From assembly GCF_900110865.1 (NCBI RefSeq), contig NZ_FOFD01000005.1, positions 186,001 to 250,000 on the forward strand: DNA of 64,000 bases, given 5' to 3'. This DNA comes from Natrinema salaciae. GTDB taxonomy: Archaea > Halobacteriota > Halobacteria > Halobacteriales > Natrialbaceae. Numbering within the stretch: position 1 is the first letter of the stretch; each line of letters begins with the position of its first letter. Below the pieces are notes generated by a model. It was not told the origin of the DNA and searched no databases. It worked only from the letters and a program-made list of their open reading frames with translations. Position numbers and translations under genes: made by a program. This document shows positions 1 through 64,000 of the stretch, piece by piece.

Positions 1-210
1 GCCGATATCGGGCTCGCGTACGCGAACCTGCCGTGTATCGGTGCAGAGGTCCAGCTGCCGTTCGGCGGCGTCAAGAAGTCCGGCAACGGCTACCCCAGCG
101 CTCGCGAGGCCATCGAGGCCGTCACCGAGCGTACCGCCTGGACGATGAACAACTCCAAAGAGATCGAGATGGCCCAGGGGCTGTCGGCCGACATCAAGAC
201 CGACGAATAA
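1..210 (+). CDS. Aldehyde dehydrogenase, C-terminal part (truncated by window edge)
   Basis: The open frame starting at base 1 encodes about 69 residues ending in TAA. It contains the C-terminal ALDH signature LPFGGVKKSGNGYPSAREA, which lies near the oligomerisation/NAD-binding end of the family. The catalytic Cys and Glu lie upstream, outside the window. The neighbours are an IclR regulator, an arginase-family hydrolase, an aminotransferase and glutamate dehydrogenase. By inference from that context it could oxidise a semialdehyde such as glutamate semialdehyde in amino-acid catabolism. Substrate cannot be determined from this fragment. Confidence 0.9.
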   Translation, partial: ADIGLAYANLPCIGAEVQLPFGGVKKSGNGYPSAREAIEAVTERTAWTMNNSKEIEMAQGLSADIKTDE

Positions 211-305
211 CGTGGCTCGTGGGTCGAACCGGCTGCGAACCAGCGACGGTTTTCTCTTTCGTGGTCCTGTTTCGTGAGCGGTCCCGGCTCCGCGCTCGAA
301 TAAAT

Positions 306-326
306 ACGTTTGATATATGCAAACGT
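306..326. promoter_or_regulatory. Inverted repeat ACGTTTG-N7-CAAACGT, candidate IclR operator
   Basis: Perfect 7-bp arms (306-312 and 320-326) surround an AT-rich spacer ATATATG that itself resembles a TATA element. The dyad sits 30-50 nt before the likely ATG of the IclR gene at 356. A repressor bound here would cover the promoter, so autoregulation is a natural inference. No second copy was noticed in the window, though the promoter of the upstream aldehyde dehydrogenase is not visible. Confidence 0.6.
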
Positions 327-355
327 TTAAGAGATGCCGCTATAGACGAAGGACT

Positions 356-1156
356 ATGTTCGGAACCGCAAAGGAAACGAACGGTCGGCGGGAGATCAAA
401 TCAGTCCGCAAGATCGATGAAATACTCGCTGTCATTAAACGACTCAACGAGGGGACGCTCACGGAGATCGCCGAGGAAGTCGATCTGACGAAGGGGACGG
501 TCCACACGTATCTCCGGACGCTTCACAACTGTGGCTACCTCACGGAGGTGAACGGCGTCTACCGACTCAGCTTACAGTTCATCACGGTCGCGGAACACGT
601 GCGAAACGAAACCAGCCTGTACATGGCGGGCCACGATGAGGTTGACGAACTCGCCGAACGCACCGGCGAATACGCACACCTCGTCGCTGAAGAACGCGGC
701 CGAGAGGTTACCCTCTACGAGAGTCGCGGCGAATACGCGATCGCGCCCGACTACCACCTCCGTCTGCGCGAGACACCACAGTACCTCCACCACAACGCCG
801 CCGGCAAAGCGATGCTTGCGAACTTCGATGCGGACCGTCGAGACAGAATACTCGAAGCGCAGGAACTCGAAGCACAGACGGAAAACACGATCACGGACGA
901 AGCCGAACTGCGGGAAACGCTCGAGACGGTGCGAGAGAACGGATATGCGATCAACGACGAAGAAGAGATCCGTGGCATGCGTGCCGTCGGCGCACCGATC
1001 CGCGTTCCCGACGATTCCATTTTCGGTGCAGTGAGCGTGAGCGCACCGGCCAGTCGGCTGAAAGGCGAGCGGTTTCGGTCGGAAGTCCCCGAAATCGTCA
1101 TGGAGACCGCAAATCTCATCGAGGTTAACCTTGAGACGGCACAGCGTGACGGCTGA
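356..1156 (+). CDS. IclR-family transcriptional regulator
   Basis: This 266-residue protein has an N-terminal winged helix at about residues 12-75 (LTEIAEEVDLTKGTVHTYLRTL is the recognition region) and a C-terminal IclR effector domain at about 90-260 (NAAGKAMLA, GYAINDEEEIRGMRAVGAPI). IclR proteins bind small acids or metabolites and repress or activate catabolic genes. The frame is open upstream to 317, but the ATG at 356 gives the usual family N-terminus and leaves the 306-326 dyad outside the coding region. It sits between an aldehyde dehydrogenase and an arginase-family gene, so it probably controls this amino-acid catabolic block. It is similar in layout to the second IclR protein at 43932-44705. 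Confidence 0.93.
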   Translation: MFGTAKETNGRREIKSVRKIDEILAVIKRLNEGTLTEIAEEVDLTKGTVHTYLRTLHNCGYLTEVNGVYRLSLQFITVAEHVRNETSLYMAGHDEVDELAERTGEYAHLVAEERGREVTLYESRGEYAIAPDYHLRLRETPQYLHHNAAGKAMLANFDADRRDRILEAQELEAQTENTITDEAELRETLETVRENGYAINDEEEIRGMRAVGAPIRVPDDSIFGAVSVSAPASRLKGERFRSEVPEIVMETANLIEVNLETAQRDG

Positions 1157-1190
1157 CCCGTCTCGATGTCGGTCCGCGAGTTGCGAAGAG

Positions 1191-1200
1191 TATATATATT
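1191..1200 (+). promoter_or_regulatory. TATA element for the zinc-ribbon gene
   Basis: The run TATATATATT is centred about 23-27 nt before the ATG at 1218, the spacing expected for a leaderless archaeal transcript. This spacing supports 1218 as the start codon. Confidence 0.55.
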
Positions 1201-1217
1201 GCCGTAGAGTTATCACG

Positions 1218-1352
1218 ATGGTACACGAAACTATGCCTGCTACTACCCGGCGACGGTGTCCAGCGTGTGGTACTGCCATTGACACGTGTGAACCGGAACC
1301 GAGATGCGGAAACTGCTACTGGAGCAACGGCACGAAACAGCCGAGTGATTGA
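1218..1352 (+). CDS. Small CPxCG-type zinc-ribbon protein
   Basis: This is a 44-residue protein with two Cys pairs, CPACG and CGNC, separated by 14 residues (RRCPACGTAID... RCGNCYW). That is the pattern of the small haloarchaeal zinc-ribbon (CPxCG) proteins. These probably bind one zinc ion and often act as regulators or protein partners; the specific role here is unknown. The ATG at 1218 follows a strong TATA element by about 27 nt. An in-frame ATG at 1233 is the alternative start. It is too short for most gene finders but has a clear composition and promoter. Confidence 0.75.
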   Translation: MVHETMPATTRRRCPACGTAIDTCEPEPRCGNCYWSNGTKQPSD

Positions 1353-1453
1353 CACGTGTCTCCGGCAGCCTCACCGCTCGTAGCCGCCGATCGATTCGCT
1401 ACCCGTAAACGCCGGATGTCTCCCCCACGCCCGCGAACGCGGGCGGCGGGACA

Positions 1454-1654
1454 GTGAGCGACATCGAGTGGCCCCAGCAGCTCACCCGTTGGAGCCGATC
1501 GCTCGAGCGCGGCCGCGACGAATGCGAGGGCGTCCCGTTCGATCCCCGACGGACGATTCGGATGGCGATCGAAAACCGAGACGTCTCGTGGCGAACTGTG
1601 TACGTCTCACTAGATCGCTTCGACGTCGCAACGCGCAGGGCACGAGAGCTGTAG
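1454..1654 (+). CDS. Hypothetical small haloarchaeal protein
   Basis: This is a 66-residue frame starting with GTG (MSDIEWPQQL...), charged and without a recognised domain. It follows a G-rich stretch that could be a ribosome-binding site and ends 43 nt before the arginase-family gene at 1698, on the same strand. The acidic/basic mix and lack of low-complexity Arg runs make it more protein-like than most shadow frames here. It could be a real leader gene of the arginase transcript or a chance frame. No function can be assigned. Confidence 0.4.
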   Translation: MSDIEWPQQLTRWSRSLERGRDECEGVPFDPRRTIRMAIENRDVSWRTVYVSLDRFDVATRRAREL

Positions 1655-1697
1655 CCCTGCTGACGAAACGGAACCGTTGACGAGTCTTCCCAACACC

Positions 1698-2654
1698 ATG
1701 ACTACACCGACCGACTCCAGGACCGACCACCCGAACCGATCGACGACTCGAACCGTTCGCCTGCTCGGCGCGCCGCTCGACCTCGGAGCGGATCGGCGCG
1801 GCGTCGATATCGGACCACGAGCCATCCGTTATGCGGACATCGCTGCCGAGCTCGAAGCAGCCGGCGTTAGTTGCACCGATTTCGGAGACCTGCGTGTCCC
1901 CCGACTCGAGCAGTGCGATGCCCCAGATACGGAGGACGATGCGAAGTATCTCGACGAGATCGCCGGTGTTACCGACGAACTCACGACCGAGGTTGCCGAC
2001 GCGATTGCGGACGGCGACGTTCCGATCGCTCTCGGTGGTGATCACGCGACTGCAATGGGAACGATCCGCGGCGCAGCACGAGCGGCGGACATCGGGGTTC
2101 TCTGGTTCGATGCCCACGGGGACTACAACACGCCGAACACCTCTCCCAGTGGTAACGTCCACGGCATGCCCCTGGCAGCCGTCACTGGCTACGGCGAGTT
2201 CGACGACCTCGACTGGACGGCGACCCCGACCGTCGCACCGTCGAATACCGTTATTGTCGGCGCACGACGCCTTGACGACGCCGAACGACTCGCCCTCGAG
2301 GAAAGTGACGTAACCGTGTTCACGATGCTCGATATCGACGAACGGGGCATCACCGCCGTCGTCGAGGACGCCCTCGATATCGCAACCGACGGCGTGGACG
2401 GGATTCACGTCAGCCTCGATCTCGACTGGCTCGACCCGACGGTCGCACCGGGCGTCGGAACCCCCGTGCGCGGCGGTGTCGAATACAGGGAGGCCCACGC
2501 TGCACTCGAGTGCGTTGCCAACCGAGACCGCGACGCGGGGCTACTTCGCTCGGCCGATATCGTCGAAGTGAATCCGATTCTCGACAGGAATAACCGCACC
2601 GCGGAAGTCGCGGCCGAACTCGCTGCCAGCCTCCTCGGCAAACAAATAGCGTAA
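1698..2654 (+). CDS. Arginase/agmatinase family (ureohydrolase)
   Basis: This 318-residue manganese ureohydrolase would hydrolyse a guanidino compound (arginine, agmatine or similar) to urea and an amine. The metal-ligand motifs are visible in order: GGDHA at about residue 115, DAHGD at about 140, and the SLDLDWLDP segment (the S-D-D type motif) at about 240, followed by [16 protein letters not shown] lies upstream in frame at 1677, but the ATG at 1698 is the better start. The aminotransferase and glutamate dehydrogenase downstream fit an arginase producing ornithine (RocF-like), although agmatinase or another guanidino-hydrolase activity cannot be excluded from sequence alone. Confidence 0.9.
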
Positions 2655-3584
2655 CGCTTCGGTAGCCGTTCGACTGGAGCACCTGTTGCTTCGGTAGGGA
2701 CGACAGGCACAGCCGAGCGGGTACTCCTCGGAGCGGCCCACCCGCCGGTCACACGCCGTCGATCACGAAGCAACTAGTTTGGTGAAACCCCGAGTTGTAA
2801 GGGAGAATCATGTGTAATCGGCCGGTTGGTTCACCATCGAGTCGGTCGAGAATCCGGTCAGCATGGCCAGGCCGCTTGTTTGAAATATACGAACTTGGGC
2901 CCGGTACGGCTCGCTCGAGTCCGCGTTCCGGGTCGCTTTCTGCTATCGCGGATGCCAGTGGCACTCTGGCTGCAGTTCGTTCGTGGGCTGGGGCGGAGCC
3001 GTTCCGGGGGTAGGTGTCACGTGCTCGGTGAACCGGTTGCAGCAAGCGACGGTATTCGATCGGCACGGATTTACATGGACCCGTATCGCTATTCCGGCCG
3101 GTCGTGCAACCGTGATCCGATCGAAAAACGGGGTCTAGAGCAGCCCCCGTAACGTGTGACACGATGATCGCCCAGTCGTCGTGCCTGCAGGTGTGCAGTG
3201 GCTGGTATCGCCTCCACTCGATTGACGATCTGTCGCTCTCCCCATCGGGACGGGTCTCGACATGCCAACCACTACCCTGGACCGTTCTCCCCCGTTTGGA
3301 ATCGCTCGCGGCACTACTGAGTCGATGATGGATGTGACAACTGTTACTGGACCCGGACCAGTAGCGGGCCGAGCGATTGATTCGGTGGCTGGAACCATCT
3401 TACGGATACCCGAACGAACACCGAACGAACGGAGTCACAGCCATCGCCCGACGGTATCACCCGTTCCGCGTTGATCTGCGTCCGAACCCGTTCGTGACTG
3501 TCAAAACGGTCCCGTCCCGCGGTCGTCGATTTTCGCCCGTGATTCCGTCGGCGAGCCGAGACGGTGGGACCGACCGACCAAATT

Positions 3585-3606
3585 CATCCATTCATATGGT
3601 TGTAAT
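3585..3606 (+). promoter_or_regulatory. Partial copy of the ATTACA-N10-TGTAAT motif
   Basis: The right half (ATGGTTGTAAT) matches the site at 43584-43605, but the left arm is CATCCA instead of ATTACA. It lies about 155 nt before the aminotransferase start. It is weaker than the other three copies and is listed because the core TATGG-N-TGTAA is conserved. Confidence 0.35.
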
Positions 3607-3731
3607 GGATATCCCTCGTTCCGAATCGTGGTGATCGGCGACCGACAGATGCGTACGCGGAAGTGATTTTGATAATGTCAAATATATACTGCCGTTTTTC
3701 CAGCGTCGACACGCGGCTGTTATACGAAATG

Positions 3732-3738
3732 TTTTTAT
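3732..3738 (+). promoter_or_regulatory. TATA element for the aminotransferase
   Basis: TTTTTAT lies about 27 nt before the ATG at 3762, as expected for a leaderless haloarchaeal transcript. This supports the start codon. Confidence 0.5.
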
Positions 3739-3761
3739 CGTGGTAGCGAACAGAACGGTAT

Positions 3762-5084
3762 ATGCAGCGAGAACAAGCTGAGCCAATAGTCCAAAAATTA
3801 CCGGGACCAACGGCCCAAGAGTGGGTCGACTTTCACAGCGAGGCGGCAGCAACGAGCACGTACGTCTACGATTTCGTCTGGGACATCACCGAAGACGCAG
3901 TCGGTCCGTTCTGTACCGACCCCGACGGCAACGTTCTGCTCGACTTCACGAGTCACGTCGCCGCTGCTCCGCTCGGCTACAACAACCCGAAACTGATGGA
4001 CAAGCTGCGGGAGTTCGACCTCGTCGATCCGCTGAAAATCGCAGGGCAGGACTTCTACGTCAGCACCGGTGGAACGCCGGCAGACACGGAACTTCCTGGC
4101 CCCGCCCATCTGATGGAGACGCTGACGGAGATCACCGATCAGTACGGAATGGACACCGTCTTCCTGTCGAACTCCGGGGCCGAGGCGGTCGAGAACGCGA
4201 TGAAGGTCTGTTACGATAACTGTGAGCAACCAAAATACGGACTCACGTTCGAGGGGGCGTTCCACGGGCGCACGCTCGGGACGCTCTCGCTGAACCGGTC
4301 GAAATCCGTCCACCGCCGTGATTTCCCCGAACTCAGCGGCATCCACGACGTGCCTCACAGTATGGCCGGCGTCGAACGCCTCCGCGAGAAACTGGACCCC
4401 AAACGCGGCCACATCCCGCCGGAACAGGTCGCCTTCCTCATCCTCGAGCCGGTACAGGGCGAAGGGGGGTACCAGATTCCGGAGCCGGAGTTCATGCGCG
4501 CGGTCAACGGTCTCTGTGCCGAACACGACATCCCGCTCATCGCCGACGAGATCCAGTCCGGGGTCGGCCGGACCGGGAAGATGTGGGCGTCGGACCACTT
4601 CGACTTCGAACCGGATGTCATCACGAGCGCCAAAGCGCTTCGCGTCGGCGCGACGATCTCGTCCACGGATATCTTCCCCGACGAAAAGAGCCGTATCTCC
4701 TCGACGTGGGGTGCCGGCGACATCCTCTCTTCGATTCAGGGAACGCTTACGGTCGCAGCCATACAGGAACACGACCTTCTTCGCCACGCGACGCAGGCCG
4801 GCGAGCGGTTCCTGGGACAGCTCGCGGAGCTTCAGGACAGTCACCCCGAGACGGTCGTCGACGTTCGCGGACTCGGTCTGATGACTGCGGTCGAGTTCGA
4901 TACGAAAGACCGTCGAGAGGCGGTCGTCGACGCTGCCCTCCAGCGAGGGCTACTGACGCTGGGCTGCGGACAAAAGACGCTTCGACTGCTCCCGCCCCTC
5001 GACGTTCGTGAGCGCGAACTCGACATCGCCGTCGACCTACTCGACGACGCGATCGACCGCGTAGAATCGTCATCGAGTGTCTAG
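3762..5084 (+). CDS. Class III PLP-dependent aminotransferase (ornithine/lysine/4-aminobutyrate type)
   Basis: This 440-residue fold-type I class III aminotransferase shows [12 protein letters not shown] (phosphate cup) at about residue 139, HGRTLG at about 170, the [11 protein letters not shown] signature containing the PLP-ring Asp at about 260, and TSAKAL with the Schiff-base Lys at about 290. The family transfers an omega-amino group to 2-oxoglutarate. Placed between an arginase-family enzyme and glutamate dehydrogenase, ornithine-delta-aminotransferase is the most economical guess. Lysine-6- or GABA-aminotransferase would look alike. It ends 107 nt before glutamate dehydrogenase on the same strand. 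Confidence 0.92.
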
Positions 5085-5191
5085 TTGATGGGCACGCGGC
5101 TCTGTCGGCACGGTCCAGGCACGTGCCCACGCGTTCACGACGCCTATCTCCGCTCGATGACGGCTCTCGAAACTACCAACCGACTTCACTA

Positions 5192-6481
5192 ATGACACAG
5201 AAACAGACCACCCACTCCGAATCGAACAGCGAATCGTCGACCGAATCGCCCCTCGAAACGGCTCGCCGGCAGCTCCGTACCGCTGCAAGCCGGACCGATG
5301 TCGACGCCGGCGTCATCGAGCGTCTCAAACACCCGACCAGAGTCGTCGAGGTCTCCATTCCGCTCGAGCGGGACGACGGATCCGTTGACGTCTTTACGGG
5401 CTATCGCGCACAGCACGATGACGTTCGCGGCCCGTACAAGGGTGGGCTCCGCTACCACCCCGAAGTGAACGCGGACGAGTGCGTCGGCCTCGCGATGTGG
5501 ATGACGTGGAAATGTGCGGTGATGGATATCCCGTTCGGTGGCGGGAAAGGGGGGATCGTCGTCGATCCGAAGAAACTCAGCGACGGCGAAAAAGAGCGCC
5601 TCACCCGACGGTTCGCGGAAGAAATCCGAGACGACGTTGGTCCTAGCAGGGACATTCCTGCACCCGATATGGGCACCGACGCACAGACGATGGCCTGGTT
5701 CATGGACGCGTACAGCATGCAGGAAGGGGAAACGATTCCCGGCGTCGTCACCGGCAAACCGCCCGTTATCGGCGGTAGTTACGGTCGAGCGGAAGCTCCC
5801 GGGCGGAGCGTCGCCATCGTTGCGCGGGAAGCGATCGAGTACTACGACGAAAGCCTTGACGACGTTTCGATTGCGGTGCAAGGGTACGGGAGCGTCGGTG
5901 CGAACGCTGCCCGCCTGCTCGACGAGTGGGGTGCGGACATCGTCGCCGTCAGTGACGTCAACGGGGGTCTGTACGACGCCGACGGACTGCAGACACAGGA
6001 CGTTCCGTCACACAGGGAGGAGCCGGAGGGCGTGATGCGTTACGACAGTTCGAACACGGTTTCCAACGAGGAACTCCTCGAACTGGACGTAGACGTGCTC
6101 ATCCCGGCCGCCATCGGGAACGTCATCACGGCCGACAACGCGGATCGAATCCAGGCCGACATCATCGTCGAGGGCGCAAACGGTCCGACTACCTCGAGTG
6201 CGGATGCGATTCTTCACGAACGTGGCAAACACATCATTCCAGACATCCTCGCTAATGCCGGCGGTGTAACCGTCTCCTACTTCGAGTGGCTTCAGGATAT
6301 CAACCGCCGAACGTGGTCCAAAGAGCGGGTCAACGACGAACTCGAGTCGGCGATGCTCGACGCGTGGGCCGACGTGAAAGCGGAAGTCGATGCACGGAAC
6401 ATGAACTGGCGGGATGCGGCGTACGTCGTGGCGCTCAACCGAATTGGCGAGGCAAAAGAGGCCCGCGGACTCTGGCCATAG
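5192..6481 (+). CDS. gdhB: Glutamate dehydrogenase (Glu/Leu/Phe/Val dehydrogenase family)
   Basis: This 429-residue enzyme interconverts glutamate and 2-oxoglutarate plus ammonia. Visible signatures are the [11 protein letters not shown] substrate-binding segment at about residue 86, the PFGGGKGGI segment with the catalytic Lys at about 115, DIPAPDMGT at about 155, VTGKPP, and the Rossmann motif GYGSVG at about 232. The frame is open upstream to 5123, but the ATG at 5192 gives a family-like acidic N-terminus. The symbol is the usual haloarchaeal name; which paralogue this is cannot be known from one window. Context suggests it removes the amino group produced by arginine or ornithine breakdown. 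Confidence 0.93.
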
Positions 6482-7612
6482 GTCGGTCGATCGACGTACC
6501 GAATACACCGTCTCACGGCGTGATTGCCGACGACGATCCGTGAGAAACTCGTTTTCGACTCGACTCCCGAACGTAGCGTGGCTTCTGGACACCTGTCGTC
6601 TCGAGGTTCGCCACGATACTATTGGCAGTTCCATTACCGATCCGGAAACCTCTGATTTGCAGTAGTTCTCGGAACGGCGACTGGTCGGTGCTGTTACGCT
6701 GCTGCCAGCATCTTCTGGAGCTGCTCGGCCACCGTGGGCCCTCGTAATCGTGCCCAAGCGGATGCAGACCAGCGAGAGCGTACAGGCCAGACGATTGCAC
6801 CGCCGTGATCAGGACAGCTACGAGACCGACCGGAAGCTGCGTCTCGAAAAATAACGAGTAGCACCAGACGACGCTGCTCTATTGTGGTACAGAGAACGCT
6901 GAGCACGGCGACCACCGGCAATACTCGGTGTGCATGTCGAATCGCGGGGGCGGGCATCTTATTGATACGGCCATCGGTGAGAGATCGAGAGTGGCTACAC
7001 GTCGATCAAACGGGTCATGGCTGCGACGCCGTCGAAGGATTTCGGGCTCCGGTTCTTCTACTTCGCGTTCGCGTGTCTCCTGTACTCGATTTGGCGAGCG
7101 GTCGATCTGCTCGTGCAGGGCGAACTGATCGGAGAGTACGAACACTCGCCGATCCTGACGGCCGATACCACGCTCACGCTGCTGAAGAAGGAGACGGGAA
7201 TCGGTAGTAGGCCGCTCAGTCCGGTCGAACACCACGTTTCCGAGTGGTAACACTGGTAGCCGTCTCGATTAATCGTCGAGATGATCGGTAACACACCAAG
7301 CGTTGCTGATAGTGCGGCGACTCGAGGTAGTCTCTGCTCCCTGGTTCGTCCACAATCACGCATTACAGCTCTGCGGAACCCGCTGTACTCGCAAGTTCGA
7401 TTCCACTGAGTTCAATATAGCTGTATATACTTTATCCATCTGGGATGCGCCGCTGTCGCCGCCGCACCCTGCCGAAATCACCGGAATCGGTGGGTCTGCA
7501 GATCACACTTGATTAGCTCAATAATCACGCGTGGTTTTATGATGGTCCACTCCCTCTGTGAATCACGAGCGATGAAATCCAGCAGGAAACCGGCTCTCGA
7601 GGGTGACCACAC
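6482..7612. other. Gene-poor mobile-element zone
   Basis: About 1.1 kb lies between glutamate dehydrogenase and the tyrosine recombinase. The only recognisable content is the transposase remnant annotated separately. The rest shows no frame with a known domain. An AT-rich patch at about 7400-7440 may be a promoter or junction remnant. Confidence 0.5.
6885..7250 (+). pseudogene. Transposase C-terminal remnant (haloarchaeal IS)
   Basis: Residues encoded at about 6988-7250 read IESGYTSIKR then MAATPSKDFGLRFFYFAF, followed by ACLLYSIWRAVDLLVQGEL, HSPILTADTTLTLLKKE and TGIG. This is the characteristic C-terminus of a family of haloarchaeal IS transposases with the YxxIKxxMAAT and FFYFAFACLLYSIWR motifs. 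Upstream in the same frame there is a stop. Parts of the earlier domain (such as QYSVCMSNR at about 6913-6942) are in another frame, so the gene is decayed. No terminal inverted repeats or target duplications were found. It lies directly before the integrase, marking this as an insertion hot spot. Confidence 0.7.
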
Positions 7613-8752
7613 GTGAATCCGGAATCGATCCCGATCGCGGAGCCGCTCGAGGAGTTCCTCCGATCGAAGTCGAAGGGTGGCGAGGGGAGCGGCAACTACC
7701 GGCGGAATCTCGAGCGCTGCGTCGAGGACTTCCTCGAGTGGCTCGAAACGGACCCGCAGTCGGGTGAGACGTTCGACGAGCTCGATGCGCGAACGTTCCG
7801 ACGGTACGCTCGAGACCTCACCGAACGAGAGCTCACACCGGGGACGGTGCAGACGTATTACGCACAGGTCAGCGCCTACGTCGGCTGGTGCGTTCGCGAG
7901 GGGCTTCTCGAGGCAAACTACGCCCAGCGAAACGTCGCGAAGGAACCGCTTCCCGAGACTGACGGCCGGAGATCGGGCGACCAGCAGGCCTGGACCGACG
8001 AACATCGATCGCTGATCACGCGCTACGTCGATACGCGCGCTCACGATGCGGCCGACGAGAAGGGACTCGACGCGATCCAGGCGTTTCGTGATCGAGCGCT
8101 CGTCTACGTGCTTTGCTACTCCGGGGTCCGCGGTGGAGAAATTTTCGCGGATCCGAAAGACGAGCGTCGAAACGGGCTCATGTGGGGCGATATCTCGCTC
8201 GAGGACCGGACGATGACCGTCCTCGCGAAGAAACAGAACTGGTCCGATCGATCCCTGCCGAATCAAACGATAAATCCTATGGCGCGATACAGAAAAATTC
8301 TCGATCCGGCCGGAGACGACTGGCCGGTCTTCCCGACGTTCCACCTCCCGACGCTCTACGAGACGCTTCGAACGGGACTGCGGAACGAGTATGACCGGTC
8401 GCGGGGCGAGATCGAGGAGTTCGTCGACGAACTCACCGGCCAAACGGACGTTTTCGAAGCGCTCCGCGAGCACGGGCTCGTGCCGCCCTCGATCAACACC
8501 GACGGCGCTCGACGGATCATGCGACGGCTGTGCGAGGGTGCCGACATCGATCTCGACGATGCGCACGGGTACCTCGCACCGCACGGCGGACGCCGCGGAG
8601 CAGGCGAGGTGATGGTCCGCCAGCGCGGGTTTACCGCTGCTGCTCGTCTCCTGGATAACAGTGAAGCGGTCGTCCGAAAATCGTACTCGCATATCGAAGC
8701 GAAGGAAATGGCCAAAGACGCCGGCGATGCGTTCGCCGAACACGATGCGTGA
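7613..8752 (+). CDS. Tyrosine recombinase/integrase (XerC/D-like)
   Basis: This 379-residue phage-integrase-type recombinase has an N-terminal SAM-like core-binding domain (about residues 8-115, NYRRNLERCVEDFLEWL) and a C-terminal catalytic domain (about 130-370). The catalytic set is visible: Arg in CYSGVRGGEI, Lys in LAKKQNW, the H-x-x-R box in APHGGRRGAGE, and the nucleophile Tyr in VRKSYSHIEAKE. The start is GTG; no ATG precedes it in frame close by. Such enzymes integrate or excise genomic islands, or resolve replicons. A decayed copy of its catalytic domain lies at about 49.1-49.3 kb in the same orientation, so the pair may bound the sugar-catabolism island. Confidence 0.93.
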   Translation: MNPESIPIAEPLEEFLRSKSKGGEGSGNYRRNLERCVEDFLEWLETDPQSGETFDELDARTFRRYARDLTERELTPGTVQTYYAQVSAYVGWCVREGLLEANYAQRNVAKEPLPETDGRRSGDQQAWTDEHRSLITRYVDTRAHDAADEKGLDAIQAFRDRALVYVLCYSGVRGGEIFADPKDERRNGLMWGDISLEDRTMTVLAKKQNWSDRSLPNQTINPMARYRKILDPAGDDWPVFPTFHLPTLYETLRTGLRNEYDRSRGEIEEFVDELTGQTDVFEALREHGLVPPSINTDGARRIMRRLCEGADIDLDDAHGYLAPHGGRRGAGEVMVRQRGFTAAARLLDNSEAVVRKSYSHIEAKEMAKDAGDAFAEHDA

Positions 8753-9469
8753 CCCAGCCGAGAATATCATTCCGCTGTGAGCACGCGCCGGCGGGTCCGA
8801 ACCTGTCACGCGCGGCCCTCTCGGTATCCCATCGGCGTCGACTTCCCGTCGAACGGCGCGCAATCGGCGAACGTCGTGGAGCGGCGGCCCGCAGTCGGTT
8901 CTCTCTTCGCGAACAATTACACCCGTATGATTGTAATACAACGTGGGAACTGCGGAGTGGATCTCTTCGATCGGCCCGCGTTTTCCGCTCACAGTCGAAC
9001 GTTCGTTCCGATAGAACCGAAGATGTTGGCAGTAACATGCACTCTATCGCTGCTATTCCTCACAGGGGAACGCCAAACGTTGATTCGCCTCGTCTCGCTG
9101 CGATCGGGGAGCTGCGTCGGCTCTCGGAAGCACCAGATGGGGATCCCGAGGTCGTCACGACGGCGGTCTGTACGCGCTTTCTTCCCAGCCGTCGCTCCAT
9201 CTCCCGTCCTGCTACGAAGGAGACGACGAGATCGATCCATCGCGAGCGGCGACTCGGGCGGTGAAAGCAAAACGGTACATCGGATACCGTTCCCGATAGC
9301 GGAACCGGAGACCGACGATCGTGGGCGACGGATCGATTCCCACTGCGTGTTCCAGAAATTCACTAGCATTGCGAGCAGCCACGCTGGAACCGGCCGAACC
9401 AGCGTTCGCCGAACACCGGCGCTACTCGAGGCGACCCCGATCCGTACCGTCGGTCGGACTGCGAGCCCG
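8753..9469. other. Intergenic stretch downstream of the integrase
   Basis: About 700 bp with no frame I can defend. One plus-strand segment (about 9109-9300) reads in a protein-like manner (YEGDDEIDPSRAATRAVKAK) and ends at a stop, so it may be a gene fragment, but I do not recognise it. The dyad at 8916-8937 lies here although no gene start is near it. Confidence 0.45.
8916..8937. promoter_or_regulatory. Dyad ATTACA-N10-TGTAAT (copy 1, perfect arms)
   Basis: Arms ATTACA (8916-8921) and TGTAAT (8932-8937) are perfectly complementary, with a 10-nt spacer containing GTATGA. The same pattern with spacer GTATGG occurs at 32111 and 43584. This copy lies about 160 nt downstream of the integrase stop and is not adjacent to a convincing gene start, so it may be a regulator site for lost sequence or an element-associated site. 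Confidence 0.45.
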
Positions 9470-10408
9470 TTACTCGATGAGGGATTCGATGTCGTCTTCG
9501 AGTTGACTGTACAGTTCCTCGGCTCGACGCTCGTCTTCGGACGAGAGCGGTCGAATCGGTTCTCGAACGCTACCACCGTTGAGTCCGGCAAGTTCGAGCC
9601 CTTTCTTCACCGCCGGGACGCTAATCGCACCCTGGATCTCGTTTTCTTGCCCGGTTTCGTCCCGGAACTGCTGGTAGGGAAGACAGATATTACGGAGTTG
9701 GCAGGCGCGTTCCCAATCGCCGTCTGAGAGCGCGTCGAACAGCTCGAGTCCGATCTCGGGGCGGAAATTACTGACCCCCGCCGAGAACCCCTCCACGCCC
9801 TCCGCCCAGAACGAGACGGCGAACGGTTCCGCGAGCCCGTCGATCCAGACGACGTCGTCGGCCCCGGCAGCCACGCCTGCGCCGAGCTTGACTGGGTCCT
9901 TCAGTGCGTACTTGATCCCGACGATGCCGTCGACGCGGGTGAGACTCGCGAGGTAGTCGATGGACGGATCGAAACCGCGGACGTACGGGACGAGCGGCGT
10001 CTCCGTACCCGAGGAGAGGTTTCGATAGTACTCCAGCAGGCCCGCTTCGTGCATATACGTGTGGTCGGGTGGCATGACCATCATCGCATCGACGCCGATG
10101 CGGTCGTACGAGCGGATCAACTCCCGGGCCTCCCCGGTGCTCCCGCCGACGCCGGCGAGCACGCAGGCGTCCGACGGGAGCGCGTTCACGCTCGTCTCGG
10201 CCACGTCGACGCGCTCGCTCCGGGAGAGGGAGTGGTACTCGCTGATATTTGCTGTCGCCAGAAACGTCCGGATTCCCGCGCCGTACAGTTCCTGCGCGTT
10301 TTCCGTGATCTTTTCGTGTTCGATCTCGAGTTCGTCGTCGAATGGCGTCAACAACCCGACGGCAACGCCACGGAGATGGCTCCGTACATGCTCGGCTGAC
10401 GATGACAT
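9470..10408 (-). CDS. DapA/KdgD-family dehydratase-aldolase (candidate 5-keto-4-deoxyglucarate dehydratase)
   Basis: This 312-residue TIM-barrel protein of the class I dihydrodipicolinate synthase family acts through a Schiff base. The lysine is in the GIVGIKYAL segment at about residue 170, and a Tyr is in PYVRGF at about 140 where the family has Y-N-R. It is clearly a paralogue of the protein at 34052-34996 (both carry MVM-PDHTY). Within this uronate island a KdgD-type reaction (5-keto-4-deoxyglucarate to 2-oxoglutarate semialdehyde, CO2 and water) is the best guess; 2-keto-3-deoxy-acid aldolase is the alternative. The frame is open up to 10531, but the ATG at 10408 follows a TTTATT element and a dyad operator. 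Confidence 0.85.
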   Translation of the reverse strand: MSSSAEHVRSHLRGVAVGLLTPFDDELEIEHEKITENAQELYGAGIRTFLATANISEYHSLSRSERVDVAETSVNALPSDACVLAGVGGSTGEARELIRSYDRIGVDAMMVMPPDHTYMHEAGLLEYYRNLSSGTETPLVPYVRGFDPSIDYLASLTRVDGIVGIKYALKDPVKLGAGVAAGADDVVWIDGLAEPFAVSFWAEGVEGFSAGVSNFRPEIGLELFDALSDGDWERACQLRNICLPYQQFRDETGQENEIQGAISVPAVKKGLELAGLNGGSVREPIRPLSSEDERRAEELYSQLEDDIESLIE

Positions 10409-10415
10409 AGTAAAT

Positions 10416-10430
10416 CGATGTATCGCATCG
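10416..10430. promoter_or_regulatory. Inverted repeat CGATG-N5-CATCG at the KdgD-like promoter
   Basis: The arms CGATG (10416-10420) and CATCG (10426-10430) lie between the TTTATT TATA-like element (about 10431-10437, read on the minus strand) and the start codon at 10408. A protein bound here would block transcription initiation. The short arms make a chance origin possible. Confidence 0.45.
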
Positions 10431-10605
10431 AATAAAAATCCACCGCCCAGTCCAGTTCTTGCGCGGGAACTCGCGGCTCCCGTCGTCGGGTTCTCGGCGG
10501 CGACGGTCGTCGTCGATTCGTCGCGTTCCATCTCCCGAGGAGGTCCACTCGTCGAAACGACCGCGGCAAAAGGCTCATACCGCTTTCGGTGGACTGTGTG
10601 TGTGT

Positions 10606-11793
10606 ATGCAGACGTTTTCCGGATACCGGCGTGACGACGGGCGGATCGGCGTCCGCAATCGGGTCGCCGTCCTGCCGACGTCCGTCGCGGCGAGTGCAGT
10701 CTCCGACCGGATCGCGACCGATGCCGGGTCGAGCGTTACGGCGACGCCCCACCAGATGGGAACCGACCAGCCCGAGGCGGCTCGCGAGCGAACCGAACGC
10801 GTCCTCGCGGGAATCGGACGGAACCCGAACGTCGGTGCCGCGCTCGTGGTCGAACTCGGCACCGAACCGATCGACGCGGGTACTGTAGCGGACGACATCG
10901 CTGCCGGCGGGACGCCGGTCGAGACGCTGTCGATCCGCGACGCCGGCGGGACGAGGGCGGCAGTCGGTCGCGGCGTCGACGAAGCCACCGCGCTCCTCGA
11001 GGAGGCGGCGCGAGCCCGCCGCGAACCCGCCGACGTGAGCGAACTCGTCGTCGGCGTCGAGTGCGGTGGGAGCGACGCGACCAGCGGCATCGCGGCGAAT
11101 CCCGCCGTGGGTGACGCCAGCGACCGTTTGGTCGCGGCGGGCGGCACGAGTTGTCTCAGCGAGACGCCGGAATTCATCGGTGCCGAGCACGTCCTCGCCG
11201 AGCGCTGTGTCGACGAGCCGGTTCGCGAGCGACTGCGAGAGCGCGTCGATAGGCGCGAGGCCGTCGCCGATCTGATGGGTGTCGATCTCAGGGGCACTCA
11301 ACCGACGCCGGGCAATCAGGAGGGCGGACTGACGACCATCGAGGAAAAGAGTCTGGGCGCGATCGCGAAGGCCGGCACGGCACCGATCCGCGACGTCGTT
11401 GACTACGCCGACCGCCTCCCCGTGGGCGGCGGACTGGTGGTCATGGACACGCCAGGATACGACGTCGAGAGCGTCGTCGGCAAGGTCGCCGGCGGTGCGC
11501 AGGTGATCGCGTTCACCACCGGACGCGGCAGCACCACCGGCAATCCGATCGCCCCGGTACTCAAAGTTACTGCCAACCCGCGGACGTGGGCGAACATGGC
11601 GAGTAATATCGACGTCGACGCCAGCACGGTGCTGGACGGCGAGTCGATCGAATCGGCCGGTGAGCGCGTCTACGAGACCCTGCTGTCAGTCGCCGATGGA
11701 ACTCGGACCGAGGCGGAGCGTCGGGGGATGGCGGAGTTCGCAATCAACGAGATCCTCCCTCGCGAGCTGGCGTCGTGTGGTGATCCGTCGTGA
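10606..11793 (+). CDS. UxaA-family acid-sugar dehydratase, C-terminal-type subunit
   Basis: This 395-residue protein belongs to the altronate/galactarate dehydratase (UxaA/GarD) C-terminal family. It keeps the later family motifs: ECGGSDATSGIAANPA (about residue 150), PTPGNQEGGLTTIEEKSLG (about 230), VMDTPGYD (about 280) and FTTGRGSTTGNP (about 305). The earlier Cys/His motifs are replaced: PHQMGTDQ stands where the family has H-x-x-G-C-G, and VELGTE stands where it has L-G-C-E. It lacks a SAF domain. Its stop overlaps the GTG of the next gene by 4 bp; the partner has the reciprocal pattern. Probably a subunit of a metal-dependent dehydratase for a C6 aldonic or aldaric acid. Confidence 0.85.
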   Translation: MQTFSGYRRDDGRIGVRNRVAVLPTSVAASAVSDRIATDAGSSVTATPHQMGTDQPEAARERTERVLAGIGRNPNVGAALVVELGTEPIDAGTVADDIAAGGTPVETLSIRDAGGTRAAVGRGVDEATALLEEAARARREPADVSELVVGVECGGSDATSGIAANPAVGDASDRLVAAGGTSCLSETPEFIGAEHVLAERCVDEPVRERLRERVDRREAVADLMGVDLRGTQPTPGNQEGGLTTIEEKSLGAIAKAGTAPIRDVVDYADRLPVGGGLVVMDTPGYDVESVVGKVAGGAQVIAFTTGRGSTTGNPIAPVLKVTANPRTWANMASNIDVDASTVLDGESIESAGERVYETLLSVADGTRTEAERRGMAEFAINEILPRELASCGDPS

Positions 11794-13232
11794 AGGGCGT
11801 CGTTCTCGACGACGCGGCGGTCCTGTTGGCCGACGGGGACACCGTGGTGACGGCGATCACCGATCTCGAGACCGGTCGATCGATCACGTCCGACGACCTC
11901 CCGGGCGCCCGATCGGCGGTCACACTCGCCGAATCGATCGAGTTCGGGCACACAGTCGCAGTGACGACGATCGAAGCTGGCGAACCGGTCTACAAGTACG
12001 GCGCGGTCATCGGACACGCCAGCGAACGGATCGAACCCGGCGAGTGGGTCCACACGCACAACTGCGAGAGCAATCGCGGCCGCGGGGACCTGGGGGAGGA
12101 CGGCGTGACCCGGGACGGCGACGCCGACGTCACGAGTAGTGGCACGTTCGCGGCGTTCGAACGGGAGCGGGGCGGCGTCGGCGCTCGGAATCGGGTGCTG
12201 GTAGTGCCGTCGGTCATCTGCTCGCACACGGTCGCCGATCGAATCGCGAGCGAGGTTCCCGCTGCCGTAAGTACACCGCACGATCACGGCTGTGGGCAGC
12301 TCGGTAGCGACAGCGAGCAGACCGAGCGGACGCTCGTCGGCGTCGCGACGAACCCGAACGTCGCCGGCGCGCTCGCCGTCGGGCTGGGCTGCGAAACGGT
12401 CCAGAGCGACGGGCTCGCGAAGAGTATCGCCGACAGGGGCGTCCCGGTCGCGGCGGTCGAGATCCAGCGGGCGGGCGGGACCGATGCATGTCGCCGAGTG
12501 GGGATCGACCGCGCGACGGACCTGCTCGAGCGGACGGATGCAACGCGCACGACCGTCGGGCTCGACGCGGCGACGATCGGCGTCGTCAGTAGCGATCTCC
12601 GACCCTCGACGCTAGAGACGGCCGACCCGCTCGTCGGGCGGGTCGTCGAGCGAATCGTCGACGCCGGCGGCCGCGCGCTGATCGCGGGCAACGAGCGGAT
12701 CGACGCCCACGCCGACGCCCTCCGCGAGCGCGCCGCGACGGGTGACGCGCGCGACCGCCTGGATGCCGTTGCGAACCGCGCGACAGATTCACCGACGGCC
12801 GTGACCGAAACGCAGCTGCGCGCCGCGGAGGCCACCGTCAGCGAAGTGAGTCGATCGTGGGGCGATCTCCCCGTTCGAGACGTGCTCGAGTACGGTCGAC
12901 GCCCCACGCACGACACCGGCGTCGCGCTAGTCGACGCGCCCTCGGCGTTCGACGAAGCGGCCACGGCGCTCGCCGCCGCCGGCGCACAGGTCGTGATCCA
13001 CGTCACTGCCGACGGAATTCCCGCCGGACATCCGATCGTCCCGGTGCTCAAGATCACCGGCGACCGGGATACCTATGACGCACTGCGCGACGATATCGAC
13101 GCGTTCGCCGGAGCGACGACGTGCGACGAACTGCTCGAGACGGTACGGAGTGTACTGGACGGCGAGCCGACGTGTGCGGAGCGTCACGGCGTGACGTCGT
13201 TCGCGATTACGCGCGTCGGACCGTCGATCTAG
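11790..13232 (+). CDS. UxaA-family acid-sugar dehydratase, SAF plus N-terminal-type subunit
   Basis: This 480-residue protein has an N-terminal SAF domain (about residues 1-95, ending HTVAVTTIEAGEPVYKYG) fused to a UxaA/GarD domain (about 125-475). The domain keeps the early motifs HDHGCGQL (about 165), TNPNVAG, GLGCE (about 200) and QRAGGT (about 230). It lacks the later ones: no ECGGSD, PTPGN, MDTPG or TTGRGS is found at the aligned positions (VDAPS and VTADGI occur there). The start GTG overlaps the previous stop. A single complete enzyme of this family carries both sets of motifs, so this protein and its upstream neighbour probably work together. It is not a pseudogene, since the frame is intact and the composition normal. 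Confidence 0.85.
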   Translation: MKGVVLDDAAVLLADGDTVVTAITDLETGRSITSDDLPGARSAVTLAESIEFGHTVAVTTIEAGEPVYKYGAVIGHASERIEPGEWVHTHNCESNRGRGDLGEDGVTRDGDADVTSSGTFAAFERERGGVGARNRVLVVPSVICSHTVADRIASEVPAAVSTPHDHGCGQLGSDSEQTERTLVGVATNPNVAGALAVGLGCETVQSDGLAKSIADRGVPVAAVEIQRAGGTDACRRVGIDRATDLLERTDATRTTVGLDAATIGVVSSDLRPSTLETADPLVGRVVERIVDAGGRALIAGNERIDAHADALRERAATGDARDRLDAVANRATDSPTAVTETQLRAAEATVSEVSRSWGDLPVRDVLEYGRRPTHDTGVALVDAPSAFDEAATALAAAGAQVVIHVTADGIPAGHPIVPVLKITGDRDTYDALRDDIDAFAGATTCDELLETVRSVLDGEPTCAERHGVTSFAITRVGPSI

Positions 13233-13304
13233 CGGCGGCTGGCGCAAAAGGGGATCGGCGACGGTGTGATGGTTCCCACAGTCGATGCACCGAAGAGCCG
13301 GGGC

Positions 13305-15500
13305 TTACTCGCTTTCCGGCGTGATCGATTCGCCGTCAGTAATCGACTCGCTGTCCCAGTACTCGTGGTTGCCGTCGACGCGGAAACACGCGGCATCGTG
13401 TAATTCGTCGTCGGGGACGGCGAACGACTCCGGACTCCGGGTTCGACAGATCTCCCGCGCGTCGGCACAGCGCGTGTGATAGCGACAGCCGCTCGGCGGA
13501 TCGGTCGGGTCCGGGATATCGATTTCGCGAATCGGGGACTCCCCGTCGTCGTCGGCACCGAGCTCGGGCGTCGCCCAGCACAGCGCCTTCGTGTAGGGGT
13601 GTTGCGGGTTGTGGATGATCTGTTCCGGCGGTCCGATCTCGACCAAGCGGCCGAGGTAGACGACGCCGATCCGTCCGCCGGTCTTCTCGGCGATGTACCG
13701 GGCGTTCGAGAGGTCGTGGGAGACGAACAGGTAGGACGTGTCAAACGTGTCCTGCAACTGGATCATGAGATCCATCATCTCGACGCGCAGCGACACGTCG
13801 AGCGCGCTGACTGGCTCGTCGGCCATGATCAGATCCGGGTTCATCAGCATCGCCCGAATGAGCGCGACGCGCTGTTGCTCGCCCCCGCTGAGCTGGTGGG
13901 GGTAGCGTTCGATGTAGTCCTCCGGCGGCGACATCCCGACGTGCTCGAGCAGGCTCAGAATGCGCTGTTTCCGGTCGTTCCCGTCGAGTTCACCGTTCCA
14001 GCGCTTGAGCGGCGCCTCGAGGCTCGATTTGACGCGGCGGTGGGGGTTCAGGGCGCTGCCCGGGTCCTGGTGGACGATCTGGAGCGACCGCCGGATCTCG
14101 TCCCACGAGCAGTCGCCGTCGCCGTTGCCCGCCTTGACGTCCCAGATGTCGTGGCCGCGGTAGTTGACGCTCCCGCCGGTCGGCTCCTGTAGTCCGACCG
14201 CCGTCTTGCCGAGCGTCGTCTTGCCACAGCCGGACTCGCCGACGAGGACGACGACGTCCGTCTCGTAGATCTCCATCGAGACGCCGTCGACGGCCGCGAC
14301 GGTTTCGGGCTCGGCGAACATGTCGAGGAAGCCGTTCTCCTTCTCGAAGTGGACCTCGACGTCGTCGAGCGAGACGACCGGTTCGGCCGACGCGGTCCGC
14401 GATGGCGTCTCTCCCGGGCCGATCGTCGCCGTCTCGGAACCGGTATCGATGGACTCGAGGTCGTACGACATCGGGATCTCCTCGCGCGCGTCCGCCCAGT
14501 GATGGCAGTGAGAGACGTGGCTCCCGCCGACCTCGTACGGATCGGGATCGACGTCGCGACACTTCTCGGTGGCGAGTGGACACCGCGTGTGGAACGAACA
14601 GCCCGTCGGGACGTTCACCGGGTCCGGGGCCGATCCCGCGACCGGCTGCATCGTCTCGATCGGTGCTTCGAGGTTCGGCGTCGATTTCAGTAACAGCCGG
14701 GTGTACGGATGCGCGGCGTTCTCGAGGATCTCGTTGGTCGGACCGAGTTCGACGAACTCGAAGGCGTAGAGCACCCCGATGCGGTCGGCGATGTCAGCGA
14801 CCAGCGGCAGGTCGTGGGTAATGAAGACGATCGTCAGATCGTACTCGTCTTTGATCTCCTGGATCAGCGAGATGATCGACCGCTGCATCAGGAGGTCCAG
14901 CGCGGCCGTCGGCTCGTCCATCACCAGCACTTCCGGCTCGAGCACCAGGCTTAGCGCGATGAGCGCGCGCTGTTTCATCCCCCCCGAAAGCTCGTGGGGG
15001 TAGGCGTCGAGGACGCGGTCGGGGTCGAGATACAGGTCCTCGAGGATGCCCCGCGTTCGCTCCATGCCCTCGTCGATGTCGTCGTCGTGTGCGTCGAGCG
15101 TCTCGACGAAGTGGGTTCGGATCTTGCGGACGGGGTTGAACGAACTCATCGCCCCCTGGAACACCATGGAGATCTCCTCCCAGCGGAGTTCCTTGAGCCC
15201 TTGCTTGTCGAGCTCGAGGATGTCGATCGGGCCGCCGTCCGGGGGGTGGTACGTGATGTCCCCGTCGAGGACGCCCGGGTCGACGATCGCGTCGAGCAGC
15301 GCCGACGCGAGCATGGATTTTCCGCTGCCGCTCTCCCCGACGATGCCGAGGATTTCGTTTCGCTGGACGTCCAGATCGACGTCGTCGAGAACGCGGGATT
15401 CGCCGCGGTCCATGTCGAACGTGACGGACGCGTTTCGGATTTCGAGTATCGAATCGTCTCGTGCCGGTTCGTGTTCGTAGTCGGTTTCGGATACGGTCAT
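13305..15500 (-). CDS. Dpp/Opp-type ABC transporter, fused tandem ATPase (DppD-DppF)
   Basis: This 731-residue cytoplasmic protein has two complete ABC ATPase modules. Module 1 (about residues 15-340) has GESGSGKS, the signature LSGGMKQR and the Walker B MDEPTAAL. Module 2 (about 375-720) has GESGCGKT, LSGGEQQR and ADEPVSAL. Each ends in the oligopeptide-type Cys-rich tail (GCSFHTRCP, GCRYHTRC). In most organisms DppD and DppF are separate genes; the fusion is seen in some haloarchaea. It starts 2 nt after the DppC-like permease stop in a minus-strand operon with permeases and a binding protein. The family imports peptides but also oligosaccharides, so oligogalacturonide uptake is plausible here. 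Confidence 0.92.
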   Translation of the reverse strand: MTVSETDYEHEPARDDSILEIRNASVTFDMDRGESRVLDDVDLDVQRNEILGIVGESGSGKSMLASALLDAIVDPGVLDGDITYHPPDGGPIDILELDKQGLKELRWEEISMVFQGAMSSFNPVRKIRTHFVETLDAHDDDIDEGMERTRGILEDLYLDPDRVLDAYPHELSGGMKQRALIALSLVLEPEVLVMDEPTAALDLLMQRSIISLIQEIKDEYDLTIVFITHDLPLVADIADRIGVLYAFEFVELGPTNEILENAAHPYTRLLLKSTPNLEAPIETMQPVAGSAPDPVNVPTGCSFHTRCPLATEKCRDVDPDPYEVGGSHVSHCHHWADAREEIPMSYDLESIDTGSETATIGPGETPSRTASAEPVVSLDDVEVHFEKENGFLDMFAEPETVAAVDGVSMEIYETDVVVLVGESGCGKTTLGKTAVGLQEPTGGSVNYRGHDIWDVKAGNGDGDCSWDEIRRSLQIVHQDPGSALNPHRRVKSSLEAPLKRWNGELDGNDRKQRILSLLEHVGMSPPEDYIERYPHQLSGGEQQRVALIRAMLMNPDLIMADEPVSALDVSLRVEMMDLMIQLQDTFDTSYLFVSHDLSNARYIAEKTGGRIGVVYLGRLVEIGPPEQIIHNPQHPYTKALCWATPELGADDDGESPIREIDIPDPTDPPSGCRYHTRCADAREICRTRSPESFAVPDDELHDAACFRVDGNHEYWDSESITDGESITPESE

Positions 15501-15502
15501 CT

Positions 15503-16621
15503 TCAGATACCCCCCATCATGTCGTTCGTCTGTGGTTCGTCCTCAGTCTCGGCGTTGGCGGTCGTCTTCTCGTGTCGAGCCCGGACGCGGGGGTTGAACA
15601 CCCGGTCGAGGGACTGCCCGAGCAGGGTCAGTCCGACAGAGAGGAACACGATCGCCAACATGGGGACCAGGAACCAGTGGAGCGCGTCGGGACGGGCGTG
15701 CGCGTTCGCCCCGTAGGCGAGGTTCAGCATGCTCCCCCAGTTCAGGTCCTCGAAGGGGAGGATCCCGAGGTAGTACAGGGCGACCGCCTCGAAGATGACC
15801 TTTCGACCGGCGTTCGTGAGGTTGATTACCACGAACGGCATCAGGTGCGGAACGATTTCCTTGAAGACGATCGTCGGCGTCCCGAGCCCCATCGCCTGCG
15901 AGGCCTCGACGAACGACTCCTCCCGGAGCGTGAGCATCTGCGATCTGATCGCCCGGGCGAGGCCGCCCCACGACGCGATGCTCAGCAATATGCCGATCGC
16001 GATCGGGCTGCCGAGAATCTGGTCTTCGAACATGAGACCCAGCACCATCACGAGCGGGAAGCCGGGGATGTTGATGAACACGTCGGTGATCGAACTCAGG
16101 ACCGTGTCGGTCATGCCGCCCTTGTAGCCGGCGATGGAACCGATAATCGTCCCGGTCCCGACGGTAAACACCGCACCCGCGAGGACCATCTTGAGGATCT
16201 CCGACGTCGAGTGGACCGCCTGCGAGAGTAGGTCACGCCCCTGATCGTCCGTCCCGAGGGGGTACTCCATGGTCTCGAACGGTGCGGCGAGCGCCTGCCC
16301 TTCGGCCATGGTTGGCGGTTCGACGACCATCGTTCCGACGGTCCCCATCAGCACGTACAGCACGACGATCGTGAAGCCGATTCGAGCGCGCCAGTCGCGC
16401 CAGATGATCGAGATCGGTGCGTAGACGTACGCGTCGTACAGCTTGCGATAGCGGTCCCGTCGCGTCTCCTCGTACTCGGAGACGACCTCGAAGGGCGTGC
16501 CGACGGCGCCGCCGTCGGTTTCGACCCGCTCGCCGGCGTTCGTGTCGGCACCGCCGATCGCGCTCTCGAGATCCAGCCGTTCGTCGGCGTCGTCCGTCGG
16601 GTCCTCGGGATGCCGGCTCAT
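15503..16621 (-). CDS. ABC transporter permease (DppC-like)
   Basis: This 372-residue inner-membrane permease has a long acidic cytoplasmic N-terminus (about 75 residues), a first membrane span around residue 85-105 (IGFTIVVLYVLMGTVGTMV) and about five further spans. The EAA loop, EASQAMGLGTPTIVFKEIVPH at about 240, docks the ATPase. It overlaps the DppB-like gene by 4 bp and precedes the fused ATPase by 2 bp, so the three are co-translated. It is part of the putative oligosaccharide/oligopeptide importer. Confidence 0.92.
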   Translation of the reverse strand: MSRHPEDPTDDADERLDLESAIGGADTNAGERVETDGGAVGTPFEVVSEYEETRRDRYRKLYDAYVYAPISIIWRDWRARIGFTIVVLYVLMGTVGTMVVEPPTMAEGQALAAPFETMEYPLGTDDQGRDLLSQAVHSTSEILKMVLAGAVFTVGTGTIIGSIAGYKGGMTDTVLSSITDVFINIPGFPLVMVLGLMFEDQILGSPIAIGILLSIASWGGLARAIRSQMLTLREESFVEASQAMGLGTPTIVFKEIVPHLMPFVVINLTNAGRKVIFEAVALYYLGILPFEDLNWGSMLNLAYGANAHARPDALHWFLVPMLAIVFLSVGLTLLGQSLDRVFNPRVRARHEKTTANAETEDEPQTNDMMGGI

Positions 16622-17610
16622 CGTGACCTCCGTGCTCGCGGGTCGACGTATCCGTAGGTCAGGTCGGCCAGCAGCAGCGAGATGACCATCGCGACCGTGA
16701 TGACCATGAATCCGCCCATCATGAGCGGGTAGTCGCGCTGGTGTGTGGCGGACAGCATGTACCAGCCGAGCCCGTGGTACTGGAACACCCGCTCCAGGAC
16801 GATCGAGCCGCCGAACATCTCGCCGATGCTGATCAGCAACGTCGTGTACATCGGCAACACGGCGTTGCGGGCGACGTACTGGGTCGAGATCGTGATGTCC
16901 GAGAGACCGCGGAGACGGGCGACGCGGAGGTAGTCCTCACCGAGAACGCGGATACTGTTTCCGCGCATCCCCAGCGAGGCGACGCCGGAGGCGACGAGCA
17001 TGGAGAGGACTGGTAACATCGCGTGGCGGACGATACCGCTGATGTACACCAGATTGAATCCCGGTTCGACACCGATCGGCTGGCGACCGCCGGTTGGGAA
17101 CCAGCCCAGTCGGTACGACAGGAAGATCAACAGGAGGATCGCGAGCACGTAGAACGGAATCGACCCCATCAGGACGGCGTACGACGTCAGACCGACGTCT
17201 AGCTTCCCGCCTTCCCAGTAGGCCATCAGTGCGCCGATGCTGATGCCGATAAAGAAGCTGATGAAGACCGCCCAGCTCAGCACGAACAGGGTCCACGGCG
17301 TCGCCTGCGCGATGAGATCGGCGACCGGCTCGCCGTAGTAGACGGACTGTCCGAGATCACCCTGTAGCGTGTTCGAGACGTAGTTGACGTAGGCGATCGG
17401 AATCGGTTCGTCCGGATCGATCGTCATTCGGAGTTCGATGAGTTCGCGGGCCCGCGACGGATTGATCCCCTTTCGGGCCAGTCGGGTGATCATGGCACCC
17501 ATCATGTTCCCGGGCATCATCCGTACCAGTGCGAACGAGAGTGTGAGAACAGCCCACACTGTGAATACCGCTTGCCCGAGCCTCCTGATACGCCAGTCTA
17601 TTGTTACCAT
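16618..17610 (-). CDS. ABC transporter permease (DppB-like)
   Basis: This 330-residue permease has six predicted membrane spans, a first span at about residues 10-30 (LGQAVFTVWAVLTLSFALV), the DppB-type periplasmic loop, and the EAA motif VLGEDYLRVARLRGLSDITI at about 225. It is the first permease in the minus-strand operon and overlaps the DppC-like gene. A TATA-like AATAAATA lies upstream of the ATG at 17610, so transcription may start again here, after the small membrane gene. Confidence 0.92.
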   Translation of the reverse strand: MVTIDWRIRRLGQAVFTVWAVLTLSFALVRMMPGNMMGAMITRLARKGINPSRARELIELRMTIDPDEPIPIAYVNYVSNTLQGDLGQSVYYGEPVADLIAQATPWTLFVLSWAVFISFFIGISIGALMAYWEGGKLDVGLTSYAVLMGSIPFYVLAILLLIFLSYRLGWFPTGGRQPIGVEPGFNLVYISGIVRHAMLPVLSMLVASGVASLGMRGNSIRVLGEDYLRVARLRGLSDITISTQYVARNAVLPMYTTLLISIGEMFGGSIVLERVFQYHGLGWYMLSATHQRDYPLMMGGFMVITVAMVISLLLADLTYGYVDPRARRSR

Positions 17611-17785
17611 AGTGGATGCGTATTTATTCAGACGGGTTCATTATCAAGGTTTCCCCCACATCGCCGAAAGATGGTGACCGTCGAGCTGTCCGTTAGTCTC
17701 ATCCCACCACCGTCCATCTCCCCGCCAGAACTCTATATACTCTGATATTTTGCACGTCAAGTGGGATCGAACGGCACCCGATCGG

Positions 17786-17980
17786 TCAAAACGGGTCCCA
17801 GCCGGTGTAGATCACCGCGACACTCGCGACCAGCGAGAGCACGACGGGGATGAGCGTGAGTACTGCGACGACGTACGCCCCCGTCCCCGGTTCGAGAAAG
17901 AGAAAGGAAAATCCGAGCAGTAGCAGGAACAGGACATTAACGCCGAGAACGACTCGCGAAACGGACCGAAGGAATCCCAT
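17786..17980 (-). CDS. Small two-span membrane protein, unknown function
   Basis: This is a 64-residue protein with two hydrophobic helices, LGVNVLFLLLLGFSFLFL at about residues 12-30 and YVVAVLTLIPVVLSLVASVA at about 36-56. It lies in the ABC transporter operon between the binding-protein gene and the DppB-like permease on the same strand. It could be an accessory subunit or an unrelated small membrane protein; nothing in the sequence decides. The ATG at 17980 is the only sensible start. Confidence 0.7.
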   Translation of the reverse strand: MGFLRSVSRVVLGVNVLFLLLLGFSFLFLEPGTGAYVVAVLTLIPVVLSLVASVAVIYTGWDPF

Positions 17981-18062
17981 GCGAACTAGTTCTCCGAGAC
18001 GCTCTTAAATCTTGATCTGTGGGACGGCGTGTCGACTGTTGCGGTCGGCGCTGGAACGGTCG

Positions 18063-19877
18063 TTAGCCCTTGTACTCCATACTCGCTTCGTCCGTCTTCG
18101 GGATGAGGTACAGCGCGTCCTCGGTCCCGTCGATGATACCGTCCGGCGCGTCGAGTTCCCAGCTATCGGCGTTGTAGGCGCCGGCGTCGGGCTGGAACAT
18201 CGCTTCCATCTGCGGGACGTTCTGGTTCCACCACCACATGAGTTCCTTGTGGTACTGGTCCTCGTCGGTGACCTGCCACTGTCGGATGTGTTCTTCGACG
18301 CTGAAGGTCTTCGTGCCGTTGGATCCGTCGGGGTCGCCGACGGGCATCGGAATCTCTGCCTGGGGGTCGAAGTGCGTGATCGACTGGACCCAGTTCGGCA
18401 CGAGGTCCAGCGCCCACAGCGCGCGGATACCGTTGGCGGACGAGCCGTCGGGCATCATGTCGTACTCGCCGTTCTGTCGGCGCTCGTCGAACGTCGCGTC
18501 GTCGACCTGCTCCTGTTTCGGCTCGATGCCGAAGTCCTTGAGGTTCTTCTTGAGAATATTCAAGTCCTTCCGCTCGGAGCCGTTCATGATATTGATCTCG
18601 AAGCGGTCGCCGCTCGGCGTGTACCACTCGCCGTCCTCTCGCGTGTAGCCCTCTTCCTCGAGGAGTTCGGTGGCACGCTCGGTGTCATTCTGGCCGTACT
18701 TGGTGAAGTCTTCGACCCAGTCCGCGGCGTCGTGGGTACCGCTCTCCAGGACGTTCCCCGGGACGCGACACGGCGGCCAGTCGAACAGCCGGTTGACGCC
18801 CTCGAGGACCCGGGTGACCTCCTGGCGGTCGAAGACGTGACAGACCGCCTTGCGGACGTTCACGCTCGAGAAGGGCGTGTCGTAGGAGACGTCGTGGCCG
18901 CAGTTGAACGTGAGCAGCTTGTTGGTCGAGAAGCTCTCCTTGATGAGCGTGTGCCCGTCGGGGAGCTGGCTCTTGACGTCGTCCTTCACGGGGAACTGGG
19001 TGTGTGCGGCGTCGACCTCGCCGTTGACGTAGGGCTGGGTCGGGTTGTTGTTCTGGTAAAGGTGGAACGAGTACTCGCTGAAGTTGATGTTGTCGGCGTT
19101 CGGGTGGTCCTCGTACTTCTCACAGATCATGACGTTGTCCCCGATGTCGGCGACCTGGAACGGACCGTTCCCGACCGCGTCCTCGAGCATCGGATACCCC
19201 TCCGTCGTTAGCTCGCTGAGGATGGACTCCATCTCGGAGTCGTCGGCGTCCCGGAGCCGCTGGTGCCAGTCACTCCACTGATCGTCGTCGTGTTTGGTGA
19301 AGATTCCACGGCTCTCGTCGCCCACGAGGTCGGCGGCGACGTTCTGGACCGCCACCGTCTCCGAGAGCGGGTCGTGGAGGGAGATCCGTGCCGTCTGTTC
19401 GTCGGGGGCCTCGGCGGACTCGATAAACTGGTGGGGTCGTGCCCCGTCCTCGGCCTGGTACTCCAGGATTTCCAGGGCCATCTGCAGTTGCATGACCCAG
19501 TCGTCGGCGACGAGTTGATCCCCGTTGTGCCAGGTCCACTCGTCGCTGAACGTCATCTCCAGGGTAGTGTCGTCGGCCATCTCCCAATCGGTCGCGATCA
19601 GGGGATAGACCGAGTCCTCCGCTGGACTGTACATGACGGGTCGATCGAAGATCAGCGCCCCCGGATGCCACGTCCCTCGCTGGGTCGGATTGAACGGGTT
19701 GCAGTGACGCTGGGATGGAAGCGTTCCGCTCGTCTCCGCGTCGAATACTCGAAACCGATCCGTGCTACTGCTGCCACCGAGACATCCCGCGACCAACGCA
19801 GTGCCGCCCGCTGCGCCGTATTTGATAATATCTCGACGACTATGTCTGCTGCACCGCCAGTTGTTACCCTCTGGCAT
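18063..19877 (-). CDS. ABC transporter substrate-binding lipoprotein (DppA/OppA-like, SBP family 5)
   Basis: This roughly 604-residue secreted binding protein begins with a Tat signal (HSRRDIIKYGAAGGTALVA) and a lipobox GCLGG, so it is probably exported folded and lipid-anchored. The mature part shows family-5 features (DWEMADDTTLEMTFSDEWTWH; NVRKAVCHVFDRQEVTRVL). An in-frame GTG at 19883 is the alternative start. It heads the transporter operon that continues to 13305. By context the ligand is likely a uronate oligosaccharide rather than a peptide, but the family alone cannot tell. Confidence 0.9.
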   Translation of the reverse strand: MPEGNNWRCSRHSRRDIIKYGAAGGTALVAGCLGGSSSTDRFRVFDAETSGTLPSQRHCNPFNPTQRGTWHPGALIFDRPVMYSPAEDSVYPLIATDWEMADDTTLEMTFSDEWTWHNGDQLVADDWVMQLQMALEILEYQAEDGARPHQFIESAEAPDEQTARISLHDPLSETVAVQNVAADLVGDESRGIFTKHDDDQWSDWHQRLRDADDSEMESILSELTTEGYPMLEDAVGNGPFQVADIGDNVMICEKYEDHPNADNINFSEYSFHLYQNNNPTQPYVNGEVDAAHTQFPVKDDVKSQLPDGHTLIKESFSTNKLLTFNCGHDVSYDTPFSSVNVRKAVCHVFDRQEVTRVLEGVNRLFDWPPCRVPGNVLESGTHDAADWVEDFTKYGQNDTERATELLEEEGYTREDGEWYTPSGDRFEINIMNGSERKDLNILKKNLKDFGIEPKQEQVDDATFDERRQNGEYDMMPDGSSANGIRALWALDLVPNWVQSITHFDPQAEIPMPVGDPDGSNGTKTFSVEEHIRQWQVTDEDQYHKELMWWWNQNVPQMEAMFQPDAGAYNADSWELDAPDGIIDGTEDALYLIPKTDEASMEYKG

Positions 19878-20135
19878 ACTCACTAGTGTTAGAAGATCCC
19901 ATATATAGTTAACTATCCATCAGGACGTGATGGATCGAGGACGATTGCGGCTCGGGTCCCGCCGGTGGACTCCGCTGTAACCGCATGCGGGCTCGAGCAT
20001 CCGTCTCGTTGGTACTGCCGGAACTGTCGTGGATGGGTCGCGGGTCGCGGGTCGCGGCCGATCCGTGGGCCTCGTGTCGCACTCGACAGCGTGCCGAAAC
20101 GTTATAGCGGTCTTTCCCCAACGCTACGCTAACGG

Positions 20136-20900
20136 ATGGACGATACCACTGTCATCGTCACTGGCTCGAGTACGGGAATCGGCAACGCAATCGCGACGCG
20201 CTTCGCTTCGGAGGGTGCGAACGTCGTCACGAACTCCCGGGACGCCGCTCGGGCCGAGGCCGCCGCCGAGGAGCTCACCGACGCGGGCGGTACGGCGATC
20301 GGAATCGGGGCGGACGTACGCGACCGTGACGACGTTCAGGCCCTCGTCGACGGGGCCGTCGAGGCGTTCGGCTCGCTCGACGTCATGGTGAACAACGCCG
20401 GTCACACCGTCGTCGATCCGGCTCTCGAGATGGATCCCGACGATTGGCGGCGCGTGATCGACGTCAACCTGACCGGCGTGTTTTTCGGGATGCAAGCCGC
20501 GGGTCAGCAGCTGGTCGAGCAGGGGACGGGCGGCCAGATAGTCACCATCAGCAGCATGATCGGCGAACAGGGGTTCGCACAGCGCGCACCGTACTGCGCC
20601 TCGAAAGCCGGCGTGAACAACCTGACTCGAGTCTTCGCGACCGAGTTAGCGGAGCACGATATTCACGTGAACGCGCTGGCTCCGGGGTTCGTCCGAACGG
20701 ATATCACCGATCAGACGCAGGACGCCGCCGGCTACACCGACGACGACGTGCGACGGCGGACGCCGCTCGGTCGGTTCGGCACGATGGAGGAAATCGCGAA
20801 CTGCGTGTGCTTCCTCGCGAGTGGCGATCACTATGTCACGGGAGCGGTCCTTCGCGCCGACGGTGGGTGGCTCGCCAACGCGTGGGGACCGGAGACGTGA
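20136..20900 (+). CDS. Short-chain dehydrogenase/reductase (KduD/gluconate-5-dehydrogenase-like)
   Basis: This 254-residue classical SDR has the cofactor motif TGSSTGIG (about residue 10), NNAG at about 87, catalytic Ser in TISSMIG at about 140, and YCASK (Tyr-x-x-x-Lys) at about 153. In pectin clusters, relatives include 2-dehydro-3-deoxygluconate 5-dehydrogenase (KduD), which would be needed to use unsaturated uronates from lyases. The substrate is inferred from context only. It is a single-gene unit, flanked on both sides by minus-strand genes. Confidence 0.88.
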   Translation: MDDTTVIVTGSSTGIGNAIATRFASEGANVVTNSRDAARAEAAAEELTDAGGTAIGIGADVRDRDDVQALVDGAVEAFGSLDVMVNNAGHTVVDPALEMDPDDWRRVIDVNLTGVFFGMQAAGQQLVEQGTGGQIVTISSMIGEQGFAQRAPYCASKAGVNNLTRVFATELAEHDIHVNALAPGFVRTDITDQTQDAAGYTDDDVRRRTPLGRFGTMEEIANCVCFLASGDHYVTGAVLRADGGWLANAWGPET

Positions 20901-20948
20901 GCCACTCGGCCCGGTCTCCGCTCGAGGGTGGGGTCGACTCGAGACGGA

Positions 20949-21935
20949 TTACTCGAAGGCGGGGATGACTTCCTCGCCGAACAGGCGGATTTGCGCTTCG
21001 ACGAGGTCCTTCGGCATTCCGGAGTGGTGAAACCGGAGCGTGAGGTGGTCGAGTGGGAAGCGGTCGCGAATCGACTCGATCTGCTCGACGATCTGCTCGG
21101 GCGTGCCGTAGATGAACCGGTCGTCGGCGAGCTCCTCGAAGTTCTCGACGGTGTCGGCGGTCATCAGCGGGTGTGAGAACTCGCCGCCGTACTCGTCGAC
21201 GTAGGTGCGGTGGAGATACTCCTTGCGCTCCATCACTTCCGCCTCGGTCTCGGCGATGACTGCCTCGCGCATCAGGGGGTGTTCGATCTCGTCCCAGTTC
21301 TGTTCGCTGTCCTCGATGTGGTCGCGCTGTTTCTCCTTGCGGTCCTCGACGGCCTGCAAGTCCGCGACCACGCCGGGGACCCAGGCGTCGCTGAACGTGA
21401 CCGACCGGGCGATCTGTTTGTCGCCCCAGCCGCCGACCCAGAGATCGGGACGTGGTTCCTGGACCGTCGACGGGAGCGGCTGCCACTCCGTGACTTCGAA
21501 GAACGGACACTCGAAGGAAATCGGCTCGTCCGCGGAGAGGAACTCGTCGAGGAAGCGCAGCCCCTCGATCATGCGCCCTGCGCGCTCGTCCATCGGTACG
21601 TCGAAGGCGTCGAACTCCTCCTCGACGTATCCGAGTCCGACGCCGAGCGTGAGCCGGCCGTCGGAGATGTTGTCGAGCATCGCCGCACGCTGTGCGACGT
21701 GCAGCGGATGGTACAACGGCAAGATCAACACCGACGTGACGAGCTCGAGCTCCTCCGTCGCGGTTCCGATACTGGTCAGGCGGGTCAGCGGCGACGGCCA
21801 GTAGTTGTCGCCCTCGGTCGCCTGGTGGTCGTTGACCCAGCAGGATTCGAACCCGACCTCCTCGGCCAGTTGACACTGCTCGACGACACCGGTCCATCGA
21901 CTACCGCCCTCGATGGGGAAGATTCCGAATTTCAT
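20949..21935 (-). CDS. LLM-class flavin/F420-dependent oxidoreductase
   Basis: This 328-residue luciferase-like monooxygenase-family protein has the family N-terminus (KFGIFPIEGG) and conserved segments such as SCWVNDHQATEGDNYWPSPL and RLTLGVGLGYVEEEFDAF. In haloarchaea many of these use F420 to oxidise alcohols or sugar phosphates; others use FMN. The substrate is unknown. It converges with the SDR gene and is divergent from nothing close. An assignment to the sugar pathway rests only on its location. Confidence 0.85.
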   Translation of the reverse strand: MKFGIFPIEGGSRWTGVVEQCQLAEEVGFESCWVNDHQATEGDNYWPSPLTRLTSIGTATEELELVTSVLILPLYHPLHVAQRAAMLDNISDGRLTLGVGLGYVEEEFDAFDVPMDERAGRMIEGLRFLDEFLSADEPISFECPFFEVTEWQPLPSTVQEPRPDLWVGGWGDKQIARSVTFSDAWVPGVVADLQAVEDRKEKQRDHIEDSEQNWDEIEHPLMREAVIAETEAEVMERKEYLHRTYVDEYGGEFSHPLMTADTVENFEELADDRFIYGTPEQIVEQIESIRDRFPLDHLTLRFHHSGMPKDLVEAQIRLFGEEVIPAFE

Positions 21936-22099
21936 GCGCTACGGACCGAACGTCAACTCCGCTACTACTTACGTTTTTGCGTTAGTTCCGGCGACGGGAC
22001 GCGTCTCGGGGTCGCTGGACCGGGTCGCTTCGGAACCGAAACCGGCCGCAGCGGGCTCGAGCGGTCGAACCCGTTGCAGCGCGTCAGCCGGTGCGGCCG

Positions 22100-25000
22100 T
22101 CAGATCCGCCGGAGCAGCTCGAGGACGTCCGTGAACCCGACCCGATCGTTCTCATCGAAGTCGAACCGCTCGGGATTGTCCTGCACGCCCTCGGACTCGA
22201 GGTTGTCGAAGAGAGCGTTGACGTCGCTGTGAGTGGTCTTGCCGTCCCCATCGATGTCGTTGTACAGCCCGTCGCCCGTCGTGTCCTGGGCCTCGTACTG
22301 GCCGACCGCGATCGCGTCGTCGCTGGTGCCGTCGTCGCCGGTGCTGTCGTCGCCGGCCGGTGCCTCGCCCGTGACGCTCCCGGACACATCGACGTCGCCG
22401 ACGTCCTGGTTGTCGGTCAGTGTCAGACCGGACCAGCTATCGAACTCGGCGGTCGTCAGCGTGCCGGACGCGTGGCTCGTGACGGCGAGGCCGACGTGGA
22501 CGTTCGTGGCGAGCGACAGCGACACCGACGCGAGGAGGGTCCAGTTCTGGCCGTTGTCCGAGCCGTACGCCCGGAGCGTGTCGCCCTCGCGGACGAGTCG
22601 CTGCCAGGCGTGGTCGGTCGTCCCACCGTCGACTTCGCTCTCGCTCTCGCCGGCGTCGGAGGTGAGACTCGTCGACTCCGCGCCCGTGGTGGGACGCCAC
22701 TGGACGGATGTCGAGTCCGGCCGTCGCCGGATCATCAGGTTCGCGGCGTCGGCGTCGAGCGACTCGCGAACCATCAGCCCCGCCTTGGCGTACGCGTCGG
22801 TGTTCTCGAGCGCGTCGACGCGGACGGCGACGTCGAAGTCGCCGGTCGTGGCGCCGTAGTAGTAATGGAACTCGTCGGACGCGTTCCAGATGTCCTCGCC
22901 GCCGCCCTCGACCGTGATGGGGCCGGCGCCGCCGGTCCGATCCTCGTCGGCGCTCTCGGTCGACGCGGTGACCGTCGCCGTCTCGGACTCGTTGCCCGCG
23001 GCGTCGATCGCCCTGACGCCGATCTCGTAGTCGACGCCGCTCTCGAGGCCGCCGAGACGCGTCGACGTCGCGTCCGGCTTGACGGACGTCCGCTGCTGCC
23101 CGTCCACGAGGACGTTGTACCGCCAGATCCCGGAGCCGCCCGCGTCGGTGGATGCCTCCCAGTCGATTTCGATCGAGGAGAGGGTACTGTCCGTGACGGT
23201 GAGTCCGGACGGCGTCGTCGGCGCTTCCGTGTCGCTCTGCCCGGTGTCGTAATCGGGTTCGACCTGGGCCGCCATCTCGTCGAGCCACTGGCGCAGGCCG
23301 CTGTCCGGCACGTCGAGGGTGCGCGTCGTGCCGCCGTGGTCGGGGTAGCCGCCGGCTTCCGCCGCGCTGTCGGGAATGTCGGAGAATCCGGCGTTGTCCC
23401 GGTTGGGATCGACGTCCAGACTCCCCCAGCGATCCTCGATCTGCTGGACGATCTTCGCCTCCTGATCGATCCGCTCGGCGGGACGGGCGCCCGCGTTGGC
23501 CAGATTGTGGGCTTCGGTCTGGCTCGCAGGCAAGGCCTCCAGCCCGCTCGGCCACAGGGGCGGCGAGTCCAGTTCCGTACCGACGTCCGAGAACGGCCGC
23601 CCGTTCAGGGGCGGATCGGCGACGTAGTTGTCGTCCATGTGGACGCTGCCGTCGCCGAAGACGATCGGGTCGCGGAAGCTGAAGCGGTGGATGTAGGCGT
23701 TGCCGACGACGGCCGCCTCCGCGCCCTCGGAGATCCAGATGGCCTTGTCGTGATAGAAGTTCAGGCCGTTGACGACGACGGTCTCGGTATCCGGCTTCAG
23801 CCGCGGGTTACGATCGTTGTTCTTCGCGTAGACTGTCCCCAGGATGGCGACGTTCTTCGCGCCGTCGCCGACGAGCGTCCCGTTGGAGTTCTCCTCGGGG
23901 TCCTCGAGGCCCTCCGCGATCATACAGTTCGCGAGGGTTGTATCGGTCGAGTCGTAGCCGACCGAGAGGTTCTCGTCGCGGCCCCAGAACGCCGTACAGT
24001 GGTTGAAAATGACGTTTTCGGTGCCGTCGGAGCTGTTCATCGGGTCCGTCCCTTCGCCACCGCTCTGATCGCCCCGGAGACAGCGAACGTGCTCCATGAC
24101 GACGTTGTCGGCATCGATCTGAACGAAGCCGTCGATGAACGTGACGCCGGGCGAGGGCGCAGTCTGGCCCGCAACCCAGCAGTTCGGTTCCGAGATCTCG
24201 AGCGTCTGGCTGTCGAGGTCGAGCACCCCGCTCTCCTCGAAGACGATCAGGCGCGGGCCCGCCGTCTCGAACGCCTGTTGGATGGGTTCGTAGGCCAGAT
24301 CCGAGATCGTGATGACCTCGACGTCGTCGTCGAACCAGTCCGTGTCGGCGAACCCGTCCTCCGGCGCGAAGTGCGATCCCCTGGTTCCGCCGTCGGTCGA
24401 ATCCTCCTCGTCGGTCGTCACGGTCGTCGTTGCGGCGTCGGACTCGTTGCCCGCCTCGTCGACCGCGCGAACGGCGACGTCGTAGGTCGTCTCCGGTTCG
24501 AGATCCGAGACCGTCGCGGACGTGGTGTCGGCGGGGACCTGCTGGCTGCGGTCGTCGACGGAGACGACGTAATGTGAGAGTCCGGAGCCGCCCGAGTCGC
24601 TGGCCCCGTCCCAGTCAAGGTCCACGCTCGAGGCCGTCTGGTCGGGCGACTGGACGTTCGATGGCGGCGATGGCGCCGTCGTGTCGTCCTCGGTGCCGTC
24701 GCCGGGATCGACGTTTCCGTCCCCGGCCTCGACTTGCGCCGCCCACTCCATCAGCCACTCGCGCAGGCCGCTGCTCGGCGGGCTCAGCGAGTGGGTGTTC
24801 TCGGGGAGTTCAGGGTAGCCGCCGACCGCATCGGGATTCGGGACCCAGTAGTCGTACGGCGAATCGAGCCGGTCGTTGCCGGCTCGATCCTCGATCTCCT
24901 GGACGATTCGCCGGTCGTGTTCGGTCCGGTCGGCCGGCCGCGCACCCGCGTTGGTCAGGTTGTGGGACTCGACCTCCGAGGACGGCATCGGCTCGAGGCC

Positions 25001-26035
25001 GTCGGGCCACAGCGGCGGCGAGCCGACGGTGCTCGGTTCGACGAAGTCGACGTCGGAATCGAGCGCTGGGTCCGCCGTGACGTTGTCTTCGCCGTAGACC
25101 GTCCCGCTCCCCTCGACGATTTGCTCGCCCGTCGCCGCGGTACCCGTGTACTTGTTGCCGACCCACGCCGTCACCGCGGAGCTGTCGGTGTTCGACGCCT
25201 CGTCGAAGAAGTACGTGAAGTTGTTGACGACGACGCTGCGCGTGTCGCTTTTGAGCCGCGGGATGCGGTTTCGGGCCTTCGACCAAATGTTTCCGAGCAG
25301 CGCGACGCGGTCCGCGCCGTCACCGACCAGCGTACAGTAGTTGTGGTCGGAGCCGTCGCCGTAGGGATCGTACAGCCCCTCGTAGATGAGACAGTTGGCG
25401 TACGTCGTGCGGTCGGTGTCGTAGCCGACGGACATACACTCGTCGGTCCCCCACGAGGCCGTGACGTGGTCGACGACGTTGTTCGTCGTCTCGTCTGCCG
25501 TATTGAACGCGTCGTTGCCCTGAATGTTGCCGTCCGAACCCGGCCCGATCCGCGACCGGATGTGCTGGACGACGCAGTTGCTAGCATCGACCTGGACCAT
25601 CCCCCTGGTGAAGGTGATCCCGGGCGAGGGCGCGGTCTGGCCCGCCACCCAGCAGTTGTCCTCCGTAATCTGTAGCGTCTCGCCGCCGAGGTCGATCGTG
25701 CCGCTGGTCTCGAAGACGACCACGCGCGGGCCGCTGGCGTGGAACGCCTCCTCGAGCGCCTCGCGCGTCGGCTCCGTGACGGTGAGGACCTGCACGTCTT
25801 CTTCCTCGAGCCAGGACGTGTCGGCGAAGCCGTCGTCCAGGCCGAAGTGCGCGCTCGAGGCCGCACCGACCGTTCCGGTCATCGCCGAGCCGCCGAATCC
25901 GCCGAGGATTGCCCCGGCACCGGCGGCTTTCACGAACGAGCGTCGATGCAAGTTCGCGTCTACGGTGCTGTGCTCGTGTTCGTCCTCGTCGATCGATGGA
26001 CGCTGTTCGGATCGGCTATTGTGTTCTCGTGTCAT
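22100..26035 (-). CDS. Secreted multidomain pectate-lyase-like protein (two PL1-type domains, two FN3, dockerin)
   Basis: This 1311-residue protein has a Tat signal (RRSFVKAAGAGAILGG at about residue 31). The order is: parallel beta-helix lyase domain 1 (about 62-435), FN3 (about 455-545), lyase domain 2 (about 555-905), FN3 (about 920-1015), a concanavalin-like/DUF1349-type binding domain (about 1020-1200) and a C-terminal dockerin (about 1250-1311, two Ca-loop motifs DTTGDGLYNDIDGDG and DFDENDRVGFTD). Domain 1 carries VDHVTASWG and RIPRLK, resembling the PL1 W-x-D-H and R-x-P-R elements. Domain 2 has NHCTAFWG instead of DH. It is likely a cell-surface pectate/rhamnogalacturonan-degrading protein. 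The ATG at 26035 opens divergently from the DgoD-like gene. Confidence 0.88.
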   Translation of the reverse strand: MTREHNSRSEQRPSIDEDEHEHSTVDANLHRRSFVKAAGAGAILGGFGGSAMTGTVGAASSAHFGLDDGFADTSWLEEEDVQVLTVTEPTREALEEAFHASGPRVVVFETSGTIDLGGETLQITEDNCWVAGQTAPSPGITFTRGMVQVDASNCVVQHIRSRIGPGSDGNIQGNDAFNTADETTNNVVDHVTASWGTDECMSVGYDTDRTTYANCLIYEGLYDPYGDGSDHNYCTLVGDGADRVALLGNIWSKARNRIPRLKSDTRSVVVNNFTYFFDEASNTDSSAVTAWVGNKYTGTAATGEQIVEGSGTVYGEDNVTADPALDSDVDFVEPSTVGSPPLWPDGLEPMPSSEVESHNLTNAGARPADRTEHDRRIVQEIEDRAGNDRLDSPYDYWVPNPDAVGGYPELPENTHSLSPPSSGLREWLMEWAAQVEAGDGNVDPGDGTEDDTTAPSPPSNVQSPDQTASSVDLDWDGASDSGGSGLSHYVVSVDDRSQQVPADTTSATVSDLEPETTYDVAVRAVDEAGNESDAATTTVTTDEEDSTDGGTRGSHFAPEDGFADTDWFDDDVEVITISDLAYEPIQQAFETAGPRLIVFEESGVLDLDSQTLEISEPNCWVAGQTAPSPGVTFIDGFVQIDADNVVMEHVRCLRGDQSGGEGTDPMNSSDGTENVIFNHCTAFWGRDENLSVGYDSTDTTLANCMIAEGLEDPEENSNGTLVGDGAKNVAILGTVYAKNNDRNPRLKPDTETVVVNGLNFYHDKAIWISEGAEAAVVGNAYIHRFSFRDPIVFGDGSVHMDDNYVADPPLNGRPFSDVGTELDSPPLWPSGLEALPASQTEAHNLANAGARPAERIDQEAKIVQQIEDRWGSLDVDPNRDNAGFSDIPDSAAEAGGYPDHGGTTRTLDVPDSGLRQWLDEMAAQVEPDYDTGQSDTEAPTTPSGLTVTDSTLSSIEIDWEASTDAGGSGIWRYNVLVDGQQRTSVKPDATSTRLGGLESGVDYEIGVRAIDAAGNESETATVTASTESADEDRTGGAGPITVEGGGEDIWNASDEFHYYYGATTGDFDVAVRVDALENTDAYAKAGLMVRESLDADAANLMIRRRPDSTSVQWRPTTGAESTSLTSDAGESESEVDGGTTDHAWQRLVREGDTLRAYGSDNGQNWTLLASVSLSLATNVHVGLAVTSHASGTLTTAEFDSWSGLTLTDNQDVGDVDVSGSVTGEAPAGDDSTGDDGTSDDAIAVGQYEAQDTTGDGLYNDIDGDGKTTHSDVNALFDNLESEGVQDNPERFDFDENDRVGFTDVLELLRRI

Positions 26036-26726
26036 AGTAGTGTCTTGCTTCGCGGATCGTCAGACGAGTCGTCGACGGCCGACTTCGCTGGCCACCTGCT
26101 GCGCTCTCGGTCCTATGGCCCTGCCGTCCGAGGGAGGAAACCGAATTCGATCGCCGTTGGCAGCGCACCGCCGGAAAGCGGTGTGGTGAGTCGGTATCGT
26201 CCGGATCATCCCTGCCTCGTCGGCGAGCGACTGCCGATCGCGATGGCCTCGTCGGTGCACTCGAGGCCCAGGTCTCGACCGTTCCGTCGCTGACGACCGC
26301 CGTATCGCAACAGCGGCCGTGGGAATCGGGATGGTCGGTCGCGTCGCCGCTGTCGAGAGAAATCGGTGCTGCCGCTACAGTGGCCGCGCCCGGCCCCGCG
26401 ATCGGTGAATCGCGATCCGCCGCACCGATCGCCCGAGTCGATTCGCAGCCATCTCGTCTCGTCATCATCCACGACATCTTACTATTTACCCGTCAGTAAA
26501 TAAATTTATCTTAGCTCTATTTATGTTAACTAATAACCACTAACGGCTATGTTGATAGGACACTGCTGCGAGCGGCGAACGACGCGGCACACTCGATCGA
26601 TCGCACACTGTACGCGGCGCTGATCGTGAACGCAGGCAGGTGTCGATAGCCGCCGTTGGCTGCGTTCATCTCGTTCCGATCGTATCGTCGTAACGTTGAA
26701 TAGTCGACTGTGCACACACCGAGTGA
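26036..26726. other. Divergent promoter region between the lyase and dehydratase genes
   Basis: About 690 bp of mixed composition, with a GC-rich half (26040-26470) showing only Arg-rich chance frames. An AT-rich half (26475-26560) contains the perfect dyad at 26483-26502 and several TATA-like tracts. The promoters of both flanking genes and their regulation probably lie here. Confidence 0.5.
26483..26502. promoter_or_regulatory. Inverted repeat TATTTAC-N6-GTAAATA, candidate operator
   Basis: The perfect 7-bp arms (26483-26489, 26496-26502) lie in an AT-rich tract between the divergent lyase (start 26035) and DgoD-like (start 26727) genes. A dyad of this length in an AT-rich background can occur by chance, but its position in a divergent promoter of a carbon-catabolism island makes a regulator site plausible. 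IclR at 43932 is one candidate. Confidence 0.45.
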
Positions 26727-27902
26727 ATGCGAATCACGAGCTACGACCTCTACGCGGTGCCGCCGCGGTGGCAGTTCCTCAAACTCGAGACGAGCGACGG
26801 CCGCGTCGGCTGGGGCGAAGTCTACACCAAGTGGCACTTCGCGGGCGATAGCGAACCGGCAACCCGTAACGCGGTCGACCAGCTGCTGCACCAGTACGTT
26901 CTCGGCGAGGACCCGAGTCGCATCGAGTACCTCTGGCAGGCGATGTACCGCAGCAGCTTCTATCGGGGCGGTCCGGTCCACATGAGCGCGATCGCGGGCA
27001 TCGACGAGGCGCTGTGGGATCTGAAGGGGAAGGCGGCCGGCATGCCGGTCTACGACCTGCTGGGCGGGGCCGCGCGCGACCGTGTCCGGCTCTACCAGCA
27101 CGTCAGGGCACACAGTGGCGACGACGTCGCCGATCCCGCCGCTGCGGCGGCGACGGAGGCCCGAGAGCACGTCGAGGCGGGATACACCGCCGTCAAACTG
27201 ATCCCGACGGCCGGACTCGAGCTCATCGATACGCCGGCGGCCGTCGAACGCGCACGCGAGATCGTCGGTGCCGTTCGCGACGCCGTCGGCCCCGACGTCG
27301 ACGTCGCGCTGGACTTCCACGGGCGCACCTCGAAGGCGATGGCTCGCCGACTGGCGGCCGCGCTCGAAGAATTTCAGCCGATGTTCGTCGAGGAGCCCGT
27401 GACGCCGGAACACGACCACGCGCTCCCGCGGATCGCCGAGGCGACGTCGATCCCGATCGCGACGGGCGAACGGCTCTACGCGAGGGACGAGTTCCGCCCG
27501 CTTCTCGAGGCGAACGCGGTCGACGTCGTCCAGCCGGACGTCTCGAGCGCCGGCGGGATCACCGAAACGAAAAAAATCGCCGACATGGCCGAGACGTACG
27601 ACGTCGCGATCGCCCCGCACTGCCCCATCGGTCCGCTAGCGCTGGCTGCCTCGCTGCACGTCGACGCGGTTGCGCCGAACGCCCTGATCCAGGAGCAGGT
27701 TGTCGTCGGCGACGGCGACGCGATGCGATACGTCGAGAACGACGAGCTCTTCGAGCCGACCGACGGCGCTCTCGAGCTGCCCGACGGCCCCGGGATCGGG
27801 GTCGAGATCGATGCGGACCGCGTTCGCGAACTCGCGGGAACGGCGCTTGGATTCGACCGTTCGCCGGGCCACCGCGCCGACGGGAGCGTCGGCGAGCGCT
27901 GA
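26727..27902 (+). CDS. Enolase-superfamily sugar-acid dehydratase (D-galactonate dehydratase-like)
   Basis: This 391-residue protein has a mandelate-racemase-type capping domain and a TIM barrel. Mg ligands appear as DFHGR (about residue 195), VEEPV (about 220) and TGERL (about 245). The DgoD-type acid/base His is in IAPHCPIGPLALAAS at about 296, and GDSEPATRNAVD-type N-terminal features match DgoD relatives. The expected reaction is dehydration of an aldonic acid such as galactonate to 2-keto-3-deoxygalactonate. Other C6 aldonates are possible. It starts divergently from the lyase gene, and the ATG at 26727 matches the family N-terminus. Confidence 0.85.
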   Translation: MRITSYDLYAVPPRWQFLKLETSDGRVGWGEVYTKWHFAGDSEPATRNAVDQLLHQYVLGEDPSRIEYLWQAMYRSSFYRGGPVHMSAIAGIDEALWDLKGKAAGMPVYDLLGGAARDRVRLYQHVRAHSGDDVADPAAAAATEAREHVEAGYTAVKLIPTAGLELIDTPAAVERAREIVGAVRDAVGPDVDVALDFHGRTSKAMARRLAAALEEFQPMFVEEPVTPEHDHALPRIAEATSIPIATGERLYARDEFRPLLEANAVDVVQPDVSSAGGITETKKIADMAETYDVAIAPHCPIGPLALAASLHVDAVAPNALIQEQVVVGDGDAMRYVENDELFEPTDGALELPDGPGIGVEIDADRVRELAGTALGFDRSPGHRADGSVGER

Positions 27903-28111
27903 CCGGCGCGGCGACGAGCTGTTTCTCCAGCCCGCCCGTCGAACCGGAGCCGGAACCTCGTGCGTGGTCGGGTTCCCGCCCGTATCCTCAGTTTCCCTTG
28001 ACGGGCCGTGAGTGAACGCGGGGCGCGACGAGGAGCGCGCCCACTCGAACGGGTAGCCGTTGCCGGACTGCTACCGAGCCCTGCCGACGGGACACCGGGC
28101 GGGATCGTCGG

Positions 28112-29839
28112 TTACGGCGAGCTGGCGTTCGGGTCCTCGACGGCCAGCGCCCACTGCTCGACCCAGTCGCGCAGGCCGCTGCTCGGCGGGCTCAGCGAGT
28201 GGGTGTTCTCCGGCAGGCTCGGGTAGCCGCCGACGTCGTTGTGATCGGCGATCCAGTAGTCGTACGGCGAATCGAGGTACGCGTCACCGTCTCTGCCTTC
28301 GATCTCGCTGACGATTCTCGAGTCGTTGTCGGTCCGGTCCGCCGGTCGCGCCCCGGCGTAGGCGAGGTTGTGGCTTTCCACGCTTCCGGCGTCCATCGTT
28401 TCGAGTCCGCTCGGCCAGAGCGGCCGACTCGACAGTTCGCTGGTCCCGCCGGTCAGCGGCGTCGAACTGGGGTCCGTGACGTTGTCCTCGAGGAAGGCGT
28501 TGCCGCCCTCGATCGGCGTGTCTTCGACGTCCTGTGGGATGTAGAGGTTGCCGACGATCGAGGCGTCCGAGTCCCCGTCCATGGCGGTCGCCTCGTTGAA
28601 GAAGTACATCACGTTGTTGGCGACGACGCTACGCGTGCCGCCTTTCAATCGGGGGACGCGTGCTCGAATCTTCCCCCAGACGTTGCCTGCCAGCGTGACG
28701 TTCTCGGCGCCGTCGCCGATCAGCGAACCGTAGTTGTGGTCGGAGCCGTCGCCGTAGGGATCGTACAGCCCCTCGTAGACGAGGCAGTTGGTGACGGTGG
28801 TGTCGTTCGTGTCGTATCCCACCGAGAGACACTCGTCGACTCCCCACGAGGCAGTGACGTGGTCGACGACGTTGTTCGTCGTGTCGTCGGCCGTGTTCAG
28901 CGAGTCGTTGCCCTGAATGTCCCCGTCAGAGCCGGGCCCGATCCGCGAGCGAATGTGCTGGACGACGCAGTCGTTCGCGTCGATCTGGACCATGCCCTTG
29001 ATGAAGGTAATACCGGGCGACGGCGCGGTCTGGCCCGCCACCCAGCAGTTGTCCTCCGTAATCTGTAGCGTCTCCCCGCCGAGATCGATCGTGCCGCTGG
29101 TCTCGAAGACCACCAGCCGTGGACCGCTGGTCTGGAAAGCGTCCTCGACGGCGCTGCGGGTCGGTTCGGTCACTTTGATGACCTGGACGCTGTCGTCGAA
29201 CCACGAGGTGTCGGCGAAGCCGTCGTCGAGACCGAACTCCGACGTGGTGCCGCTGTTACCGCCGTCACCGCCATCGCCGCCGCCGTCGCCGCCGTCGCCC
29301 GAGAGCTTCTCGAGGTCGAAGCGCTGGTTGTCGCCGCCGTTGTCCTCCCAGGTGAGGACGTCGGCACCGTCGTCGGTCGACTTACCTTCGACGTCCACGA
29401 CCTTCCCGGTGTGGACGTTTGTGATGCTGTACTGGCCGTTGCTATCCTGGGTGACCTCCCAGCGCTGCCAGTCGACGTTGGCCCATCCGTACTGGATGCA
29501 CGAGGTGCCGTTCCCGTTACCGGTCCCCTCGATGTCCAGTACCTTGCCGCTGTGGACGTTGACGATTCGATAGACGTTCCCCGAGAGGTGTTCGAACCGC
29601 CAGCGCTGGTTGTCGCCGCCGTTCCAGGAGTACTGCTGGACGTTCGCGCCGTTTTCGGTGGATTTGGCCGCCAGATCCAGTGCCTTCCCGCTGTGGACCG
29701 GCGTGATGCGGTAGATTGCGCCGTCCTCGACGCCGGCGGCGTCGGCCGCCGCCGATCCAGCCGCACCGCCGAGCGCACCGAGGGCAATTCCTGTCGATCC
29801 GATCGCTTTCTTCAAGTATGCTCTTCGTGAGTGTGTCAT
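28112..29839 (-). CDS. Secreted pectate-lyase-like protein with ricin-type lectin domain
   Basis: This 575-residue protein has a Tat signal (SRRAYLKKAIGSTGIALGALGG), a ricin B-type beta-trefoil lectin (about residues 38-180; three repeats with Q-x-W, such as NQRWRFE, WQRWEV, NQRFDL), a Gly/Asp linker and a PL1-like beta-helix domain (about 205-570). The lyase domain keeps VVDHVTASWG and RVPRLKGG. It resembles lyase domain 1 of the 1311-residue protein more than that protein's own domain 2. The region upstream of the ATG at 29839 is AT-rich with a dyad; a TTG at 29845 is the alternative start. It probably attacks pectate at the cell surface. Confidence 0.88.
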   Translation of the reverse strand: MTHSRRAYLKKAIGSTGIALGALGGAAGSAAADAAGVEDGAIYRITPVHSGKALDLAAKSTENGANVQQYSWNGGDNQRWRFEHLSGNVYRIVNVHSGKVLDIEGTGNGNGTSCIQYGWANVDWQRWEVTQDSNGQYSITNVHTGKVVDVEGKSTDDGADVLTWEDNGGDNQRFDLEKLSGDGGDGGGDGGDGGNSGTTSEFGLDDGFADTSWFDDSVQVIKVTEPTRSAVEDAFQTSGPRLVVFETSGTIDLGGETLQITEDNCWVAGQTAPSPGITFIKGMVQIDANDCVVQHIRSRIGPGSDGDIQGNDSLNTADDTTNNVVDHVTASWGVDECLSVGYDTNDTTVTNCLVYEGLYDPYGDGSDHNYGSLIGDGAENVTLAGNVWGKIRARVPRLKGGTRSVVANNVMYFFNEATAMDGDSDASIVGNLYIPQDVEDTPIEGGNAFLEDNVTDPSSTPLTGGTSELSSRPLWPSGLETMDAGSVESHNLAYAGARPADRTDNDSRIVSEIEGRDGDAYLDSPYDYWIADHNDVGGYPSLPENTHSLSPPSSGLRDWVEQWALAVEDPNASSP

Positions 29840-29886
29840 AGCCAAACACCACCAACGACTATTGCTTCATTCATATTAAAACTTTA

Positions 29887-29905
29887 TACCATGATAAATA
29901 TGGTA
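29887..29905. promoter_or_regulatory. Inverted repeat TACCAT-N7-ATGGTA upstream of the ricin-lyase gene
   Basis: Perfect 6-bp arms (29887-29892, 29900-29905) flank an AT-rich spacer about 50 nt upstream of the lyase ATG (29839, minus strand). It sits in a strongly AT-rich patch (29860-29960), the usual look of a haloarchaeal promoter. It is a candidate regulator or promoter-proximal site; chance cannot be excluded. Confidence 0.4.
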
Positions 29906-30135
29906 AAATATGCGTATATAAAATTTACAATTTCAATATATTCTCCGATTTCAATATGCGCGGCAACCATCTATCAGGCCGACACTACGACCGCCGCAGC
30001 TACCGGCCGGGTCGGCTCTCGGCACCCGTTCTCGAGATCGGTCTGTTGCCCGCCGGCTTTCACCGTCGGCCCGTCCTCACGGCGGCAGTGGAGACGAGGG
30101 AATCGACGAGCGTTCGCTCGACGGCGGTCGTCGAT

Positions 30136-30864
30136 TCAGTGGTCGTCCTCGAGCGGTTCGATTGGCTCGACGTCCGTGTAGACTGCCTGCGAACCCTCGG
30201 TGGGTGCGGCCCAGTCGACGGCGTTGTCCAGCACCCGTCGGATCTCGTCCTGGAAGAAGATGGGGTACTCCTCGTGGCCGGGCCGGAACGCGAAGATCCG
30301 CCCGCGACCGCGGCGATAACAGAGGCCCGAGCGGAACACCTCGCCGCCCTCGAACCACGAGATGAACACGGTTCGGTCGGGTTCCGGGATCGCGTAGGGC
30401 TCGCCGTACATCTCCGTCGAGGGAACGTCGAACGACTCCTCGAGGCCGTCGGCGATCGGATGGCCGGGGTCGGCGACCCAGATCCGTTCGGTCTCGCCGC
30501 CGTGGCGGTACTTGATGTTACACGTCGTCCCCATCAGGCGTTTGAACGGCTTCGAGTTCTTCCCGGAGTGGATCGGCACGAACCCCATCCCTTCGTGAAC
30601 GCGATCGACGACCCGGTCTGCCACCTCGTCGCTCACCTCGTCGTTCGCACAGTGGGACCACCACAGAAGGACGTCGGTGTCCGTGAGAACTGCCTCGGTC
30701 AGCCCGTGTTCCGGCTCCTGCAGCGTCGCCGTTCTGACCGTCCGTCCGTCGCCGGCGACCGCGTCCGCGATCGCCCCGTGGATCCCGTCGGGATACCGTT
30801 CGGCGACCGCCGGCTGTTCTCGTTCGTGAACATTTTCGTTCCAGACTGTGACCGCTACTGTCAT
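30136..30864 (-). CDS. ThuA-domain (trehalose-utilisation-like) protein
   Basis: This 242-residue protein has a class I glutamine-amidotransferase-like ThuA fold. Evident segments are [17 protein letters not shown] at the N-terminus, [13 protein letters not shown] and [20 protein letters not shown]. ThuA proteins occur in sugar-utilisation clusters, often with Gfo/Idh oxidoreductases and DapA-like proteins, and their exact reaction is unclear. The frame is open to 30966, but the ATG at 30864 gives the family N-terminus. It lies downstream of a DapA-family gene on the same strand. Confidence 0.85.
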
Positions 30865-31029
30865 GTCCGGCTCGTTTCCGGTGGGTCGACATAAGTCCTC
30901 CGTCCGCGAGAGTGCCGGGTGCCGGTACTCGAGACGACTCGCCTGCACACTCCCGTCCGTCCCCACCCTCGAAGCGGCGGCTCCAGTCGGGCTGTCGGCC
31001 GCGGCTGAGACGACACGATGAGGCGGCGG

Positions 31030-31965
31030 TTACAGTCGATCGAGGTCCTCGAGTATCCGGCGGAGCTCCTCGCGTTCCTCGTGATCGATCTGCTCCTGTG
31101 GCGGCAGGACGGTGTCGTGCTCGAAGACGCCTTGCATCTTGAGCGCGGCTTTCGTGCGGGCTCGATAGCGCCCTTCGGGCTCGCCGAAGATGTGGTTGGT
31201 CAGCGGCAGCAACTGCTCGCGGATTTCGCGGGCGCGCTCCATGTCGTCGGTGTGGACTGCGCGGATCTTCTCGACGTGGAGGTCCGGCACGAGGTTCGCG
31301 TAGCCGATGAGGCCGGTCTCCGCCCCGAGCTGGTAGGCGTGTAGAAGGAACGTGTCGTTCCCGGTCATGATCGTGCACTGATCTCGAAGGTGATCGACCG
31401 CACGGATCGTCCGGTCGTAGCGGATGGGATCGAAGGAAGCCTCCTTGAACGCGATGACGTGTGGCAGCTTGCAGATCTCGACGTGGGCGCTGATCGGCAG
31501 CCCGGGACTCCCCCACGTCGGGAACTGGAAGTTGATCAGCGGTACGTCGACGGTTTCGCCGACGTACTCGAAGTGGTTGATCGCCTCCTGGGGTATCCGA
31601 TGGGAGTAGACGTCCAGCGGCAGCAGCATGACGCCGTCCGCACCGGCCGCTTTCGCGGTCTCGGCTAGCTTGGCTGCCTCGATGGAGCTCTCGCCGTAGA
31701 CGCCGGCGAATACGGGAGTGTCGCCGGCCGCCTCGACGTGGGTCTCGACGACCGTACGGTAGGTCTCCTCGTCCTGCATCTTCGTCTCGCCGGTGTGAGC
31801 GTTGGCGATCACGGCGTCGATGCCGTCGACGGAAACCAGCTCGTCGACGTGTCGGCGAAGGTCGTCGGTGGCCAGTTCGTAGTCGGGCGTCCACGGGTTC
31901 GCCGTCGCGGGGATGATCCCTCCGGAAATCCGTTCCTTGAGGTCGCGAAACTCGTCTTTCAGCAT
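31030..31965 (-). CDS. DapA-family protein (class I aldolase/dehydratase), distinct subgroup
   Basis: This 311-residue (beta/alpha)8 protein is of the dihydrodipicolinate synthase/N-acetylneuraminate lyase family. The Schiff-base Lys is visible in VIAFKEASFDP at about residue 170. Where the family has Tyr in the Y-N-x-P motif this protein has F-Q-F-P (INFQFP at about 140), so the proton-relay Tyr is replaced by Phe. It is less like the two KdgD-like paralogues (9470 and 34052) than they are to each other. It could be a 2-keto-3-deoxy-acid aldolase or dehydratase with altered chemistry. Its ATG at 31965 is divergent from the enolase-superfamily gene at 32751. Confidence 0.83.
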   Translation of the reverse strand: MLKDEFRDLKERISGGIIPATANPWTPDYELATDDLRRHVDELVSVDGIDAVIANAHTGETKMQDEETYRTVVETHVEAAGDTPVFAGVYGESSIEAAKLAETAKAAGADGVMLLPLDVYSHRIPQEAINHFEYVGETVDVPLINFQFPTWGSPGLPISAHVEICKLPHVIAFKEASFDPIRYDRTIRAVDHLRDQCTIMTGNDTFLLHAYQLGAETGLIGYANLVPDLHVEKIRAVHTDDMERAREIREQLLPLTNHIFGEPEGRYRARTKAALKMQGVFEHDTVLPPQEQIDHEEREELRRILEDLDRL

Positions 31966-32110
31966 GTCCGACTGAAAAGAGACGATCGTCCAGTAAAAAC
32001 GTTCGGTTCGTCACGGTACCGAGCCGCGTCTCACGGATCGACGTCCCCACCTGCTCGTGCCACACTCGTTCCCCAGACGGGAATATCACATGCAGATGGG
32101 CGCAACCCAT

Positions 32111-32132
32111 ATTACAGTAGTATGGATGTCAA
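32111..32132. promoter_or_regulatory. Dyad ATTACA-N10-TGTCAA (copy 2)
   Basis: The left arm ATTACA (32111-32116) and right arm TGTCAA (32127-32132, one mismatch to TGTAAT) flank a 10-nt spacer containing GTATGG. It is about 145 nt upstream of the DapA-family start at 31965 and in the divergent region shared with the gene at 32751. It matches copies at 8916 and 43584 in arms, spacing and core, so it may bind a common regulator. Confidence 0.5.
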
Positions 32133-32720
32133 ATAGGGGTGTGTGAGTTAATACCGCGGATCGGCCGCTCGAAACGCAGACGGTAGTATCGACGAAAGGT
32201 GGCCTGAAACGGCTCGTGGGGCCCGGTACCGGCCGATTCGCGAGAGTCAAATCTCGAGTACGGCGGTTTTGTGCGGGCACTGAATCGGTCCCCGGTACGC
32301 CGTCGTCGACTGCAAAACGGCCTCGTTCCGGGTAGCGTGTCTGCCCGATCGGAGAGACGAGGGCCGTTGCGGACGACTGCCGATATTCCATTCGGCCTTC
32401 GCGAACGCCATGGTTACCGGCAATCCCGCCAGCCAGAGCGGTCTCGACGGTTCGATCGACGGAGTTGCCGTCAATCCGAACGGGATTCAGCCGTCTCGAC
32501 GACCCCTTCCCGACTCCCTCGACGTTCCCGTAACGGGAACAAATAGTTCCTCTCGTCGTACTGATACCGAATTCCTCGGCGGCGTCCGTCGAGCGATCAC
32601 CACCTCGCGACGAGTTCCGGCAGCGGTGTCGATACCTGGACCCGCTCGCTCGAGCGTCTGAGCGCCGGAACCGGGTCCGTCGCCCGCGGGCGACGGCTTT
32701 CGTGTCTGTCACTCGGATAG

Positions 32721-32726
32721 TTTATA
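32721..32726 (+). promoter_or_regulatory. TATA element for the enolase-superfamily gene
   Basis: TTTATA lies 25-30 nt before the ATG at 32751, the usual spacing for a leaderless transcript. This supports that start. Confidence 0.55.
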
Positions 32727-32750
32727 CGTCCGGCCGAAAATAGGCCGGGT

Positions 32751-33992
32751 ATGGATATCGCCGATGTGAGCGGGTACGCTCTGTCCTCACCGATCGATCC
32801 GGTTCAGAACCGCGCGTTTTTCGGCGGCGTGCGACGGCTCCACAAGCGAGACGTCGTGCTCGTCGTCGTGGAAACCCGCGACGGTCGTCGCGGATTCGCG
32901 ACGGCGGGCGCCAGCAGCTCCGCGATGCGCGAGTACTTCGAGGGCGACTCGCAGGGGACGTTCGCCGACGTCGTCGACGACTCCGTCGCCGATGCCCTCG
33001 AGGGCGAATCGATCGACGAAATCGCCGACGCTCACGAATTGATCGCCCAACTGCCCCTTCCCGCCCACCTCCGGACGGAAGCGATCTCGGCCGTCGACGT
33101 CGCGCTGTACGATCTCCGGGGGAAGGAACTCGGTGCGCCAATCTACGAGCTGTTGGCCGACGAGTACGGAACCGAGCCGACGACCGAACTGCCGCTGTAC
33201 GCCAGCGCCGGGATGTACATGGAGCCGGCGGGCTACGTCGAGCAGGCCGCCGTCCTCGAGGAACAGGGCTTTTTCGGCTACAAGTACCGGCCCGGGATCG
33301 GTCCCGACGGCGACCGCCGGACTGTCGACCTGCTCACCGACGCGGCCGACGACATCGAGATCATGCTCGACGTTCACACGTGGTGGAAACTCCGCGATTC
33401 CTACGGTCGCGATACCGTCTCCGACCTGGTCGACCACGCGGCCGAACGGGGCGTCTACTGGATCGAGGAACCGGTCGCCCCCGACGACTACGCGGGGTAC
33501 GCCGAGCTGGCCGAGTCCGGTGCTCCGTTGGCCGGCGGAGAGAGCGAATCGTCGCCGGCCGGGCTGGTCGAGTTGGCCGAGACGGGCGCGGTCGACTTCC
33601 TGCAGGGGGATGTCCGGCACCACGAGGGCTTTACCGGCTGTCGGGACGCGATCGAGTTCTGTGACGGCCGAGACGTCGAGTTCGTCCCGCACAACTTCGG
33701 CACGTGGGTTGGGCTACAGGCCAACGCCCATCTCGTCGCCGCGGCACCGGACGTCAGTCTGCTCGAGTACCCCGTCTTCGAAGACGATCCGGCGCTCCCC
33801 GACGCGGAGACCGATCCCGGCATGTATCCCTTCGATCTCGCCTTCGAGATCATCGAGGGACAGCCGGCCATCGACGACGGACACATGACCGTCTCCGACG
33901 TGCCCGGGCTCGGCGTCGACATCGACCTCGACGTTCGCGAGGACTACCCGTTCGTCGACGGCCCGTGGACGGCGTTTCACTACGACGAGTAG
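32751..33992 (+). CDS. Enolase-superfamily dehydratase (mandelate racemase/glucarate type)
   Basis: This 413-residue protein has a capping domain and a TIM barrel. A K-x-R motif (YKYRPG at about residue 180) replaces the K-x-K of other members. Metal-ligand-like positions are LDVHTWW at about 205, IEEPVAP at about 240 and GGESESS at about 265. VPHNFGTWVGL at about 320 carries a His in the region of the catalytic His. This variation is compatible with a D-glucarate/galactarate- or fuconate-type dehydratase, but no substrate can be fixed. It precedes a convergent KdgD-like gene, so a dehydratase then decarboxylase pair fits the uronate pathway. Confidence 0.82.
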   Translation: MDIADVSGYALSSPIDPVQNRAFFGGVRRLHKRDVVLVVVETRDGRRGFATAGASSSAMREYFEGDSQGTFADVVDDSVADALEGESIDEIADAHELIAQLPLPAHLRTEAISAVDVALYDLRGKELGAPIYELLADEYGTEPTTELPLYASAGMYMEPAGYVEQAAVLEEQGFFGYKYRPGIGPDGDRRTVDLLTDAADDIEIMLDVHTWWKLRDSYGRDTVSDLVDHAAERGVYWIEEPVAPDDYAGYAELAESGAPLAGGESESSPAGLVELAETGAVDFLQGDVRHHEGFTGCRDAIEFCDGRDVEFVPHNFGTWVGLQANAHLVAAAPDVSLLEYPVFEDDPALPDAETDPGMYPFDLAFEIIEGQPAIDDGHMTVSDVPGLGVDIDLDVREDYPFVDGPWTAFHYDE

Positions 33993-34051
33993 CCGATCCG
34001 AGACGTTCCGCTCGCTTGCTCGCTCGCAACGGCCCGTCTCCTGTCGCCGAG

Positions 34052-34996
34052 TCAGGTCGTTTTCCCCAGCGCCGTCGTCCGGAGTCGCTCGTAGTACTCC
34101 TCGAGACGCGCCGCGTCGTCGTCGTCGAGGTCGACCAGCGGGTCGCGGACCGCGCCACCCGTGTACCCCGCGAGGTCCATGCCGTACTTGACGACGGGGA
34201 CGTTGTTCGCGGCCGGTAGCGTCCCCGTCCCGGACTCCTCCCGGAGGTCCTCGATCGGACGGAGCAGCCGCTGGATCGAGCGGGCCCGCTCCCAGTCCTC
34301 GTTCTCGACGGCGTCGAACAGTGCCAACGTCGCCGCCGGCGCGAAGTTGCCGAGGCCGGTGGTGTACCCCGCCGCGCCCTCGAGAGCGAACGCGAGGGCG
34401 TACCGCTCGGCGATCCCGTTGACCCAGGTTACGTCGCCGGGCGCGTCCGCGACGGTCTGGGAGAATTCCGCGATGTCGTCGACCGCGAACTTCACGGCGA
34501 CGACATTCTCGCGCTCGCTCAGTTCGCAGATCACGTCCCGGGTGATCTCGGGGCCGCGCTTGTAGACGACCACGCCGAGGTCGGTCGCGTCGCAGATCCG
34601 GTGATAGTAGCTACGCAGTCCGTCCTCGTGGGCGTAGGTGTGGTCGGGGTGCATCACCATGACGGCGTCCGCACCGGCGTCCGCGTAGGCGTCGGCGAGC
34701 CGCCTGACCTCCTCGAGGCTGCCGCCGACACCGCCGGCGATCGTCGCGCCGTCGCCGGTCGCCTCGACGTGGGTCCGAACGATCCGGGTTCGCTCCTCGT
34801 CGGTGAGCGCGTAGTACTCGCCGGTGTTGCCACAGGCGATGAACAGGCGAGCGCCGGCGTCGTACTGCCTCGCGAGGTTGTCGGCGAGTTCGTCGACCAA
34901 CACGTCGCATCCGTCGTCGCTGAACGGGACGGCGGTCGTGAACGCGACGTCCCGAAAGCTCTCTCTGAGGGTGGCTCGAGCCATGTCGTGGCCCAT
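34052..34996 (-). CDS. DapA/KdgD-family dehydratase-aldolase (second KdgD-like paralogue)
   Basis: This 314-residue class I aldolase-fold protein shows Tyr in VVYKRGPEI at about residue 145 (the family's Y-N-R position, as in KdgD) and the Schiff-base Lys in VVAVKFAVDD at about 170. It is clearly related to the protein at 9470-10408, and both carry MVM-PDHTY. The reaction predicted from context is 5-keto-4-deoxyglucarate to 2-oxoglutarate semialdehyde. The ATG at 34996 is used; an in-frame ATG at 34984 is possible. The gene is convergent with the one before and divergent from the dehydratase at 35234. Confidence 0.85.
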   Translation of the reverse strand: MGHDMARATLRESFRDVAFTTAVPFSDDGCDVLVDELADNLARQYDAGARLFIACGNTGEYYALTDEERTRIVRTHVEATGDGATIAGGVGGSLEEVRRLADAYADAGADAVMVMHPDHTYAHEDGLRSYYHRICDATDLGVVVYKRGPEITRDVICELSERENVVAVKFAVDDIAEFSQTVADAPGDVTWVNGIAERYALAFALEGAAGYTTGLGNFAPAATLALFDAVENEDWERARSIQRLLRPIEDLREESGTGTLPAANNVPVVKYGMDLAGYTGGAVRDPLVDLDDDDAARLEEYYERLRTTALGKTT

Positions 34997-35233
34997 ACTA
35001 CGACGAACTGCCGTGATAAATGTACCTCACCGACGCCCGGCAGACGGGGCGGTGGGGCTCCGCGAGGGAACGCCCAGTTGCGGCCACGAGACCCGTCAGC
35101 GCGGCCGCCGTTTCCGCGATCGTGGCCGGGCGCTTCGGGAAGCGCATCGACGAGCGTGAGCGGCGCTGCCAGCCTCTCGTCTCGCACCGAGGTCAACGCA
35201 AGCTATATTGGTCACGAGTCTGTCGGCTTTGCC

Positions 35234-36367
35234 ATGGAGATCACGGACATTCAGACGATTCCGCTCGCTCACTCGGTACCCGAGGGGCAGGGGCTCGGCG
35301 ATGCCCGGGGGTTCGGCACCGACCGCGGAACGACGCTCGTTCGACTCGAGACCGACGACGGGACCGTGGGCTGGGGCGAGGCGTTCGCGCCGGGGCCGAT
35401 CGCGACGGCGACGGTCGAGGAGCTGTTCGCCGATGCCGTCGTCGGCATGGACCCGTTCGCGGTCGAATCGCTGGCCGAGACGGCCTACACTGACCCGTAT
35501 CACTTCGGCGGCGACGTGTTCGTCCAGAGCGCCGTCAGCGCGATCGACGTCGCCTGCTGGGACATTATCGGTAAGTCGGTCGGACGGCCGGTTCACCGGC
35601 TACTCGGCGGCACACACTGCGAGGAACTGACACCCTACGCCTCGACGATGTACTTCACCGAGGTGGACCGGCCGATCGACGAACCGATTCGCGAGGCCGT
35701 CGCAGCCGGGTTTTCCGCCGCGAAGATCAAGATCGGCTCCGGCCTCGAGGCGGACGTCGAACGCGTCCGTACGGCCCGGGAGATTCTGGGCGACGACGCC
35801 GACCTGATGGTGGATATGAACGGCAACTACCGTCCGCATCAGGCCCTCAGGTCGGCTCGCGCGATCGCCGAGTACGACGTGGCCTGGATCGAGGAGCCCG
35901 TTCCGCCGGAGAACGAGTCCGGATACCGCGAACTGCGCGAGAAGGTCGACGTGCCGATCGCGGCCGGCGAAGCGCACTACGGCCGCTTCGCGTTCAAGCG
36001 ACTGATCGACGACCGGGCGGTCGATATCGTCCAGCCGAACCTCGGGCGCTGTGGCGGCCTCTCGGAGGCGCGATTGATCGCCGGCATGGCGTCGACCGAG
36101 AACGTGGCCGTCAGGCCCCACGTCTGGAACAGCGCCGTCGGGATGGCCGCTGCGATCCAGTTCGCTGCGAGCGTGTCGAACTATCCACACACGCGGCACG
36201 TCCCCGAGCCGATGCTGCTCGAGTTCGACCGCAGCGAGAATCCGCTCCGGAGCGAGCTGCTGGAGACGCCGTTCGACCCGTCCGGCGGCACGATCGACGT
36301 TCCCCAGGAGCCGGGGTTGGGAATCGAGATCGACCGCGACGCGCTGGAACGGTACCGCGCCGATTGA
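35234..36367 (+). CDS. Enolase-superfamily acid-sugar dehydratase (mandelate racemase type, K-x-K/His)
   Basis: This 377-residue protein is of the mandelate-racemase subgroup. The catalytic K-x-K (AKIKIGSG) is at about residue 165, and metal ligands are at DMNGNY (about 195), EEPV (about 220) and AGEAHYG (about 246). The catalytic His is in RPHVWNSAVGMA at about 297. The frame is open back to 34601, but the upstream part is Arg/Gly-rich, and the ATG at 35234 gives the family N-terminus MEITDIQTIPL. This catalytic set suits galactarate, glucarate or aldonate dehydration. Of the three dehydratases in the island it is a good candidate for the galactarate step after uronate dehydrogenase. Confidence 0.87.
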   Translation: MEITDIQTIPLAHSVPEGQGLGDARGFGTDRGTTLVRLETDDGTVGWGEAFAPGPIATATVEELFADAVVGMDPFAVESLAETAYTDPYHFGGDVFVQSAVSAIDVACWDIIGKSVGRPVHRLLGGTHCEELTPYASTMYFTEVDRPIDEPIREAVAAGFSAAKIKIGSGLEADVERVRTAREILGDDADLMVDMNGNYRPHQALRSARAIAEYDVAWIEEPVPPENESGYRELREKVDVPIAAGEAHYGRFAFKRLIDDRAVDIVQPNLGRCGGLSEARLIAGMASTENVAVRPHVWNSAVGMAAAIQFAASVSNYPHTRHVPEPMLLEFDRSENPLRSELLETPFDPSGGTIDVPQEPGLGIEIDRDALERYRAD

Positions 36368-36418
36368 CCGCCGACCAGCCGTCGCCGCTCGTCCGACCGG
36401 CGGTCGTCCGGAGGTAGC

Positions 36419-36424
36419 TTTATG
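36419..36424 (+). promoter_or_regulatory. TATA element for the UspA-family gene
   Basis: TTTATG lies 25-30 nt before the ATG at 36449 and about 18 nt before the ATG at 36440. The leaderless spacing therefore favours 36449 as the start. Confidence 0.5.
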
Positions 36425-36448
36425 TGACTTCCTTCCGAGATGATACGT

Positions 36449-36907
36449 ATGGAGCGAGGACTCGTCGTCATCGACGATACGGACATCCACGGAGAACTGC
36501 TCGCCGAGGCCGCCGAATTCGCACGGAACGGGAACGCCGAACTGGTCGTCCTCGCGTGGACGACCCCCGACACGGCCGAGGAGAGCGTCGAGGCGCTCGA
36601 GTGGGTCGAGCAAATGGAGGGGACGACCTTCGACGAAACCGATCCGGCCGCGATGACGCGGCAGTTCGCTCGGGAGTTCAGCGAGAACGTGATCGGGGAC
36701 GTCGACGTCGATACCGAGATCGAGGCGATCATCACCGAGGAGGGTGAGCGCGACGACGCGATCCTTGCGGCGGCCGATCGTCTGAACTGTGATCACGTCT
36801 TCCTCGTGGGCCACAAGCGATCGCCGACCGGCAAGGCCATCTTCGGCGATGTCGCTCAGCGGGTCCTGCTGAACTTCGACGGTCCAGTGACCGTCACGAT
36901 GCAGTGA
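36449..36907 (+). CDS. UspA-family universal stress protein
   Basis: This is a 152-residue Usp-domain protein (ERGLVVIDDTDIHGELLAEAA at the N-terminus) with the C-terminal nucleotide-binding-like region VFLVGHKRSPTGKAIFGDVAQRVLLNFDGPVTV, matching the G-x2-G-x9-G-S/T layout of ATP-binding Usp proteins. The start at 36449 rather than 36440 is chosen from TATA spacing. It sits between a dehydratase and uronate dehydrogenase in the hexuronate island, but Usp genes are common and the link to uronate use is not established. Confidence 0.88.
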   Translation: MERGLVVIDDTDIHGELLAEAAEFARNGNAELVVLAWTTPDTAEESVEALEWVEQMEGTTFDETDPAAMTRQFAREFSENVIGDVDVDTEIEAIITEEGERDDAILAAADRLNCDHVFLVGHKRSPTGKAIFGDVAQRVLLNFDGPVTVTMQ

Positions 36908-36956
36908 TGGTACGAGAGACCGATATTTTGATGGTGAACCCGCGAGGGCTAGACGC

Positions 36957-37796
36957 ATGGACGTGCTAGTGACTGGCGCGTACGGCCGGTGTGGAACCGC
37001 GATCATCGACCACCTCCACGACGACGATCGATACGAATTCACGTACTACAACCGATCGGGGCGGGCGGACGACGACCCCTACGGCGGGTACGAAACCGTC
37101 GTCGGTGACATCGCGGACTACGACACCCTCCGTGAGGCCTGCGAGGGGATGGACGCCATCGTTCACCTCGCGGCGTATCCGTACACCGACGGGGAGTGGT
37201 CCGACATCTTCGAGCCGAACGTCCTCGGGATGTACAACGTCCTCGAGGCCGCTCGCGAGGCCGAGGTGGAGTCGATCGTTTTCGGGTCGACCAACCACGT
37301 GATGGGGATGTACGAACTCGAGAACGCCCCCGAAATCTACGAGCGCGACCACGACCTCGTCGTCGACCACACCGACCCCGTCCGACCCGACTCCTACTAC
37401 GGTGCGTCCAAGAGTTTCGGCGAGGATCTGGGCCGGTACTACGTCGAGGGCTATGAGTTCCCGACGCAGTTCTACGCGCTCCGGATCTGCAGCGTCCGGA
37501 GCGAGGAGTACGACCATCCCTACGGCGACGCCGAGATCGGCGTCGCGGCGGGCGAGTGGGAGCGTGGCAGCGACGAGTACGACGAGCAGGTCGCGCGGAT
37601 GAAAGCCACGTGGCAGTCCCGCCGGGATTTCGCCCACCAGATCGACTGCTGTCTGCAGGACGACAGCGTCGCGTTCGATATCTTCAGCGGCGTCAGCGAC
37701 AACCGCCGGCGCTGGTACGACCTCGAGCACGCTCGCGCGCGGATCGGGTACGATCCGCAGGACGACGGCGAGGAGTGGACCGCGCCGCCGGAGTAA
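36957..37796 (+). CDS. udh: Uronate dehydrogenase-like NAD-dependent epimerase/dehydratase
   Basis: This 279-residue extended-SDR protein has the Rossmann motif TGAYGRCG at the N-terminus, HLAAYP at about 71, FGSTNHVMG with the catalytic Ser/Thr at about 105-110, and SYYGASK (Tyr-x-x-x-Lys) at about 145. The segment HVMGMYE and the C-terminal DNRRRWYDLEHAR resemble uronate dehydrogenases, which oxidise D-galacturonate or D-glucuronate to an aldaro-lactone. It lies 50 nt after the Usp gene and among dehydratases, which supports the oxidative hexuronate pathway. The name is by similarity and context. Confidence 0.85.
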   Translation: MDVLVTGAYGRCGTAIIDHLHDDDRYEFTYYNRSGRADDDPYGGYETVVGDIADYDTLREACEGMDAIVHLAAYPYTDGEWSDIFEPNVLGMYNVLEAAREAEVESIVFGSTNHVMGMYELENAPEIYERDHDLVVDHTDPVRPDSYYGASKSFGEDLGRYYVEGYEFPTQFYALRICSVRSEEYDHPYGDAEIGVAAGEWERGSDEYDEQVARMKATWQSRRDFAHQIDCCLQDDSVAFDIFSGVSDNRRRWYDLEHARARIGYDPQDDGEEWTAPPE

Positions 37797-37929
37797 CGCC
37801 GCTCACAGCGAGTGCAGGGACCACCCCACGTGGACGGACCGTCGTCTCCGCGGCTGGCGAACCGAACTGACCGCCGAGCCGGTGCCGAACCGAAATCGAA
37901 GCGGATCGCTACGGGGCGACGGCGACCGT

Positions 37930-39384
37930 CTAGTAGTTCATGTAGACCGTCTTCGTCGAGGTGAAGAAGTCGAGGCCGGCGTCGCCCTGTTCGCGGTAGG
38001 TGTCCGTCGAGGAGTCCTTGTACCCGCCGAAGGGGACGTGGAGTTCGAGACCGGTCGTCTTTTCGTTGACCTTCGCGACGCCGGCCTCGACGGTCTCGGC
38101 GAACTCGTTGGCCTCGGCGAGATCCTGCGTGACGATGCTCGCGGAGAGGCCGTAATCGATGTCGTTGGCGACTTCGAGGCCCTCCTCGAAGCTGCCGACC
38201 CGCAGCACCGCCAGTACGGGACCGAAGACTTCCTCCTGTGCGATGCGCATGTCGTTGGTCACGTCCGAGAAGACCGTCGGCTCGACGAAGTAGCCGTCGT
38301 CGTACTGCCCGTCGGTGAGCCGCTCGCCGCCGGTCTCGAGGGTCGCGCCGTCTTCCTCGGCGGCGATCTCGACGTACTCGAGGGTGCCCTCGAGTTCGCT
38401 GTTCGTGACGTGGGGGCCCATGTCGGCGTTCTCGACGCCGGGAGCGATCTCGATCGACTCGGCGTAGTCGGTGATCCCCGCGACGAACTCGTCGTAGACG
38501 TCCTCGTGGACGATCGCCCTGGAACAGGCCGTACAGGCCTGTCCGGTGACGCCGAACGCCCCGGCACCGACGATATCGACCGCCTCGTCGACGTCGGCGC
38601 TGGGCATGACGACCGTCGGGTTCTTCCCGCCCATCTCACACTGGACGCGTTTGAGGTCGTCCGTGGCGTCACGTGCGACGGCGGTGCCGACTGCCGTGCT
38701 CCCGGTAAAGGAGACGGCGTCGACGCCCTCGTGGTCGGTCAGCGGCGCACCGACCGCGCTCCCGGAACCGGCGACGAAGTTGGCGACGCCGGCGGGCAGC
38801 CCCGCGTCGTCGAGCGCCTCGATCAACTTCCACGCGACGGTCGGGGCCGCCGAAGCGGGTTTGAGGACAGCCGTGTTGCCAGCCGCCAGCGCGGGGGCGA
38901 GTTTCCAGGCCGGGATCGCGATTGGGTAGTTCCACGGCGTGATCAGCCCGACGGTTCCCAGCGGCTCGCGTTTCGTATAGAGGGTCGTGTCCGTGCCGCT
39001 GGACGACTTGACGGTGCCGCCGAGGTCGCTGGCTTTCTGCGCGTAGTAGCGGAAGATGTCGATCGCCCGCTGGACTTCGCCGCCGGCCTCGTCGAGTGTC
39101 TTGCCTTCCTCGCGCGTGAGTGTCTCGGTGAGCTCGTCTTTCTGTGCTTCGAGGCGCTGAGCCGCCTCCTCGAGGATCGTTCCCCGTTTTGGACCGGGCG
39201 TCGACGCCCACTCGTCCTCGGCGGCGACCGCAGCCTCGATCGCCGCTTCGGCGTCTTCGGTGGTCGACGACTGGAACTCGGCGACGACCTCGTCGGTGTT
39301 CGCGGGGTTCAGTACCTCGAACGTATCTCCGGAACGCGATTCGACCCACTCTCCGTCGACGTAGTTGCGGTGCGCTATTGGCAT
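37930..39384 (-). CDS. Aldehyde dehydrogenase, candidate 2-oxoglutarate semialdehyde dehydrogenase
   Basis: This 484-residue ALDH shows TPWNYP at about residue 145, the segment FTGSTAVG at about 225, the general-base segment CEMGGKNP with Glu at about 248, the nucleophile region GQACTACSR with the catalytic Cys at about 285, and the C-terminal PFGGYKDSS. In the oxidative uronate route the last step converts 2-oxoglutarate semialdehyde to 2-oxoglutarate, and this gene's location next to uronate dehydrogenase suggests that role. Succinate semialdehyde or betaine aldehyde activity cannot be excluded from sequence. Confidence 0.9.
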   Translation of the reverse strand: MPIAHRNYVDGEWVESRSGDTFEVLNPANTDEVVAEFQSSTTEDAEAAIEAAVAAEDEWASTPGPKRGTILEEAAQRLEAQKDELTETLTREEGKTLDEAGGEVQRAIDIFRYYAQKASDLGGTVKSSSGTDTTLYTKREPLGTVGLITPWNYPIAIPAWKLAPALAAGNTAVLKPASAAPTVAWKLIEALDDAGLPAGVANFVAGSGSAVGAPLTDHEGVDAVSFTGSTAVGTAVARDATDDLKRVQCEMGGKNPTVVMPSADVDEAVDIVGAGAFGVTGQACTACSRAIVHEDVYDEFVAGITDYAESIEIAPGVENADMGPHVTNSELEGTLEYVEIAAEEDGATLETGGERLTDGQYDDGYFVEPTVFSDVTNDMRIAQEEVFGPVLAVLRVGSFEEGLEVANDIDYGLSASIVTQDLAEANEFAETVEAGVAKVNEKTTGLELHVPFGGYKDSSTDTYREQGDAGLDFFTSTKTVYMNY

Positions 39385-39540
39385 TCGAACTAATCGTTTT
39401 GTGTTTCACTTTACGTAGATTGCGATTCCGGCAAGACTAACGTCGGCGACGGCGTCGGCGTCGGGTTCTTGGCGAGCCGATACCGGCGACCGAGACGCCG
39501 CTCGAGGCCGTCGGTTTCGAACGTGGGGAACCCGAACTAA

Positions 39541-39546
39541 TTTATA
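39541..39546 (+). promoter_or_regulatory. TATA element for the small membrane protein
   Basis: TTTATA lies 25-30 nt before the ATG at 39571, supporting that start rather than the upstream GTG at 39565. Confidence 0.5.
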
Positions 39547-39570
39547 CGATTGTGACGAACCGACGTGCTA

Positions 39571-39882
39571 ATGGGTTCCACGCAGCGAACGGACGATCCG
39601 GATACGATGTCTCGAGTGCGCAACACGATTTCTCGAGCGCGAGAAACGGGCGTCGAACCGGTTCTCGACGTTCTCGAGCCGGTATTCGACGCGCTCGAGC
39701 CGGTTTACGGGCCGATCCTCGACTCCGTACTGTTGAAGCTCGCGACGGCAGGAACGGCATTGATCGCACTCGGCGCGATTCTGAACGAGGGGGTCTGGGC
39801 GGCGATCATCGCCGTCTGGGGGGCCGGATTGCTGCTCGCCGGCCTGGTGCTCTACGGCCTCGTCTGGTGGCGACGGAACTGA
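39571..39882 (+). CDS. Small membrane protein with two hydrophobic helices
   Basis: This is a 103-residue protein with a charged N-terminal half (about residues 1-50) and two hydrophobic segments (about 55-75, LLKLATAGTALIALGAIL, and about 78-98, AAIIAVWGAGLLLAGLVL), ending in WWRRN. No domain was recognised. It lies between the semialdehyde dehydrogenase and a convergent minus-strand gene pair. The TATA element 27 nt upstream suggests its own promoter. Confidence 0.7.
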   Translation: MGSTQRTDDPDTMSRVRNTISRARETGVEPVLDVLEPVFDALEPVYGPILDSVLLKLATAGTALIALGAILNEGVWAAIIAVWGAGLLLAGLVLYGLVWWRRN

Positions 39883-39986
39883 CTGCTCTCCCGGTACCGA
39901 TCAGCGCACGTCGACCGCCGCGTTCGGGCGCGATTCTCTCGTCCAGTTCCATCGGCCGCGTTGCGGACACGCAAGCGACGCGAGCG

Positions 39987-40442
39987 TCAGCGGCGCACGA
40001 GCCGGGATACGTTCCGTTCGCCCGGTCGTCGCTCGAGCGAGAGTCCCGATAGCTTTCGGATCGTCACCTCGCCGAGCACGTTGACCTCACAGCCCGCCTC
40101 CAGATGGCCGCCGACGGTCCGCTCGCCGTCGAACGCAGTCACGTGGAGGTGCGGCTCGCCGTCCGCGATGACGCCGTTGATGTCGGTGACCTCCCACGCA
40201 CGCTCCAGTTCGAGGTCGACGTTCCGGTCGACCTGGTCGTCGGGAAGGTTCGTTCGGTCGACGTAGTGGATGTTCAAATTGCTGACCGTCCCGATGCCGG
40301 TGACGACCGTCCCGGTGTCGACGTCGTGATCCTCGCAGGCCTGCGCTATCGACTCGAGAACCATGTCTCCTCGGTCGAGACGAATGATTACGTGTCCGTC
40401 GTCGGATTCGAACGATTCCATGTCGGCTCGTGGCACGGCCAT
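39987..40442 (-). CDS. PPC-domain (DUF296) protein
   Basis: This is a 151-residue protein with a plants-and-prokaryotes-conserved (PPC, DUF296) domain. Visible segments are HVIIRLDRGDMVLESIAQ at about residue 18, TGIGTVSNL and PHLHVTAFDGERTVGGHLEAG with the conserved His residues. PPC proteins are often DNA-binding or trimeric and of unclear function in archaea. The frame is open to 40523; the ATG at 40442 has a closer-to-family N-terminus and a purine-rich AGGA 9 nt upstream, so I chose it. It lies just downstream of a Gfo/Idh gene on the same strand and may share its transcript. Confidence 0.7.
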   Translation of the reverse strand: MAVPRADMESFESDDGHVIIRLDRGDMVLESIAQACEDHDVDTGTVVTGIGTVSNLNIHYVDRTNLPDDQVDRNVDLELERAWEVTDINGVIADGEPHLHVTAFDGERTVGGHLEAGCEVNVLGEVTIRKLSGLSLERRPGERNVSRLVRR

Positions 40443-40540
40443 CGGAATAAATCCTGATGCCGCGGCAGGTGGGGATCGTTCCAGTACTGCATCGTCCCGC
40501 GTTCCCGCTGGCATCACTTTCATGTCGTGCCCGGCGGCTA

Positions 40541-41590
40541 TCAGTCCGATAGCCCGTCGTCGGGGAGCGAGTACCTGTCCGCGAGATCGATCCGCGCGTC
40601 GGCGCGGCCGGACTCGTAGGCGGCCATCGTAACGATCAGCGTCCTGAACGCGTCTCGGACCGTGATCGGCGGGTCGGCCCCCTCGCGGACCGCCTCGGTG
40701 AACGCTTCGGCCTTGGTCTGTCGGCCGTAATAATCGAGGGACGGGTCGTGTTCGGTTCCTTCGGCATCGATCGTGTAGCCGGTGCGCTCGTTCCACTCCC
40801 GTCCCTCCAGGTAGACTGCACCGTCGTCGTCCCAGATGTGGATGTGCTCACGCGTACACGCGACGATACCCGTATCCGAGACGGTGGCCACCGCACCGTT
40901 CTCGAACTCGATGGTGATCGAGGACTGTTCGTCGAAGCGCTGCTCGTCGTCGTGAAACTGGACGGTGGCGTCGACGTGTGTCGGCGTGAGTCCGGTCACC
41001 CACAGGATCGCATCGATAACGTGCGACCCGACGTTCAGGAGGTGACCGCCACCGCTTAGCTCGGGGTCCATCCGCCAGTCGTCCATGGTTTCGTAGTACG
41101 ACCGCCAGTCGTGGGTGATCTCGCCGGTGATGAACGTCGGGTCGGCGTCGCCCGCCGCCCACCGCTCGCGGGCCCTGATGAACGCGGGGTTCAGGTGCCG
41201 CTGATAGCCCAGCATCACCACCCGGTCGGTTTCCCGATCGCGCCGGTAGAGATCGCGGGCGTCCTCGACGGAGGTCGCCAGCGGTTTCTCGCAGAGTACG
41301 TGGAGATCCCGTTCGAGCGCGGCGACGGTCTGGTCGTAGTGGAGCCCGTTCGGCGTGGCGATCGCCGCCGCGTCGAGGGGGCCCTCGTCGAGCATCGTCT
41401 CGTAGTCCGTGTACCGATTCGACGGCGCTACCTCGAGTTCGGTGCCCGCGTCGGCCAGGTTCGCCTCGTCGATGTCGGCTATCGCGACCAGTTCGGCGTC
41501 GGAAACGCCATCGAACTGTCGTCCGAGTCGGACGCCGAGGCTACCGAGTCCGACGAGTCCGACGCGGAGAGCTGCTGATGAGTTGCCCAT
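40541..41590 (-). CDS. Gfo/Idh/MocA-family oxidoreductase
   Basis: This 349-residue NAD(P)-dependent oxidoreductase has an N-terminal Rossmann fold (GLVGLGSLGVRLG), the conserved EKPLATS segment at about residue 90 with the catalytic-type Lys, and GYQRHLNPAFI at about 120. The C-terminal domain is of the GFO_IDH_MocA_C type (HLLNVGSHVIDAI at about 170). Members oxidise sugars, inositols or sugar acids. Context suggests a uronate or sugar-acid substrate. An in-frame ATG lies at 41605; 41590 fits a TTATTT element about 25 nt before it. Confidence 0.85.
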   Translation of the reverse strand: MGNSSAALRVGLVGLGSLGVRLGRQFDGVSDAELVAIADIDEANLADAGTELEVAPSNRYTDYETMLDEGPLDAAAIATPNGLHYDQTVAALERDLHVLCEKPLATSVEDARDLYRRDRETDRVVMLGYQRHLNPAFIRARERWAAGDADPTFITGEITHDWRSYYETMDDWRMDPELSGGGHLLNVGSHVIDAILWVTGLTPTHVDATVQFHDDEQRFDEQSSITIEFENGAVATVSDTGIVACTREHIHIWDDDGAVYLEGREWNERTGYTIDAEGTEHDPSLDYYGRQTKAEAFTEAVREGADPPITVRDAFRTLIVTMAAYESGRADARIDLADRYSLPDDGLSD

Positions 41591-41688
41591 GTCGTAGTCA
41601 CGCATACAGGCAAATAACCTATAATTGTTTTGTTCGATCGTTCTTCAGCGGACGAATATCGATAGCGGACGAAGCCGTAGAATCGACG

Positions 41689-43239
41689 TCAGGAGCGTTC
41701 GATCGTCACGTCGCTATCGGCTGCCACCTCGACGTGTTCGGCCAGCGAGCCGTGGTTTCCGGCGAAGGAAATCTCGTCGGTCTCCGACCCGCTCGCCTCC
41801 AGGAAGGGGCCGTCGGACTGCGGCGCGCAGCCACGTACTCGCGTTCGACCGACGTTCGTCAGGGAGACGGCCGGGGCGGACTGCGAGTCCGGTACCCGAA
41901 GGCCGTCGATCGTCACGTCCTCGGTCTCCTCGAACCGCATCGCCGGGCTGCCGGGCGTTCGGAGCCGGACGTCGGTAAACGAAATGTCGGCGATCGACTT
42001 GCAAAACAGGCCGTGGGTCTGCTCGTAGTCGTCGGCCATCGCGGGATCAAGGTCCGTCGCGTCGAGCGATCGGGTCGCGTCGATCCGGACGTCGGTAAAC
42101 GAGATGCCCTCGAAGTACTGTTCGGGCAGGCCGGCGAAGAAGCCGGCGGTTTCGACCTCGCGGGCGGTGATGTTGGTGAAGGAGACGTTCCGGACCATCG
42201 GCGTCCCCTCGTCGATCGGTTCGGGATCGCTGTCGAGCGGTGTAAAGTAGTAGCCGTTGATGACGAACGGGCAGGCGGTCCGCCGCATGACGATGTTGGC
42301 AAAGCGGAGATCCTCGACGACGCCGCCGCGGTCGCGCCGAGTCTTTATTCGGACACCGCGGTCCGTCCCGGTGAACGTGCAGTTGGTGACCGTGACGTCT
42401 CGGACGTCGCCGGACATCTCGCTACCGACGACGATGCCGCCGTGGCCCGCCTCCACCGTACAGTTGGTCACGGTGATCTGGGAGGCCGGTTCGCCGACGT
42501 CTCGTCCTTCGCCGTTCTTGCCGGACTTGATACAGATCGCGTCGTCGCCCGCGTTGATGTACGTATCGCTGATCCGGACGTACTGCGAGGAGTCGATGTC
42601 GATCCCGTCGCCGTTGGGCGCGTCCGCGGGATTCTCGATGGTTACGTCGTGGATCGTGACGTTCTTGGAGTAGACGACGTGCGTGTTCCAGAACGGGGAA
42701 TTTCGGAGGGTGACGCCCGAGACGCTGACGTTTTCGGAGTCGACGACCTGGAACAGCGGCGGCCGGTGGGTGAAACTGCTGACGTCGTCTTGCTTCTCGT
42801 TTCGCTCCTCGAACTCGGCCAGCCGTTCTCGAAGGCCCTCCGGGATCGCCGACTCGGGGGCATCGTAGAACTGCCACCAGTACTGACCGGTGCCGTCGAT
42901 CGTCCCGCGCCCGGTGATCGACACGTTCTCGGCGTCGTCGACGAGCAGGCAGGGGTGGAATCCGACCTGCTCCCATCCCTCCCAGCGGCTCTCGACCGTC
43001 GGATACGCGTCGTAGTCGTCGACGAACTGTAGCGTCGCTCCCGCGTCCAGGTACAGGGTCGTGTGGTCGCCCACCCGCAGCGGGGCGGTCACGTACGTGC
43101 CCGGTGGAACGTACACAGTCCCGCCGGACTCGGCGCACTCATCGAGCGCAGTTTGAATCGCATCGGTGTCGGGATCGTTCGAATCGTCGATCGCGCCGTA
43201 CTCGCGGATATCGAACCGGCCCGTGTTCGGTACAGCCAT
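41689..43239 (-). CDS. Glycoside hydrolase family 28 (polygalacturonase), intracellular
   Basis: This 516-residue right-handed beta-helix enzyme shows the GH28 motifs NGDGID at about residue 210 (N-x-D type), GDDAICIKSG at about 233 (the two catalytic Asp), GHGGIVVGSE at about 265 (His) and RGVRIKTRR at about 290 (R-x-K). It would hydrolyse galacturonan from oligosaccharides. No signal peptide is visible after the ATG at 43239, although most relatives are secreted, so it probably acts in the cytoplasm on imported oligomers. The frame is open upstream to 43311, but the residues there do not form a clear export signal. Confidence 0.88.
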   Translation of the reverse strand: MAVPNTGRFDIREYGAIDDSNDPDTDAIQTALDECAESGGTVYVPPGTYVTAPLRVGDHTTLYLDAGATLQFVDDYDAYPTVESRWEGWEQVGFHPCLLVDDAENVSITGRGTIDGTGQYWWQFYDAPESAIPEGLRERLAEFEERNEKQDDVSSFTHRPPLFQVVDSENVSVSGVTLRNSPFWNTHVVYSKNVTIHDVTIENPADAPNGDGIDIDSSQYVRISDTYINAGDDAICIKSGKNGEGRDVGEPASQITVTNCTVEAGHGGIVVGSEMSGDVRDVTVTNCTFTGTDRGVRIKTRRDRGGVVEDLRFANIVMRRTACPFVINGYYFTPLDSDPEPIDEGTPMVRNVSFTNITAREVETAGFFAGLPEQYFEGISFTDVRIDATRSLDATDLDPAMADDYEQTHGLFCKSIADISFTDVRLRTPGSPAMRFEETEDVTIDGLRVPDSQSAPAVSLTNVGRTRVRGCAPQSDGPFLEASGSETDEISFAGNHGSLAEHVEVAADSDVTIERS

Positions 43240-43583
43240 CGTCTGCTCATTCAGGAGTACGAACATAAACGTTGCGTCGGCGGCTACCCCGAACTTCCGG
43301 GACCGGCTCACCGGTTCGACCGATCGCGTCCTCGCCGTGACTTCCTTTTGCCGAGACGGGAAGAACGGACGGTGCGGGTCTCGCGTTCGGTGTCCGATCC
43401 GTCACCGACTGCCGTGCGTGCGATACGTCGACGGACGGCGGAGTTCCGTCCGAGCGATCGCCGAACCGGCGGCGCGATCGGACGGACTACCGCTATATAC
43501 GCTCGCCGTCACCTCGAGAACTCGCCCGGTTCCCCGCAGCCGAATAGTTACGGCCATAGTATTGTAATCCTCTGGCCGAAATC

Positions 43584-43605
43584 ATTACATCTGTATGGTT
43601 GTAAA
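43584..43605. promoter_or_regulatory. Dyad ATTACA-N10-TGTAAA (copy 3)
   Basis: The arms ATTACA (43584-43589) and TGTAAA (43600-43605) are separated by 10 nt containing GTATGG, the same geometry as at 8916 and 32111. A further TGTAAT half-site lies at 43563-43568. It lies in the divergent region between the GH28 gene and the IclR gene, a natural place for an IclR operator. Confidence 0.5.
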
Positions 43606-43900
43606 ACTCTTCTGTCGTCTTTCCACGGCCAGACGAACTGAATCGGAATTCGACGCTTTTGGGGCTATATACGCCAGTACGTTGGACGTGAGCGGTGTTC
43701 GCGAGAGAGAAATGGCGGGTTCGGGTGCGGAAACACTCCGCAAATGACGGGATAGTTGAATGTGCCCGCGGTGGGTGGTCGAAGTGGGAACGATCGTCGT
43801 TGCGACGCGACGGCGGCGATCGTCCGCCACTCCCGGTTCGGACGTCGACGGAACTGCAACAGGTACTCGGGTCGCTGATAGTTCCTTTCTCGGGAACAAA

Positions 43901-43908
43901 CTTATATG
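43901..43908 (+). promoter_or_regulatory. TATA element for the second IclR gene
   Basis: CTTATATG lies about 27 nt before the ATG at 43932, as expected for a leaderless transcript. It supports that start although the frame is open to 43695. Confidence 0.55.
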
Positions 43909-43931
43909 AACGAAACGTATTGGGTTATCGT

Positions 43932-44705
43932 ATGGCAAACACCCCCAAAAAACCAACCGGACGCCGGATCCGATCAGTAGAGATCGCGTTCACTATCCTC
44001 GACGCCGTCCGCAACCACGACGGCATCGGCGTGACCGAACTGGCCGACGAGCTCGGCCACTCGAAGAGCACGATTCACAGCCACCTCCAGACCCTCGAGA
44101 GTCAAGAGGTAATCGTTCGTCACGGCGACGGCTACCGGCTGAGTCTCCAGGTACTGGACATGGCAAACGACGTCCGCGATCAGATCGCCAACTACGACGT
44201 GATCGTCGATGAGGTGGACGAACTGGCGACCGAAACGGGGGAAATCGCTCAGTTCGGCCTCGAAGAGCACGGGAACGTCTCCTATCTCTACAAAGCGATG
44301 GGGAATCGCGCAGTCGAAACGGCATCACGCGCTGGCGGGAAACAGCCCATGTACTCGACCTCCCTCGGCAAGGCCATCCTCGCGTTTCTTCCGACCGACA
44401 GACGGGAATCTATCATCGATGATGCGGCGTTCGCTTCGAAAACGCCCAACACGATCACCGATGCGAGCAGACTCTACGAGGAACTCGAGGAGATCTCCGA
44501 GCGAGGGTACGCAACCGACGACGAGGAAAACATCGAGGGGCTCCGCTGCGTCGCCGCTCCCGTCCGAAACGAGCAAACGGTGCTCGGTGCGATCAGTATC
44601 ACCGGCCCGGCCAGTCGGATCACGGACGACTACCTTCACGGCGAGCTCGCCGAGAGCGTCCAACGGGCCGCGAACGTCATCGAACTCAACACCAAGTTCT
44701 CGTAA
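43932..44705 (+). CDS. IclR-family transcriptional regulator of the uronate island
   Basis: This is a 257-residue protein with a winged helix at about residues 12-75 (GVTELADELGHSKSTIHSHLQTL) and an IclR effector domain from about 90 (LGKAILAFLPT and GYATDDEENIEGLRCVAAPV are visible). It lies inside the island, divergent from the GH28 polygalacturonase, and probably senses a uronate catabolite such as a keto-deoxy acid. The dyads at 43584, 32111 and 8916 are candidate binding sites. It resembles the first IclR protein at 356-1156 in length and sequence pattern. Confidence 0.92.
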   Translation: MANTPKKPTGRRIRSVEIAFTILDAVRNHDGIGVTELADELGHSKSTIHSHLQTLESQEVIVRHGDGYRLSLQVLDMANDVRDQIANYDVIVDEVDELATETGEIAQFGLEEHGNVSYLYKAMGNRAVETASRAGGKQPMYSTSLGKAILAFLPTDRRESIIDDAAFASKTPNTITDASRLYEELEEISERGYATDDEENIEGLRCVAAPVRNEQTVLGAISITGPASRITDDYLHGELAESVQRAANVIELNTKFS

Positions 44706-44890
44706 TGGCGGTTATCCGGGCCTCCACGCCAGCGCCGCGTCTGGACGCCCCGCAGACCGGCACGCGCGACCGGTCGTGCATCGGCTCGGCCGGTCGAATA
44801 GCCGTTCCGGCCGGGCGCACGATCCGGGGTGTCGGAGCGACAGAGCACATCATTTATGCCGTCGTGTTCTGTGCCTTCAGTTACCACACG

Positions 44891-45256
44891 ATGACGGACA
44901 ACCCGCGATACGAACCCCGCATCACGAACGAGACGCTCTACCTCGAACACGACCACCACCGCCTCGAGGTCGGATCGATGGAGACAGTCGTCGAGTTGGT
45001 CGGCGGCGAAACGTACACCCTCGAATACACCGACCGGCAGAGCGCAGCCGCGTGGCTGTCGACGGGCGACGACAATACGGTCACGTTCGACGTCCGCGAG
45101 GTCGTGGGTGAGATGACCCACACCCGGGATTTCGTCACGAACCTCGAGAATTGTCCGATCGACGAGACGGATGCTGACGGTGTTCCGAAGCGAACGGCGC
45201 TGTTCGTCGACCTCCTCACCGACATCTGGGAGTCGAAGGGGAACCTCGACGGGTAG
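44891..45256 (+). CDS. Hypothetical haloarchaeal protein, 121 residues
   Basis: This acidic soluble protein (MTDNPRYEPRITNETLYLEHD...) with alternating hydrophobic and charged residues suggests beta-strand structure. No domain or catalytic motif was recognised. The frame is open upstream to 44705, but that part is unlike protein, and an ATG is present at 44891 with a TTTAT element about 36 nt before it. It is flanked by the IclR gene and the 633-residue unknown gene on the same strand. Confidence 0.6.
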   Translation: MTDNPRYEPRITNETLYLEHDHHRLEVGSMETVVELVGGETYTLEYTDRQSAAAWLSTGDDNTVTFDVREVVGEMTHTRDFVTNLENCPIDETDADGVPKRTALFVDLLTDIWESKGNLDG

Positions 45257-45418
45257 CACAGCCGTCCCGCTGAGGTGGGACTCCGACAGCCGGTCGCTGC
45301 GGCTGCAGCTCGGACGCTGGCGGCTCGAGGCCGAATCCGGTCGCGGGTAGCCACGCCCCGCGACTGCCTGTTCTGTCACCACCAAAATATTAATGCGTTC
45401 GACCGCCACCGCATAGGT

Positions 45419-47320
45419 ATGTTCGAGATCGAGGCGAGTGAGTCGCTCGCACGGCCTCCCGATTGGGCCGTGTTGCAACGAACGCTGCTCGAGACGATGG
45501 CCGACGCCGTCGATCGGTTCGCCGACGGGTACTTCGACGAGAGCGGCGAGCCCTACTGGCCTCCCGACGACCACGTCGGGATCGACGGCTTCGACGATCT
45601 GCTCGAGGGCTTTTGCAATTGGCCGCTTGTGTACGCGATGGGCGGCGACGAGCGGTTCCTCGAGCACGCGCGGGAGGCGTACGAGGGCGCACTGAAACGG
45701 GGTCGCGAGACCGAGACCCCGTTCGGGCATCCGATGGTCGTCGACGAGTTCGAGCAGTGTCGCGACTGGTTCCACCTGGGCGAGGGCAACCGCTTTATCT
45801 ACAACATGGGTCTAGCGGCGCCGGACGACGAGACCGTCGTCGACCGGGCCGAGCGGTTCGCGCACCTCTACTTCGATGACGCGGACGTGAACAACTACGA
45901 CGGCGAGAAACGGCTCGTTCGAGCGCCCCAGACCGGGAGCATGGGACCGGAGTACAGCGACCTGTCCGCCTTCGGTGACCGGTCGACCTTCGGCGGCTAC
46001 GGCTCCGACTACCGCTGGGCGAGCCACGGACTCCCGTGGCGAGACACGGCGTTCGACGAAGCGGCCGAACTGCTCGACCCGGCGAACGAGGAGCGACTCT
46101 ACGAGATCTACCGCGAGCGCTGTTCCCGTGGCGACATCCCCCTCAACCTCGGAATCACGAGCCTGATGACGAACGCCTACCTCCACACCGGCGACGACCG
46201 GTACCGGGACTGGGTGATCGAGTACCTCGAGGCCTGGCGCGAACGCACGGCCGAAAACGGCGGTATCATCCCCGATAACGTCGGGCTGTCGGGCGAAATC
46301 GGCGAGTACACCGACGGGAAGTGGTACGGCGGTTTCTATGGCTGGTCGTGGGGCGGCTGGCACTACGTCGGCATCGGACCGACGGTCGCCGCGGAGAACG
46401 CTGTCCTGCTGGATGGCAACCGGGAGTATCTGGCGTTCCCGCGCTCACAGCTCGACGTATTGATCGAGAACGGCATCGAGGTTAGCGAAGGCCCAGTCCA
46501 CGACACGCTGTACGTCCCGCACAAGTACGGCGACCCCGGGGATTACCACTACGACGCGTCGGGCGTACTCACGGAGGACGACGGCGAGGTCCTGTGGCGC
46601 GACGGCTGGTACGAGTTCAAGCCCCACAGGGACGATCCGTACGCGTTCCACCTCTGGTATCTGTCCCTCGCCGAGGGCGATCGCGAGCGCGTCGATCGGC
46701 TTCGCGACTGGGGCAGCCAGGACTGGAAGCAGGTCGACTTCCGGACCTCGACCAAGCACGGCGCCGGCGAGGAATACGCCTGGCTGGCGTATCTCGACGG
46801 CGACTTTCCCGACTATCCCGAGCGACGCATGGAAGCCGCCCACGCCCACGTCCAGGATCGGCTGGCTCTCGTGCGCGAGGATGGCGGTGTTCCCGCCGAT
46901 CTCGACGAGGACTACCTCCGCAATCGAAACCCGGTCTTTCACCGGGGGTTGCTCCAGCTCACGATGGGATCGCCACAACCCGTCTACTACGGCGGTCTCG
47001 TCATGGCACAGGTCCGCCACTTCGACGCCGAGCGCGAGCGGCCGGGACTCCCGCCGGGCGTCTCCGCCCTGGTCGAGGACGTGACCCGTGAGGGGGTCTC
47101 CCTCACGCTGGTCAACGGTGGCGGCACGGACCGCGAACTGATCGTGCAGGCCGGCGCCTACGGCGAACACGAGTTCGCGTCGCTCGAGTACGGCACCGAG
47201 CGCGCGCGGCCCGCGTCAAACGCGATCCGTGTCTCGCTCCCGAGCGGCTCCCGCGTCTCGCTGTCGGCGGCGCTCGATCGCTTCGTGAACGATCCGACCT
47301 ACGCGGTTCCCTGTGAGTAG
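45419..47320 (+). CDS. Uncharacterised 633-residue protein, probable alpha/alpha-toroid
   Basis: This intact 633-residue protein has no signal peptide, so is probably cytoplasmic. Its Trp/Tyr/Gly/Asp-rich repeating helical segments (FCNWPLVYAMGGDERFLEHA, DWFHLGEGNRFIYNMGL, NGGIIPDNVGLSG, GFYGWSWGGWHYVG, PVYYGGLVM) resemble the hairpin repeats of (alpha/alpha)6 barrels such as GH, PL and hydrolase families. A smaller beta-rich C-terminus follows (about residues 545-633). I cannot name the family. Its position downstream of the IclR gene in the uronate island suggests a role in uronate-oligosaccharide processing. The ATG at 45419 is about 28 nt after an AAATATTAA element; the frame before it is not protein-like. 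Confidence 0.75.
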   Translation: MFEIEASESLARPPDWAVLQRTLLETMADAVDRFADGYFDESGEPYWPPDDHVGIDGFDDLLEGFCNWPLVYAMGGDERFLEHAREAYEGALKRGRETETPFGHPMVVDEFEQCRDWFHLGEGNRFIYNMGLAAPDDETVVDRAERFAHLYFDDADVNNYDGEKRLVRAPQTGSMGPEYSDLSAFGDRSTFGGYGSDYRWASHGLPWRDTAFDEAAELLDPANEERLYEIYRERCSRGDIPLNLGITSLMTNAYLHTGDDRYRDWVIEYLEAWRERTAENGGIIPDNVGLSGEIGEYTDGKWYGGFYGWSWGGWHYVGIGPTVAAENAVLLDGNREYLAFPRSQLDVLIENGIEVSEGPVHDTLYVPHKYGDPGDYHYDASGVLTEDDGEVLWRDGWYEFKPHRDDPYAFHLWYLSLAEGDRERVDRLRDWGSQDWKQVDFRTSTKHGAGEEYAWLAYLDGDFPDYPERRMEAAHAHVQDRLALVREDGGVPADLDEDYLRNRNPVFHRGLLQLTMGSPQPVYYGGLVMAQVRHFDAERERPGLPPGVSALVEDVTREGVSLTLVNGGGTDRELIVQAGAYGEHEFASLEYGTERARPASNAIRVSLPSGSRVSLSAALDRFVNDPTYAVPCE

Positions 47321-47465
47321 TTTACGTGACTCCCCATGTGACCGACCACGCCATCGAAACCGCCGAACGCGGTCGCTACCGGCAGCGGGCGTCCGCCGTC
47401 GGTACAGCGGTCGCTTCGATGGCCGTCGGACCGACGACCACCGACTCGGTGGGTGACGAATCGCT

Positions 47466-48836
47466 ATGATCGAACTCGCGACGACCCTCGTCGCCGCGGC
47501 CGCATTCGGGAGCGCCATCGCGACGGACCTCGTAGCCGTTGCCGGCGTCGGTGTGCTCGTGTCGCTGTTGGTTCTCTCGGCGTTTTTCTCCTCGGCGGAG
47601 ATTGCGATGTTCTCACTGGCTCACCATCGTATCGAGGCGCTCGTCGAGGACGGCGTCGCGGGTGCCGAAACCGTCCAGACGTTGCAAGCCGATCCCCACC
47701 GGCTGCTGGTGACGATCCTCGTCGGGAACAACCTCGTCAACATCGCGATGTCGTCGATCGCGACCGGGCTGCTGGCGATGTACCTCCGGCAGGGGGAAGC
47801 GGTGCTGGCGGCGACGTTCGGTGTGACGGCCGTCGTCTTGTTGTTCGGCGAGAGCGCACCGAAGTCCTACGCGATCGAGAACACCGAGTCGTGGGCCCTC
47901 TCGGTCGCTCGGCCGCTGCAGGCCTCGAAGTACGCGCTGTACCCGCTGGTCGTCCTGTTCGATCGGCTGACTCGCATCGTAAACAGCCTGAGCGGTGGCG
48001 GTACCGCCGTCGAATCGTCGTACGTGACCCGCGAGGAGATACGGAACCTGATACGAACCGGTGAGGACGAGGGGATCATCGAGGCCGACGAACGCGAGAT
48101 GCTCCAGCGCGTGTTCCGGTTCAACGACACCATCGCGAAAGAGGTGATGACGCCGCGACTGGACGTCACTGCCGTCTCTCGAACAGCGACCGTCGACGAG
48201 GCCATCTCGAAATGCGTCGAGAGCGGCCACACTCGAGTACCGGTGTACAGAGGAACCCTCGATACGATCATCGGAACCGTCGAACTCAGCGACCTCGTCC
48301 GCGGCCGTCAGTACACCGGGTCGAGAGACGACACGCTCGAGACGGCCCTCGAGGACACGCTGCACGTCCCGGAGAGCAAGCACGTCGACGAACTCTTTCG
48401 AGAGATGTGCCACGAGCGCGTCGAGCAGGTCGTCGTCATCGACGAGTTCGGCACGACGGAGGGTATCGTCACGACCGAGGACATCGTCGAGGCCGTCGTG
48501 GGCGAGATACTCGATACGCGAGAGGACGACCCCATCGACATCGTCGACGAACGGACCGTCCTGGTCGACGGCGAGGTGAACATCGAAGACGTCAACGACG
48601 TCATCGGCGTCGAACTCCCGGAAGGCGAGGAGTTCGAGACGATCGCCGGCTTCGTGTTCAATCGCGCCGGCCGACTGGTTGAGCCCGGCGAAACGTTCGC
48701 GTACGAGGGCGTCGATCTGATCGTCGAGACCGTCGATACGACGCGCATCAAACGCGTTCGAATCTCCGAACGAGAGCCGTCGGCCGCCGTCGACGACACC
48801 GGCGCACCCGAAGCCGGTCGAGCGAGCGATCCGTGA
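47466..48836 (+). CDS. CNNM/CorC-like membrane protein with CBS domains
   Basis: This 456-residue membrane protein has an N-terminal CNNM (DUF21) transmembrane domain (about residues 1-190, including AAAFGSAIATDLVAVAG, LLVTILVGNNLVNIAMSS and GVTAVVLLFGESAPKSYA), two CBS domains (about 205-330, with VMTPRLDVTAVSR) and a C-terminal CorC/HlyC domain (about 345-435, with GEVNIEDVNDVIGVELPEGEEFETIAGF). Such proteins are thought to handle divalent-cation (Mg) transport or its regulation; older annotations call them hemolysins. It is not clearly part of the sugar pathway. Confidence 0.9.
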   Translation: MIELATTLVAAAAFGSAIATDLVAVAGVGVLVSLLVLSAFFSSAEIAMFSLAHHRIEALVEDGVAGAETVQTLQADPHRLLVTILVGNNLVNIAMSSIATGLLAMYLRQGEAVLAATFGVTAVVLLFGESAPKSYAIENTESWALSVARPLQASKYALYPLVVLFDRLTRIVNSLSGGGTAVESSYVTREEIRNLIRTGEDEGIIEADEREMLQRVFRFNDTIAKEVMTPRLDVTAVSRTATVDEAISKCVESGHTRVPVYRGTLDTIIGTVELSDLVRGRQYTGSRDDTLETALEDTLHVPESKHVDELFREMCHERVEQVVVIDEFGTTEGIVTTEDIVEAVVGEILDTREDDPIDIVDERTVLVDGEVNIEDVNDVIGVELPEGEEFETIAGFVFNRAGRLVEPGETFAYEGVDLIVETVDTTRIKRVRISEREPSAAVDDTGAPEAGRASDP

Positions 48837-49693
48837 GCCGCACGCTCGCCGCGAACGTGACGGTCGATACAGCCCGCTCGCGACGGTGCGGCCAGGAACC
48901 CGTCGCTGGCCGATCGCGGCGCGGTGTCAATTTCGGGTAGCCACACACCACTATCGAGGTGTGATATCGACGAACAGCGGCTCTCGACCGGTATATCGGG
49001 AGCGCTTCGACGCACCGATTTCATTTCTCGAGACAGAGGTCGTTCGACGTGTCGAACGACCGGTCCTCGCGTCCCCGAGTTGATGGCTCAGCACGAGCCC
49101 GTGAGATCCGTCTGTCCCACTCTCGGCTGGACCTCCCTGCCGCTTCGACTCTCCGCTACCGCGGCTGGTGAGTGCGTCGTGGATTCGGAAGACGACCATT
49201 GGAACGGCCCCAGAGCGGCGATAGGTCGCTCGAGGACTGGACGATGACCGTTCTCGTAAAAACGCAGGCCGAGGCGGATCGCCGCCGAACTACAGTTTAA
49301 ATCACAGATCGAATACAAGTGCTGGTGGAAGACTATATATGTCTTCATATTATGTAATTATTTGAATACTTTGGCGTTATATGTCTGTGATTTTGGATAT
49401 AGTTCACGCCTGGGGAGAGTAGGTTCATAGGTGGGAAAAACTGGAGTCTCCCAACGGGACACGTCGTGTAGTCATCCTTCTAGACGTGACGGGAGAACTA
49501 TATGTAGTATTGTATCGAATGTGGTATCTATGGTATATGGCCTCTAATTGCCTGTGGTGGTCGAATCATTCTATAGGCGAGTATATTGGTTACTTGATAA
49601 ATTTGCATTATGGAAACGCATTCCATCCAGTAGTTTGACCCCCCACACTCGCATCGGGAATGTGCTGCAACGCCAAATTTATTCTCCAGATTT
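48837..49693. other. Intergenic region with integrase remnant and AT-rich tail
   Basis: About 850 bp. The part at 49135-49303 is a decayed integrase fragment (see that entry). The following 390 bp (49305-49693) is markedly AT-rich with no recognisable frame. A short inverted repeat TGGAA-N5-TTCCA lies at 49611-49625. This looks like the scar of a mobile element and a junction. Confidence 0.55.
49135..49303 (+). pseudogene. Decayed tyrosine-recombinase fragment (copy of the integrase at 7613)
   Basis: The nucleotides align with the catalytic part of the integrase at about 8109-8280. The segment at about 49151-49162 corresponds to the integrase GVRGGEI box. The run ctcgaggactggacgatgacc near 49230 corresponds to ctcgaggaccggacgatgacc at about 8199. 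The reading (LSAT, AAGECVVDSEDDHWNG, then SLEDWTMTVLVK) parallels YSGV, RGGEIFADPKDERRNG and SLEDRTMTVLAK, but the catalytic Arg is lost and no intact frame extends the gene. It is a truncated pseudogene in the same orientation as the intact gene. Confidence 0.65.
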
Positions 49694-50362
49694 CTAGTCA
49701 CGAGTAACCGTCCGGGCTCCGTCTCCCGTCCGTTCGACCGTGAACAGGTCGTCGTCGGTCAGCACGGTCCGGACGCGGCCGTGCCAGGCCTCGGCGAACG
49801 CCGCTCGCTCCTCGGCAGTCGCCTCTCCGTCGATACACTTCCCGAGATACTGCGTGGTAGGCCCCGCATCCGGAACGTCACTGACGTGGTAGGTGACCCG
49901 GACGACGTCGTCCGTGTCCGATCGCTCGAACGAGAACGTCAGGCCGTCGGCCTCGAGGTCGTCGAAGTGCAGGTGATTCCTCCGGTCGCCGTACCCGCCG
50001 GCGAGTCCGCCGAAGCCGTCTTCCTCGGCTGCGCCCGTGACGTACGAGACGAGACGGGACATCACGCCGTAGGCGGCGTCGTCCTTCGGTCCGCCGGCCG
50101 TGACGACGATGTCGCTCCGGACCGGGAGTTCCGTGCCCGGGTACAGCGCCTCGAGGCCGAGCTGTGTGATTCGGTAGGCGCCCGCGGCGGTCGGACACGA
50201 GTGGCCGGCGGCGGTGACGACGTCCGCGTAACTGATCACGAACGGCTCACCCGGCTCGAGGACTGCTAGTGCCTCGGCGACGGGGTCTCGGATCCGAATC
50301 GGGTCGATCGCTTCGTAGTCGATACTCCAGTTCGTCTGGTTCGTATGCGTGGGCTGGCTCAT
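49694..50362 (-). CDS. Hypothetical protein with FmdE-like motif, in a metal-transport cluster
   Basis: This 222-residue protein has an SYADVVTAAGHSCPTAAGAYRITQ segment at about residue 42 that resembles the GH-x-C-P-G-x-GY motif of FmdE-domain proteins (molybdenum/formylmethanofuran dehydrogenase operon type). The conserved Cys and His could bind a metal. The rest gives no domain. It follows the P-type ATPase gene on the same strand (21 bp apart), so metal-related function is plausible. It does not resemble a known formylmethanofuran enzyme overall, so the assignment is tentative. Confidence 0.6.
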   Translation of the reverse strand: MSQPTHTNQTNWSIDYEAIDPIRIRDPVAEALAVLEPGEPFVISYADVVTAAGHSCPTAAGAYRITQLGLEALYPGTELPVRSDIVVTAGGPKDDAAYGVMSRLVSYVTGAAEEDGFGGLAGGYGDRRNHLHFDDLEADGLTFSFERSDTDDVVRVTYHVSDVPDAGPTTQYLGKCIDGEATAEERAAFAEAWHGRVRTVLTDDDLFTVERTGDGARTVTRD

Positions 50363-50383
50363 GTGAATACACTCGTCTGATCG

Positions 50384-52279
50384 TCAGTATCGCAGTAGTC
50401 GCATTCCGTTGAGGATGACTAGCAAGACGCTCCCTTCGTGAACGAGCATGCCGCCGGCGAGGTGGACGGTGCTGGTCAGCACGCCCGCCAACAGCACGAC
50501 TACGGTGAGGACGGCGAGCCCGACGTTCTCGTACACGTTCAACCGCGTCGCCTTACTCAGCGAGACGGCGTCGGGGATGCGCTCCAGGTCGTCGGCCATC
50601 AACGCCACGTCGGCGGTCTCGATGGCCGTATCCGTCCCGGCCGCGCCCATCGCGATCCCCACGTCGGCGGTCGCCAGTGAGGGCGCGTCGTTGATACCGT
50701 CGCCGACCATCGCGACGACGTGGCCGTCCTGTCGAACCGTTTCGATGGCGGTACGCTTGTCCTCGGGCAACAGCTCGGCGCGGTAGTCGTCGATACCGAC
50801 CTCCTCGGCGACGGCGCGGGCGGTCCGCTCGTTGTCACCGGTCAGCATCACCGTCCGAACGCCCGCCGCTTCGAGGGTCCGGACGACGCCGGGTGCCGCG
50901 TCGCGACGTTCGTCGCGGAGCGCGATGACGGCGACGACGGTGCCGTCGCGGCACACGTGGACGGCCGTCTCGCCGGCGTTCTCTCGCTTGCGGACGTGCG
51001 CGGCGACTGCGTCGGGGATGTCGATCCCGCGGTCGTCGAGGAGCGCGCGGTTGCCGACGACGATCTCCGTCCCGTCGGCGTGTGCGACGACGCCCTTCCC
51101 CGCGACGACGTCGAAGTCGTCGGGGTCGGGGATGCGCGCTCGAGAGACGACGCTTCCGCCGTCCGTCGCGGCGCCATCCTGCGAATCGCGGTTCCGGGCG
51201 GCAGTGCGGATGGCATCGGCGAGGTGGTGCTCGCTGCGCTTCTCGGCGGTCGCGGCCAGGCGGAGCGCCGCTTCCGGATCGAAGTCGAATCCCTCGACGT
51301 TCGCGACGGCCGTTTCCCCCTTCGTGAGCGTCCCGGTCTTGTCGAACGCGACCAGATCGATCTTCCCCGCGCGCTCGAGGTGCTCGCCCCCCTTCAGCAG
51401 GACGCCCTTGCGAGCGGCGTTCCCGATGGCGGAGACGATGCTCACCGGCGGCCCGATCACCAGCGCCCCGGGGCAGCCGATGACCAGTAGCGTCAGCGAG
51501 AGCAGCGGGTCTCGCGTGACGGCGTAGGCGACGACTGCAAGCAGGATGATCGCGGGCGTGTAGTACGTCGCGAATCGGTCGATAATACGCTCGGTCGGGG
51601 CGCTCTCCTCTTGGGCTTCCTCGACGCGGCGAATGATGCGCTGGAGCGTGGTGTCCGTTCCGGAACCGGTCGTGCGGACGTCCAGCGCGCCCTCTCGATT
51701 GACCGTCCCGGCGTACACCTCGTCACCGTCGGCTTTGTGGACGGGGGCGCTCTCACCGGTGACGGGTGCCTGATTGACGGCGCTTTCACCGTCGACGACC
51801 ACGCCGTCGACGGGCAGCTTCGCGCCGGGGCGAACGACGACGACCTCGCCCTCCTCGACCTCGCGGGCGGGGACCTCGACTTCGTTCCCGTTCCGGCGCA
51901 CGATCGCGGTGTCGGGCGCCATCTCGAGGAGGTCCTGCAGCGCGCTGCGCGTCTTGCGCATCGTTCGCCCCTCGAGGTAGCTGCCGAGGCTGAACAGGAA
52001 GACGACGGCGGCGGCCTCCCAGTACTCGCCGATGGCGATCGCGCCGATGGCGGCCACCGTCACCAACGTCTTGATGCCGACGGTCCGGCTTCGGAGCTCG
52101 TGAGTGGCCGTCTTCGCGATGTCGTACCCGCCGACGATCGTGGCGAGAATCAATATGCCGGCGCTGGCCGCGTCGACGGACGCGACGGCGCCGAGGCTCC
52201 AGCCGCCGACGTACAGCAGCCCAGTCGTCCCGGTGACGATGGCCGTGCGGTGGTTTCGAACGTACCGTGGAAGATCCAT
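50384..52279 (-). CDS. Heavy-metal P1B-type ATPase with CPG motif
   Basis: This 631-residue membrane ATPase has a phosphorylation motif DKTGTLT, the TGES segment (APVTGESAPV), the hinge GDGINDAPSL, a nucleotide-binding SEHHLADAI (the P1B HP-like element) and about six to eight membrane helices. The metal-site motif in the transmembrane helix reads CPG (LLVIGCPGALVIG), unlike the CPC motif typical of Cu and Zn/Cd pumps. There is no N-terminal HMA domain, which is on the separate small protein at 52294-52509. It would export a heavy metal ion; the metal cannot be read from the motif. Confidence 0.9.
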   Translation of the reverse strand: MDLPRYVRNHRTAIVTGTTGLLYVGGWSLGAVASVDAASAGILILATIVGGYDIAKTATHELRSRTVGIKTLVTVAAIGAIAIGEYWEAAAVVFLFSLGSYLEGRTMRKTRSALQDLLEMAPDTAIVRRNGNEVEVPAREVEEGEVVVVRPGAKLPVDGVVVDGESAVNQAPVTGESAPVHKADGDEVYAGTVNREGALDVRTTGSGTDTTLQRIIRRVEEAQEESAPTERIIDRFATYYTPAIILLAVVAYAVTRDPLLSLTLLVIGCPGALVIGPPVSIVSAIGNAARKGVLLKGGEHLERAGKIDLVAFDKTGTLTKGETAVANVEGFDFDPEAALRLAATAEKRSEHHLADAIRTAARNRDSQDGAATDGGSVVSRARIPDPDDFDVVAGKGVVAHADGTEIVVGNRALLDDRGIDIPDAVAAHVRKRENAGETAVHVCRDGTVVAVIALRDERRDAAPGVVRTLEAAGVRTVMLTGDNERTARAVAEEVGIDDYRAELLPEDKRTAIETVRQDGHVVAMVGDGINDAPSLATADVGIAMGAAGTDTAIETADVALMADDLERIPDAVSLSKATRLNVYENVGLAVLTVVVLLAGVLTSTVHLAGGMLVHEGSVLLVILNGMRLLRY

Positions 52280-52293
52280 GAGAGAACTCTCGA

Positions 52294-52509
52294 TTACGCG
52301 GGCCGGGGTGAGTAGCCCTGATTCTCGATTGCGGTCTGGAAGTCGTCCGGGGTGGCGAGCTCGGGGTCGTATTCGATCTCGACGCGACCCGTCGTGTAGT
52401 GGACGGTGACGTCCCTGACGCCGGTTCGCTTCTCGAGCGCTCGTTCGACCGTGCTCGCACAGGTCGGGCAGTCGAAGTCCATCACGCGGAGTTGAGTGGT
52501 CGTGGTCAT
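52294..52509 (-). CDS. HMA-domain metallochaperone (CopZ-like)
   Basis: This 71-residue heavy-metal-associated domain (TTQLRVMDFDCPTCASTVERALE) has the metal-binding C-x-x-C as DCPTCAS at about residue 14-17, and YTTGRVEIEYDPELATPDDF gives the second beta-alpha-beta half. It is the gene before the P-type ATPase on the same strand (14 bp apart), so it most likely delivers the metal to that pump, replacing the missing fused HMA domain. Confidence 0.9.
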   Translation of the reverse strand: MTTTTQLRVMDFDCPTCASTVERALEKRTGVRDVTVHYTTGRVEIEYDPELATPDDFQTAIENQGYSPRPA

Positions 52510-52662
52510 GGGTTCTTTCCGGCTGAGTCTACACGCCGGGTCGCCTAAAGTATTGTTTATATGATGTATTTGGATACAGATACGACCGATGCCACCGGTT
52601 CAATGGATCGTCTAGCGGGTTCGGACCAATGCCTAAACCCCCCGAGACTGTACCGTTACCGC

Positions 52663-53178
52663 ATGACCGAGTTTGGTGCCGACGTGCAGTTGCGCGATAT
52701 CGCCGTCCGGGACACCGACGTCTCCGACGCAGTCGACGAGCCGGTTCGGGCGACGATCCTCGACATGCTGACCGACGACGCCCTGACCGTCACGACGATC
52801 CACGACCGGCTCGCCGCCCGCGGCTACGAGCGGACCGAAAACACCGTACGCCACCACGTGAACGAACTGCGCGACGCCGGGCTCGTCGAGGTGGCCCGGC
52901 TCGAGGAGCGCCGCGGCGGGACCGCGAAGTTTTACCGCGCGAATACCATCGTCCTCTCCTATTCGGTTCCCGAAAGCGCCGAAAACCGTCTCGACGAGAT
53001 GGCCGCATCCATCGCGCCGGGCGTCGGCGAACTCGTCGAAGACGTGCGTGAGGAGTACGACGACGAGCTGGCCGAAATCGTCGACGAAATGGCCCCGTGT
53101 ACGCACTGTCGCACGCAGAAGTACGAAACGTACCTCCTGTTGACCGTGTTACGCCGGGCGTTCGTCGACACGCTGTGA
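52663..53178 (+). CDS. Metal-responsive-type winged-helix regulator with C-terminal Cys pair
   Basis: This is a 171-residue regulator with a winged-helix domain (about residues 18-90, VRATILDMLTDDALTVTTIHDRL, RTENTVRHHVNELRDAGLV) and a C-terminal helical part ending in MAPCTHCRTQKYE, where C-x-x-C may bind metal. The frame is open to 52561; the ATG at 52663 gives the better N-terminus. It is divergent from the HMA chaperone and P-type ATPase genes, the usual place for their regulator. Confidence 0.8.
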   Translation: MTEFGADVQLRDIAVRDTDVSDAVDEPVRATILDMLTDDALTVTTIHDRLAARGYERTENTVRHHVNELRDAGLVEVARLEERRGGTAKFYRANTIVLSYSVPESAENRLDEMAASIAPGVGELVEDVREEYDDELAEIVDEMAPCTHCRTQKYETYLLLTVLRRAFVDTL

Positions 53179-53247
53179 CCTGTCGGGAGGACACTTGGCG
53201 ACCGAGCGGAATTCGGGTTCGTGGGTAGTGAGTGAGCGGATTGCTCC

Positions 53248-54111
53248 TCACAGATCGGCAGAATTGAATCGGTGATAGCCGACGACGAACGGAACCACGA
53301 GCCACAGCACGAGAACGATGATCCCGACCGTAGGGGTCACGTAGAACGGGTCCGCTTCGACCCCCGCCGCTCGAACGCCGGTCTGGGCGGAGCTGCCACT
53401 GGCGTTCGCGAGATCGGGCAGCAGCGCAACGATCGAACTGAAGTACGCTGTCGAGGGCGAGAGCTGGGTGACGAGAAAGATCCAGTCGGGCGTCTCGGTC
53501 GGGAGTCGAAACCCTTCGACGACGTAGAGAACGCCCATCGGAACGACGTCCCAGAACAGTTCGAAGATGACGAAGAAGCCGAGCGACAACGTCGTCGCCC
53601 GTGAGGTGGACCCCGTCGTTGCAGACAATCCGACGATAATTCCCGAATAAACGGCCGCGAAGGCCATCGTAGCGAGGATCACTAGCAGCGCCGACAGCGG
53701 CTCGAACTCGCCGAGCAGCACGGAGCCGAATCCGAGGCCGATGACGAGCCCGACGGCGAGACCGAACGCGAGCACCGCCCCCCGCCCGACGAGTTTTCCA
53801 GCGAAGACGTTCGAGCGAGTCGTCGGCAACGAGAGCAGCAACTTGATACTTCCAAGTTCGCGCTCGCCGGCGAGCGACTTGTAACAGACCACGATGGCCG
53901 CGATCGGGACGAAGAGTCCGATGAGGCCAACCATGAAGAGGATCAATCCGCCGAACGTCGCCCCTCCCGGTTCGCCGAACAGCTCGGGAACCTCGACGTA
54001 TGCGTACGACGAGAGTACCGAAAGCGAAACGAATACCGCCACGAGCGCCCACAACGCCCGCGATTGTACGGCGTCGCGGAAGTCTTTCTTCGCGATTGCA
54101 ATCCAGGTCAT
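53248..54111 (-). CDS. ABC-2-type transporter permease
   Basis: This 287-residue membrane protein has about six hydrophobic segments (such as LWALVAVFVSLSVLSSYA, GLILFMVGLIGLFVPIAAIVV, YVTPTVGIIVLVLWLVVPFVV) and the ABC-2 N-terminal helix MTWIAIAKKDFRDAVQSRA. The cytoplasmic segment YKSLAGERELGSIKLLLSLPTTRS is typical of NosY/ABC-2 exporters. It overlaps the ATPase gene by 4 bp, so the two form one exporter. The exported compound is not known. Confidence 0.9.
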   Translation of the reverse strand: MTWIAIAKKDFRDAVQSRALWALVAVFVSLSVLSSYAYVEVPELFGEPGGATFGGLILFMVGLIGLFVPIAAIVVCYKSLAGERELGSIKLLLSLPTTRSNVFAGKLVGRGAVLAFGLAVGLVIGLGFGSVLLGEFEPLSALLVILATMAFAAVYSGIIVGLSATTGSTSRATTLSLGFFVIFELFWDVVPMGVLYVVEGFRLPTETPDWIFLVTQLSPSTAYFSSIVALLPDLANASGSSAQTGVRAAGVEADPFYVTPTVGIIVLVLWLVVPFVVGYHRFNSADL

Positions 54112-55028
54112 TCTGCCACCTCCTGTTCGTCGTTCGTATACCGGACGAACAGATCCTCGAGCGAGGACTCGACGACTGTGAAGTCCTGGATCGGAACGAC
54201 GTCGGCATCGATCGCGTGTAGTACGGCGAACTTCGAGACGCCATCGACGGTGACGCGAAGCCGACCCTCGGTGATCGAGGCGCTCCCGACACCGTCGAGT
54301 TCCAGTACCCGATCGACAATTTCGTCGGTGAGCTCGGTGGTGTAGACGTACAGCGTTTCGCCCGTTTCCGTGGCGTCGCGGAGCCCGTCGATCGTATCGA
54401 CGGCGACGAGCCGTCCCTGGTCGATGATCGCAACGCGATCACAGACCGCCTCGACCTGTTCCATGACGTGACTGGAGAAAAACACCGTCGTCCCACGCTC
54501 GTTCTCCGCTCGAATAATCTCGCGCATTTCGCGGGCCCCGTTGGGATCCAGTCCGGTCGAGGGCTCGTCGAGGACGAGGAGATCGGGATCGCCGATCAGT
54601 GCCATCGCGAGGACGAGCCGCTGACGCATCCCCTTCGAGTACCCACCCGCCTTCCGATCCGCGGCATCGGCGATCCGAACCCGCTCGAGGAGTGCCATCG
54701 GATCTTCGTCTACAGCTTTCATCTCCAGAGCGAACTCGAGGTGTTGGCGACCGGTGAGCCGATCGTACACGTGGTAGCCGTCCGGGAGGACACCCGTTCG
54801 TCGCCGGACCGTCTCCCCTTCCGTCTGTGCATCGTGGCCGAGAACGGTTACGATCCCCTCGGTCGGTCGGATAAAGTCCAGGAGGATATCGATCGTCGTC
54901 GACTTCCCCGCGCCGTTCGGGCCGAGAAACCCGAAGATTTCGCCTTCTTCGACTCGGAGCTCGAGATCGTCGACCGCGACGACGTCGCCGAATCGTTTCG
55001 TCAGCCCGTCAATTTCAATTGCAGCCAT
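54108..55028 (-). CDS. ABC transporter ATP-binding protein
   Basis: This 306-residue CcmA-type ATPase has Walker A GPNGAGKST (about residue 37), signature YSKGMRQRL (about 133), Walker B LVLDEPSTGLD (about 152) and the H-loop SSHVMEQV (about 185). The C-terminal 80 residues form a partner-interaction extension. It would power the ABC-2 permease at 53248-54111. The winged-helix gene at 55232-56143 lies upstream on the same strand and may control the pair. Confidence 0.92.
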   Translation of the reverse strand: MAAIEIDGLTKRFGDVVAVDDLELRVEEGEIFGFLGPNGAGKSTTIDILLDFIRPTEGIVTVLGHDAQTEGETVRRRTGVLPDGYHVYDRLTGRQHLEFALEMKAVDEDPMALLERVRIADAADRKAGGYSKGMRQRLVLAMALIGDPDLLVLDEPSTGLDPNGAREMREIIRAENERGTTVFFSSHVMEQVEAVCDRVAIIDQGRLVAVDTIDGLRDATETGETLYVYTTELTDEIVDRVLELDGVGSASITEGRLRVTVDGVSKFAVLHAIDADVVPIQDFTVVESSLEDLFVRYTNDEQEVAE

Positions 55029-55231
55029 CGTCCCCTCTCATACGACCGTTGTTTCCGTCCGTAGTTATACTGTCAACTGTCACGTAGATCCATAGCTATC
55101 GTCGTCGCATAAGTATTGTTGTTTCTTTTACATTTTGACAGCGGGTTTACTCAAAGATATTTGAGACGCGTTGCCGCGTTCTCACGGCACGTGAGTGCAA
55201 CGAGAGTATCGCGTAGAACGGGAGCGAGCAG

Positions 55232-56143
55232 CTACTCAGTGGCTCCATCGTCAGCGGACTGTTCGAGTGTGACCGTCGCTGTATCGTCCATGCTGAGACG
55301 AAGCGGCTCGTCGCCCAGCGTCACGTCGAACGTCGCAGCGAACGGATCGTCAGCGATGATATCAGTCGCGATCACATCCGTTGTAATATACTCGAAAAAT
55401 TCCCACAGTGGAACGTCCAGTAGCGAAATGTCGTGCTCCCAGAACGAGTAGAGCACTGTCGGGTGGAACGCGACCGGCACTTCGACCGGCAAGCTGATTC
55501 TGTGTCGGCATTCACGACACGAACTGACGTGGAGATGAACCGTTTTCCCGGTATGTTCGTACACGTCGACACCCGTCTCCACCGGGCCGAAACACTCGGG
55601 GCAAACGTCCCCTCGTAGCTGAACGTACATACTCCAGATGCGGTAGCCGAAGCTCTCGATGATCTCCGACGATGTCCGGCCACGCGTTTGACTCTGCGGG
55701 AAGAAGTCGGTAACGAGGATCGCGTCGCACGAGGTGCAGCGAACGCGGAACTGTTCGGCGTCGAGCGTCGCTAACAGTGACGATCCGTCACAGAACAGAC
55801 AGACACCGGATACCGACGTGTCTTCGAACGTCGACGTACTCTCGTACACCTCGGAGAGGACCGTCCGAACGATTTTGTGACCGCTATACGTCAGTCGGTA
55901 GCCGTCGGGAGTCTCACTGACGAACTGGTCGACGAGCCGGTCGAGGTGATACGAAAATTGGGACGAGCTCCCGACATCGACTGCGTTGTACAGTTCGGTA
56001 AAGGACATCGTATACCACGACTCTTGATGTTCTCGATCCGCGTTGTCCAATGCCAGTAATATTTGCAACCGATGGGCGTTTCCGAGCGAGCTGATCGCGT
56101 CGACCACGTTCTGATCGATCTGAGCGTTTTGGTCCACTCCCAT
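55232..56143 (-). CDS. Winged-helix regulator with zinc-ribbon-like C-terminal part
   Basis: This is a 303-residue protein with an ArsR-like winged helix at about residues 10-95 (SLGNAHRLQILLALD, GSSSQFSYHLDRLVDQFV) of the type seen in haloarchaeal regulators (DUF7351/7347-like). It is followed by Cys pairs (SGVCLFCDG at about 113, CTSCDAI at about 135, CPECFG at about 178, CRECRHRI at about 207) that could form two zinc ribbons. It lies upstream of the ABC-2 transporter genes on the same strand. It probably senses an effector that the exporter handles; that is inference. Confidence 0.8.
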   Translation of the reverse strand: MGVDQNAQIDQNVVDAISSLGNAHRLQILLALDNADREHQESWYTMSFTELYNAVDVGSSSQFSYHLDRLVDQFVSETPDGYRLTYSGHKIVRTVLSEVYESTSTFEDTSVSGVCLFCDGSSLLATLDAEQFRVRCTSCDAILVTDFFPQSQTRGRTSSEIIESFGYRIWSMYVQLRGDVCPECFGPVETGVDVYEHTGKTVHLHVSSCRECRHRISLPVEVPVAFHPTVLYSFWEHDISLLDVPLWEFFEYITTDVIATDIIADDPFAATFDVTLGDEPLRLSMDDTATVTLEQSADDGATE

Positions 56144-56152
56144 GTTCAGTCA

Positions 56153-56344
56153 CTACCGGTCTCTTCTCTCTCGGCCGAGATAAGGGCGCTTGTCGACATC
56201 CTCCTCTATATCGGGAGTCGTGGACTTCGTCTCGTGAGCATCGACTAGCAGACGGTGAATCCCGTCTACCGTTTTGATGCGAAACACATCGGTGTCTGCA
56301 TCCGGGGACGGATCGATGCGGACTGTTATCTCTTGGTTCGTCAT
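56153..56344 (-). CDS. Hypothetical small acidic protein
   Basis: This is a 63-residue protein (MTNQEITVRIDPSPDADTDV...) rich in Asp and Glu, preceding the winged-helix gene on the same strand with a 9-bp gap. Its composition fits a real haloarchaeal protein, but no domain is seen. The frame is open to 56398; the ATG at 56344 is the likely start. Moderate doubt remains. Confidence 0.4.
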   Translation of the reverse strand: MTNQEITVRIDPSPDADTDVFRIKTVDGIHRLLVDAHETKSTTPDIEEDVDKRPYLGRERRDR

Positions 56345-56605
56345 TCCAGACGCTGTTTGATTTTGTGCAAGGAGGGACAGATGCCGTGCTTTGCTCAACC
56401 GGGTTCCGTATCAAATGGGGACCGCTCTCGAGAACGGAATCGTGATGACGACGTCGAAGTATGTGTAACAGACGTCTGTAACAGATAGATCTGGGTATCG
56501 TCTTTCGCCTCGACTTCTTTCTATACCCGGTCGCGACGTTTCTCGCTCCGGTTCGTACGGTCCTCGCTCCTTCGGGCGGGGAGGATGTCGAGACTGTCGC
56601 CCGGT

Positions 56606-57442
56606 TCAGTCGTTGAGGAATTGCTGCGTGAGCGCACCGACTTCTGATCGGAACGTCTTCGTGTCGACCGATGTGTCGCCGTGATAGAGCCGTTTGTGTT
56701 CTTCGCGAACGATATCCTCGAGGACGCGCTCGTAAAGCGTTTCGAACGTGACGGGACGCTCCTGATCCTCGAGCTTGCTCGCGAGTTTTTCGAACCGACG
56801 CTCCGTCGCATATCTCTCGGCTAATTCACTCGCGGAGGCGTCGACTGGAATCGTCTCGTCGACCTCGCGAAACGAGGGATGGAGCAGCTTCGCCCGCTGG
56901 CTGCGTTTGTTTCGGACGACGACTCCCTCGGCAGGGCCGTCGTACCATACGGATTGGGGGATCGAATACGAATCCGGGTCGAAATCTCGAGCGCGGCGTT
57001 CCCGTTCGAAGACGTTCACCGACTGGAGACCGATCCGATCGAATATCCGCTCGACGGTATCGACCGGGTAGAAACTGTCTTTCTGGGCGGACCAGACGTC
57101 GAATCCGAGAACCGATGGCGTCCGCTCCCAGTCGTAGTCGATTGCGTGCTGGTGCATCGCCTCGCCGAAGAAAACGAGGGTCTCGACATCGTCGACGGCA
57201 TCCCGGAGCGCCGCTCGGTCGAGGTTCGATCTCACGTGGCGAACAGCGTGTTGATACGGCTCGGGAACGGTTTCCGGGTCATCGTAGACACGATTCCGAT
57301 CGCCGAATCGTATCAGTCCCGACTCCCGGAGTTGGAAGCGAAAGTTCGCTCCGTCGACCTTCTCGAGGAGCCACAGGTGTCCCTTCTCGAAAAGACCGTC
57401 GGGAGCGTCCGCGACGCGAGGAATCGATGGAAACGTCTTCAT
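56606..57442 (-). CDS. RNA ligase-family protein (Rnl2-like nucleotidyltransferase)
   Basis: This 278-residue protein has the covalent nucleotidyl-transferase motifs in order: motif I EKVDGANF (K-x-D-G, catalytic Lys) at about residue 28, motif Ia RFGDRNRV at about 45, motif III VFFGEA at about 90, motif IV EGVVVRNK at about 173 and motif V RAKLLHP at about 182. This is the order of T4 RNA ligase 2 and related repair ligases; a C-terminal helical domain follows. It may repair or seal RNA. The ATG at 57442 is well placed. It has no functional neighbour in the island. Confidence 0.85.
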   Translation of the reverse strand: MKTFPSIPRVADAPDGLFEKGHLWLLEKVDGANFRFQLRESGLIRFGDRNRVYDDPETVPEPYQHAVRHVRSNLDRAALRDAVDDVETLVFFGEAMHQHAIDYDWERTPSVLGFDVWSAQKDSFYPVDTVERIFDRIGLQSVNVFERERRARDFDPDSYSIPQSVWYDGPAEGVVVRNKRSQRAKLLHPSFREVDETIPVDASASELAERYATERRFEKLASKLEDQERPVTFETLYERVLEDIVREEHKRLYHGDTSVDTKTFRSEVGALTQQFLND

Positions 57443-57813
57443 TTACTATTAGTCACTGCCTCCTCACACTTAGTCTCGAGTTCGTCCTGTGGGTGTGAGT
57501 CGTCGTCGACGACCAGCGGGTTGCGGATGTCGTCGGTTCGTCTGCCGTCGGGGTGATGGCTTCCGCAGGGCCAGCGAGACACTCGTAGAGACGCTCTTCG
57601 ACCGATGGCCCTCCGCGGCAAGGGTAGCGGATTTGGCCGCACTCGCGATAGTTGTACCGTGATACTCCGCGAGTTCAGATCCGTCGTGATAGTCCGACGG
57701 TTTCTCTCAACGAATTTTATCACCTATTGGGTCTCGTTATATATTATATCTATTTATTTTCAAGTTATGTATGGTCAGTTAACTTTATTTACTATTGCCA
57801 TGTGGGAACGAAT
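57443..57813. other. Intergenic region before the amidohydrolase operon
   Basis: About 370 bp lies between the RNA ligase start (minus) and the amidohydrolase start (plus), a divergent promoter region. Its distal part (57690-57800) is strongly AT-rich, with the TATA element at 57784-57789. No gene is seen. Confidence 0.5.
57784..57789 (+). promoter_or_regulatory. TATA element for the amidohydrolase operon
   Basis: TTTATT lies about 27 nt before the ATG at 57814, supporting this start over the longer open frame that begins at 57652. Confidence 0.5.
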
Positions 57814-58926
57814 ATGGAGGAACAAAAACAGGCAGTCTCCTCAGTCGATGACTTCACAGTCATAGATACTGATCTCCATCTGACGGAACAGCAGGAAGAC
57901 ATCCTACCATACCTCGAAGAACCGTTCAACAAGGTTCTCAACGTCAACAATCAGGAAAAACGAGGACAAGTAGAGGGCGGATATCTGAGCCAGTTGTACC
58001 CTTCCGCAGGCCACCTCACTCCAACTGATACCGGTCGAGCCGAGACTGACGACGTTCGGAGTCCCGAAGACGTTGAGCGCGCGATGGAACTACTCAGTCT
58101 TGATGACGCCATCCTCACGCCTGGCCTGAATCTCCGCCTCGGGTTGGTCCACCACGACGAACTCGCAGCAGGATTCATGACCGCATACAATAATTGGATC
58201 ATGGATACGATTCTCGATGAAGGGTACCACGGTTCGATGGTTGTCACACCACAGAAGCCCGAAAAATCAGCCGAGGAAATTGATCGACTGACTAGTGAAT
58301 CCCAAATAAAGGCGGTTATGATTCCTGGCGGTGGTGTCCACCCTCCGCTAGGCCGCGAGAAATATTTCCCTATTTACGAAGCCGCCGAGGACGCCGGGCT
58401 CCCAGTGATGATTCATAATGCTGCGACTGGCATCGTTGGTAACTACCCTATCCAGTGGCGCGGCACGAAACGCTATATCGAGGTCCATGTTCCTTACCAC
58501 TCTGCCGAACAGATGTGGCACCTATCAACTATGCTCACGAACGGCGTCCCGGTCCGCTTCCCTGACCTTGATTTCGTCATTCAGGAGTCCGGAATTGGAT
58601 GGATTCCGTACTTCATGCGGCGGTACGACAACGAGTACGGCAAAAAGCAGAACGACGCGCCCTTGCTGGAAAAGCGCCCAAGCGACTACATTCGCGACCA
58701 GTTTTTCTTCACCAGCCAACCGACTGAAGGGATCGATGATCCTGAATACCTTTGTCACACTATTCGGATGTTCAGCGGTGCCGAGAACCTCATGTTCTCA
58801 ACCGACTATCCCCACTACGACTTTGACTACACCGATGCACTGCTGAGTTCACTCCGCACCGAGTTCAACGCCGATGAGATACAGAATATCTACGGCCAGA
58901 CTGCTGCAAACGTATTCGATCTATGA
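57814..58926 (+). CDS. Amidohydrolase-2-family protein (ACMSD/resorcylate-decarboxylase-like)
   Basis: This 370-residue TIM-barrel metallo-enzyme starts with VIDTDLHLTEQQ (metal-binding D-x-D-x-H region), has MIHNAATG at about residue 200 (metal His) and NLMFSTDYPHYDFDYTDALL at about 325 (metal Asp). Relatives decarboxylate or hydrolyse small aromatic or heterocyclic acids. It overlaps the Rieske gene by 4 bp, so is the first gene of an operon. Codon use here is AT-richer than upstream, suggesting transfer. Confidence 0.85.
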   Translation: MEEQKQAVSSVDDFTVIDTDLHLTEQQEDILPYLEEPFNKVLNVNNQEKRGQVEGGYLSQLYPSAGHLTPTDTGRAETDDVRSPEDVERAMELLSLDDAILTPGLNLRLGLVHHDELAAGFMTAYNNWIMDTILDEGYHGSMVVTPQKPEKSAEEIDRLTSESQIKAVMIPGGGVHPPLGREKYFPIYEAAEDAGLPVMIHNAATGIVGNYPIQWRGTKRYIEVHVPYHSAEQMWHLSTMLTNGVPVRFPDLDFVIQESGIGWIPYFMRRYDNEYGKKQNDAPLLEKRPSDYIRDQFFFTSQPTEGIDDPEYLCHTIRMFSGAENLMFSTDYPHYDFDYTDALLSSLRTEFNADEIQNIYGQTAANVFDL

Positions 58927-59285
58927 GCGAAAAACAAAAACACTTTGTGACAACCGCAGACGAGCTCGACGATGGCGAACACGTTATCGTGGACATCAAG
59001 GAGCGCGAGATAGCGGTATTCAACCTTGACGGAGACTATTACGGTCTCCTCAATTACTGTACCCATCAAGGAGGTCCTGCCTGCGAGGGTCGACTAACCG
59101 GCGAACTCACTGAAGATGAAGATGGGGAACTCAGCTACGAGCGTGATGGCGAATTCGTCTGCTGCCCCTGGCACGGCTGGGAGTTCGATATCAAGTCAGG
59201 CCACAACCTCGCGCGATCCAATGAGTATCGAGTCCCCACCTACGAGGTCGTTGAGGAGGGCGGTGACCTCTACGTAACCCTCTAA
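58923..59285 (+). CDS. Rieske [2Fe-2S] ferredoxin-like protein
   Basis: This is a 120-residue Rieske protein with the two cluster-binding boxes C-x-H (NYCTHQGGPACEG at about residue 40) and C-x-x-H (CCPWHGWEFD at about 80), typical of ring-hydroxylating dioxygenase ferredoxins. It may pass electrons to a partner oxygenase, or the amidohydrolase upstream may use its product. It overlaps the amidohydrolase gene, so the two probably act together. No oxygenase large subunit is seen in the window. Confidence 0.9.
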   Translation: MSEKQKHFVTTADELDDGEHVIVDIKEREIAVFNLDGDYYGLLNYCTHQGGPACEGRLTGELTEDEDGELSYERDGEFVCCPWHGWEFDIKSGHNLARSNEYRVPTYEVVEEGGDLYVTL

Positions 59286-59292
59286 TCGTAGA

Positions 59293-59688
59293 ATGGCACG
59301 GGACACATCCATCGCCGTTGCGGCTATTGCAGACCGAGATCCCGGAGAAGATGACGACCCCTACGATGACGTTGAGATAGCATCTCTTCCTGATTGGTGG
59401 GCGGACGCAGTTCAGGAGTTTGAGTCTTACAACCTTCGGGCGTACCGACCGCCACGGTTCGCTGATGGAACGCTCAAGCACGCCGTCGTCAAGAAACTAG
59501 AGACGAAGCTCGGAGTTTCCATCCGGTTCGTCGGCCGAGACGTCTCGTATCGGGACGACTGGGAAGTCCAAATCGACGGCGAAAAGATGATCGACATTGG
59601 CCGACACCGGAATCCAGATGGCTACACCGTATTCGAAATTGGAGCTGACGAGTTCGTCGACAAAGTTACGGAGGCACTTGAAGAGTAA
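59293..59688 (+). CDS. Hypothetical conserved protein in the amidohydrolase operon
   Basis: This 131-residue soluble acidic protein (MARDTSIAVAAIADRDPGEDDD..., ending VFEIGADEFVDKVTEALEE) lies 7 bp after the Rieske gene and its stop overlaps the GNAT start (TAATG). No domain or cofactor motif is seen. Its strict spacing suggests a part in the same pathway. Confidence 0.65.
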   Translation: MARDTSIAVAAIADRDPGEDDDPYDDVEIASLPDWWADAVQEFESYNLRAYRPPRFADGTLKHAVVKKLETKLGVSIRFVGRDVSYRDDWEVQIDGEKMIDIGRHRNPDGYTVFEIGADEFVDKVTEALEE

Positions 59689-60275
59689 TGTCTGATGATA
59701 TCCCAGGCTCTACGTTTATTGAGGGTGAGAGAGTCCGATTAAAGACCGTGGAGGAGGGTGATTTCGACTTTTTGCGGAACAATATCAACGACGCTCGGAT
59801 TCGACGGGCGATGCTCGGTGCCGGCCCAACCAACACTAGGCAGTTACGTAACAACCACACAGAGGAACGTGATTACCAGTTTGTTATTGCCACCGCGGAC
59901 TCCCGCGTCGGATACATCTCTATCCATGACGTGAGTTACACGCACGGCACGGCAGCTATCAGTTACTGGGTTGCCCCTGAGAAGCAGGGGCAGGGCCACG
60001 CAACCGAAGCTATCCAGCTACTCGTTCAGTACGCGTTCGACCAGTTACGACTGCACAAGCTTCGGGCCGATGTGCGAGAATTCAATAATCCCTCGCGTCG
60101 CGTCCTCGAGAAAATCGGGTTCAAGCACGAGGGCGTACTCCGGGAAAGTCGATACGTGGACGGTGAGTATTGGCACCGCCACCGATATGGCGTCCTAAGA
60201 CACGAGTGGGATGCCACAACGGTGGAGTGCCAAGAAGTTTCGACTACCGGGGAGTGGGGAGATTCACCTGATTAA
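59688..60275 (+). CDS. GNAT N-acetyltransferase (RimJ/RimL-like)
   Basis: This is a 195-residue GNAT-fold protein. Its motif A segment ISYWVAPEKQGQGHATEAIQLLV at about residue 95 carries the Q/R-x-x-G-x-G/A acetyl-CoA loop. A C-terminal EFNNPSRRVLEKIGFKHEGVLRE segment is typical of RimJ-type enzymes. It acetylates an amine of unknown nature. It is the last gene of the amidohydrolase operon and ends 12 bp inside the convergent methyltransferase gene. Confidence 0.88.
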   Translation: MSDDIPGSTFIEGERVRLKTVEEGDFDFLRNNINDARIRRAMLGAGPTNTRQLRNNHTEERDYQFVIATADSRVGYISIHDVSYTHGTAAISYWVAPEKQGQGHATEAIQLLVQYAFDQLRLHKLRADVREFNNPSRRVLEKIGFKHEGVLRESRYVDGEYWHRHRYGVLRHEWDATTVECQEVSTTGEWGDSPD

Positions 60276-61010
60276 CCCAGCACCCAACTTATCATTCTGA
60301 ACGATACCGCCGTCGCGCTGGAGTGACTTCTTCGCGTTAGTGAGTTTGGAGACGTTTCGGAGGTTGTCCTCGGCGAAGTTCGCGAACGCATCGTTGTACT
60401 CGACGTTGTCCGCAAGGAGTATCGCGTTTGACTCCATTCCTTTGGCGGCAGCATCAAACTCGAACGCCATGTGGTCAGCATCGTGGTTGGAGTCATGGAG
60501 GAATAGATCTATTGCGGTCTCAGCTGCGACTTCAGGTAGAATTTCACGGGTGTCGCCAATTCGAAGGTCCCAGTACGGCTGTAAGTCATCGGGCACCATC
60601 CAGCCTGGAGTAGAATCTTCGATGTCGCTCGGCAGAATTTCGAGGTCCTTAATGTCGATAGAGATCAGTGATCCCCCTCCGTTCACGTCAAGTGCTCGGA
60701 GTAAATACGCTGAGCTCAGTCCGTCGAAGACGCCAGTTTCAACCACAGTATCAGGCGCTTGGTGACGGACGAGAACGTAGAGCACGTCCCGCCAGTTCGG
60801 TCCGAGATCGTCGGGTCTGACGCTAGTCACAGCTAATCCAGACTCAATAACGTCATGGAACGTCTCGTCGTCTCGAATCTCTCTATACAGCTTTCGAACA
60901 CGGTCGGGATCTACATCGAGCAACGACGTAACGAACTTGACGCACTCCTCTTCGTCTATCTCGCGCTCGAAATTATAGAAACAGTCCGAGTATGGACTAT
61001 CGTTATCCAT
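60264..61010 (-). CDS. Class I SAM-dependent methyltransferase-like protein
   Basis: This is a 248-residue Rossmann-type protein with a VVETGVFDGLSSAYLLRAL motif I at about residue 95 (the E-x-G loop) and ISIDIKDLEI at about 120 as the ribose-binding strand. The fold resembles methyltransferase family 24 or cephalosporin-hydroxylase-like proteins. The substrate is unknown. It is convergent with the GNAT gene (12-bp overlap) and follows the enolase-superfamily gene on the same strand. Codon use is AT-richer than in the main island. Confidence 0.8.
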   Translation of the reverse strand: MDNDSPYSDCFYNFEREIDEEECVKFVTSLLDVDPDRVRKLYREIRDDETFHDVIESGLAVTSVRPDDLGPNWRDVLYVLVRHQAPDTVVETGVFDGLSSAYLLRALDVNGGGSLISIDIKDLEILPSDIEDSTPGWMVPDDLQPYWDLRIGDTREILPEVAAETAIDLFLHDSNHDADHMAFEFDAAAKGMESNAILLADNVEYNDAFANFAEDNLRNVSKLTNAKKSLQRDGGIVQNDKLGAGLIR

Positions 61011-61074
61011 ATTGTTTAATTGTTATGACGTCTGTTTAATCTTTTGATGTGAACTATTGTACATTTTCCGGGTG

Positions 61075-62196
61075 CTATCGGTCGATTCGATATTTTTCGA
61101 CGTTGGACTCATCGACGGTTATACCGAGGCCGGGCGCCTCAGGTATTGGTAGTGTCCCGTCGGATAAATCGAAGGGTTCTTCGATAATGTGCTCGTCCCA
61201 GGCGTAGTAGACACTGTCCGGTGGCAGGTTAATTGCGGGTGTAGTGGCGACGAGGTGGGCCAGTGCTGCGGACTTTATGCCAAGATCAAACGCACAGTGG
61301 TGGGACAGGGAGATTCCAGCGTCGTCGGCGATACTTGCAAGCCGCTTAGCGGCCTGCAATCCGCCCGCGGGAACCATATCGATAACGCCCGCGTCGATGG
61401 CATCTCGCTTGACGAGCTCGAGCAGATTGTGCCGGAAGTACATATCCTCGTTAGCGGCGATAGGTGTCCGGAGGCGCTCACGCAGGCGCTTGAATGACCC
61501 GAAGTTATCGATGCGCAGCGGCTGTTCGAGGTACTGGAGGTAAATTCCCTCGTCTTCGAGTGAGGCAGCGACCCTGACGGCTTCCTCGGTGGTCCAGCCC
61601 TCATTAGGGTCAAGTCGGAACTCTAGTTGGCCGTCCACCTCATCGTGCATTGCCACGATGCGTTTGACATCCTGTCGCCAGTCGCGGCCTGCTTTGGTCT
61701 TGAGTACGTCGAATCCGTGTTCGAGGGCTGTACGGGCATGTTCGCGAGACTCCGCCGGTTCAAGTACGCCGAGGCAAAACGAGACATCGACCGTCTCGCG
61801 GACCTTTCCACCGAGGAGATTGTAGAGGGGTTGTTCGAGGTACTGCCCCCACGCGTCCCACATTGCCATCTCAACGCCACCGAGGAAGGGATCAATGTCG
61901 AAGTATTGAAACGAATCGAACCGCTCGGGAAGTGACTCAACGGCTGAAACGGGCTCATCGATGAGTTTGTCTGCAATATCAGTCTCGATGATCGCCTTTG
62001 TGGAGTCAGTCGAGAGAGTTGAGCGCATTTCTCCCCATCCGGTGATATCGCTATCGGTGTCGAGTCGAATGAGGACTCGCTCCATGTCGTAGAATTCCGT
62101 GTACGTTGTCACGTAGGGTGCGATTCCGAGTGGTTCTGAGAGGGGACGTATGTCTAACCGGACTGGTATCGCTTCGATTTCTGTAATCGTGATCAT
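61075..62196 (-). CDS. Enolase-superfamily (mandelate racemase/muconate-lactonizing type) protein
   Basis: This 373-residue protein has a capping domain and barrel with K-x-K (LKTKAGRDW at about residue 160), metal ligands DPNEGW (about 195), EQPL (about 225) and ANEDMY (about 245), and a His-rich SHHCAFDLGIK at about 295 in the catalytic His position. It is not among the sugar-island dehydratases and is AT-richer, so may have a different substrate, such as an acid sugar or a dipeptide. A TTTAAG element lies about 28 nt upstream of its ATG at 62196. Confidence 0.85.
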   Translation of the reverse strand: MITITEIEAIPVRLDIRPLSEPLGIAPYVTTYTEFYDMERVLIRLDTDSDITGWGEMRSTLSTDSTKAIIETDIADKLIDEPVSAVESLPERFDSFQYFDIDPFLGGVEMAMWDAWGQYLEQPLYNLLGGKVRETVDVSFCLGVLEPAESREHARTALEHGFDVLKTKAGRDWRQDVKRIVAMHDEVDGQLEFRLDPNEGWTTEEAVRVAASLEDEGIYLQYLEQPLRIDNFGSFKRLRERLRTPIAANEDMYFRHNLLELVKRDAIDAGVIDMVPAGGLQAAKRLASIADDAGISLSHHCAFDLGIKSAALAHLVATTPAINLPPDSVYYAWDEHIIEEPFDLSDGTLPIPEAPGLGITVDESNVEKYRIDR

Positions 62197-62358
62197 ACAT
62201 CTATACTATTCTTTCTCCATTACTTAAATTTATTGATTGACACTTAAATTGTGGTATTAGCATCTATTGTCGCTTCCTTCATCGGCTGTACGCATCACAT
62301 CTCGGCTGCTTTTTCTCTCATCTTACTGCCGGTCTTGGCGATGCGACTTCTGGAGGGC

Positions 62359-62670
62359 CTATGAGATCGTTCGAAACAGTAGAACGGCCGCAACCCCACA
62401 AACGAGTGCAACAAGGACGTTCTCCGTTCGCCACATCACTAATAGCACGACAGCAGCAGCACTCCACTCCGCGGGACCAGCGCTAGTCAATTCAGGGCCA
62501 AGAATCGAGATTATAATTGCACCCGGTAACACCTCGAGTCCGGCTTCAGTCCGGTCTGAAACGTTAATACGACCCAGAAGCCAGAGCCCGCCGGCCTTTG
62601 TCACATAGGTAGCGACACTCATTCCGATGATGACGGCAACGACTAACGGATCAAGTCGAACGCTACCCAT
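62359..62670 (-). CDS. azlD: AzlD-family branched-chain amino-acid transport protein
   Basis: This is a 103-residue membrane protein of the AzlD family with three to four hydrophobic segments (VVAVIIGMSVATYVTKAGGLWLL, GLEVLPGAIIISILGPEL, ALVCGVAAVLLF). It overlaps the AzlC gene by 8 bp. AzlCD pairs are known or suspected exporters of branched-chain amino acids and related compounds. ATG at 62670 is preferred to the TTG at 62673. Confidence 0.88.
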   Translation of the reverse strand: MGSVRLDPLVVAVIIGMSVATYVTKAGGLWLLGRINVSDRTEAGLEVLPGAIIISILGPELTSAGPAEWSAAAVVLLVMWRTENVLVALVCGVAAVLLFRTIS

Positions 62671-63400
62671 CAAAGCGAATCACCTCAACGAGACTACCGG
62701 CCACGCCTCCAAAGAGAATGTACCAACGCCCAGGCAGAAAGTGCGCGCTGAGAACAGCAATACCGAAGGCGGTTATCCAGGGCAGAAAACTCGACTTCCC
62801 CTCCCAAAGCCCGACAGCAATCGCAACAAAGACCGCCGTCAGAACGAAATCAAGTCCATACTGTGCTGGCTCTCCTATCACACCGCCAGCTATCGCACCG
62901 AGAACCGTCGCAACAATCCAGAACGACCAAATTGCGAGCCCACTTCCGAGAAGATACGCACCCTGGTGGCTCCCCGATTTGAGCTTCCCCATGGTAAGTG
63001 CCCAATTCTCGTCTGCCGTGAAGAAGACGCTTCCATACGCTTTCAACGGGGAGAGCTTGCTGAACCAGGGACGTAACGCTGCACCCATCAGCACGTAACG
63101 TAAATTAACGATAAACGTCGTTCCAATAATGGTGAGTATCGGAATTGGTGTTTCCCACAGCTCGATTGCGATTAACTGAGCTGCGCCTGCAAGGACGGTT
63201 GCGCTCATGAATGCTGCTTCTGCAACACTTAATCCGGCTTGCTGGGCGAGGACTCCAAAGACGATACCATATCCAGCCACGCCGAGGGCGATCGGAACAC
63301 ACTCAATATAGCCATCTCGCACACCACTAAGTGAAAATTCCACAGTAGATCCTTCCGGTTCCTCCGATTGGTGTGCTGAATCAGCGGACCTATTCCCCAT
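62663..63400 (-). CDS. azlC: AzlC-family branched-chain amino-acid transport protein
   Basis: This is a 245-residue polytopic membrane protein with the AzlC segments GYIECVPIALGVAGYGIVFG at the N-terminus, AGLSVAEAAFMSATVLAGAAQLIAI, NLRYVLMGAALRPWF and the C-terminal FLPWITAFGIAVLSAHFLPG. It forms an exporter with AzlD, whose gene overlaps its end. The charged N-terminal 25 residues are cytoplasmic. The winged-helix gene at 63513-63866 is on the same strand upstream. Confidence 0.9.
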   Translation of the reverse strand: MGNRSADSAHQSEEPEGSTVEFSLSGVRDGYIECVPIALGVAGYGIVFGVLAQQAGLSVAEAAFMSATVLAGAAQLIAIELWETPIPILTIIGTTFIVNLRYVLMGAALRPWFSKLSPLKAYGSVFFTADENWALTMGKLKSGSHQGAYLLGSGLAIWSFWIVATVLGAIAGGVIGEPAQYGLDFVLTAVFVAIAVGLWEGKSSFLPWITAFGIAVLSAHFLPGRWYILFGGVAGSLVEVIRFDG

Positions 63401-63512
63401 CTATGCCCCCCGTGACATATTCCACTTGTCTTCAGTTGGGACTACCATAGGTACATATTAGACACGAGCAGGTCTAAAAGTTCGGAGAAATTTATTTCTC
63501 CCCAACTGCCAG

Positions 63513-63866
63513 TTATTCGCGGTTAAGGACTATTTCTTCAGATATAATCCTCTGTATGAATGTTTCACCACGGTTCGTCAGCGTGTATTCTCCATCCTGG
63601 GTACAGACAAGGGGTTCTAGTTTTCGGAGGTGATAATTGAATTTTCCCTTATCATCGACCGATACGACTTCTCGAAGCTTCGTGTAAGAGAGTGATCCGG
63701 ATCGTTCATGAAGTGCGACGAGAATTTCCAACCGGGTAGTATTCGATAGCACCTCAAATACGCTGGTCGCGTGCTCGATCTCTAATCCTTCGACCGAAGG
63801 AGAGTGATGAACCTCCCGATCTCCATACTGATTATCAGGCCAGATCCAACCAGGTATTGCCATCAT
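63513..63866 (-). CDS. Winged-helix (DUF7347-like) transcriptional regulator
   Basis: This is a 117-residue winged-helix protein (VFEVLSNTTRLEILVALHERS and SLSYTKLREVVSVDDKGKFNYHLRKLEPLV are the helix-turn-helix elements, about residues 35-90). It lies 113 bp upstream of azlC on the same strand and may control the AzlCD genes. The two in-frame ATGs at 63866 and 63863 are equally possible starts. Confidence 0.85.
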   Translation of the reverse strand: MMAIPGWIWPDNQYGDREVHHSPSVEGLEIEHATSVFEVLSNTTRLEILVALHERSGSLSYTKLREVVSVDDKGKFNYHLRKLEPLVCTQDGEYTLTNRGETFIQRIISEEIVLNRE

Positions 63867-64000
63867 CTGATTATTTTCTACAACGTTTATAAAACTATAC
63901 TCGAAGCTTGGCCGATTAGAATACTACAGTAGAAAACGGACCACCCATCCAAACATATACGTTGGCCTCACCGGGAGTAGACGAGCTTTCGACACTCATC

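What the first reader, a model, noticed from the sequence alone, without database searches (positions are those of the whole stretch)
45419..47320. Uncharacterised 633-residue protein in the pectin island
The protein is intact, lacks a signal peptide and has the aromatic-rich helical repeats expected of an (alpha/alpha)6 toroid plus a beta-rich tail. It sits next to the IclR gene and in a locus with lyases that would produce unsaturated oligouronides, yet no obvious unsaturated-uronyl hydrolase is present. It may be a new intracellular lyase or hydrolase.
Basis: inference. Interest (0 to 1): 0.7.

Follow-up and report, generated by a model that had tools for sequence, protein, structure and literature searches.

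The report
Unnamed sugar-acid enzyme in pectin cluster
A salt-loving archaeon carries an intact, ring-shaped enzyme of a widespread but nameless family that in its order is inherited together with pectin-cutting genes, and it probably finishes breaking down imported pectin fragments inside the cell, although no experiment has yet shown this.

Summary
Window 45419-47320 encodes an intact 633-residue protein under purifying selection, without a signal peptide. A confident AlphaFold2 model (pLDDT 92, pTM 0.94) shows an (alpha/alpha) toroid plus a C-terminal beta-sandwich. No Pfam, NCBIfam or PDB-sequence match exists for it or for 69 relatives, although at least 561 stretches in sequenced genomes encode relatives. 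Among 392 genomes of its order the family tracks an exo-polygalacturonase GH28 (29 both, 2 family only, 3 GH28 only, 358 neither). In 26 of 29 the two lie within 60 kb. All complete family-positive genomes also carry the PL1 pectate-lyase type. This genome has no GH88/GH105, PL22, PL2 or KduI. The only two genomes with PL1 and GH28 but no family gene (one genus) carry PL2 beside the cluster. Best reading: a cytosolic, probably exo-acting enzyme that breaks imported oligogalacturonides into monomers, hydrolase somewhat likelier than lyase. The fold matches GH47, GH76, GH88 and AGE structures about equally, so fold does not decide the reaction. Haloarchaea with such genes have not grown on pectin (PMC9726719), so the natural substrate is open. 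A good candidate for a new CAZy family; function inferred, not shown.

The parts
45419..47320 (+). Family gene: 633-aa protein, uncharacterised (alpha/alpha) toroid enzyme, predicted cytosolic
45461..47011 (+). Toroid part (residues 15-531); invariant ionisable residues in 70 members D59, E63, H119, E122, D239, Y269, R276, D286; nearly invariant D60, D116, N243, E296, Y307, K446
   Evidence: DSSP of models; conservation
47012..47278 (+). C-terminal beta-sandwich (residues 532-620) with invariant D536, R541, E583, H584
44894..45256 (+). Conserved 120-aa companion protein of unknown function
   Evidence: 51-80% identity upstream of or near the family gene in haloarchaea, mostly Natrialbaceae; no Pfam/NCBIfam match
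43932..44705 (+). IclR-type regulator; start inferred
   Evidence: ORF; IclR annotated at the same place in H. turkmenica
41689..43236 (-). GH28 exo-polygalacturonase without signal peptide; start inferred
   Evidence: PF00295 1.3e-48; best PDB match 3jur exo-poly-alpha-D-galacturonosidase 5.9e-56
40541..41605 (-). Gfo/Idh/MocA oxidoreductase, recurrent in the cluster
   Evidence: 69% identical copy in the PL2-type cluster of G177
37930..39384 (-). 2,5-dioxovalerate (alpha-ketoglutarate semialdehyde) dehydrogenase
   Evidence: NF052305 846 bits over cut-off 750
36957..37796 (+). Probable uronate dehydrogenase
   Evidence: best PDB matches are uronate dehydrogenases 6mfh/3rft
35201..36367 (+). 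Enolase-superfamily sugar-acid dehydratase; start inferred
34052..34996 (-). KdgD-like 5-dehydro-4-deoxyglucarate dehydratase
28112..29845 (-). Secreted PL1-type lyase with ricin-type lectin domain
   Evidence: pectin lyase B 1qcx 4.6e-7 over residues 237-464
22100..26035 (-). Secreted protein with two PL1-type domains, fn3 and DUF1349
13305..19883 (-). ABC importer (dipeptide/oligopeptide type), solute-binding protein to ATPases
   Evidence: ORFs; PF00496 for the binding protein; same module in the H. xanaduensis and Halarchaeum clusters

Best explanation
The protein is a cytosolic carbohydrate-active enzyme that takes oligogalacturonides imported by the ABC transporter and cuts them, probably from one end, into monomers or dimers. 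The secreted PL1 lyases make fragments whose non-reducing end is a 4,5-unsaturated galacturonate. An exo-polygalacturonase such as the neighbouring GH28 should not pass such an end, so another enzyme must remove it or cleave behind it. The monomers then enter the sugar-acid route encoded alongside (uronate dehydrogenase, dehydratases, KdgD-like enzyme, 2,5-dioxovalerate dehydrogenase). Shown: intact gene, fold class, absence of the known enzymes for this step in the genome, near-perfect inheritance with exo-GH28 and PL1. Inferred: cytosolic location, substrate, exo action and reaction type. Hydrolysis is favoured slightly over beta-elimination because most invariant or nearly invariant residues at the inner-helix ends are acidic (D59, D60, E63, D116, E122, D239).
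For: Family x exo-GH28 in 392 Halobacteria genomes: 29/2/3/358; 26 of 29 within 60 kb on the same contig. Family x PL1: 29/2/25/336, the two exceptions being incomplete MAGs; 29 of 31 genomes with PL1 and exo-GH28 have the family. A PL1 gene often lies directly beside it in relatives. Three genomes with only broken or partial family copies (G011, G025, G329) also lack the exo-GH28. No GH88/105, PL22, KduI or PL2 in this genome. The two exceptions, G177 and G244, carry a PL2 gene 6-7 kb from GH28. In bacteria operon-like neighbours are sugar ABC importers, enolase-type, UxuA and IlvD/EDD dehydratases, HpcH aldolases, aldo/keto reductases; in Asticcacaulis kdgD, an MFS transporter and a cupin. 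Toroid model with pLDDT 92.
Against: No biochemical data. 16 of 31 family-positive genomes also have a strong GH88/GH105. Bacterial neighbourhoods speak of sugar acids in general, not of pectin, and KduI/KduD-type genes for the unsaturated product were not seen there. Haloarchaea with GH28, PL1 and PL22 genes did not grow on pectin or polygalacturonate (PMC9726719). Co-occurrence was not corrected for phylogeny, and the PL2 replacement is a single genus. Fold search does not single out a uronide enzyme.
Confidence: 0.5

Rival explanations
1. It is specifically a 4,5-unsaturated galacturonyl hydrolase: a third unsaturated-uronyl-hydrolase family beside GH88 and GH105, acting by hydration of the double bond with two aspartates at inner-helix ends.
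For: No PF07470 gene in this genome; 15 of 31 family-positive genomes lack a strong GH88/105; UGL 1vd5 is among the structural neighbours (Z 13.3, rmsd 5.2, 307 aligned); conserved D116 and D239 sit at the N-termini of successive inner helices.
Against: No sequence homology to GH88/105 (hhalign probability 7.5). GH47, GH76 and AGE match as well. G177/G244 have PL1 and GH28 but neither this family nor GH88. No KduI over cut-off in any of 52 genomes tested, so the fate of the product is unclear.
Confidence: 0.25
2. It is a cytosolic exo-oligogalacturonate lyase, a functional stand-in for PL2 (or PL22), cutting by beta-elimination.
For: The only two PL1+GH28 genomes without the family carry PL2 beside GH28. 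PL2 5a29 is a structural neighbour (Z 10.2, rmsd 4.6, 385 aligned). The only Pfam family matched weakly by more than one member is Alginate_lyase PF05426 (3 of 70, best E 0.035).
Against: G177 and G244 are one genus, so one event; five PL1+GH28 genomes have both genes (one PL2 copy with a stop). Invariant residues are mostly acids, not the Tyr/His/Asn/Arg set usual in toroid lyases (own knowledge). No homology to PL2 (hhalign probability 0.3).
Confidence: 0.22
3. It hydrolyses saturated uronides (an exo-uronidase on GalA- or GlcA-containing oligosaccharides or glycosides), in bacteria mostly not of pectin origin.
For: Bacterial neighbours are aldonic-acid dehydratases, UxuA and importers rather than unsaturated-uronate genes.
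Against: In haloarchaea exo-GH28 and often GH4 already cover saturated GalA ends.
Confidence: 0.15
4. It is an isomerase or epimerase of a sugar or sugar acid, like AGE/YihS-type toroid enzymes.
For: Several of the best Foldseek matches are AGE-type isomerases and epimerases (E 2.6e-4 to 2e-3).
Against: AGE-type catalysis uses two or more conserved histidines (own knowledge); only H119 is invariant in the toroid. AGE enzymes lack the beta-sandwich.
Confidence: 0.1

Closest known systems
GH88/GH105 unsaturated uronyl hydrolases
   Same: Single-chain (alpha/alpha) toroid; expected place in the pathway; acidic residues at inner-helix ends
   Different: No sequence homology, extra C-terminal beta-sandwich, longer loops; reaction untested
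PL2 (exo-oligogalacturonate lyase, (alpha/alpha)7)
   Same: Toroid; sits in the same haloarchaeal clusters and is found where this family is missing
   Different: No sequence homology; no PF06917 match; PL2 metal/Arg residues not identified here
GH47 and GH76 mannosidases
   Same: Highest structural Z-scores (14.3 and 13.7 for the toroid)
   Different: 8-12% identity; Z values nearly tied with several other families; no sequence match to their Pfam profiles
AGE/YihS isomerases and cellobiose 2-epimerases
   Same: Toroid; best Foldseek E-values for the toroid
   Different: Only one invariant His in the toroid; no beta-sandwich in AGE
GH127 beta-L-arabinofuranosidases
   Same: Toroid plus beta-sandwich, about 640 residues, whole-length Foldseek alignment
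   Different: Low TM-score (0.25-0.33); GH127 Zn/Cys site (own knowledge) has no counterpart: no Cys is among the conserved residues

Membership tests
GH88/GH105 (PF07470) | Match to the PF07470 profile | tested here: not met
   No match for it or 69 relatives at E up to 1; none in the whole genome
GH88/GH105 (PF07470) | (alpha/alpha)6 toroid fold | tested here: inconclusive
   Toroid confirmed; 1vd5 Z 13.3, 4xuv Z 12.2, nearly tied with other families; six or seven hairpins not settled
GH88/GH105 (PF07470) | Hydration of the 4,5-unsaturated uronyl end | not testable with these tools
   Needs an enzyme assay
PL2 (PF06917) | Match to the PF06917 profile | tested here: not met
   No match in any of 70 members; hhalign probability 0.3 against seven haloarchaeal PL2
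PL2 (PF06917) | (alpha/alpha)7 toroid fold | tested here: inconclusive
   5a29 Z 10.2 with 385 aligned for the whole model; not among the 50 rows shown for the toroid alone, which proves nothing
PL22 oligogalacturonate lyase (PF14583) | Match to the PF14583 profile | tested here: not met
   No PF14583 match among 70 members; none in this genome
AGE/GlcNAc 2-epimerase superfamily | Two or more catalytic histidines in the toroid | tested here: not met
   Only H119 invariant within the toroid across 70 members
Any PDB-represented family | Detectable sequence homology to a solved chain | tested here: not met
   Profile searches with 19 and 70 members: no hit at E up to 10

The most novel reading that the evidence does not exclude
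This protein founds a new CAZy family of cytosolic oligouronide-cleaving toroid enzymes, present in many bacterial phyla and in haloarchaea. In haloarchaea it is the missing step between pectate-lyase products and the galactarate pathway, doing the work of GH88/GH105, PL22 or PL2.
Probability: 0.45. Interest if true: 0.7.

Novelty: new variant of a known kind. Interest (0 to 1): 0.56.

Why it matters
A family with at least 561 matching stretches in sequenced genomes and no profile, structure or name is a real annotation gap. A strong genetic link to two defined pectin enzymes gives a concrete substrate guess, which such families rarely have. If right, it adds an enzyme class for unsaturated or saturated oligouronides and completes a pectin route in archaea. 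It also bears on an open puzzle: haloarchaea carry full sets of pectin genes but have not been grown on pectin (PMC9726719).

Tried and rejected
Pfam and NCBIfam on the protein and on 70 members: nothing beyond scattered weak hits; Alginate_lyase in 3 of 70 at E 0.035 noted only as a lead. PDB sequence searches with the single protein and two profiles: nothing meaningful. Viral contigs and phage records: no relatives. Profile comparison with GH88/105 and PL2: no homology; the local GH88 match covers only generic toroid helices. Structure search with the toroid alone to break ties: GH47, GH76, GH88, AGE all Z 12-14; PL2, PL5, PL8 and similar lyases are not listed among those rows, which is no evidence against them. 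Shared promoter dyads between this gene, GH28 and the other cluster genes: none found; shared 7-mers are GC-rich background. Literature by locus tags and accession: nothing; those tags were partly guesses. Htur_4786, called a family 2 lyase in PMC3102087, was traced to the neighbouring PL2 gene (WP_012945801), not to this family (old-to-new tag mapping inferred from gene order). A first GH88 alignment used wrong frames and was redone.

Full report
Observation. Window 45419-47320 (+) is an intact ORF of 633 residues starting at ATG. The frame stays open upstream to a GTG at 45275, but relatives start at the same methionine. Compared with four relatives, dN is 0.07-0.21 and dS 0.55-1.33, and third codon positions vary most. 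It is therefore a working gene, not a chance ORF. The N-terminus is not hydrophobic and has no twin-arginine. The protein is acidic (19% D+E, 9% K+R), as expected for a haloarchaeal cytosolic protein.

Where it comes from. The window is part of a 341-kb contig of a 4.86-Mb genome. Same-genus genome G008 has a contig of the same length, with the family gene at the same position, as Natrinema sp. DC36 record NZ_CP084473, so the window is probably from a Natrinema species (inference). Many homologues sit on large plasmids such as pHTUR02 and pHALXA01.

Family. Pfam, NCBIfam and PDB sequence searches find nothing for the protein or for 69 relatives, apart from scattered weak hits. The bacterial members examined are about 28-45% identical to the window protein. 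In a tree the haloarchaeal members group on one side of a branch among bacterial ones (support 94, midpoint root), which fits a single transfer. Most members look cytosolic; a few have a hydrophobic upstream stretch.

Structure. The AlphaFold2 model has mean pLDDT 92.1 and pTM 0.94. It shows a toroid of helical hairpins (residues about 15-531) followed by a beta-sandwich (532-620). The toroid alone folds equally well. Structure search returns mostly toroid sugar enzymes: GH47 Z 14.3, GH76 13.7, unsaturated glucuronyl hydrolase 1vd5 13.3, D-mannose isomerase 13.0, GH105 12.2. The Z-scores are close together, so the fold class is clear and the family is not. Invariant ionisable residues in 70 members are D59, E63, H119, E122, D239, Y269, R276 and D286 in the toroid; D60, D116, N243, Y307, E296 and K446 are nearly so. 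D59/E63, D116/H119/E122 and D239/N243 lie at the start of successive inner helices, where toroid glycosidases keep their catalytic groups (inference from the helix map).

Genetic context here. The neighbouring GH28 has no signal peptide and is closest to an exo-poly-alpha-D-galacturonosidase. The secreted lyases are PL1-like. Also present are an ABC importer, a probable uronate dehydrogenase, enolase-type dehydratases, KdgD-like proteins and a 2,5-dioxovalerate dehydrogenase above its curated cut-off. Together these give a route from polygalacturonate to 2-oxoglutarate, apart from the handling of unsaturated ends. The genome has no GH88/GH105, no PL22, no KduI and no PL2.

Co-inheritance. In 392 Halobacteria genomes the family (fragmentary copies excluded) occurs in 31. 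Strong exo-type GH28 occurs in 29 of those and in 3 of the other 361. In 26 of the 29 the two genes are within 60 kb on one contig; a strong GH88/105 gene is that close in only 2. GH88/105 genes instead tend to lie near a different, weaker-scoring GH28 type. The PL1 type is in 29 of 31; the two without are MAGs of 66% and 78% completeness. Broken or partial copies of the family gene are found in G011, G025 and G329, which also lack the exo-GH28. These counts are not corrected for phylogeny, but within the window's genus the intact gene, exo-GH28 and PL1 occur together in G000, G008 and G022, while the other sampled members lack both the intact gene and the exo-GH28.

The informative exceptions. 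G177 and G244 have PL1 and exo-GH28 but no family gene, no GH88/105 and no PL22. Both carry a PL2 gene 6-7 kb from the GH28. G177 also keeps the cluster's Gfo/Idh and ABC binding protein, and both keep the small companion protein. H. turkmenica has both PL2 and the family gene. This suggests overlapping roles in cytosolic oligogalacturonide breakdown, but it is one genus and one event.

Bacterial context. Operon-like neighbours in 67 bacterial loci include oligosaccharide ABC importers with DUF3502 binding proteins, PhyH, aldo/keto reductases, RraA-like aldolases, enolase-superfamily dehydratases, Gfo/Idh, UxuA and IlvD/EDD. In Asticcacaulis the gene follows an MFS transporter near kdgD and a cupin. 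The common theme is sugar acids. Pectin enzymes are not generally adjacent there, so bacterial members may act on other uronides.

Mechanism. I place the protein after import and before the monomer pathway: it opens oligogalacturonides that the exo-GH28 alone cannot finish. Whether it hydrates the unsaturated end (GH88-like), eliminates (PL2-like) or hydrolyses saturated units is not decided; the acidic active-site candidates favour hydrolysis slightly. The link to pectin genes is shown; substrate and reaction are inferred.

Caution from the literature. One study of polysaccharide-utilising haloarchaea reports isolates with GH28, PL1 and PL22 genes that do not grow on pectin, polygalacturonate or rhamnogalacturonan (PMC9726719). 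An earlier genome comparison describes the H. turkmenica genes as pectin-degrading from sequence only (PMC3102087). The true polysaccharide may differ from plant pectin.

Verdict. I regard this as a candidate founding member of a new carbohydrate-active enzyme family of a known structural kind.

Noticed in passing
window 44894-45256 (+): Conserved 120-aa protein without any Pfam match, upstream of the family gene in Natrialbaceae and also present in the PL2-type clusters of G177/G244 (47% identity); a possible second unknown component of the pectin cluster.
   Followed up: partly
between window 44705 and 45419; compare L042 13153-15258: In H. turkmenica a PL1 gene lies between the IclR gene and the small ORF/family gene, and several other relatives also have a PL1 gene directly beside the family gene; here no PL1 gene lies there, so it seems to have been lost or moved.
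   Followed up: partly
window 22100-26035 (-): One secreted protein with two PL1-type domains, two fn3 domains, DUF1349 and a C-terminal acidic repeat that looks like a dockerin/EF-hand type domain.
   Followed up: no
window 10459-13232 (+): Two adjacent UxaA/GarD-type dehydratase ORFs, the second with an N-terminal SAF domain, possibly a duplicated altronate/galactarate dehydratase.
   Followed up: no
L042 8266-9960; G022, G008, G258, G385, G343, G062, G177, G244: Haloarchaea hold PL2 (PF06917) proteins in pectin clusters; the H. turkmenica one has no evident signal peptide.
   Followed up: partly
L006/L010/L012/L014 (G011), L007/L011 (G025), L004/L009 (G015): Related haloarchaea carry broken copies of the family gene; in G011 and G025 the exo-GH28 and PL1 genes are missing too.
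   Followed up: partly
window 30136-30966 (-) and relatives L052, L054, L056, L058, L061: A ThuA-like gene recurs next to or near the family gene in haloarchaea; its role in the pathway is unexplained.
   Followed up: no
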